Of a DNA stretch of 33,605 bases, positions 1-33,605 are shown in pieces. Within the stretch, counting starts at the first letter, position 1. The number at the start of each line of letters is the position of its first letter. The stretch is from Bacillota bacterium. GTDB taxonomy: Bacteria; Sysuimicrobiota; Sysuimicrobiia; Sysuimicrobiales; Segetimicrobiaceae. A model generated the notes under the pieces. The model was not told where the DNA came from, ran no database searches, and saw nothing but the letters and a program-made list of their open reading frames with translations. The stretch lies in the NCBI GenBank assembly GCA_021324295.1, contig JAJPJJ010000009.1:1-33605 (forward strand), written 5' to 3'. The position numbers and the translations under genes were made by a program.

Positions 1-332
1 GTGCCCACCTCCAGCAGCGAGCCGACCCGGCCGCGTATCTCTGCCGTGCCGGCGGTAGGTTCGGTGATGCGAGCGAGAATCTTGAGGAGCGTGCTCTTCC
101 CGGCGCCGTTGCGGCCGATCACGCCGACGGCCTCACCCCGTCTCACTTCGAACGACACGTCTCGGACGGCCCAGATCGCCTCTTTGGTGTGGCCGGGCCG
201 ACCGTTCCCCATCAACGCATTCTTCACGCTCTGCGCGAGGTAGTCGCGCAGCGTGTCGGGCCGATAGCCCCACCCACCGTGGATCACGTACTGCTTCGAG
301 AGACCGTCAGCTCGGATGGCCAGATCCCGCAT
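1..332 (-). CDS. wzt: Polysaccharide ABC exporter ATP-binding subunit (Wzt-type), 3' end outside window
   Basis: Only the first 110 codons are in the window; the gene runs off the left edge. The start is the ATG at 330-332. Visible are a lead-in typical of Wzt/TagH ATPases (LSKQYVIHG), then AVRDVSFEV, a Walker A motif GRNGAGKST near residues 73-81, and a GRVGSLLEVG stretch near the end that is characteristic of polysaccharide-exporting ABC ATPases. The signature motif, Walker B and any C-terminal carbohydrate-binding domain lie outside. It should energise export of the lipid-linked glycan with the Wzm permease at 2267-3160, although a PAPS synthetase gene separates the two. The 64-base gap to that gene has no obvious terminator. 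Confidence 0.9.
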   Translation of the reverse strand, partial: MRDLAIRADGLSKQYVIHGGWGYRPDTLRDYLAQSVKNALMGNGRPGHTKEAIWAVRDVSFEVRRGEAVGVIGRNGAGKSTLLKILARITEPTAGTAEIRGRVGSLLEVG

Positions 333-396
333 GGGTCACGTGCCTGGAGGCTCCTCTCGTGGATGTGTGCTCGACGCGATGCTCGATCGGGACACT

Positions 397-3152
<2,756 letters not shown>

Positions 3153-3160
<8 letters not shown>

Positions 3161-3923
3161 CAGTCCGCGACCACGACGGAGGAGCCGCGGCGGTCCAGGA
3201 CGGCTCGCCCCGCATGCCCACGACGCGGGCGGGCACTCCCACGGCGATCGCCCCGTCCGGGACGTCGCGCGTGACCACGGATCCCGCGCCCACGATTGCC
3301 CCCTTGCCGATGCGCACCCCGTCCAGCACGATGCTGCCGAGTCCCACCCAGGCGTGGTCGTCGATGACGATGGGGCCCTTCGACTGCAGCGGCTGCTCCA
3401 TGTACGGCCTCCCCGGGGCGATGCCATGGTTGTAGGAGAAGAGCGCGGAGCCCTCGCCGATGCCGACGTCGCGCCCGATCCGGATCGGCGCCACGTAGGA
3501 GATCAAGTGCACACCGAGGTTGATGCGCGACTCTGGCCCAATCGTGATGCCGCCCCGCTCGCCGGTCTCGAGGAGCGCATCGCCCCACACGGACGCCTTG
3601 TCGCCGATCTCGACGGGCCCGCCGCCATCCATCTGGATGATCGTGACGTCGTCCCCGATGAACACGTGGAGGCCGAGCCGAAGCCCCCGGTGGCAGATGG
3701 CTGCGCGCGGGGAGACAAAGCCGCGCGGATGCACGTCGGCGAACCACCGGCGCGCCTTGTAGGGGGGAGCGAACCAGGTCGCGAGGCGGGCCGCCATCCG
3801 CCCCGCCGGGCTCAACCCCGCGAGCGGGAGCCAGAGACGGGCCCAGGTGGATTGAAGCTTTCTGGGTGCGACCTGAGGGTCGCGCAGCACCTCTTGCATC
3901 GCCAGCCGCAGTCTCATGCTCAT
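3153..3923 (-). CDS. Hexapeptide-repeat acyltransferase (left-handed beta-helix)
   Basis: 256 residues. Probable O- or N-acetyltransferase that decorates a sugar using acetyl-CoA. From about residue 85 to 235 there are hexapeptide turns, including VEIGDKASVWGDA, IRIGRDVGIGEGS and GKGAIVGAGSVVTRDVPDGA. The FSYNHG motif (H166) supplies the likely catalytic His, and AVGVPARVVG is the usual family ending. The ATG at 3921-3923 overlaps the preceding GT2 stop as ATGA and is preceded by GGGGAG at good spacing. The same frame stays open far upstream, but that part is antisense-like and does not resemble protein. Acceptor unknown. Confidence 0.92.
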
Positions 3924-4981
3924 CGGTGCATCTCCCCGTGATCTGCCAGCGTCCCGAGCGATACAGCGGGGCCGGCGCCCGCGTGCCGGCGCCACGCCGC
4001 CGCGATCTTGCCGGCCGCCAACCGTATCGTCTTCTTGCCCTTCACGGCGAGCCTCCACGCGGGCCTGATGGCCGGGTAGAGGGCCGGGTGCGGATACGGT
4101 CCGAGCTCCCTGCGCAGGAGCCTCCAGACCTCGCCGCGCCTGATGCCGTGCTCCCACAGGTAGAGCGCCAGCCACTCCACGAATGCCGTCCACGACGCCT
4201 GGTACCGCCCCGCGCGCACCACCCGGCTCGTGAAGGAGTCCGGGTGGCGGCGGTACTTGTGCCAGCAGGTGCTCGCGACAAAGACGGGCCCTTCGATGCT
4301 GACCTTCACGAAGAACGCGAGATCGTCGAACATGCCGGTGAACCGGTTCTCGAATCCGCCCACCCTGTCGACCGTCGCTCGCCGCACGAGGACGGCCGAT
4401 GAAAAGGGCTCCACGCACGTGTTCGCCAGCAACAGGGGCAGCAGCGCCGGCGGGGGGGCCACGTCGTCCACCGGGCCCTGTGCGACGTGGGGGACAAAAT
4501 CCCGTTCGGCATCCTCCGCGCGGCCTGTCCACCCATACCAGCGGAGGGCCGGGCCGTAGACCATCGCCGCCTCGGGGTGCGACTCCAGAATGGCGAGCTG
4601 CTCTTCGAGCTTGCGCGGCAGCCACACGTCGTCGGCATCCAGGAAGGCGACGTACTCGCCTCGCGCATGGGCGAGCCCCAGATTGCGGGAGGCGCTCGTG
4701 CCGCGATTCCGGCGCCCGGCGTGCGTGGCGTAGCGGACCTTCGCGGGGTGGCGGCGCGCGTACTCCATCGCGATGGCAGTGCTGCCGTCGGTCGATCCGT
4801 CGTCGACCAGCACGAGCTCCCACGTCGCGCATGTCTGTGCCAGCACGCTCTCGATCGCTTCCGCGATGAACTGCTCGGCATCGAGGAAGATCATGATGAC
4901 GGAGATCAACGGCGGGCCGTCCGTGGACACCCCGTGCTCCCCATGCTCCACCCGGCCCCCCTGGGCCGGCGCCCCGCGCAT
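3920..4981 (-). CDS. Family 2 glycosyltransferase
   Basis: 353 residues. GT-A fold enzyme expected to add a sugar to the lipid-linked glycan at the cytoplasmic membrane. It begins with PPLISVIMIFLDAEQFIAEA, has the nucleotide-binding LVLVDDGSTDGS (57-68), the conserved SASRNLGLAHARGEY and the metal-binding DADD (115-118). The ATG at 4979-4981 abuts the TAG of the upstream gene and has GGAGGT 6 bases before it, so I prefer it to an in-frame GTG 17 codons downstream. It is clearly related to the GT2 at 25339-26277: both carry ARGEYVA(F/L)LDADDVWLP and EAAMVYG. Donor and acceptor cannot be told. Confidence 0.93.
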   Translation of the reverse strand: MRGAPAQGGRVEHGEHGVSTDGPPLISVIMIFLDAEQFIAEAIESVLAQTCATWELVLVDDGSTDGSTAIAMEYARRHPAKVRYATHAGRRNRGTSASRNLGLAHARGEYVAFLDADDVWLPRKLEEQLAILESHPEAAMVYGPALRWYGWTGRAEDAERDFVPHVAQGPVDDVAPPPALLPLLLANTCVEPFSSAVLVRRATVDRVGGFENRFTGMFDDLAFFVKVSIEGPVFVASTCWHKYRRHPDSFTSRVVRAGRYQASWTAFVEWLALYLWEHGIRRGEVWRLLRRELGPYPHPALYPAIRPAWRLAVKGKKTIRLAAGKIAAAWRRHAGAGPAVSLGTLADHGEMHR

Positions 4982-6328
4982 CTACGGACCTCCGGGAGCA
5001 ACGGCGGCGCGTCCGACGGCCGACCGCTCCCCGTCGGCCCCGGCGCGGGAGACGCCCACCGGACGCTGCTCGGCGAGGACCCGCTCGTACAGTGCGACGT
5101 GGCGTTGCAGTTGGAGGGCGACGCTGTACTCCGCGACCACGAGCCTGCGGGCGCTGGCCCCCATGTCCGCGCGCCGTGCCCGGTCGTGAAGCAGGTCGCG
5201 GATGGCGACGCCGAGAGCCGCCACGTCGTGGGGCGGCACCAGGAGCCCGCTGACGCCGGGCCGCACGATATCGAGGAGGCCGCCCACCCCGAACGCGACG
5301 ACCGGCGTCCCGCACGCCATCGCCTCGATGGCGGTCTTCCCGAACGCCTCTTGCAGGGACGGCATCACGAACACGTCCGCGGCGCTGTAGACGAGCGAGA
5401 GGAGCCGCGGGTTTCCGATATGCCCCAACCGCATATGCGGGATTGCGACCTCGGCGGGCGGCGCGCCGCTGCCCGCGGACACCAGTACCAGCCGGCCTGC
5501 AGGGTCGCATTCGCGCAACGCCTCGGCCAGGAGCGCGAACCCCTTGATCCGGCGGGTCAAAGGCTCGGCGACGAACAGCACCACGCCGGCATCCTGCGGG
5601 ATCCCCAGGGTCTCCCGCGCCTTGCCCTTGTCCCTCGGGCAGAAGATCTCGGTATCCACCCCTGGCGGGATCACGGTAACCGGGAAGCCTCGCAGCAGGG
5701 AGCTTCGCTGAGCCTGCTCGGCGAGCCAGCGGCTCATGGCGACGAGGTGGAGGCGGCCCGGAGGAACGACGCGAAGGGCGCTGTGCTTGCGCCGCCAGAT
5801 CTGGCGCGAAAGGTCGTCCTGGTCGCGCGAGCCGAGCTGCGGGCACGCCCCGCAACTCGCCGTGTATTTGCCGCAGTTGAAGTCGTAGTGGCATCCTCCG
5901 GTGAAGAACGTCATGTCGTGGAGCGTCCGGACGACCGGGATCCGGCGGGGAATCGTGGTGAAGAAGTCCCGAAAGTCGACAAAGTGCAGCATCGCGTGCA
6001 CATCGATGATGTCGCACGCCGGAAGCTGGCCCAGGATGTCGGCGCCATACGGGCTGCGGTCATCGCTGAAGAGCTCGTAGCCGGGGGGACGCCTGTGGCG
6101 GTGGAGCGCTCGCGCGATGTGAAGGGTGCGTATCTTGCGGCGCACGCGGCTCCGCAGGTCCATCGGCGGTGCGAAGACCGTCATCCCGGGACTGCGCTCC
6201 GGAGTCCGGGCGGCCCCCACCAGCACCATCGACTCGTGCCCCAGTCCGAGCAGCCCGCGATGCAGCCGCTGGACGGCGATGGAGACGCCGTCGCCGGCGT
6301 TGTAGCCCGTCAGGTGGAGGATTCTCAT
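4982..6328 (-). CDS. Family 4 glycosyltransferase, Cys-cluster type (tandem copy 1)
   Basis: 448 residues. GT-B retaining glycosyltransferase. The N-terminal domain starts MRILHLTGYNAGDG. A cysteine cluster follows RTLHDM in the middle (GGCHYDFNCGKYTASCGAC, four Cys), typical of the WcaC-like GT4 subgroup. The C-terminal donor domain carries the E-x7-E element as EAFGKTAIEAMACGTP. The start ATG overlaps the stop of the upstream paralogue by 4 bases. Alignment by eye with 6325-7707 is continuous over almost the whole length, so the pair arose by tandem duplication. The last ~25 residues are low-complexity and diverge. Confidence 0.94.
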   Translation of the reverse strand: MRILHLTGYNAGDGVSIAVQRLHRGLLGLGHESMVLVGAARTPERSPGMTVFAPPMDLRSRVRRKIRTLHIARALHRHRRPPGYELFSDDRSPYGADILGQLPACDIIDVHAMLHFVDFRDFFTTIPRRIPVVRTLHDMTFFTGGCHYDFNCGKYTASCGACPQLGSRDQDDLSRQIWRRKHSALRVVPPGRLHLVAMSRWLAEQAQRSSLLRGFPVTVIPPGVDTEIFCPRDKGKARETLGIPQDAGVVLFVAEPLTRRIKGFALLAEALRECDPAGRLVLVSAGSGAPPAEVAIPHMRLGHIGNPRLLSLVYSAADVFVMPSLQEAFGKTAIEAMACGTPVVAFGVGGLLDIVRPGVSGLLVPPHDVAALGVAIRDLLHDRARRADMGASARRLVVAEYSVALQLQRHVALYERVLAEQRPVGVSRAGADGERSAVGRAAVAPGGP

Positions 6329-7707
6329 CCAGCCCTAACCTCGTCTCGCGCGTCCTGCCGCGTGTGCGGATCGAGCGCGGCCGGTGTGGGGGCGTCGGCC
6401 CCCGTGGCGGCGTGGCGCCGACCGTCGCCGCGGGACCCGGTCGACGCCCGCGCGCGCTCCGTGCCGAGGATCTCCTCGTAGAGGGCGAGGTAACGCTGCG
6501 CCTGGAGCTCCAGGCGATACTCCGCGGTGGCGACCGCTCGGCACGAGGCGCTCATCGCCGCCCGCCGGACGGGGTCTCCCAGCAGGTCCCCGATCGCGGC
6601 CGCGAGCGCGGCGCAATCCCGCGGGGGCACGAGAACGCCGGTCAGGCCTGTCCGCACGATCTCCGGCAGCCCGCCCACCGCGAAGCCGACCACGGGAGTA
6701 CCGCAGGCCAGCGATTCGAGCGCCGCGTAGGGGAAGTTGTCCTGGACCGACGGGATCGCACAGACGTCCACCGCGCTGTAGACGAGCGACAGCATGCGTT
6801 CGTTGGCGATGCGTCCGAGGCGCAGGTGCGTTACGGGGACCTCGCACGGCGGCTCGCCGCTTCCGACCGATACGAACACGAGGTCCTCGAGGTGGCTGAG
6901 CCGTTCCAGCGCCTGGACCAGCAGCCGCGCCCCTTTCTCCGGTCGCGCCACGGGATCGGCGATGAAGAGCACCGCCGCGGCGTGTTGCGGGATCCCCAGC
7001 ACCTGCCGGGCGAACCGACGGTCGCGGGGGCTGAAGACGTCGGTATCGAGCGCCAGCGGGATCACCGCGATCGGAATATCGCGGAGGAGCGCGCTCCGCC
7101 TCGCTGTCTCCGCCAGCCAGCGGCTGGGCGCCGCGAAGTGCAGGCGGCCGCGCGGCACGGCGCGCAGCGCCGCGCGTTTGCGCTCCCAGATCTGTCGGGA
7201 CAGATCGCTCTCGTCGTGGGAGCCGAGCTGGGGACATGCCCCGCAGCGGTCCGTGTACTTCCCGCACCCCCAATCGTGGTGGCAGCCCCCGGTAAAGAAG
7301 CTCATATCGTGCAGGGTGCGGACGACCGGGATCCGGCGCGGGACGGCGGGAAAGAACGCGTCGAAGCTCACCAGGCGCGACATCGTGTGGAGATGCACCA
7401 CGTCACACGGCGGGAGCTGGCCGACCATCTCGGCCCCGTGTGGATTCCGGTCGTCGAAGAAGTATCCGTAGCCCTCCGGCCGGGTCGCGCGATACCGTGC
7501 CATGCTGCGGCCGATGCGCCGGGAGCGGAGCCGCCGCCGCAGGCGGCTCAGAGGATCCATCGGCGGCCGAAACGTGACGACGGCCGGATCGCTCCCGTCG
7601 GTTCGGCTCTCCGCCACCAGCATCCGCGAATCCACGCCCAACCGGCGCAGGCCGACGTGCAGGCGGTAGGCGGCTCCCTCGCTCCCGATGACGTGGACGA
7701 CCCTCAC
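6325..7707 (-). CDS. Family 4 glycosyltransferase, Cys-cluster type (tandem copy 2)
   Basis: 460 residues from the GTG at 7705-7707, which has GGTGGAG five bases upstream. The longer open frame to its right lacks protein-like sequence, and the chosen start places VRVVHVIGSEG at the N-terminus like its paralogue. The Cys cluster (GGCHHDWGCGKYTDRCGAC) and DLSRQIWERKRAALR match copy 1 closely. In the E-x7-E element the first acidic residue is Asp (DNFPYAALE), while copy 1 has Glu (EAFGKTAIE), which may indicate altered donor use. The start lies 22 bases after the stop of the beta-propeller gene, and the end overlaps copy 1 as ATGA. Confidence 0.93.
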   Translation of the reverse strand: MRVVHVIGSEGAAYRLHVGLRRLGVDSRMLVAESRTDGSDPAVVTFRPPMDPLSRLRRRLRSRRIGRSMARYRATRPEGYGYFFDDRNPHGAEMVGQLPPCDVVHLHTMSRLVSFDAFFPAVPRRIPVVRTLHDMSFFTGGCHHDWGCGKYTDRCGACPQLGSHDESDLSRQIWERKRAALRAVPRGRLHFAAPSRWLAETARRSALLRDIPIAVIPLALDTDVFSPRDRRFARQVLGIPQHAAAVLFIADPVARPEKGARLLVQALERLSHLEDLVFVSVGSGEPPCEVPVTHLRLGRIANERMLSLVYSAVDVCAIPSVQDNFPYAALESLACGTPVVGFAVGGLPEIVRTGLTGVLVPPRDCAALAAAIGDLLGDPVRRAAMSASCRAVATAEYRLELQAQRYLALYEEILGTERARASTGSRGDGRRHAATGADAPTPAALDPHTRQDARDEVRAG

Positions 7708-7729
7708 AACGTCTCCACCAGGGCGTCGC

Positions 7730-8713
7730 TCATGCCTCGGATCGGTACCACCCGTCGACGCACGCCACCCAGCGGCCATCGCTCAGCGCGTGCGGATCGA
7801 CATGGTGCATGCCGGATTCGTTCCAGCCGGCGCCGCTCCCCTGGAGGATGGGATCCGGGCACGCCGGGCGCTCGCGGTAGCTGCGCGGGGTCAACTCCAG
7901 AACCTCGAGCGCGTGAACGGCGGTGCCGTAGGCGCGTGAGCAATCCTGGGCGTAGCGCACGACACGGTCGCCCGCGACCACGATGCGGCCGGCCGGTCTC
8001 GCGATGCGCGGGTCCCCTCGGACGATGGGGCTCTCGGGATGCTCTCGCCACGGCCCGGTCAACGCATCGGCGTAGAAGAGGCGGAGGGTGTCGTAGCTCA
8101 GTTCGGGATTGGTCTCGACGAAGAGCCACCACTTCCCGCCGTAGCGGACGACGGAGGCGTCCAGCAGGCACGGGCCCTCGAGCAGGGTCGCCGCGAGCGA
8201 CCACCGCCACGGGAACGGTCTCGCGCGGTACAGCCTCACGGAGCGCGAGGTGGAACACTCAGGGATCATGTAGTAGTCGCCCCGGTGTTCGAAGACGTAC
8301 GGGTAGGACAGGTGAAAGGGCTCGGCGAGCACGATGCGCTCGTATGTCCACTTCCTGCCGTCGGCGCTGGCGGCGAGCCCTACGGCTCCCCTCCCGGTGC
8401 GGTGGTTCATCACCTCGAAGAACATGTGCCATACACGATCCACCCTGAGCATGAAGGGATCTGCGACGTAGCGGGCCGGGACATCCGATACGCTGCCGCC
8501 CGTGAGCACGGGATTGGTCGCGCCGGGGAGCGGTGCGAGGCTCGTCCAGGCGTCCCCGGCGTAGATCCCGATCGACCACACGTACCGACCGGCCTTCCGG
8601 GACGGCCTCGACCCATCGTCCCCGGGGCGTCCCAGCACCCATCTCCGGACGGCCCTGCGCACGCTGCGTCCCGAGATCGCCGTCGCCACGCGCGAGAGCG
8701 TGCGCGAGATCAT
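7730..8713 (-). CDS. Beta-propeller protein related to the GINT1 N-terminal domain / GH43-like fold
   Basis: 327 residues. The sequence has repeated W/Y-rich blades of a five-bladed propeller: YVADPFMLRVDRVWHMFFEV, VGLAASADGRKWTYE, FHLSYPYVFEHRGDYYMIPE, WWLFVETN, TLRLFYADALTGPWREHP, GDPRIARPAGR, RYAQDCSRAYG and MHHVDPHALSDG. These blocks are the signature I associate with the N-terminal domain of plant glucosamine inositolphosphorylceramide transferases, and with bacterial proteins in which this domain occurs beside formyltransferases in surface-glycan clusters. The fold is fairly sure; the activity is not known to me. It may bind or modify sugars. No signal peptide is evident. The ATG at 8711-8713 overlaps the previous stop (TGATG) and is preceded by GGAGGT. 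Confidence 0.8.
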   Translation of the reverse strand: MISRTLSRVATAISGRSVRRAVRRWVLGRPGDDGSRPSRKAGRYVWSIGIYAGDAWTSLAPLPGATNPVLTGGSVSDVPARYVADPFMLRVDRVWHMFFEVMNHRTGRGAVGLAASADGRKWTYERIVLAEPFHLSYPYVFEHRGDYYMIPECSTSRSVRLYRARPFPWRWSLAATLLEGPCLLDASVVRYGGKWWLFVETNPELSYDTLRLFYADALTGPWREHPESPIVRGDPRIARPAGRIVVAGDRVVRYAQDCSRAYGTAVHALEVLELTPRSYRERPACPDPILQGSGAGWNESGMHHVDPHALSDGRWVACVDGWYRSEA

Positions 8714-10071
8714 CAGCCCCCCCGACCTCCGCTCGACGGGAGCGGATCGGCCTCGCCGTGCCGCTGTTGGAGCAAGCCGTGTTCGCGGAGCGTCGCGGCG
8801 GCATCGTGGATCAACCCGAACGCCATCCCCGAGCGCTCCGCGATGTCCAGCAGGCTGTGGCGGCCGTCCGAGAGGTTCAGGACCCACAGCATCGCCATCT
8901 GCAGGGATCCGAGATCCGCGTCGCCCCCGACCCGGCGGTACAGACCCCGCCGGCCCAACTGCGGCTCGCACTTGGGCTGCGTGTTCACGTACCGGTCGTT
9001 GCCCTCGAGCACGTCGACGATGGCCAGGGCCACCGCGAGCGATTCGGCCAGGGCCTCGCGTGTCACGAAGCCGAGATCGTCCGCCGATGTGTGGTACTGT
9101 GGGAAGCGTCCGTGGGGCGTCCGTGACAGGCACCCCACGGGCAGGTTGAACCCTGGGGAGCAGTACTGCCGCTCGTCGTAGCCGTACGGGGTGAAGTCGA
9201 TGATCTCGTAGTCGCTAGCGGCGCGCCGCAGGACCTCGGCCGCCGCCCGGTCGATCTCGGCGTCCCCGCGGCGGCTTCGCTTATAGGTGAATTTCCCCGG
9301 ATCGCCGACGCAGGACACGACGAGGCCGTGCGCGATCCTCGCCGTGCGCTCCTCGTTGAGGCTCAGCCAGGTGATGGCCCCGATCGTACCGGGGACGAAG
9401 AGGAACCGGTAGGAATACCGCAGGTCCCGCCGCCGGGCGAGGGCCTGCGCCAGGAACGTGGCCAGCGCGATGCCGGAGAGGTTGTCGTTGCACAGCGACG
9501 GATGACACGTGTGGGTCGACACGAGGACCTCGTCGCGCGTCCGGCCGGGAAGGCAGCACTCCCCGTAGGTCAGCGTGCCATCCTCGAGCGAGGCGTCGAT
9601 GACGACGTCGTACTCGCCGTCCTCCAGGTCGGCGAGTTGCGTGTGGCGGAGGCAGAATCCCCAGTCCTCCGCGTAGTACGACGTCCGGTACGGGATCCAG
9701 TCGGGATGCTCGGGCAGCGTGAACAGGTGGCTCCTCAACTCATCGAGCGGCATCCGCCTCCGCACGGGGATGCTGTAGCTCACCACGTGCAGGTTCGATG
9801 CCCGGAAATCGATGACCCTCTCGCCCCTGGCGTTCCGCACGTAGGCGTCGCGGATGTTCCACTCCTTGGGAACGGTCCAGTCGAACACCCGGGTCCCGCT
9901 CGGCACCTCCCGGGTGATGAGCGGGATGTGCCGCTGCAGGATGCGCAGCGTCTCCCGGACCCCCTGCCCCGTGATGCTCCGGCAGATGGGATACAGCTCG
10001 GCGACGAGGCGGTACATCTCTTCGCCGACGTGCGCCGGGCTCGCACACGTCTCCGGCTGCGCGATGCTCAT
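8713..10071 (-). CDS. DUF4910-type aminopeptidase-like zinc enzyme with C-terminal winged helix
   Basis: 452 residues. Family resemblance is to the DUF4910/DUF2172 M28-like metallopeptidases common in surface-polysaccharide clusters. The N-terminal piece (PICRSITGQGVRETL) and inserted domain (SGTRVFDWTVPKEWNIRDAY) are typical. Putative zinc ligands are in STHTCHPSLCNDNLSG (H190, D196), and QYHTSADD holds H327. The C-terminal ~90 residues (LNLSDGRHSLLDIAERSG) look like the small winged-helix domain of this family. Substrate is unknown; members may deacylate or hydrolyse an amide on a sugar rather than a peptide. The ATG at 10069-10071 overlaps the epimerase stop as ATGA. Confidence 0.88.
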   Translation of the reverse strand: MSIAQPETCASPAHVGEEMYRLVAELYPICRSITGQGVRETLRILQRHIPLITREVPSGTRVFDWTVPKEWNIRDAYVRNARGERVIDFRASNLHVVSYSIPVRRRMPLDELRSHLFTLPEHPDWIPYRTSYYAEDWGFCLRHTQLADLEDGEYDVVIDASLEDGTLTYGECCLPGRTRDEVLVSTHTCHPSLCNDNLSGIALATFLAQALARRRDLRYSYRFLFVPGTIGAITWLSLNEERTARIAHGLVVSCVGDPGKFTYKRSRRGDAEIDRAAAEVLRRAASDYEIIDFTPYGYDERQYCSPGFNLPVGCLSRTPHGRFPQYHTSADDLGFVTREALAESLAVALAIVDVLEGNDRYVNTQPKCEPQLGRRGLYRRVGGDADLGSLQMAMLWVLNLSDGRHSLLDIAERSGMAFGLIHDAAATLREHGLLQQRHGEADPLPSSGGRGG

Positions 10072-10619
10072 CGTGTCAGCAGGCTGCGTCCCGGGACGAA
10101 GTCGGGATAGCTGCGGTCCCTCGCGGAGATGATCCGTTCGCCGTCGGGCCACCGGATGCCAAAGGCCGGGTCGTCCCACCGGACTCCCCGCGCGTACTCC
10201 GGCCGGTAGAGCTCCGACATTTGGTAGAAGACCTCGGTGTTGTCCGCCAGCGTTTGGAAGCCGTGGGCGCACCCTTCCGGCACGTACACCATGCGGTGAC
10301 TTTCGGCCGTGAGCTCCACAGCCTGCCATCGCATGAACGTCGGGGACGCCGGGCGGAGGTCGACGACCACGTCGTAGAGCGCCCCGGCGGTGCACCGGAC
10401 GAGCTTGGCCTCGCCATACGGGTCGGCCTGGTAGTGCATCCCGCGCAGCGTGCCCCGCGTTCGATTGAAGGACACGTTGCACTGCAGGGTGCGCGGATTG
10501 AGGCCGTGCGTCTCGAACTCGCGGCTGCACCAGCTCCGCGCGAAGAACCCGCGCTCGTCCTCGCGTCGCTCCAGATCGATGAGATAGGCTCCGGGGAGCG
10601 CCATCGGGGTGAAGATCAC
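10068..10619 (-). CDS. RfbC-type NDP-4-keto-6-deoxyhexose 3,5-epimerase
   Basis: 183 residues, the usual length of the family. It should epimerise C3 and/or C5 of a nucleotide-activated 4-keto sugar. Visible are DERGFFARSWC, GTLRGMHYQ with the catalytic-base His at 62, VDLRPASPTFMRW, VPEGCAHGF and FYQMSELY with Tyr132. I chose the GTG at 10617-10619, which forms a GTGA overlap with the methyltransferase stop and gives the family-typical N-terminus (M)IFTPMALPGAYLIDL; an internal ATG five codons later would trim it. Its neighbours (RfbF, SDR, C-methyltransferase) suggest it acts on a CDP sugar and not on dTDP-rhamnose precursors. Confidence 0.9.
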   Translation of the reverse strand: MIFTPMALPGAYLIDLERREDERGFFARSWCSREFETHGLNPRTLQCNVSFNRTRGTLRGMHYQADPYGEAKLVRCTAGALYDVVVDLRPASPTFMRWQAVELTAESHRMVYVPEGCAHGFQTLADNTEVFYQMSELYRPEYARGVRWDDPAFGIRWPDGERIISARDRSYPDFVPGRSLLTR

Positions 10620-11911
10620 GGCACCACGCGCACCTCGGGGATCGGTGTCACGAACCGGCCGCCCCACTCGCGGACGTGGGCCATCTGGGCGATGATCTCG
10701 TCCCGCAGGTTCCACGGGAGGATGAGCACGTAGTCCGGCTTCAACGCGGCGATGCGTTCCGGGTGGTAGATCGGGATGTGGGTGCCGGGGAGGAACCGCC
10801 CCTGCTTGTGCGGGCTGCGATCGAATGTGCACTCGATGAAGTCCGAGCGAACGCCGCAGTAGTTGAGCAGCGTGTTCCCCTTGGCCGGCGCCCCGTAACC
10901 GACGATGGTCTTGCCGCGTTCCTTGGCGGCGATGAGGAACTCCAGCAGCCTGCGTTTGGTGCGCTTCACCCCTTCGCCGAAGGAGACGTAGGTGTCCAGG
11001 CGCCGCAGGCCGGCTTGCTCCTCCCGGGCGAGGAGCTCCGCCACCCGGGGGCCGGCGCGCCGCGAGCCGTCGGCCGCGTGGCAGGCGTAGAGTCTCAAGG
11101 AGCCTCCATGGGTCGGGAGCTCCTCGACGTCGAAGAGCGCGAGCCCGTGCGCCTCGAGCACCGCGCGGACGGTTGCCAGCGAAAAGTAGGAAAAGTGCTC
11201 GTGGTAGATGGTATCGAACTGGTGCTCCTGGATGAGCCGCAGGAGATGCGGCACCTCCATCGTGACGACGCCCCGGGGCTTGAGGAGGATCCGGAGGCCG
11301 GCTACGAAGTCGTTGAGGGCGGGGACGTGCGCGAGCACGTTGTTCCCCACCAGGAGGTCGGCGTGCTGTCCGCCCGCGGCCAGCTCCCGCGCCGTCGCCT
11401 GCCCAAAGAACTTGACCACGGTCGGGATGCCCCTGGCCGTGGCCTCCGCCGCGACGTTTGCCGCCGGGTCGATGCCCAGCACGGGGATGCCGCGCGCCGC
11501 AAAGTACTGCAGGAGGTAGCCGTCGTTGCTGGCGACCTCAACGACCCGGCTGCGCTCGTCCAACGCGAACCGCTCGATCGCCATCTCGGTGTACGCCCGG
11601 GCGTTCCCGAGCCAGCTCTCGGAGTAGGACGAGAAGTACGCGTAGTGGCTGAAGATGTGCTCGGGGCTGACGGATTCCTCCAGCTGGACCAGGAAGCACC
11701 GGTCGCAGACCATGACGCGCAGCGGGTAGAAGACTTCGGCCCTCTTGAGGTCCTCCGCGGTCGGATACGTGTTGGCCAGCGGCTGCATGCCGAGGTCGAC
11801 GCAGACGTGCCGCAGGGCCGCGCCGCAAAACCGGCAGGCGCCCGCTGCCCCGAGTGCGGGCCCCGCGGGCGCCTCCTGTGGGGTGACGCTACCGCCAGAA
11901 GAAATTCTCAT
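10616..11911 (-). CDS. NDP-sugar C-methyltransferase with zinc-binding N-terminus (TylC3/Methyltransf_14 type)
   Basis: 431 residues. SAM-dependent enzyme of the class that methylates a carbon next to the keto group of NDP-4-keto-deoxy sugars. The N-terminal zinc knuckle uses C26, C29, C69 and C72 (CRFCG, CDRC). The SAM domain shows VVEVASNDGYLLQYF and KPRGVVTMEVPHL, followed by FDTIYHEHFSYFS with the conserved Tyr-His-Glu-His patch. The C-terminal domain has the diagnostic VGYGAPAKGNTLLNYCGV. The start is the ATG at 11909-11911, overlapping the SDR gene by 23 bases; no other ATG/GTG/TTG precedes the zinc motif. The ribosome-binding site is weak. Confidence 0.92.
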   Translation of the reverse strand: MRISSGGSVTPQEAPAGPALGAAGACRFCGAALRHVCVDLGMQPLANTYPTAEDLKRAEVFYPLRVMVCDRCFLVQLEESVSPEHIFSHYAYFSSYSESWLGNARAYTEMAIERFALDERSRVVEVASNDGYLLQYFAARGIPVLGIDPAANVAAEATARGIPTVVKFFGQATARELAAGGQHADLLVGNNVLAHVPALNDFVAGLRILLKPRGVVTMEVPHLLRLIQEHQFDTIYHEHFSYFSLATVRAVLEAHGLALFDVEELPTHGGSLRLYACHAADGSRRAGPRVAELLAREEQAGLRRLDTYVSFGEGVKRTKRRLLEFLIAAKERGKTIVGYGAPAKGNTLLNYCGVRSDFIECTFDRSPHKQGRFLPGTHIPIYHPERIAALKPDYVLILPWNLRDEIIAQMAHVREWGGRFVTPIPEVRVVP

Positions 11912-12911
11912 CGAGCTGATCCGTCCGGAGGAGGTGCTGGAGCTGCTTCACGCGAGTAAACGCCCGATGCTCGAACGTCTCCCGGGACAGGCCGATCCGC
12001 TCGAACAACGTCCGCAGTTCCCGCGCGCCGCTCGCCGCGTCCTGCTGGGCCCGGAATCCCGGCAGCGCGGCATGGATCTTCTCGCACGAGACGCGATAGC
12101 TCCGCGTATCCCCGTCGCTGGAGCCGACCGTGACCTTGCATCCGGGGAACGCATCCGCGACGATCTCGGCGAGCTCCCGGATTTGATAGTTCTCCCGGCT
12201 GTGGCCGACGTTGAAGATCTGGCGCTCGACCGCCGCGCGTGGAGCCTCGAGGGCGCAGGTGACCGCCGCGCAGATATCGAGCACGTGGACCAGGGGGCGG
12301 TACGGCGTACCGTCGCTGGTGAGCCTGATCTCGCGGGTCGTCCACGCGAGGCCTGCCAGGTTGTTGAGCACGAGGTCGAACCGCATCCTGGGGGACGGCC
12401 CGTACGCCGTCGCGTTCCGGAGGAACGTCGGCGCGAATGCCTCGTCGGCCAGTGCGAGCACGTCCCGCTCGACCAGGAGCTTGCATTGCGCGTACGGTGT
12501 CTGGGGCGCGGTGTTCGACTCCTCGGTTTTGTACTCGCCCGAGCCGGTGCCGTAGACGCTGCACGACGACGTGTACACGAAGCGGGAGACGCCCGCGGTC
12601 TTGCACATCCGCGCGAGGTTCACGGTGCCCCGGTGGTTGATCTCGAATGTCAGGCGTGGATCCAGTTGCGCCAGCGGATCGTTGGACAGTTCCGCGAGGT
12701 GGACGACGGCATCGAACCCTTCGAGGTCTATCTCGGTGAGATGCCGGATGTCCTTCTTGATGCACGGGGGCACGCTCAGGCCGTCATCGTACAGCCACCC
12801 GTCGCAGTAGAAGCCCGTATCGAGCCCCACTACGTCGTGCCGCCGCTGGAGGAGCATCGAGGCAAGCGGGACGCCGATGTAGCCCTGGGCACCTGTCACG
12901 AGTATGCGCAT
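11889..12911 (-). CDS. NAD-dependent epimerase/dehydratase (extended SDR)
   Basis: 340 residues. Rossmann-fold nucleotide-sugar enzyme with cofactor motif GAQGYIG near the N-terminus, VHLAELSNDP, the SSCSVYG serine and the catalytic YAQCK (Y-x3-K). It should dehydrate, epimerise or reduce an NDP sugar. It lies directly after the rfbF gene, where many clusters encode CDP-glucose 4,6-dehydratase, but it does not look like a canonical RfbG: the glycine motif and the following segment differ. It is either a replacement dehydratase or a later reductase/epimerase. The start ATG is at 12909-12911, 27 bases after the RfbF stop. Confidence 0.9.
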   Translation of the reverse strand: MRILVTGAQGYIGVPLASMLLQRRHDVVGLDTGFYCDGWLYDDGLSVPPCIKKDIRHLTEIDLEGFDAVVHLAELSNDPLAQLDPRLTFEINHRGTVNLARMCKTAGVSRFVYTSSCSVYGTGSGEYKTEESNTAPQTPYAQCKLLVERDVLALADEAFAPTFLRNATAYGPSPRMRFDLVLNNLAGLAWTTREIRLTSDGTPYRPLVHVLDICAAVTCALEAPRAAVERQIFNVGHSRENYQIRELAEIVADAFPGCKVTVGSSDGDTRSYRVSCEKIHAALPGFRAQQDAASGARELRTLFERIGLSRETFEHRAFTRVKQLQHLLRTDQLDENFFWR

Positions 12912-12938
12912 GGTCTCTGCGGCGCCCCCGGCGCGGGG

Positions 12939-13784
12939 CTAGCGGGGGCCTCCGGCGTGCGGCCGACGGCTCCGAGCCGCCGCGGCGACCCGGAGCGCGG
13001 CGGGAGCCGCGTCCCAGATCTTCCACGGAGCCCGGCCCGAGTTCCAGAGCTCCTCGAGGAAGGTCTTCTCCTTGACGGTATCCATGCACGACCAGAAGCC
13101 GGTGTGGCGGTACCCCATCAACTGGCCGTCCCGGACGAGGGCCAGCACGGCATCGCGCTCCCAGATCGTATCGTCGTCCTCGATGTAGTCGATGGCACCG
13201 GTGTTGAGCACGAAGTACCCGCCGTTGATCCAGCCCTCGCTGGCCTCCGGCTTCTCGTAGAACTCGACGATTTGATCGTTATCGAACGCGATGCGGCCGA
13301 ATCGCGCCGGGGAGCGGACGGTCGTGACGGTCGCCAGCTTGCCGTGCGCGCAGTGGAAGGCCAGGAGATCCCGGATGTTCAGGTCGGTGACGCCGTCCCC
13401 ATAGGTGAACATGAACGTCTCGTCATCGCCGAGCCAGCCGCGCAGCCGCTTGAGCCGGCCGCCCGTCTGGGTGTGCAGCCCGGTGTCGACGAGGTGGACG
13501 ATCCAGTTGGGTTGGTTCCCGCCGTCGTGGATCGTCGTCCCGCCGGACGCGAGGTCCACCGAGATGTCGTTATTGAGCGCGTAGAAGCTCAGGAAATACT
13601 GTTTGATCACCTCGCCTTTGTACCCGAGGGCGATGATGAACTCGCGGATCCCGTGGGCTGCATAGATGTTCATGATGTGCCAGAGGATCGGCTTGCCGCC
13701 GATCTCGACCATGGGCTTCGGCCGCACGGTCGTTTCCTCTGACAGCCGCGACCCGAATCCGCCGGCCAGGATGATCGCCTTCAT
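12939..13784 (-). CDS. rfbF: Glucose-1-phosphate cytidylyltransferase
   Basis: 281 residues, slightly longer than typical RfbF because of an Ala/Arg-rich tail. It catalyses CTP + glucose-1-P to CDP-glucose, the entry to CDP-deoxy sugars. The signature MKAIILAGGFGSRLSEET, the RPKPMVEIGGKPI metal/nucleotide segment, MFTYGDGV and VEFYEKPEASEGWINGGYFV are all present and specific to this subfamily. The ATG at 13782-13784 overlaps the GmhA stop as ATGA. Because its neighbours are GmhA and a HddA-like kinase, activation of a heptose-1-phosphate by this enzyme is a possible alternative, but the sequence itself fits the glucose enzyme. Confidence 0.94.
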   Translation of the reverse strand: MKAIILAGGFGSRLSEETTVRPKPMVEIGGKPILWHIMNIYAAHGIREFIIALGYKGEVIKQYFLSFYALNNDISVDLASGGTTIHDGGNQPNWIVHLVDTGLHTQTGGRLKRLRGWLGDDETFMFTYGDGVTDLNIRDLLAFHCAHGKLATVTTVRSPARFGRIAFDNDQIVEFYEKPEASEGWINGGYFVLNTGAIDYIEDDDTIWERDAVLALVRDGQLMGYRHTGFWSCMDTVKEKTFLEELWNSGRAPWKIWDAAPAALRVAAAARSRRPHAGGPR

Positions 13785-14368
13785 GCTCGTCTCGCCTCGC
13801 TCGCTGGAGTCATCGCCTCGATCCTCGTCCGCAACGCGGTGCACAGCGCGTGCGAGATGACCAGGTGCACGTCTTCGATCTGCTCCATCCGGCTGGTGGG
13901 CGCCACCACCCCGTAGTCGACCAGGGCGCGCAGCCGCCCGCCGCTGCCGCCGGTCAGCCCGATCGTGACGGCCCCGGCGTCCCGGGCCCACTGCACGGCG
14001 GTGACGATGCTCGGGGAGTTTCCGCTGCCGCTGATCGCGATGAGCACGTCGCGCGGCTCGAGAAAGTTGGCCATCTGCTCCACGAAGATCCGCTCGTAGC
14101 TGGCGTCGTTGCTCCACGCTGTGATCAACGGGACGTTATCGGTAAGCGCGATCGCGCGGAACCGGCGCTCCCCGGGGACGATCGTGCCCTTGTTCAAGTC
14201 GTTGGCCAGGTGCGACGCCGTGGAGGCGCTCCCGCCGTTCCCGGCGATGAAGATTGTCCGGCCCTCCAGCCAGGCTCGGAAGAGGGCCTGCTCGGCCCGC
14301 GCGATGTCTCGGGTGGGGAGGGCCCCGAGGGCCTCCCGCAGGCTATCGATGTACGACGACGGGGTCAT
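13781..14368 (-). CDS. gmhA: Phosphoheptose isomerase / SIS-domain sugar isomerase
   Basis: 195 residues, the normal GmhA length (about 190). It should isomerise sedoheptulose-7-phosphate to D-glycero-D-manno-heptose-7-phosphate, although SIS proteins in glycan clusters sometimes act on other sugar phosphates. Visible are FIAGNGGSASTASHLANDL, LTDNVPLITAWSNDASYE, ISGSGNSPSI and EQIEDVHLVISHALC, which covers the GmhA catalytic His region. I chose the ATG at 14366-14368, with GAGGCGGGTGG just upstream; the frame is open 11 codons further. It overlaps the phosphoglycosyltransferase gene by 26 bases. The HddA-like kinase at 15719-16786 would be the next heptose step. Confidence 0.9.
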   Translation of the reverse strand: MTPSSYIDSLREALGALPTRDIARAEQALFRAWLEGRTIFIAGNGGSASTASHLANDLNKGTIVPGERRFRAIALTDNVPLITAWSNDASYERIFVEQMANFLEPRDVLIAISGSGNSPSIVTAVQWARDAGAVTIGLTGGSGGRLRALVDYGVVAPTSRMEQIEDVHLVISHALCTALRTRIEAMTPASEARRA

Positions 14369-15719
14369 GCGCGACCACCCGCCTCTCATGTCGGGGCCCA
14401 CGGGGGCCGGCGACCAACCGGACCACGGATCGGGCGATGATCTCCAGGTCCAACCAGATCGCGTAGTTGCGAATGTAGAAGAGGGTCATCTGCATCTCAT
14501 CGTCGAGGCTCGCGACGCTCCCCCGCACGGCCCAGGGGCCGGTGATGCCCGGCTTGACGGTGAGCAGGTTGGGGACCCAGCGCTCGTAGGCGCGCCGCCG
14601 GGCAACCGGAATGGGTCGGGGCCCGACTATGCTCATCTGGCCCCGGAGGACGTTGCCGAGCTGGGCGACTTTGTCGAGCGCGAGCCGGGTCATGATGCGC
14701 TGGATGCGATTCCCCGGCTCCGACGTGTTGAGCACGATCGTCCGGAATTCGACCCCCCCGCATCCGATCATGGTGGCCCGGCGGAACGGGTGAATGCCCG
14801 CGAGACGCAGCGCGAGCGCCGAGGCCGCGAGGACGGGGAGCCCGACCGAGAGGAGTGCGATCGCCATCCCGTAGTCCAGGATGCGCTTCAAAATCGCATC
14901 CAGCCCTGTGATCCGCGTCCGCTCGATCGTCAGGAGGGGCATGAATCCAAACTGGTGCACTTTGACGTTCGCCGCCAGGATATCTCGAAAGCCGGGCGCC
15001 AACCGCACCGCATGCCCGTTGAGGCTCGCGGTGCTGCGGATCAGATCCTGGAAGCTTTCCCATGCCATGGCGGTCGGCACCACGATGATTTCGCCGGCGC
15101 CCGTTTGTTCCAGGATCGTCGGGAGAGCGCTGGGGGGGCCCAGAACCTTGAGCTCCCCGATCACCGGGGTCCCGGGAGGGAGAAAATCGTCGATGAACCC
15201 GATGACTTCTACGCCGGCGTGCTTGGCGTCCCGAAAGTGGCGGCCGAGCGAGAGCCCGGGCGCGCCGAGCCCGACGATGAGCGCTCGCGTCCTCAGGTGC
15301 CCTCGGCGGCGGAGCGCGCGGACGATCCGCCGCGCCAGGAAGCGTCCGGTGCCGACCGCCAGGAGGGAGAACATCCACAGCACGGTGACGAGCCTGCGCG
15401 ATGGCTCGCTCCCGCCGGGGTCCCTCCACCAGAACCCGAGGGCGCTCAGCCCGAACGCCGTCAGCGTGCACCCGTAGATGATGCGCCCGTACTCCGCGGG
15501 GCCTTCCAGCAGCTCGTCCAGCACGTAGAGGCGGTTGAGGGCGAACAGCCCGATCGCCACCGGGACCGCAGAGGCCAGGAGGAGCAGCGACCCCCCCCGG
15601 CCGGCGCCCATGATGTCGAAGGGAACGAAGCGCGACGCCGCCGCCCCGGCCGCGAGGAGGGCCAGGACGTCCAGGCCCACGAGGCCCCAGATCATCAGGA
15701 GCCGCTGACGCCTAGGCAT
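14343..15719 (-). CDS. Divergent WbaP/WcaJ-type polyprenyl-phosphate sugar-1-phosphate transferase
   Basis: 458 residues. Expected to start glycan synthesis by moving a sugar-1-phosphate onto undecaprenyl phosphate. The layout is that of the long family: about four N-terminal membrane segments, a cytosolic Rossmann-like domain (ALIVGLGAPGLSLGRHFRDA), one more hydrophobic segment (280-305) and the C-terminal catalytic domain with NVLRGQMSIVGPRPIP and VKPGITGPWAV. Two normally conserved sites are changed: the catalytic Asp-Glu pair reads Asp349-Lys350 (LDKVAQLGNVL), and the usual KFRSM-like motif reads VLNTS (FRTIVLNTS). Function may therefore be altered or lost. The start ATG overlaps the HddA stop by one base. 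Confidence 0.85.
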   Translation of the reverse strand: MPRRQRLLMIWGLVGLDVLALLAAGAAASRFVPFDIMGAGRGGSLLLLASAVPVAIGLFALNRLYVLDELLEGPAEYGRIIYGCTLTAFGLSALGFWWRDPGGSEPSRRLVTVLWMFSLLAVGTGRFLARRIVRALRRRGHLRTRALIVGLGAPGLSLGRHFRDAKHAGVEVIGFIDDFLPPGTPVIGELKVLGPPSALPTILEQTGAGEIIVVPTAMAWESFQDLIRSTASLNGHAVRLAPGFRDILAANVKVHQFGFMPLLTIERTRITGLDAILKRILDYGMAIALLSVGLPVLAASALALRLAGIHPFRRATMIGCGGVEFRTIVLNTSEPGNRIQRIMTRLALDKVAQLGNVLRGQMSIVGPRPIPVARRRAYERWVPNLLTVKPGITGPWAVRGSVASLDDEMQMTLFYIRNYAIWLDLEIIARSVVRLVAGPRGPRHERRVVAHDPVVVHR

Positions 15720-16786
15720 CAGGAGCCCGCAATCGCAAGCTCACTGCCACGGCCGGCGCGCCGCGCGCCTCGAAACGGGATCGCGTTGTTGACGAGGATC
15801 TTGGCCCCGTCGAAGTCTATGGAAAAGTCCATGCGCCTGAGGCCGAGCCGCTCGAGCGCCTCCGTGACCGCCGGCGCTCTGCTCTGGCTGCAGTACAGCA
15901 TGAGGAACCCGCCGCCGCCCGCCCCGGTGATCTTGCCCCCGATGGCGCCGCAACGCCGCGCCGTGTCGTAGCAGTCGTCGATCCACGGGTTGGAGATCCC
16001 GGACGCGAGCCTCTTCTTCTGCTCCCAGGAGGCGTGCAGCACATCGCCAAACCGTCGCAGGTCGCCCCTCTCCAGACACCGCTTCACTTCCGCCGCCATC
16101 GCCTTGATGGCGTGCAGCGACTCGAGCACGGCGGGCGTTCGCGTCAGGATCGCCTGGTTCTGCTCGGTGAGGACCCGCGCGGCCTCCCGGGCCACGCCGG
16201 TGTAGAAGAGGAGCACCCCGCGCTCCACGCCCTCGAGCACCTCCGGGGAGAGCCGCAGGGGCTGGACCGCGACGCCGTCGGCGTCGAACGTGATGGCGTT
16301 GACGCCCCCGAACGCCGCGGCGAACTGGTCTTGCCTGCCGATCGGCATCCCGAGCTTGTCGATCTCGATCGCGCAGGCCAGCTCCGCGATCTGCTGTTTG
16401 GACAGCACAAGGCCCAGGAGGCTGCTCAGGGCCTTGATGACCGACACGGCCACCGTGCTCGAGGAGCCCAGGCCCGTGCCCGGCGGCACCTGGGATGCGA
16501 GGAACATCGAGAGCCCCTCGCGGATGTTGAAATGGCTCAAGATCGCACGGGGCAGCGCCAGGTCGCCGGTCCACAGCATCTCCCGCTCGGCGTCCTGCCG
16601 GTAGAAAGTCCGGTAATCCGACGACATGATCTGGATATTCTCGCCGTTGTTGACCGTCACGAAGACGTAGAAATACTTGTCGATCGCGGCGCTGACCACC
16701 ATGCCGCCAAACTGGGCGTAGTAGCTCTCGAGATCGGTCCCGCCGCCGGCGAAGCTGATGCGAACGGGTGCACGCGCGATCAACAT
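15719..16786 (-). CDS. hddA: GHMP kinase, HddA-like (heptose-7-phosphate 1-kinase type)
   Basis: 355 residues. It should phosphorylate C1 of a heptose-7-phosphate (or a related sugar) to prepare it for nucleotide activation. The N-terminus RAPVRISFAGGGTDLESYY, the phosphate-binding PPGTGLGSSST, GRQDQFAAAFGG and the C-terminal GKITGAGGGGFLML are classic HddA/GHMP motifs. With GmhA it forms two steps of the NDP-heptose route; a GmhB phosphatase and HddC guanylyltransferase are absent from the window. The start ATG is at 16784-16786. It is the first gene after a strong hairpin downstream of the CpsD-like gene. Confidence 0.88.
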   Translation of the reverse strand: MLIARAPVRISFAGGGTDLESYYAQFGGMVVSAAIDKYFYVFVTVNNGENIQIMSSDYRTFYRQDAEREMLWTGDLALPRAILSHFNIREGLSMFLASQVPPGTGLGSSSTVAVSVIKALSSLLGLVLSKQQIAELACAIEIDKLGMPIGRQDQFAAAFGGVNAITFDADGVAVQPLRLSPEVLEGVERGVLLFYTGVAREAARVLTEQNQAILTRTPAVLESLHAIKAMAAEVKRCLERGDLRRFGDVLHASWEQKKRLASGISNPWIDDCYDTARRCGAIGGKITGAGGGGFLMLYCSQSRAPAVTEALERLGLRRMDFSIDFDGAKILVNNAIPFRGARRAGRGSELAIAGS

Positions 16787-16819
16787 GGGGCATCGACCCT
16801 CCGGGGTAGCACGGTGACA

Positions 16820-16864
16820 GGACGGGCTGCGCCGCCGTCTGGTACCCGGCGGCGCAGCCCGTCC
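16820..16864 (-). terminator. 18-bp perfect stem-loop between the chain-length/export genes and the sugar-synthesis genes
   Basis: Bases 16820-16837 and 16847-16864 are perfect inverted repeats with a 9-base loop, G+C-rich throughout. The hairpin follows the CpsD-like stop (16873) by about ten bases and precedes the hddA start (16786). No T-run follows on the minus strand, so it is not a canonical intrinsic terminator. It could be a partial terminator that an antiterminator must pass, or an mRNA stabiliser setting relative expression of the two modules. Confidence 0.55.
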
Positions 16865-16872
16865 CTCGGTGG

Positions 16873-17559
16873 CTACTTCAGCTCGGCGTAGTACCGGTAC
16901 GAGGACGCGTCGCTTCCGTGCAGCGGGACGCGGTTCAGGACGAGGCCGACGACATTCGTGCCCTTGAGCCGCCGGCGCACGAGCCGGTCCACATCGGGCG
17001 AGCTCGTGCCCGCGCGGAGCACGAGCAGGAGGCCGTCGAGGATCGGGCCGAGTTGCGCGGTGTACGCGACCGCGCCGACCGACGGCAGGTCGACGATGAC
17101 GAGGTCCGTCTCGCCCTGGAGCGAGCCGAGAAGGGCCTCGACGGCTTCGGGCCTGAGCAAGGCGGCCGGGTTTCGAACGGCGGGCCCGGCGGCGAGCAAC
17201 CTCAGCGACGCCGGCGGGGTCACGGTCTGGAGCGCGTCGCCCAGCCGCGCCTGGCCTCCGAGCACGGAGGATAGCCCCACGGCGTTGGGCAGCCCGAAGA
17301 ATCTATGCAGCGAGGGCTTGTAGAGATCGGCATCGACGAGGATCACGCGCTTCCCGGTCTCGCCCATGATGAGCGCGAGGTTTGCCGCGGTCGTCGAGCT
17401 GCCGTGCCGGGGGCCTGCCCCCGTGATCCCCAACGATCGCAAGGATCCCCCGTTCCCGTGGAAGAGGCTGATGCGAAGCCCTCGGTACGCCTCCGCAAAC
17501 GGCGAGCGTTCGCCGTACCTCGTGAACAACTCGGGAGCATCCTTGTCCTGGGCACTCAT
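16873..17559 (-). CDS. CpsD/CapB-type tyrosine-kinase family protein with degenerate Walker A
   Basis: 228 residues, the normal size of a stand-alone BY-kinase partner of a Wzz-type membrane protein. Walker A' (VILVDADLYKP, 72-82), a Walker B-like LVIVDLPSVG (153-162) and a Tyr-rich C-terminus (Y221, Y223, Y224) match the family, as does the SPFAEAYRGLR lead-in. However, the P-loop, normally x-G-K-S-T, reads RHGSSTTAANLA: Ser54 replaces the invariant phosphate-binding Lys (codon AGC). It may be a pseudokinase that still regulates the Wzz protein at 17601-19205. The ATG at 17557-17559 is preceded by AGGAGA at good spacing. Confidence 0.9.
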   Translation of the reverse strand: MSAQDKDAPELFTRYGERSPFAEAYRGLRISLFHGNGGSLRSLGITGAGPRHGSSTTAANLALIMGETGKRVILVDADLYKPSLHRFFGLPNAVGLSSVLGGQARLGDALQTVTPPASLRLLAAGPAVRNPAALLRPEAVEALLGSLQGETDLVIVDLPSVGAVAYTAQLGPILDGLLLVLRAGTSSPDVDRLVRRRLKGTNVVGLVLNRVPLHGSDASSYRYYAELK

Positions 17560-17600
17560 GTCCGGCGTCTCCTGTCGTGCCGGGCTCGCGGGGCGACCGC

Positions 17601-19205
17601 TCACCCCATGTGGGGCGGGAGATGGAGGAGGAGCGCGACGACCGCGGCGGTGACCCTGCCGTACACGACTCCCGCCTGCCCGGCCAGGCCCCCGACGACC
17701 GGCGCCGCCTTGCTCACCAGCACCCCGACCAGCAACCCGGCGAGGATGACGAAGAGGAACGGGAGGACGAGGCTGGCCACCCCCGACGCGCCCGCGAGCA
17801 CGCGATTGGTCTGGGAGCCCATGGTGGGAACGGACGCGAGCACCGGAACGCCGTAGGTCCCCTCGGCCTCGCGCGGCGACCGGACGCGGTTGTCCAGGTT
17901 GTCCACGAGCAGGGCGAGCGCGCACCCCACGAGCAGCCCCAGGAGGCCGGCGAGCCCCGCCTTCTGTGGAAGCTGGCGGGAGACCGGGCTCGCGGCCGCC
18001 TTGTCCACGATGACGATCCCGGCCTGGCCGGAGCTACCGGCCCGCTGCTCCCGGACCAGCGCGTCCTGATACAGGGAGGAGAGACGGGCGAAGATCTCCT
18101 CGTTCACCTTCACGTCCCGTTGCAGTCGCGCAAAGGTGAGCTCGTTCGCGGGCATCGCGCCCAACGCGGCCTGCATCTGGCCGAGGATGGGGTCGATCGC
18201 ATCCGCGCGGGCCCGCGCGACCGTCGCGTCCACCTGCCCGCTGACGAGCTCTTGCACGAGCCTCTCCCGCAGCGGGCTGACCCCCAGCGATTGGTCGACG
18301 AGGGCCTTCGACGCCTCCTGCCTGAGGCGGGCGCGGAGGTCGACGACCTTGCCGAGGGCTTCCTGCACCTTCGGATGCTGATCGGTGTAGACCTGGCGTA
18401 GGCCCGCGAGATCCGCCTCCGCGGCCACGAGGCGGTCGCGGAGCTGGCCCACCACCGGGTTTGTGCTGATCTCGACGGAGGCGAGCTGCCGGTCGTTCTC
18501 GGACCGCAGCCGCTGCCTGATCGCGGCGACGCGCGTCTGCGCCGCTTGCTCCTCCACCAGTGCCCCGCTGTACTGAGCCTGCAGGTCGAACGACCGCTGG
18601 ATCATGCGGGACGTCACGTCGGGGAGGTTGACGATGCGCGTCCGGGTTTGAAACGCGCGCAACGCTTCTTCCGCCGCGTGGAGCTTCGCCTGGGTGACCT
18701 TGACCTGCTCCCCGATGAACTTCCGCGTGCTCGCCGCCGCCGCCCGGTTGAGCTGCACGTAGTACTTGACGAGCTCCTGCGCTGTGGCGTTGGCGACCAG
18801 CGCCGCCCGCGCCGGCTGCGTATCCTTCGCGGTGATGAGGAGGATATCGGTGTTCGGGATGCTCCGCGGCGTCACGGCGCGGAAGACGTCGCGCACACGC
18901 AGCGTGCCGATCCGATCCGCCACACGGTGGAGCACCTCGCTGCTCTTGGCGAGGTAGAGGATGTCGTTGATGACGAGCCCGCGGTACTCGCTCTGGAACG
19001 CCGCGAGGTCCGGCTTGTCGTCCGGCGAGGACGACGCGAAGATCTGCGGAGTGATGAGCATGCTGACCTCGGCCTGGTACTGGCGCGCCTGGTTCACTAC
19101 CTGCGCCGCCACCCCGACCACGGCGAGGGTCGCGACCAGCGCGATGATCGCCACGTGCCTGCGAAGGATCTCGTAGTACCGGCGGAGCTCCGATACCGGT
19201 TCCAT
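17601..19205 (-). CDS. Wzz/GNVR-type polysaccharide chain-length / co-polymerase protein
   Basis: 534 residues. Inner-membrane protein that should control chain length and link synthesis to export. It has an N-terminal membrane helix (about 17-38, IIALVATLAVVGVAAQVV), a long periplasmic part rich in coiled coil (roughly 150-400), a GNVR-like segment (LTFARLQRDVKVNEEIFARLSS shortened: ANELTFARLQRDVKVNEE), a second helix (GLAGLLGLLVGCALALLV) and VPVLASVPTMG. After the usual end there are about 70 more residues with another strongly hydrophobic stretch (LVLPFLFVILAGLLVGVLV) and a hydrophobic tail, which is unusual. The ATG at 19203-19205 has GGAGGA seven bases upstream. It is paired with the CpsD-like protein 41 bases downstream. 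Confidence 0.92.
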   Translation of the reverse strand: MEPVSELRRYYEILRRHVAIIALVATLAVVGVAAQVVNQARQYQAEVSMLITPQIFASSSPDDKPDLAAFQSEYRGLVINDILYLAKSSEVLHRVADRIGTLRVRDVFRAVTPRSIPNTDILLITAKDTQPARAALVANATAQELVKYYVQLNRAAAASTRKFIGEQVKVTQAKLHAAEEALRAFQTRTRIVNLPDVTSRMIQRSFDLQAQYSGALVEEQAAQTRVAAIRQRLRSENDRQLASVEISTNPVVGQLRDRLVAAEADLAGLRQVYTDQHPKVQEALGKVVDLRARLRQEASKALVDQSLGVSPLRERLVQELVSGQVDATVARARADAIDPILGQMQAALGAMPANELTFARLQRDVKVNEEIFARLSSLYQDALVREQRAGSSGQAGIVIVDKAAASPVSRQLPQKAGLAGLLGLLVGCALALLVDNLDNRVRSPREAEGTYGVPVLASVPTMGSQTNRVLAGASGVASLVLPFLFVILAGLLVGVLVSKAAPVVGGLAGQAGVVYGRVTAAVVALLLHLPPHMG

Positions 19206-19229
19206 GGTTGTTTCCTCCTCCGTCTCGGC

Positions 19230-20366
19230 TTACAGGCCGACCAAGAGCCGCAGCACGTAGAACACGTTGAAGACGCTTCCGAGCTGGTCCAGGGACAGCC
19301 CTTTGGGAGTGACGTAGACGATATCCCCCGATTGCAGCGCGATGTTCTGGCCCGGGTCCTGGGCCGACAGCGCCTTGGCGACGTTGACCGTCACCATCGT
19401 GGCCTTCGTCCCGTCCACGCGCACGACCTGGACCCGGCCGAGGTTCGCCCTGTCCGTCTGGCCGCCCGCGAGCGCGATGGCATCGACGAGCTTCAGGTTG
19501 GGCGTGAAGTCGTAGGGGCCCGGCTTGTTCACGGCACCCAGGACGGCGATCCGCTCGTGGGACTCGGGCACCACCATCATGTCCCCGGGCTTCAGCGGGA
19601 TGTTGGCGGCGGTGTCCCCCGCCAGCGCCTTCTGCAGATCGACGGGGATCTGCTCCTGGCCGCGGACGATGAACGCCCGCGTGAGCGCCGCCTTCGTCGT
19701 GAGGCCTCCGGCCCCCGCGATGAGATCGGTGACGTGCTGCCCTTCCAGGATGTCGTACGCGCCCGGGTGGGTCACCTCGCCGAGCACGATGATGCGGGGG
19801 TCCGTCTGCGGGATGTAGACCACATCGCCCGGCTCCAGGGCGACATCCGGGTCCTTGCTCTGCTTGATCGCCCCGAGAAGGTCGAGCTGCTGCGTCTCCG
19901 TCTTGCCGCGGATGAGGACGGCCTTCGCGAGGTCCGCCCGGGTCGTCGGGCCCCCGGCGGCGGCCAGCAGCTCCAGGACGCCGGCGCTCGGCTTGAGCTG
20001 ATACTCGCCCGGCCGGTTGACCTGCCCCAGTACGTAGATGCGGCTTGTGCGAAACTCGCGAACCGCGATCGAGATCGACGGGGCCCGAAGATACTTCAGG
20101 TACAGCTTGGTGAGGTCTTTCTCCAGTTGGGCCGTGGTCCTGCCCGCCGCCGCGACCTCCCCGACCAGCGGGAGCGCGATGGTTCCGTCGGGCTTGATCG
20201 TCACCGTGTGGGAGAGGTCGGGCTGCCCGAAGACGGTGATCTCGATCGCATCCCCGGGCCCGAGCAGGTAGGTCTCCTGGCCGGAGGGGGCCGCGGCCGC
20301 GCCTCCGGCCGTCATGCTCGCGATGCTTATCGCCATGAGCACCACAACCCCGGCTCTCGCCGTCAT
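19230..20366 (-). CDS. wza: Outer-membrane polysaccharide export protein (Wza/OPX family)
   Basis: 378 residues. It should form the periplasmic/outer-membrane conduit for the glycan. An N-terminal signal peptide (hydrophobic core GVVVLMAISIASM, Ala-rich cleavage region around 22-27) has no lipobox Cys, unlike E. coli Wza. Then come the Poly_export domain (YLLGPGDAIEITVFGQPDLS, IKPDGTIALPLVGEV) and at least three SLBB repeats, each marked by RIYVLGQVNRPGEY, RIIVLGEVTHPGAY or RIAVLGAVNKPGPY. The C-terminus (SVFNVFYVLRLLVGL) is hydrophobic/amphipathic. The ATG at 20364-20366 is chosen because GGAGG lies 8 bases upstream; an in-frame GTG 5 codons earlier contains that site. It heads the second operon, behind the duplicated leader. 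Confidence 0.93.
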   Translation of the reverse strand: MTARAGVVVLMAISIASMTAGGAAAAPSGQETYLLGPGDAIEITVFGQPDLSHTVTIKPDGTIALPLVGEVAAAGRTTAQLEKDLTKLYLKYLRAPSISIAVREFRTSRIYVLGQVNRPGEYQLKPSAGVLELLAAAGGPTTRADLAKAVLIRGKTETQQLDLLGAIKQSKDPDVALEPGDVVYIPQTDPRIIVLGEVTHPGAYDILEGQHVTDLIAGAGGLTTKAALTRAFIVRGQEQIPVDLQKALAGDTAANIPLKPGDMMVVPESHERIAVLGAVNKPGPYDFTPNLKLVDAIALAGGQTDRANLGRVQVVRVDGTKATMVTVNVAKALSAQDPGQNIALQSGDIVYVTPKGLSLDQLGSVFNVFYVLRLLVGL

Positions 20367-20450
20367 CCGCCTCGCCTCCACGACCGCGCCACGCCCGCGC
20401 GCCGGGTCTCGACCCCGGAGACGACGCGCTGGGATGGCGCGCCCGGGTGT

Positions 20451-20468
20451 GGCTCCGCCCTTGAGTGC
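20451..20468 (-). repeat. Conserved block 2, copy A, upstream of wza
   Basis: On the minus strand it reads GCACTCAAGGGCGGAGCC and matches copy B (31554-31571) at 16 of its first 17 bases; similarity continues for about 15 bases more with changes and one or two gaps. It lies about 85 bases before the wza start, while copy B lies about 100 bases before the first gene after nusG. The similar spacing makes a shared cis signal possible, but it may simply be part of the duplicated segment. Confidence 0.6.
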
Positions 20469-20519
20469 ATCGGCTGGGCCAGCGCACCCCGGTGAAAGAT
20501 CCCCGCTCGTTGCCGCAAC

Positions 20520-20561
20520 TCAGGCCAACTCAAGAGCTGGTTCGTCGGCCTCGACTCGAAC
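20520..20561 (-). pseudogene. Remnant of a NusG-like gene (last 14 codons)
   Basis: Read in frame, these 42 bases encode VRVEADEPALELA and a TGA stop. The last 14 codons of the nusG-like gene at 31629-32138 encode LRVEADELDLESA and TGA: 9 of 13 residues and 33 of 42 bases agree without gaps, and the stop is in the same place. The remnant begins two bases after the end of the 85-base leader element, whereas in the intact locus about 510 bases separate the two. This is best explained by duplication of leader plus gene followed by deletion of most of the gene. Confidence 0.75.
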
Positions 20562-20563
20562 AC

Positions 20564-20648
20564 GTACCTAGCTGACTCCTCTGGGCTCAGCCTTCCTACC
20601 TGCCCTCTAACGGACGTTTCGTGGCCCTCGAAGGCGTCGCTCGAAAGA
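20564..20648 (-). repeat. 85-base leader element, copy A (upstream of wza)
   Basis: Aligned without gaps to copy B (32181-32265): the first 44 bases in the transcription direction (20605-20648) differ at one position, the middle 18 at about half, and the last 23 (20564-20586) at two. The constant part contains TTTCG and CGAAA that can pair around a GCCT/GGGC mini-hairpin, then AACGTCCGTT. The conservation exceeds that of the adjoining NusG remnant, suggesting selection on the element. I do not recognise it as a known riboswitch. Confidence 0.8.
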
Positions 20649-20693
20649 CGCGAGGACATGCGGCGGGCGATCGACCACCAGGCCGCCGAAGGG

Positions 20694-20715
20694 GAGGGCC
20701 GCAGGGCGGGCCCTC
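20694..20715 (-). terminator. Possible terminator hairpin after the kinase-like fusion gene
   Basis: A 7-bp perfect stem (GAGGGCC / GGCCCTC) with an 8-base loop starts about 50 bases after the stop of the gene at 20766-22421. There is no T-run, so termination is uncertain. Confidence 0.35.
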
Positions 20716-20765
20716 GGGGCCGATCCGTCTCTCTCCAACCCCCCTCAGACTGCGGAGATCATGCC

Positions 20766-22421
20766 CTAGCGCGAGCAGCCTGTGCCGCGAGCCCAGTCTC
20801 CACGGTGGCCGTACCGCAACTCCTCGTGCCACAGGGCGACGAATATGCTGCGGCGTAGCGTATCGGGCGTGGGCCTGCCCGCGACGTCGGCCGCGAACCG
20901 CCGGTACTCGGAGCGTGAGTGGAGCAACCAGGCCAACAGCCGAAGCGGGCCGATGGCGGCCCGGTCCAGGCCGATGCGCCCGGCGTAGCGCGCGAGGCAC
21001 TCGTGCAGCACCGCGCCGGTGGGGGTCGACGGATCCAGGGTCGCCCGGTACGATTCCCGCAGGTGCCCGGGGCTCACGGCGCCGTCGAGTGTGAACGCGA
21101 GAAAGCTCATGAAGTAGATCAGGTCCAGGGCTGGGAGGCCCTCTAGCTCGGCGGATTCCCAGTCGAGCACCGCGAGCTCGCCGGTCGGCGTGACCAGCAC
21201 GTTCCATGGCGCAAAATCCCGCTGCTCGCAGACGAGCGGGAGGGCGCCCAGCGTCGCGACGATCTCTCTCGTCTCTCGAAGCATGCCGCGGTCTATCACG
21301 GGGCCGAATGCCTCTCCAAAATCGGTCAGCGCGGGCTCGATCAGGCGGTCCCACCATCTGTCCCGAGGACAGGGGTGGGGTCGTCCCGCCAACTCCGACA
21401 ACCAGTCCGTCGCCCGGAGCGCCAGGTCGCGGAAGTTGCTTCGCTTGACGACCGTAGAGAGGACCCCGCCGGTGAGCGCCGTCTCGCCCACGGTGAGAAT
21501 CCCCGCGCGCTGCTGGCAAAACAGCACCCTCGGCGCTCCCCGCACGCCGCCGGCGCGCCGCGAGTGGATGGCCTGGAGCGTTGTGGCCTCCCTCATCAGC
21601 CCGGTGGCGGCCTCCGGCACGCGCGGCATTTTCACCGCCACCCACGGGCGGTGGTGGGGTTCGGCGAACACGAGCGCGACGACCTTGGAAACGCTCCGTG
21701 GCCCTCCGGTCAGAACAAGAGAGGAGAGCGCGTCCGGCGGAGGGCCGAACCCCCAGCCCTGCCACCGGGTCCGGATCATGCCCAGGAGCTCGGGCGTCGC
21801 GATCGGGGCGTCCGGCAGCGCGGCGGCCGGGGCGGTCGTCCGGGCGGTGGATGGCTCGCGACCGGCGGGGCGGACCCCTGGCTTGCGGGCGACCGCGCAA
21901 ACGGGGAGGACGAGACCGATCCGCATACCGAGGCGCCAGACACCCTGGAGCACAGCGCTTCGGAGCCGGCGCACCGGGCTGCGCGCTCGTGCCCGGCTGA
22001 TCAGGAAGTAGCGTAAGGCTCCGGGCGCCTCGAGGGGCAGCCAGTACCGCGACCGGGCGAGAAGAGGCCACGGCCAGCACCAGTAGCACGCCACGTCTGT
22101 GAAACCGGCGGTTTCCAGCCGCCGCCGGACGCCCTTCGGTCCGCCGGCCAGGGGAGAATACCACTCCGTGTAACAGGACCCGCCGGGGTGGAGGCTCGCC
22201 CACGCCCGTCTGAGCGTCGCAGCGCCGGGATCGATCGCGACCGCGAGATCGCAATCGCCGCTGGGATCGACGTGCGCGCCGGCCACGCGGTCGGAGATCA
22301 ATCCGACCGCCTGGCCGAGCAGGCCATCGGCGAAGCACATGCTCTTGGCCGGCCGAGGATTGGGCAGCAAGAATCGCCAGTCGGCCCTGCGCAAGAGCTT
22401 GTTGCGGACGTCCTCACGCAT
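20766..22421 (-). CDS. Fusion: methyltransferase-like domain + APH-fold kinase-like domain
   Basis: 551 residues. Residues ~1-145 (NKLLRRADWRFLLPNPRPAKS, DLAVAIDPGAATLRRAWASLHPGG, GVRRRLETAGFTDV) resemble the class I methyltransferase-like half of proteins in glycan clusters. Residues ~210-545 have an aminoglycoside-phosphotransferase fold: VAVKMPR (Lys264), the catalytic loop RDFAPWN (Asp402, Asn407) and the metal motif LDWE (Asp420). The His normally two residues before the catalytic Asp is Gln400 (CEQRD). The substrate is unknown; a sugar or lipid-carrier kinase is possible. The ATG at 22419-22421 overlaps the previous stop by 8 bases; the open frame to the right is not protein-like. Last gene of the first operon. 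Confidence 0.78.
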   Translation of the reverse strand: MREDVRNKLLRRADWRFLLPNPRPAKSMCFADGLLGQAVGLISDRVAGAHVDPSGDCDLAVAIDPGAATLRRAWASLHPGGSCYTEWYSPLAGGPKGVRRRLETAGFTDVACYWCWPWPLLARSRYWLPLEAPGALRYFLISRARARSPVRRLRSAVLQGVWRLGMRIGLVLPVCAVARKPGVRPAGREPSTARTTAPAAALPDAPIATPELLGMIRTRWQGWGFGPPPDALSSLVLTGGPRSVSKVVALVFAEPHHRPWVAVKMPRVPEAATGLMREATTLQAIHSRRAGGVRGAPRVLFCQQRAGILTVGETALTGGVLSTVVKRSNFRDLALRATDWLSELAGRPHPCPRDRWWDRLIEPALTDFGEAFGPVIDRGMLRETREIVATLGALPLVCEQRDFAPWNVLVTPTGELAVLDWESAELEGLPALDLIYFMSFLAFTLDGAVSPGHLRESYRATLDPSTPTGAVLHECLARYAGRIGLDRAAIGPLRLLAWLLHSRSEYRRFAADVAGRPTPDTLRRSIFVALWHEELRYGHRGDWARGTGCSR

Positions 22422-23565
22422 GGCTGTACCGGCGACCGTCCGCCTCCCCGCCATGAGACAGGACGTGCTCGTAGATTTGCGCCACGCGCTGGACCATGTC
22501 CGGTGCCGAGAATTGCCTGTGGACCCGCGCCCTGCCCGCCTCCGCCAATCGCTGCGCAAGCTGCGCGTCGGACAGCACCGTGCGGATGGCGGCGGCCAGA
22601 GCCGCCGGGTCGCCCGGTGGCACGAGCAGGCCCGTCTCCCCGTGAATAACGACCTCGGTCGTCCCCGGGATGGCCGAGGCGATCACCGGCTTGCCGGCCG
22701 CCATCGCTTCGAGGACCGAGAGCGGCAGGCCCTCGAAGAGCGATGGGAGCACCACGAGATCGGCGCACGCGAGCAAATCGGGGATGTCGCGCCGGTAACC
22801 CAGGAACAGCACGCGGTCGCTCACGCCGAGCGCCCGCGCCTGTGCCTCGAGGCTCGCGCGCTCCGGACCCTCCCCGGCGAGGACGAAGACCGCTTCAGGG
22901 ACGAGCGGCGTGGCCTCGAGCAAGTAGCGATGGCCCTTCTGCTTGTCCAGGCGGGCGGCGATGAGAACGACCGGCCGCGCGCGGCCGCCGGTCAACGCGG
23001 CTCGCAGCGTCGCGTTGACCGGTGCGTTCCCGTCAGGCACGGCCACGCCGTTGTGGACGACGTAAATTTTCCAGGTCGGGATGTGAAGCTGCTGGTGAAG
23101 CCGCCTCGCCACCTCATGCGAAACAGCGATGTAGGAATCGATGAAGGGGGCCGCGAGCCGCTGCAGTGCGGAGCTCAGGCGCCCCAGGGCACCCTCCGGA
23201 AAGAGGTGAACCGTGGCGACAACGGCCGGCACCCCGGCCAGACCGGCAGCGATGAGGGCATGCCGGCACGACGACGGGTAGTTCAGGTGCGCGTGAAAGA
23301 CGGCGGGATTCTCGGCCCGCAGCTCCCCGATGAGGTGCGGCACCCGAACGACGAGCGAACGCCGCTCCTGCACGCGCGGCACTTCGCGCAACGTGACATC
23401 GAGGTCCTCCGCCCTTTCGAGCAGCGGCGCGAGCCCCGGCTCGGGCCGGTGAAACAACACCGGCCGCCAGCGTCGCCGGTCCAGACCGGCGAGGAGATGG
23501 AGCACGACCTGCTCGGTCCCCCCGCATTCGACGCTGTCGAGAAAGTAGATCACGGTCCGGGGCAT
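22414..23565 (-). CDS. Family 4 glycosyltransferase
   Basis: 383 residues. GT-B enzyme adding a sugar to the growing glycan on the cytoplasmic face. The N-terminal acceptor domain has VIYFLDSVECGGTEQVVLHL (GGTE loop) and FHAHLNYP. The donor domain has LIAARLDKQKGHRYLLEA, GEGPERASLEA, VLFLGYRRDIPDLLACADL and the E-x7-E element in EGLPLSVLEAMAAGKP. A GTG at 23575-23577 in the same frame would add four residues; I prefer the ATG at 23563-23565, though neither has a clear ribosome-binding site. It follows the GT2-methyltransferase gene by 15 bases. Confidence 0.94.
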   Translation of the reverse strand: MPRTVIYFLDSVECGGTEQVVLHLLAGLDRRRWRPVLFHRPEPGLAPLLERAEDLDVTLREVPRVQERRSLVVRVPHLIGELRAENPAVFHAHLNYPSSCRHALIAAGLAGVPAVVATVHLFPEGALGRLSSALQRLAAPFIDSYIAVSHEVARRLHQQLHIPTWKIYVVHNGVAVPDGNAPVNATLRAALTGGRARPVVLIAARLDKQKGHRYLLEATPLVPEAVFVLAGEGPERASLEAQARALGVSDRVLFLGYRRDIPDLLACADLVVLPSLFEGLPLSVLEAMAAGKPVIASAIPGTTEVVIHGETGLLVPPGDPAALAAAIRTVLSDAQLAQRLAEAGRARVHRQFSAPDMVQRVAQIYEHVLSHGGEADGRRYSHA

Positions 23566-23580
23566 GGGCGCAACCACGTG

Positions 23581-25302
23581 CTATCGTCGCGGCTTGATGG
23601 CTCGCATCGTGACCACGAGTTCATAGTCGGGATCCCGGTAGTCCAGTTCGTCCCGGCGTAGCTCGTGCGTCGCCATCCCGTGAAGAAAGGCGACGGCCGC
23701 CAGGACATTGCCATGGGCGCCGACGTCGATCGTCCCCGACGGAAAGGCCTCCTCGAGCAGCCGCCGGGCCGACCCGGTCGTGAAGTTCCAGTAATGGCCC
23801 CATCGCTCCGCGTCCCATCGGCTGATCTGGCTGATCCCCCCGGCCGTCGCCAGCAGGACCCCCCCAGGCTTCAGGATGCGGTGCAGCGTCCGAAGCGCGG
23901 TCCGCACGTCGTAGATGAACTGCAGCGTCTGCGTCAGCACGATGCAGTCAAAGGTATCCGACGGGACATGATCGGCGCGCGTCAAGTCCGCGACGATCGT
24001 CGCCTTGGGGTTGCCTTCCAGGACGTCGAGCACGTCGCTCCTGGCGACACGGTCGCCCCCGAACCTGCGGGTGTAGGAGTCGGTCCCGATCTCCAGGACG
24101 CGTCCCCGGATGTCCGCCGCGTGGACGGCGAGGAACCGCTCGATATAGTACCGGTCAATCGGGAGCCCGCCCCGGTCCTTGCCAAATGCCCGGCTCAAGG
24201 GGGTGACCCGGCGCAGGCTTCCGAAGCGCACCCGCCCGGGCGGCGGGGAGTGGGTGCGCCCTCTCCGTTGGGCCTGTAGCCAGCGGCGCACCGGCGCCGG
24301 AAGCGTCCGTCGTGCTGTCCGCTTCAGTAACTCTCTCGTGGCGTCCGGCAGATGCCTCCGCAGCACGGGCAACGCCGCGCTCGGGTCGGTCAGGGCCCCG
24401 CGCCAGAACCGGCTGCTCCTCCAGGGGCGTCCCGCGGTCTCCCAGCTTGCCTGGAGGACGGCCAGCATGGCGCGGGTGCGCGCCTCGAGCCGCGTGCCCC
24501 GTGCGTCGGGGTGACGGTCGAGGTACCCGTTGACCACCTGGAGCGTTCCCTGCCAGACCGCCGCCATGCTGCTGGAATTCGACCCGGCATGCCGGCGATA
24601 GTACAAAGCGATCTTGTCCTCTCCGCGCACCCGCGCGTGCTCGAGTGCCCGGAGGGTGAAGTCCCAGTCCTGGCACACGGCGATCCCCGGGTCCCATGGC
24701 CCGGCAGCCTCCACGACGCGCCGTGGGAACAGCAGGGCCTGTATTCTGACATCGAAGCCGTTGAGCAGGCAGGCGGTCACGGCAGCGCCCTGGATCCGCG
24801 AGCCCCGCTTCTGCAGGGGACGCAGGTGCGCGTCGCAGAACATCGTCGCCCCATAGGCGACGACGTCCTCGTCGCTCCCGACGAGGCGCAGAAGGCGAGC
24901 GGTGCTGTCGGGATCGAGCACGTCGTCGCCGTCGACGAAGCGCAGCCGGCTGCCCCGCGACGCGGCGATGCCTGCGTTCCGCGCCCGGGACAGCCCCCCG
25001 TGTTCGATGCGCACGATGCGCAGACGCTCGTCGCTGATCCGGCTGAGCAGCCCCGCCACAGGCTCGGGGCACCCGTCGTCGACCACGATGAGCTCCACGC
25101 GACAGCCGCGCTGGCCGAGGGCGCTCTCGACCGCCTGGATCAGCCACTCCGGCCGCGGCCGCCACACGCACATGATGAGGCTCACGAGGGGATCCGCGTG
25201 CCCGTCGAGCTCCGGAACGGTCGCCCGGAGCGGCTGCCGGAGCGGCGCCGTCCGGCCCGCGCACGGAGGGGCGGTCGGGAGGTCAGGGTGGGCAGGCGGC
25301 AT
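23581..25302 (-). CDS. Fusion: family 2 glycosyltransferase + SAM methyltransferase
   Basis: 573 residues with two catalytic domains. Residues ~38-300 are a GT-A glycosyltransferase (LVSLIMCVWRPRPEWLIQAV, LIVVDDGCPE, GLSRARNAG, metal motif DGDD at 124-127). A linker (RVTPLSRAFGKDRGGLPIDRYYIERFL shortened: SRAFGKDRGGLPIDRYYIE) leads to a methyltransferase at ~395-570 with motif I VLEIGTDSYTRRFGG (402-416) and FDCIVLTQTLQFIYD and LKPGGVLLAT. The methyltransferase may cap or methylate the sugar added by the first half. The ATG at 25300-25302 has GAGGACGAG upstream. The first ~37 residues are Pro/Ala-rich, and the true start could be later. Confidence 0.92.
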   Translation of the reverse strand: MPPAHPDLPTAPPCAGRTAPLRQPLRATVPELDGHADPLVSLIMCVWRPRPEWLIQAVESALGQRGCRVELIVVDDGCPEPVAGLLSRISDERLRIVRIEHGGLSRARNAGIAASRGSRLRFVDGDDVLDPDSTARLLRLVGSDEDVVAYGATMFCDAHLRPLQKRGSRIQGAAVTACLLNGFDVRIQALLFPRRVVEAAGPWDPGIAVCQDWDFTLRALEHARVRGEDKIALYYRRHAGSNSSSMAAVWQGTLQVVNGYLDRHPDARGTRLEARTRAMLAVLQASWETAGRPWRSSRFWRGALTDPSAALPVLRRHLPDATRELLKRTARRTLPAPVRRWLQAQRRGRTHSPPPGRVRFGSLRRVTPLSRAFGKDRGGLPIDRYYIERFLAVHAADIRGRVLEIGTDSYTRRFGGDRVARSDVLDVLEGNPKATIVADLTRADHVPSDTFDCIVLTQTLQFIYDVRTALRTLHRILKPGGVLLATAGGISQISRWDAERWGHYWNFTTGSARRLLEEAFPSGTIDVGAHGNVLAAVAFLHGMATHELRRDELDYRDPDYELVVTMRAIKPRR

Positions 25303-25338
25303 CCGGGCTCGTCCTCGGGTCTCTCTCCCGCGGTGGCG

Positions 25339-26277
25339 TCAGCGAGCGTGGGAGGCCAGCGCCCGCTGCAGGAGCTCCTTCACGCGGGTCGCGTAGCGCC
25401 GGGCGCGCCCTCGCACGCGCTGCAGCGTCGGATGCCGGTAGGGCCACAGTACCCGGCGCAGAGCCGTCCGGAGCTCGGCGTCGGTGACGCCCTGTCGCGA
25501 CAGGTATCCTTCAAGCCAGGTCAAGAAGACCAACCGCACAGACTGCTGCTGTCGCGCCTTGTTCACCACGGCAACGCACGAATCCGGGTGCTGCCGATAC
25601 CTGTCCCAGCACTCGTTCGCGACGAACACAGGTTCCCGGAGGTAGACCTTGGCCAGGAAGGCTCGATCCTCATAGAGCTGGTAGATGCCGCGAAAGGACT
25701 CCTCGAATCCACCGACGCGTTCGATCATGTCACGGCGAAACATCAGGTCCGACGGACAGGGCGTGATCGCCTGCCCCAGCGGGGACGTGGCCTTCAGGAG
25801 CGTCGGCGGCCTCACCAGGGTATCCGTCGGCACGCCGAGCTCGGGCACATGGTCGCGGCAGATGTCTTCAGCGTTCCCGGTCCAGCTGTGCCAGTACTCG
25901 CTGCGCCCGTACACCATCGCGGCCTCGGGCTGTGCGCCGAGGATCGCCACCTGGCGCTCCAGCTTGTGCGGCAGCCACACGTCGTCGGCATCCAACAGCG
26001 CGACGTACTCGCCCCGGGCGTGGCGGACGCCGAGGTTGCGCGACGCGCACACGCCTCGATTCTCGTGCCCATCGTGCTCCAGATATCGCACCTTCCCGGG
26101 ACGCCCGTCGGCATAGTGCCGCGCGATCGCGGTCGCCGTGGCGGCGGACCCATCGTCGATCAGGAGCAGCTCCCAGTGGTCATAGGTCTGGGCCATGACG
26201 CTCTCGATGGCTTCCCGCAGGAAGGCCTCGCCGTCCAGGAAGGGAGTGATGACGGAGACGAGCGGCTTGGGGTTCAT
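25339..26277 (-). CDS. Family 2 glycosyltransferase
   Basis: 312 residues. GT-A enzyme starting PLVSVITPFLDGEAFLREAIE, with LLLIDDGSAATATA, CASRNLGVRHARGEY, the metal-binding DADDVW and, later, QLYEDRAFLAKV, which contains the acidic ED seen in this subgroup. It is a close relative of the GT2 at 3920-4981, so the two may catalyse similar linkages at different points of the repeat unit. The ATG at 26275-26277 begins 30 bases after the preceding GT4 stop. Confidence 0.94.
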   Translation of the reverse strand: MNPKPLVSVITPFLDGEAFLREAIESVMAQTYDHWELLLIDDGSAATATAIARHYADGRPGKVRYLEHDGHENRGVCASRNLGVRHARGEYVALLDADDVWLPHKLERQVAILGAQPEAAMVYGRSEYWHSWTGNAEDICRDHVPELGVPTDTLVRPPTLLKATSPLGQAITPCPSDLMFRRDMIERVGGFEESFRGIYQLYEDRAFLAKVYLREPVFVANECWDRYRQHPDSCVAVVNKARQQQSVRLVFLTWLEGYLSRQGVTDAELRTALRRVLWPYRHPTLQRVRGRARRYATRVKELLQRALASHAR

Positions 26278-26307
26278 CGCGTCTGTGGCCCTGCCCGGCC
26301 TCGACAG

Positions 26308-27681
26308 CTACGGCGCCGCCCGCATCGCGGCGTGCCTGGCGTCTCTTCGGCCGTCGAGGAGAAAGGCGCCGAGTTGCTCGCCGATCGCGCCGAGAGAAAA
26401 GCTCGCCTCGACGCGGCGTCTGGCGCGCCGTCCGAGCTCGCGGCTCCACGCCTCGTCGTCCAGGAGTCGGCCGAGCGCCAGCGCGAGCCGCGCGGCATCG
26501 CCGCGCGGGACGATGAGCCCGCCCGACGCCTCGCCGCCCTCGAGGATGTCCGGTATCCCGTGCGCGTCCGTGGCAACGACGGGCAGGCCGCACCCCATCG
26601 CCTCGAGCGGCGCCACCGGGAACCCCTCGTGGCGCGACGGAAACGCGTACACGTCCGCCGCCGACAGGTAACGGCGAATCGTGAGGCGGTCGTGCACGAA
26701 CTCGTCGACCCAGAGCACGGTGCCCGGCCGCACCGCCGCGACGCGTTGCCGCAACGCGTCGGCGTCCTGCCCCGTGCCGATGAGCAGGAGCCGGAGCGGG
26801 CGCGCCGGGCGCTCGTGCAGGAGCCCTTCCCACGCGTCCAGCAACGTGTCCAGGCCCTTCGGCCCTATCGAGATGCGTCCGTGCCACGCGACGACCCTGG
26901 CATCCGAGGGGATGCCGAGGGCAGCCCGCGCCTCCTGGCGATCCATCGGACACCAGAGCTCCGGGTCTATGGGGTTGAAGATCCGCGCGACCTTCCCCGC
27001 CGGGACGCCATAGCGATCCCGCACTCGCTGGATCTCCGTTTGCGTCCCGATGATCAAGCCCGCACAGGCGCGCGTCGAGAGCGGACGCAGAAGGCGCTCG
27101 AGGCGGCTCCTCTGGTAGTCGCCTCCTTGGAACGCGCCGAACACTGGCACCCGCATCAACCGGCCCAGCAGGACGCACACGTCGAAGCGCGGATACTCGT
27201 ACTCCTGGCAGAGGATCGCGCTGCACCGTTCATGGCGCAGTATGCGGGCGAGCAGCACCGGCGGGGTGGTCAGATAGAGCACCACTTCCTTCAGCAGCAC
27301 GAGCGCGGGGCGGACCAGCACCCGGGCCCCCCGGATCTCTCCGAATGCCTCCTCCACCGATCGTGCGTACGGACCGGACGGGCTCAGCATCTTGCGCCGC
27401 AGGACGCGGTAGAGTCCCGGGGCCGGCAGCATGTAGACGGGAGCGCCGGTCGGCCGATGCGTGAGCCGCGTCGGCTTCGCGACCCGCGTCGTCACGCAGA
27501 GCAGCACGACCCGTATCCCGACCCGCTGCAGCGCCTCGACGTAGCGGAACATGTAGCTGCCCGTGAACTCGCGGCAGAAGGACTCCAGCGACACGCCAAG
27601 GGTGTCCAGGAAGTCTTCGATGACGTTGCCCCACGGCAGAAAGGCGATCGTCGGGGGCGCGCCGCTCAGGCCTGCGCTCAT
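26308..27681 (-). CDS. Family 4 glycosyltransferase
   Basis: 457 residues. GT-B enzyme. The acceptor half is unusual in beginning with a TIAFLPWGNVIEDFLDTLGV segment and in its long region SYMFRYVEALQRVGIRVVLL; the donor half is standard: KVARIFNPIDPELWCP, VVAWHGRISIGPKGLDTLLDA, LIGTGQDADAL, ADVYAFPSRHEGFP and E-x7-E in EGFPVAPLEAMGCGLP. The ATG at 27679-27681 overlaps the previous gene as ATGA. The frame is open further right but without protein-like sequence. Confidence 0.93.
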   Translation of the reverse strand: MSAGLSGAPPTIAFLPWGNVIEDFLDTLGVSLESFCREFTGSYMFRYVEALQRVGIRVVLLCVTTRVAKPTRLTHRPTGAPVYMLPAPGLYRVLRRKMLSPSGPYARSVEEAFGEIRGARVLVRPALVLLKEVVLYLTTPPVLLARILRHERCSAILCQEYEYPRFDVCVLLGRLMRVPVFGAFQGGDYQRSRLERLLRPLSTRACAGLIIGTQTEIQRVRDRYGVPAGKVARIFNPIDPELWCPMDRQEARAALGIPSDARVVAWHGRISIGPKGLDTLLDAWEGLLHERPARPLRLLLIGTGQDADALRQRVAAVRPGTVLWVDEFVHDRLTIRRYLSAADVYAFPSRHEGFPVAPLEAMGCGLPVVATDAHGIPDILEGGEASGGLIVPRGDAARLALALGRLLDDEAWSRELGRRARRRVEASFSLGAIGEQLGAFLLDGRRDARHAAMRAAP

Positions 27682-28658
27682 GCGCCGGTCTCCCGGAGGC
27701 GGCTCTCGCGCAACGCCAGGCGCGCCCCGAGCCAGTAGCAATAATCCAGGACGAAGTCGTACAGCACCCACAGCCGGCGCGGTCGCCGTCGCTCCACCAG
27801 TTCGACCAGCCTGATCACCCACGCCGGCGTCGGAGGAAGGGTCGCGCTGAGGCCCAATAGCGCCGCCCGCGCAAGGCGCCACTTGTACGAGGCCTGATGG
27901 AACGTCGCGAGCTTGAGGTGCGCGAACGCCTCAGGGTGCTTGCTGGCGAGCAGCACCGCGGTCCGCCCCTTCGAGATCGTGTCGCGGGAGAGTTCGGAAA
28001 AGCTCTTCGTGTAGTACTGGCGGGCGAGTGCCTCCGCTTCGTACTTGAGCTGGATGCCGGCGCGCGATAGACGCAGCCAGAGCTCCAGGTCCTCGTTGCC
28101 GTATCGCTCGAATGCTTCATCGAGTAGCCCTACCTCGAGGAACCGCTCACGCCTCATGGAAAAATTGCCGCTGTAGAAGTCGCGAAGCGTGAAGACGTGG
28201 TCCGCGCGGGCCAGGGTCGCGAGATGTTGGTTGAATTTGGCGGCGATGTACGCGGTGACCGGCGGCGATGAGCCGTTGGCGTCGATGGGCACTGCCCCCA
28301 GCACACCGCGCCGCGCGCCATCGGCGTGAGCGGCGAGATGTGCGCTCAGGCACCCCGGCGCCGGCGCCATGTCGTCGTCGAGCAGGACGACCACCTCGCC
28401 GCACGCGGCACGGATGCCCGCGTTGCACGCCGCGGCGCGGCCGCTGTGGGGCTGCCAGAGCACGCGCAGGGCGTACGGCGCTGGGAACCGATTCGCCATC
28501 TCGCGCGTGCCGTCGTCCGACCCGTCGATCGAGATGATCACCTCGTAGTCGTGTGCGGGCAGCGTTTGCCGGGCGAGGTGGTCCAGCAGGCGCCGCACCG
28601 CCGCGCGGCGCTGGTAGGTGGGGACCACGACGCTCAGGCGGTAGGGCGGAGCGCGCAC
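27678..28658 (-). CDS. Family 2 glycosyltransferase
   Basis: 326 residues from a GTG at 28656-28658 that has AGGAG six bases upstream and begins two bases after the previous stop. GT-A fold: RLSVVVPTYQRRAAVRRLLD, VIISIDGSDDGT, GRAAACNAGIRAACGEVVVL, metal motif LLDDDM, then GNFSMRRERFLEVGLLDE and YGNEDLELWLRLSRAG with the conserved ED base. The C-terminal ~60 residues contain weakly hydrophobic stretches that may sit at the membrane. The open frame extends over 1 kb to the right antisense to real coding sequence; that part is not used. Confidence 0.92.
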   Translation of the reverse strand: MRAPPYRLSVVVPTYQRRAAVRRLLDHLARQTLPAHDYEVIISIDGSDDGTREMANRFPAPYALRVLWQPHSGRAAACNAGIRAACGEVVVLLDDDMAPAPGCLSAHLAAHADGARRGVLGAVPIDANGSSPPVTAYIAAKFNQHLATLARADHVFTLRDFYSGNFSMRRERFLEVGLLDEAFERYGNEDLELWLRLSRAGIQLKYEAEALARQYYTKSFSELSRDTISKGRTAVLLASKHPEAFAHLKLATFHQASYKWRLARAALLGLSATLPPTPAWVIRLVELVERRRPRRLWVLYDFVLDYCYWLGARLALRESRLRETGA

Positions 28659-28660
28659 GG

Positions 28661-29845
28661 TCAGCTCCTGCCGGTGGCGCAGCCGTGGGCCACCGGCGCA
28701 GGTGCAAGCAGCGACCGGAACAGTTCCTCGTAGGCGGCCACGGTGTGGTCGTGGGAGAACCACGTCGCGATCCTGCGCGCGGCCGCGGTGGCCATCGCGC
28801 GGCGTTCCGCGGCGGATAGTCCGAGCCCGCGTAGGAGCGCGGCCGCCAGGGCATCCGGTGAGTCGGGTTCGACCAGGAAGCCGGTGAGGGAGTCTTCGAT
28901 CACCTCGGGTGCGCCGCCGACGCGGGTTGCGACGGCCACGGCGCCGCTCGCGCCCGCCTCGAGCAACACCCGCGGCAGACCCTCGCTGCGCCTCCGCGAC
29001 GGGACCACGACGAGGTCGGCGCCGCGATACAGGGCGGGCAGCTCCCCCTGATCTACGCGGCCCATGAACCGCACGTCGGGTGCCACCCCGAGGTGCTGCG
29101 CGAGCGCGCGCCACCTGTCTGTCTCCGGTCCCGCGCCGGCCACGTAGAGGGGGATCCCAGGTGCGCGCGCTCGAACCTGCCGCCAGGCCTCCAGCAATAT
29201 GTCGATCCCCTTGGATGGGTCGAGGCGGCCGACGTAGAGGACGTACCGCTGCCGCGCGGGGCCCTCCGGCCCGGCCGGTTCTGTGAGCCACGACGGGTCG
29301 ATGCCATTGTGGATGGCCCGACACCGATCGCGGAGGAACGGGTACAACGCGATGAGGTCCCGCGCCAGGGCGTCGCTCACTGCGGTCACCGCGTCGGCCC
29401 GCCTGAACAGCCGTCGCAGCCAGGCCTGGAGCCACCGGTCGTCCGTGCCCTCTGCTCTGATTTCGCTTTCGGCCCGTGCCGTCACAACGAGTCGCCAGGT
29501 GTGGGGGAGAACGTGTGCGCCGATCACGGGAAGCGACTGGCGCGCGGGACATTGAACGGACACGATGTCGGGTTTGAACGCCCCCATGATCCGCCGGACG
29601 TGACGGGTGCTGCGGAGGAGCCCTCTCCACGACCACGGACGACGAGGCGGGTAGACCTCCGGGACGGCCCACACCTGCCCTGCAAAGCGGTGGACTGTCC
29701 GTGTGGATCGGGGCGATCCCATTTCGACGATGCCGACGCGGTGGCCTCGCCGGCGGAGCGCTTCCGCTAGAAGGAGGACCGAGACTTGCGAACCGCCCAG
29801 GTCATCCAGCCGCCACGGGTACACGAACAGGATCGTCATCAGCAT
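28661..29845 (-). CDS. Family 4 glycosyltransferase
   Basis: 394 residues. GT-B enzyme: TILFVYPWRLDDLGGSQVSV at the N-terminus (GGSQ loop), KPDIVSVQCPARQS, then VLYVGRLDPSKGIDILLEAW, VAGAGPETDRW, VRFMGRVDQGELPALYRGAD and E-x7-E in EGLPRVLLEAGASGAV. The best start is uncertain: ATG at 29843-29845 or at 29837-29839, two codons apart, neither with a clear ribosome-binding site. It follows the deacetylase gene by 37 bases. Confidence 0.93.
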   Translation of the reverse strand: MLMTILFVYPWRLDDLGGSQVSVLLLAEALRRRGHRVGIVEMGSPRSTRTVHRFAGQVWAVPEVYPPRRPWSWRGLLRSTRHVRRIMGAFKPDIVSVQCPARQSLPVIGAHVLPHTWRLVVTARAESEIRAEGTDDRWLQAWLRRLFRRADAVTAVSDALARDLIALYPFLRDRCRAIHNGIDPSWLTEPAGPEGPARQRYVLYVGRLDPSKGIDILLEAWRQVRARAPGIPLYVAGAGPETDRWRALAQHLGVAPDVRFMGRVDQGELPALYRGADLVVVPSRRRSEGLPRVLLEAGASGAVAVATRVGGAPEVIEDSLTGFLVEPDSPDALAAALLRGLGLSAAERRAMATAAARRIATWFSHDHTVAAYEELFRSLLAPAPVAHGCATGRS

Positions 29846-29882
29846 GGCACGCCGGTGGAGCCCGCTGCGGGGGAGGATCCCT

Positions 29883-30677
29883 TCACGGGCCGGTGCTCTT
29901 CGCTGCGCTGGTGCCACCGGCCGGGGAGTCTCCGCGCCGCCTCAGGCCTGCCATGACATCCGCGCTGCCATGCGTGACCCAGTGCACCTGCTGTGGCCGT
30001 CCGTGCCGCAGCAGCTCTGGAACCGTGACGAAACTGAACGTGCCGGCCAAGCGATTCAAGAGGAGCCTTACCGCATCCAGCGTCGCGCCCCGGTCGAAGT
30101 ACTGCTCGTCCACGGCGTCGACGAGTCCGTCGTGGAAGGCCACCACGCTCCCGGGTCGAAGCGCGTCCATCACCCGGGCGGCGATCGTGCTCGGTGAGCG
30201 GTCGCGCCAGTCGGCCGCCCAGACGCTCCAGGCGACCACTCGATACCCGAGGAGTAGAGCATCCAGCCTCGACCAGATATCTTGGTGACCGTACGGGGGT
30301 CGGAACAGACGCTGCCCGTGCGGTGCGAGGGCTCGTTCGCACGCGCGGATCTGTGCCCGCCGTGCCCGAGCGGAGAGCGAGGGGAACGACGGGTGGTCCC
30401 ACGAGTGGTTGCCGATCGCGTGTCCGGAGGCAGCGACGCGCCGCAGGAGTCCCGAATGCCGATGCGCGGCCTGCCCGACCATGAAGAAGGTCGCTCGTGC
30501 GCGATACGCATCCAGTATCTCGAGCAGACGGGGCGTCCAGACCGGGTCAGGGCCGTCGTCGAACGTGAGCGCGGCAACTGGCTCCTGCGTGGAGACGTGC
30601 GTCATCGTCCCGAGGGCGCGCACGGCGACTGGACGGCAGAGCCGCCGTAGGAACCGCAGGCCACCTGAGGCTCGCAT
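29883..30677 (-). CDS. NodB-type polysaccharide deacetylase
   Basis: 264 residues. CE4 metal-dependent deacetylase expected to remove N- or O-acetyl groups from a sugar. All five motifs are visible: TFDDGP with the catalytic Asp40 and metal Asp41, the metal-binding HSWDH (His91, His95), RPPYG (126-130), the W150/W153 region, and FHDG with His182. There is no obvious signal peptide or membrane anchor, so it may act in the cytoplasm on a lipid-linked intermediate, unlike most secreted relatives. The ATG at 30675-30677 begins 10 bases after the SDR stop. Confidence 0.92.
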   Translation of the reverse strand: MRASGGLRFLRRLCRPVAVRALGTMTHVSTQEPVAALTFDDGPDPVWTPRLLEILDAYRARATFFMVGQAAHRHSGLLRRVAASGHAIGNHSWDHPSFPSLSARARRAQIRACERALAPHGQRLFRPPYGHQDIWSRLDALLLGYRVVAWSVWAADWRDRSPSTIAARVMDALRPGSVVAFHDGLVDAVDEQYFDRGATLDAVRLLLNRLAGTFSFVTVPELLRHGRPQQVHWVTHGSADVMAGLRRRGDSPAGGTSAAKSTGP

Positions 30678-30687
30678 CGGCGTGACG

Positions 30688-31455
30688 CTATTGGGGCTTC
30701 GCCAGCGGCCGGATCGTGACGTCGGTGACTTCGGCGGTGCGCGGCAAGGTGAGCGCGCTGAGCACGACGGCGGCGGCGTCCTCCGGCTGCACGAGGCGGT
30801 CCGGCCTGTACGCCCGTCCCTCGGTGCGGTGCACGCCTTCCTGCATCGGGCTGGCCATCCGGCCGAGGAACACGCTGAGGATGCGGACGCCGTCCCCGTT
30901 CACCTCGTCCCGGAGGCTGTCCGCGACGGCCCGCAACGCGTGCTTGGTGGCCGCGTACTGCCCGACGTTTCCCCTGGCGCTCAGGCCCGCGCTCGAGTTG
31001 ATGAACACGATCTGGCCCTGGCAGCGCTTGATCAGCGGGAGCAGGCGCTGGGTGAGGATATAGGGAGCACGAACGTTGATCCGGTATTGCCGGTCGAGCG
31101 CCGCGGGCGAGGCCTCTTCGAGCCGGCCTAGGGCGATGACGCCGGCGCTGTGCACCAGGATGTCTACCTGCTCCAGGTGGCTGCAGAGGACCGCGCAGAG
31201 CTCCTCGATCCGCTCGTCCGACGCAAGATCGGCGGGATACGACCGAGCCTCGGCGCCCATGGCACGAGCGACGTCGGCCACGGTCCCCAGCCGTTCCGCG
31301 GACCTGCCGACAAGGTGGAGCGCCGCGCCCCGGGCGGCCAGCGCGACGGCGATCGCCCGCCCCAGGCCGCTGCTGGCGCCGGTGACGACCGCGACGGTTC
31401 CCCCGAGAGGAGGGGGGACGTCAGGGTTGGCCGCGGCGGCCGTCGCCTCTAACAT
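30688..31455 (-). CDS. Short-chain dehydrogenase/reductase
   Basis: 255 residues. Classical SDR with cofactor motif VVTGASSGLG, the DLAS adenine-loop segment, HSAGVIALG in place of the usual NNAG, catalytic Ser in NSSAGL and YAATK (Y-x3-K). VGRSAERL after beta-2 suggests NADP preference. The substrate cannot be told; a role in precursor synthesis is inferred only from position as first gene after the nusG-like gene. The ATG at 31453-31455 has AGAGGA directly adjacent, which is closer than ideal. About 17 Ala/Pro-rich residues precede the fold. Confidence 0.9.
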   Translation of the reverse strand: MLEATAAAANPDVPPPLGGTVAVVTGASSGLGRAIAVALAARGAALHLVGRSAERLGTVADVARAMGAEARSYPADLASDERIEELCAVLCSHLEQVDILVHSAGVIALGRLEEASPAALDRQYRINVRAPYILTQRLLPLIKRCQGQIVFINSSAGLSARGNVGQYAATKHALRAVADSLRDEVNGDGVRILSVFLGRMASPMQEGVHRTEGRAYRPDRLVQPEDAAAVVLSALTLPRTAEVTDVTIRPLAKPQ

Positions 31456-31553
31456 TCCTCTACCCGCATCTCTGGCTCGATGCGCGTCGCCCCGGCACAC
31501 GGCTTTGGGGACGCCGCTCTCATCCCACGAGGCAGGAGGCGCGTTCCCGGCAT

Positions 31554-31571
31554 AGCTCCGCCCTCGAGTGC
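31554..31571 (-). repeat. Conserved block 2, copy B, between nusG-like gene and SDR gene
   Basis: On the minus strand it reads GCACTCGAGGGCGGAGCT, the partner of the block at 20451-20468. It lies in the 173-base gap between the nusG-like stop and the SDR start, about 100 bases before the SDR start. The rest of the gap shows no gene or clear promoter. Confidence 0.6.
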
Positions 31572-31628
31572 GGCCGCCGGGCAACTGCGCACTCCTGAGA
31601 GGTTCCCCCCGAGGCTCGTCTTCCTGGT

Positions 31629-32138
31629 TCAGGCGGACTCAAGGTCGAGCTCGTCGGCCTCGACTCGGAGCACCCGCCCCAACAACTCCAGCAGCACCCG
31701 CACCCGGCCGGCTCGTGGGACAGCGGACTCGAGAATCGCTTCCAGGCCGGCCAGGGAGCCCGATCGGAACCGCACCCGGTCGCCGGCGGCGAACCGGTGC
31801 CCCGGCCGCACGAACCCCAGATCCCGCGTCCGCTCCTGGATGGCTTGGATCGCCTCGTCGGGCACCGGGACAGGTTCGTCCGCGACGCCGAGAATGCGCT
31901 GCACGCCGGGACTCCACCGGACCGCGTGCCAGCAGTGCGGGCTACGGTCGACCGCCTCCATCTGGACGAACAGATAGCCGGGGAACAACGGCTCCAGCCC
32001 GGTATGCCGGATGCCGTTCCGGCGACGAGCAACCTCGACGAGCGGAAGAAACGCCGGGATCGCCCTGCTCGCGAGGTGACGGGCCACCCGGCCCTCGCCA
32101 TGCCGCTTCGTCTGCACGGTATACCAAGCCACGCTCAT
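31629..32138 (-). CDS. NusG-family specialised antiterminator (RfaH/LoaP-like)
   Basis: 169 residues. Residues 1 to ~105 form an NGN domain (AWYTVQTKRHGEGRVARHL, LEPLFPGYLFVQME, VRWSPGVQRILGV), and ~112-169 a KOW domain (FAAGDRVRFRSGSLAGLEAILE). It lacks the extra domains of housekeeping NusG and sits at the head of a glycan locus, as RfaH, UpxY and LoaP paralogues do. It would bind elongating RNA polymerase and allow transcription of long operons. The ATG at 32136-32138 has a weak AGGGA site. It is preceded by the 85-base element also found before wza, making the element a candidate recruitment or control site. Confidence 0.92.
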   Translation of the reverse strand: MSVAWYTVQTKRHGEGRVARHLASRAIPAFLPLVEVARRRNGIRHTGLEPLFPGYLFVQMEAVDRSPHCWHAVRWSPGVQRILGVADEPVPVPDEAIQAIQERTRDLGFVRPGHRFAAGDRVRFRSGSLAGLEAILESAVPRAGRVRVLLELLGRVLRVEADELDLESA

Positions 32139-32180
32139 GGAATCCCTGTGCCTCGCCGCGCGCCATGCCCTCTGCCGCCG

Positions 32181-32265
32181 GCACCTAGCTCACTCCTCTG
32201 GGCGCGCGCTCCTCACCTCCTCTCTAACGGACGTTTCGCGGCCCTCGAAGGCGTCGCTCGAAAGA
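32181..32265 (-). repeat. 85-base leader element, copy B (upstream of the nusG-like gene)
   Basis: Partner of 20564-20648; 73 of 85 positions agree by hand alignment with no gap, and weaker similarity extends to about 32290. It ends 43 bases before the nusG-like start. Its last 23 bases contain AGAGGAG but no start codon at the right distance, so this is not a normal ribosome-binding site. The element can also be read as a short peptide in frame with the upstream hypothetical gene. Confidence 0.8.
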
Positions 32266-32333
32266 GGCAAGATGCGGCGCAGGCGATCGAGCAGCGGATC
32301 ACCACGGAGGAAATGGGCGACGTCCCCGGGACG
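32193..32333 (-). other. In-frame, protein-like extension after the stop of the hypothetical gene
   Basis: Directly after the TGA at 32334-32336 the same frame runs 47 codons to a second TGA (32190-32192) and reads like protein: DVAHFLRGDPLLDRLRRIL, then LSSDAFEGRETSVREEV. It has no ATG or GTG; a TTG at 32268-32270 could start a 27-residue peptide. It covers most of the leader element. Confidence 0.35.
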
Positions 32334-32335
32334 TC
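32319..32335 (-). terminator. Small hairpin overlapping the stop of the hypothetical gene
   Basis: GACGTCC and GGACGTC form a 7-bp perfect stem with a 3-base loop overlapping the TGA at 32334-32336. No T-run follows; it may be a weak terminator or a stop-codon-proximal structure. Confidence 0.3.
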
Positions 32336-32798
32336 AGGATGCGCCCAGCAGCGCGTTCCGCACCTCAGCGTCGCTCTGCGCGAGCAGCTCGCGCTCGCCG
32401 TCCTCCTCGCAGAGGATCTCCTGGTAGATGGCGTAGCCCTCAGCGGAGATCGAGGACCGTAACTTCGCCTCAAGATCGAGCTTCGTGTAGAAGGCCCGTT
32501 CCAGGTAGATCTTCCGGTACAGCCACAGGCAGTGGCGGTCCACATGCTCGAGCGCCGTCATCGTGCGAAAGCTGAGATCCCTGCGATCGGCCGCCCCCGC
32601 AAGTTGCCTGTAACAATTCCGCAGGTCCTTGGATAGGAAGCACAATTCGGCTGTGAGGTCCTGAAGCGGGACGGTTCCCCGTGCGGCCTCCCTCACGAGC
32701 CGCAGGAGGCGTCCCTCAACGAACTCGACAGTGCTGGACACGTCGGCGAGGAGACGATGGATGTGCTCGGGGTCGCGCTCCTCCGCACCTGACGACAT
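32334..32798 (-). CDS. Small helical protein of unknown function
   Basis: 154 residues from the ATG at 32796-32798, which has GGAGG five bases upstream. I do not recognise a family. The composition (many Leu, Arg, Glu, no membrane segment) and heptad-like spacing (LLADVSSTVEFVEGRLLRLV, LCFLSKDLRNCYRQL) predict an all-alpha, soluble, possibly four-helix protein. Its place between a response regulator and the nusG-like gene, 195 bases before the latter, suggests a regulatory role but nothing in the sequence proves it. The same frame continues for 47 protein-like codons after the TGA. Confidence 0.7.
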   Translation of the reverse strand: MSSGAEERDPEHIHRLLADVSSTVEFVEGRLLRLVREAARGTVPLQDLTAELCFLSKDLRNCYRQLAGAADRRDLSFRTMTALEHVDRHCLWLYRKIYLERAFYTKLDLEAKLRSSISAEGYAIYQEILCEEDGERELLAQSDAEVRNALLGAS

Positions 32799-33087
32799 GC
32801 GCGCCTCCATCGGCACCGGCAGTTGCCGTGTCCGCAAGATCCCGCTCCGCGTAGCGGGCCTCCCAGGATCGCACATCCACGCGCGGGTGCTCGCCGAAGA
32901 CATGCCCTCGACACGGCAATGCCGACGGCGGCCGGTCTCGACTAGGAAGGTTTTGAGACGGGGAACGTATTCCTACGCGCGAGCGGGTATTTGCGCGCCT
33001 CCTTTGAAGAGGCGGCTGTCTCGATTGAAATAGCCGATCGCGTACGAGAAGCGGGCTTACCGGTGGGACGGCAAAGCGGTGGCCGGG
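32799..33087 (-). other. 289-base gap between response regulator and hypothetical gene
   Basis: No gene was recognised. A hairpin CGCCTC / GAGGCG with a 7-base loop lies at 32996-33014. The area around 32941-33045 is locally richer in A+T than its surroundings (runs such as TTTTGAG and GATTGAAATAG on the plus strand), making it the most likely place in the regulatory end for a promoter reading left, but I could not identify a convincing -35/-10 pair. Confidence 0.4.
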
Positions 33088-33605
33088 TCAGGTGCCCCTG
33101 ATGAGGCCGTGCTCCACGGCGAAGACCGCGGCGTGCGCCCGGTTCCGCAACCCGAGCTTGTGGTAGACGGCCCGCAGCCGCGTCTTCACCGTGGCCTCGG
33201 AGAGCAGCAGCTCCGCCGCGATCTGTTTGTCGCTCAGACCCTGCACCACGCCGGCGAGCACGTCGATCTCGTGCCGGGTGAGCGGGGGCTCCGGCCCTCG
33301 CGCGGAGCCGGCCGGCTGACCCGCCGCCGCCCCATTCGTGGCATAGTGCTCGATGAGCTGCTTCGCGATCACGGGGCTGAGCATCGTTCTGCCGCCGTGC
33401 GCGGCCCGGATGGCGTTCACCAGGTTGGCCGGGGCGATGTCCTTGAGGACGTAGCCGATCGCCCCGGCCGCCGCGGCCTTGCGGAAGCCGTCCTGCTGGG
33501 CGCAGGCCGTGAGGACCAGGACCTGGGCGCGGGGGCAGCGCTGCCTGATCGCCCGGATGGCCGCCGGGCCCTCGCCATCCGGCAGCATGATCTCGATGAG
33601 CACGA
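33088..33605 (-). CDS. NarL/LuxR-type response regulator with Glu in place of the phospho-acceptor Asp, N-terminus outside window
   Basis: About 172 residues are visible; the gene runs off the right edge. The receiver part shows VLIEIMLPDGEGP, where the phospho-acceptor Asp of the usual LIDIMLPDGEG pattern is Glu (codon GAG), then the conserved Thr (VLVLTA) and Lys (GYVLKDI). The C-terminal DNA-binding domain is a GerE/LuxR helix-turn-helix: LTRHEIDVLAGVVQGLSDKQ, AAELLLSEATVKTRLRAVYHKLG. Glu often mimics phospho-Asp, so the protein may be constitutively active or controlled otherwise. Being at the head of the locus it is a candidate regulator of it. No sensor kinase is visible. Confidence 0.9.
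   Translation of the reverse strand, partial: VLIEIMLPDGEGPAAIRAIRQRCPRAQVLVLTACAQQDGFRKAAAAGAIGYVLKDIAPANLVNAIRAAHGGRTMLSPVIAKQLIEHYATNGAAAGQPAGSARGPEPPLTRHEIDVLAGVVQGLSDKQIAAELLLSEATVKTRLRAVYHKLGLRNRAHAAVFAVEHGLIRGT

Follow-up and report, generated by a model that had tools for sequence, protein, structure and literature searches.

A leader element repeated at seven loci of one genome may tie exopolysaccharide, lasso-peptide and nonribosomal-peptide genes to a NusG paralogue

Introduction

In the Klebsiella cps locus, the JUMPstart element is followed by wza, wzb and wzc, then by a stem-loop that is a possible attenuator, and then by wbaP (PMC3438125). LoaP binds an RNA hairpin of the UNCG type in the leaders of secondary-metabolite operons, where antitermination requires the hairpin (PMC12691694), and the EAR (epsC) RNA of Bacillus is a leader RNA of an exopolysaccharide operon that is associated with antitermination (PMC2864571). 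For NusG paralogues that are encoded within the operons they regulate, a 2020 study described the modes of recruitment as unknown (PMC7593976).

Here we analysed a 33,605-nt stretch of DNA, hereafter the window, which is the whole of contig C84 in a genome assembly of 4.02 Mb (129 contigs, 96% complete, 4.7% contaminated). The original prediction for this DNA was that an 85-base element, shared by the leaders of a NusG-family gene and of a wza exporter operon, is a cis-acting site in DNA or RNA through which the NusG paralogue controls both itself and the operon. This interpretation was found to be partly supported.

Results

Realignment of the two copies of the element in the window (copies 1 and 2; Table 1) confirmed the predicted coordinates, equal length, same orientation and gapless match over 85/85 positions, 73 of them identical, and likewise the predicted distribution of identity, the core matching at 43/44 positions, the middle at 9/18 (about half), the tail at 21/23 and the adjoining nusG remnant at 33/42. 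A BLAST search of the genome with its nusG copy as query retrieved the wza copy (E 4.7e-24) and a third copy, on contig C115 (E 1.6e-11); copies 1 and 2 are much more alike than chance would allow. The two copies do precede a NusG-family gene and a wza operon, as had been read from the letters, and these genes and copies are all on the minus strand.

The product of the gene behind copy 1 is a specialised paralogue of the NusG family, taken broadly, distinct from canonical NusG, and its gene is the only one in the genome besides the canonical nusG, for which a nusG-like match was found on contig C27. By cut-off the protein is neither RfaH nor LoaP, scoring 104.4 bits with the RfaH model TIGR01955 (cut-off 144.5) and 69.9 bits with the LoaP model NF033641 (cut-off 125); it is 46-58% identical to its orthologues in the phylum. 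Neither Pfam nor NCBIfam gave a match for the 189-aa protein encoded between copy 1 and the truncated response-regulator gene. In relatives, the position immediately upstream of nusG is often taken by a LuxR-type gene, and several relatives carry before nusG a different small gene with a common ...RELYYILR-like end.

Table 1. Features of the window and positions of the element copies on other contigs
Feature	Coordinates	Strand	Remarks
Polyprenyl glycosylphosphotransferase, WcaJ/WbaP type	14343..15719	-	PF02397; TIGR03025 211 bits, below cut-off; downstream of hairpin
Perfect 19-bp GC-rich hairpin	16820..16864	-	Candidate attenuator, no U-tract
Wzc-like BY-kinase domain protein	16873..17592	-	TIGR01007 107.4 bits, just below cut-off
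Wzc-like chain-length determinant	17601..19205	-	PF13807; TIGR03007 140 bits, below cut-off
Wza-type polysaccharide export protein	19230..20381	-	TIGR03027 200.9 bits, above cut-off; PF02563, SLBB; likely ATG near 20366
nusG 3'-end remnant	20520..20561 (20561→20520)	-	33/42 identical (79%) to 31629-31670; ends ...EADEPALELA, then stop
Element copy 2	20564..20648 (20648→20564)	-	Leader of wza operon; about 180-200 nt before wza start
Specialised NusG paralogue, 169 aa, NGN + KOW	31629..32138 (32138→31629)	-	PF02357 E 3.8e-22
Element copy 1	32181..32265 (32265→32181)	-	Leader of NusG-paralogue gene; 42 nt before ATG
189-aa protein, family unassigned	32334..32903	-	Between response regulator and copy 1
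NarL/LuxR-type response regulator	33088..33603	-	PF00196, PF00072; cut by contig end; candidate alternative reader
Element copy 3	C115:1919→1845 (BLAST match 1846-1921)		Precedes amino-acid adenylation gene with carrier domain
Element copy 4	C115:21482-21556		Precedes NTP_transf_5 (nucleotidyltransferase) gene, same region as lasso cluster
Element copy 5	C115:31185→31108		68 nt before 31-aa peptide MKRASQKPVPRKLGPISRIT...
Element copy 6	C100:1513→1438		80 nt before precursor (M/V)RATYTKPVLMKHGLLRRIT...
Element copy 7	C33:31351→31277		109 nt before 98-aa Cys-rich ORF, no family assigned

The homology between copies 1 and 2 extends about 22 nt 5' of the 85 bases, and its 3' end, near 20564, is the junction to a nusG 3' end of 42 bases, which lies directly 3' of copy 2 in the wza leader. 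The figure of 85 bases is therefore partly accidental, since the 3' limit is a deletion junction; the predicted element held as an alignment and gave way as a unit, the stretch conserved across the seven copies described below being about 75 nt. The stub shows the wza leader to be the relic of a duplicated leader plus nusG, and the similarity of copies 1 and 2 is partly due to descent from that duplication. A nusG gene followed by wza within roughly 0.5-1.5 kb was found in nine relatives, and two copies alone prove little because the two genes are adjacent in many relatives. In the simplest history, leader, nusG and wza would once have formed one unit, which a duplication or an insertion then split into leader with nusG (at 32 kb) and leader with stub and wza (at 20 kb), the two being separated by about 11 kb of glycan genes.

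The core had also been said to look selected when set against the stub. That comparison gave p = 0.0067 (Fisher test) with blocks that were picked after the differences had been seen, and p = 0.32 when all 85 bases (86% identity) were compared with the stub (79%), and as drawn from two copies alone the argument for selection on the core is weak; the case for selection is made by the other five copies. A reading of the element as coding sequence was rejected although copies 1 and 2 share a frame, as the core has no synonymous pattern and the nonribosomal-peptide synthetase (NRPS) copy carries a 1-nt indel. Repeats of nusG leaders within the genomes of relatives were also set aside as coding similarity only.

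When 43 phylum genomes were searched with a sequence-only model built from three copies, the two best matches outside its training set fell in the genome studied here, on contigs C100 (E 7.7e-4) and C115 (E 0.003), with a further match on C115 (0.02) ranking just behind matches in four other genomes. A model of six copies then returned an additional one on contig C33 (E 1.1e-6). With the seven-copy model, R3, all seven copies scored between 4e-19 and 1e-14, values that show consistency and not discovery because the seven copies are the training set; the next-best match over 12 genomes of the family was at 0.003, and no match at E <= 5e-4 was obtained in 385 other genomes. The element was found in none of the other 42 phylum genomes, even where the NusG orthologue is 46-58% identical, nor at the orthologous nusG loci of relatives, and a scan for the exact core over 84,980 GTDB genomes gave four matches, at chance level only. 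Weak matches in three phylum genomes were rejected, as they fall within coding sequence, next to duplicated genes or ahead of rpsA. The element is lineage-specific and, among the genomes searched, confined to this one. The recurrence expected under the original prediction was seen within the genome itself, in seven copies, and failed in the 42 others, where no relative with the nusG paralogue carries the element, though nusG and wza often form one unit there. Tetranucleotide profiles of contigs C84, C115, C100 and C104 were similar (correlation 0.91-0.96) and that of C33 was lower (0.85), which is a weak test of contamination because another genome also reaches 0.91; the C33 copy is the least secure of the seven.

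Every one of the seven copies faces the gene downstream of it at a distance of about 40-200 nt; for those genes whose start is clear, the gaps are 42, about 180-200, 68, 80 (or 110) and 109 nt. Biosynthetic units, counting nusG itself, lie behind six of the seven, and at least four of the five copies beyond nusG and wza precede natural-product genes. The adenylation gene behind copy 3 (TIGR01733 330 bits, PF00501, PF00550) runs off its contig. A condensation domain, the only one in the genome, was observed at C104:19703-21031, where it runs off the contig end, and this part and the adenylation-carrier part at C115:1-1845 may belong to one NRPS gene split by the assembly. Downstream of copy 5, the 31-aa peptide is followed by genes for a PqqD-like protein, a lasso B2 protein, an HprK-related kinase and a second NTP_transf_5 protein. 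This unit is a lasso-peptide cluster (C115:29000-31200), to which both NTP_transf_5 genes are counted, comprising the only B2 protease gene in the genome (NF033537, 62.5 bits, cut-off 33), a PqqD-like B1 (PF05402, above cut-off) and a precursor that was assigned by eye. C100 has, at 1300-1440, an orphan precursor of lasso type whose leader is related; this precursor matches the lasso family model NF033528 with an E value of 9.5e-6, short of its cut-off, and shares KPV...G...RITQ with the peptide behind copy 5. The target on C100 seems to consist of one short precursor gene, with a tRNA after it. Operons of the kinds found behind the copies are among those controlled by NusG paralogues. That part of the original prediction in which a cis-acting leader site is common to the nusG paralogue and wza stood, and gained five more units in the genome, all in the one orientation.

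Alignment of the seven copies gave a first conserved block, TTCGAG(C), a second, TTCGA(G)G, 12-13 nt later in six of the seven, and then (A/G)T(C/T)C..TT..GA.G and GGCAGGTG, with nearly fixed spacing between blocks (indels of 1-2 nt only). Each copy carries 2-4 UUCG tetranucleotides, which sum to 18 over the seven copies compared with 6.4 in shuffles (shuffle maximum 13), and the stems closing them vary. For the seven copies RNAalifold predicted two helices, one of 8 bp between the two TTCGAG blocks and one of 3 bp (GGC/GCC). The covarying stems that would have supported the original prediction did not emerge, pairing and covariation of the predicted helices being no higher than in shuffles (91/500); an unbiased helix scan of the copies stayed within the null, and single-copy folds were unremarkable (z -0.85, -1.16 and +0.72). 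Going by the modelled helices, an RNA structure of the element is possible.

No Rfam family matched the window at gathering score, and searches at loose thresholds gave chance matches only. A resemblance of copy 5 to the glutamine riboswitch was rejected, having no Rfam match, as was a c-di-GMP riboswitch, which is frequent in the phylum and has no instance in the window. Riboswitches of the c-di-GMP-I-GGC type were observed in all 43 phylum genomes, 13 of them in the genome studied here, and some lie near or upstream of nusG/wza loci in relatives (G001:C255:4588-4662, G018:C115:402-483 and G016:C21:13182-13259). The ops consensus GGCGGTAGNNTG had four one-mismatch matches in the window (3.1 expected), none of them inside the element, and ops was rejected as the motif of the element, its matches being at chance level; JUMPstart (RF01707) had no match in the window.

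No sigma-70-like promoter was found at 32120-33100 (copy 1) or at 20360-21200 (copy 2), and no intrinsic terminator consensus was found in the leaders of nusG or wza. Sigma-54 and ECF promoter readings were rejected by eye, as their spacing does not fit. Copy 1 ends 42 nt before the ATG, and therefore its promoter must sit upstream of or inside the element, so that RNA polymerase likely transcribes through it. This short gap, together with the lack of a sigma-70-like promoter, makes a transcribed element more likely than an upstream operator.

Downstream of wza, the perfect hairpin is placed between the wzc-like kinase gene, which ends at 16873, and the next gene, which starts at 16786; it has a fold z of -6.25 and is the strongest perfect inverted repeat in the window, where no excess of intrinsic terminators was found. 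The gene order, with the WcaJ/WbaP-type transferase gene (15719→14343) beyond the hairpin, parallels that of Klebsiella cps, and RfaH-controlled capsule operons have a hairpin at this place; the parallel favours control at elongation. Elsewhere in the window, a 17-bp inverted repeat was observed at 3094-3130, near the start of an ABC-2 type transporter gene, and segments of glycosyltransferase genes are duplicated at 4554-4905/25907-26258 and at 5516-5951/6907-7343, the two pairs having an identity of about 72-74%.

Discussion

The reading that we favour, at a probability of roughly 0.45, is that a transcribed leader of about 75 nt marks one biosynthetic regulon and is probably read by the NusG paralogue of the genome. 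The regulon would comprise exopolysaccharide, a lasso peptide and a nonribosomal peptide, products that would probably be switched on together, and by analogy with described systems the paralogue is the likeliest reader of the element. RNA polymerase would transcribe the element in the leader, and UUCG-rich small hairpins of the nascent RNA, or the exposed non-template strand, would recruit the specialised NusG paralogue; polymerase loaded with it could then transcribe past barriers, the 19-bp hairpin behind the wzc-like kinase gene being an example, and copy 1, before the paralogue's own gene, would provide feedback. Against this reading stand the C100 target, a single short gene where antitermination is not needed, the position of copy 1 before nusG, by which the paralogue's expression would depend on itself, predicted helices that are no better than shuffles, orthologous nusG loci that lack the element, a C33 target that is a small ORF with no family assigned, and a window in which intrinsic terminators are not in excess.

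The near-constant block spacing, the TTCGAG-like blocks that occur twice at a distance of 12-13 nt in six of the seven copies and the lack of covariation would suit a double-stranded DNA operator, or an unusual promoter, acting at initiation and bound by a common transcription or sigma factor; the NarL/LuxR-type regulator whose gene is at 33088-33603 would be one candidate. In relatives, a LuxR-type gene is often found directly 5' of nusG, and the short monocistronic target on C100 suits initiation control. However, some 75 conserved bases are long for an operator, the 42 nt between copy 1 and the ATG leave no space for a downstream promoter, no promoter-like site was found in or around copies 1 and 2, and relatives that have the LuxR gene lack the element, and we consider a DNA site of this kind unlikely. 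A self-contained structured RNA, either a riboswitch or a protein-binding attenuator, which would respond to a signal with the NusG paralogue playing no part, would fit the leader position, the 8-bp and 3-bp RNAalifold helices and a phylum rich in leader RNAs (c-di-GMP-I-GGC in 43/43 genomes, some by nusG/wza loci); it becomes quite improbable in view of the lack of an Rfam match even at loose thresholds, of helices no better than shuffles and of an element absent from all other genomes searched, unlike most riboswitches. That the copies have no common function, copies 1 and 2 being alike through duplication of leader and nusG and the others being a lineage-specific intergenic repeat, is very improbable in spite of the stub after copy 2, which proves duplication, of an 85-base identity not significantly above that of the stub and of the confinement to one genome, as all seven copies face the downstream gene (0.5^7 = 0.008), six of the seven units are biosynthetic or nusG, the blocks stay conserved between copies far more diverged from each other than copies 1 and 2 are, and the copy number is low.

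Building on the reading in which the NusG paralogue reads the transcribed leader, we put forward, with more doubt than confidence, the wider proposal that one paralogue coordinates exopolysaccharide, lasso-peptide and nonribosomal-peptide output through a new UUCG-rich leader of about 75 nt, acting as RNA or as non-template DNA, which has spread to seven loci in one lineage. If true, the recruitment code would be distinct from ops and from the LoaP hairpin and, to our knowledge, would be the first such code to include RiPP precursor genes. The element is a concrete candidate for a recruitment code, offering seven natural variants and one candidate reader, and it predicts which of the natural-product genes in an uncultured lineage are expressed together with exopolysaccharide, which would help to awaken such clusters in a heterologous host.

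Among the known systems, EAR resembles the element in being a leader of an exopolysaccharide operon (PMC2864571) and differs in that the present element matches no Rfam family; nor is EAR described in that paper as common to a NusG-paralogue gene or to natural-product operons. With LoaP the locus shares a NusG paralogue within biosynthetic operons and a UUCG-bearing common leader before natural-product operons (PMC12691694), whereas the element here lacks a single conserved UNCG hairpin, its leader is larger and GC-rich, and the protein falls below the LoaP cut-off. As with RfaH and ops, a cis element in the leader of a surface-polysaccharide operon is accompanied by a specialised NusG paralogue, and a stem-loop follows wzc, as in Klebsiella cps (PMC3438125); in contrast to that system, the element is about 75 nt long and does not resemble ops, the protein scores under the RfaH cut-off, and the targets include RiPP and NRPS genes.
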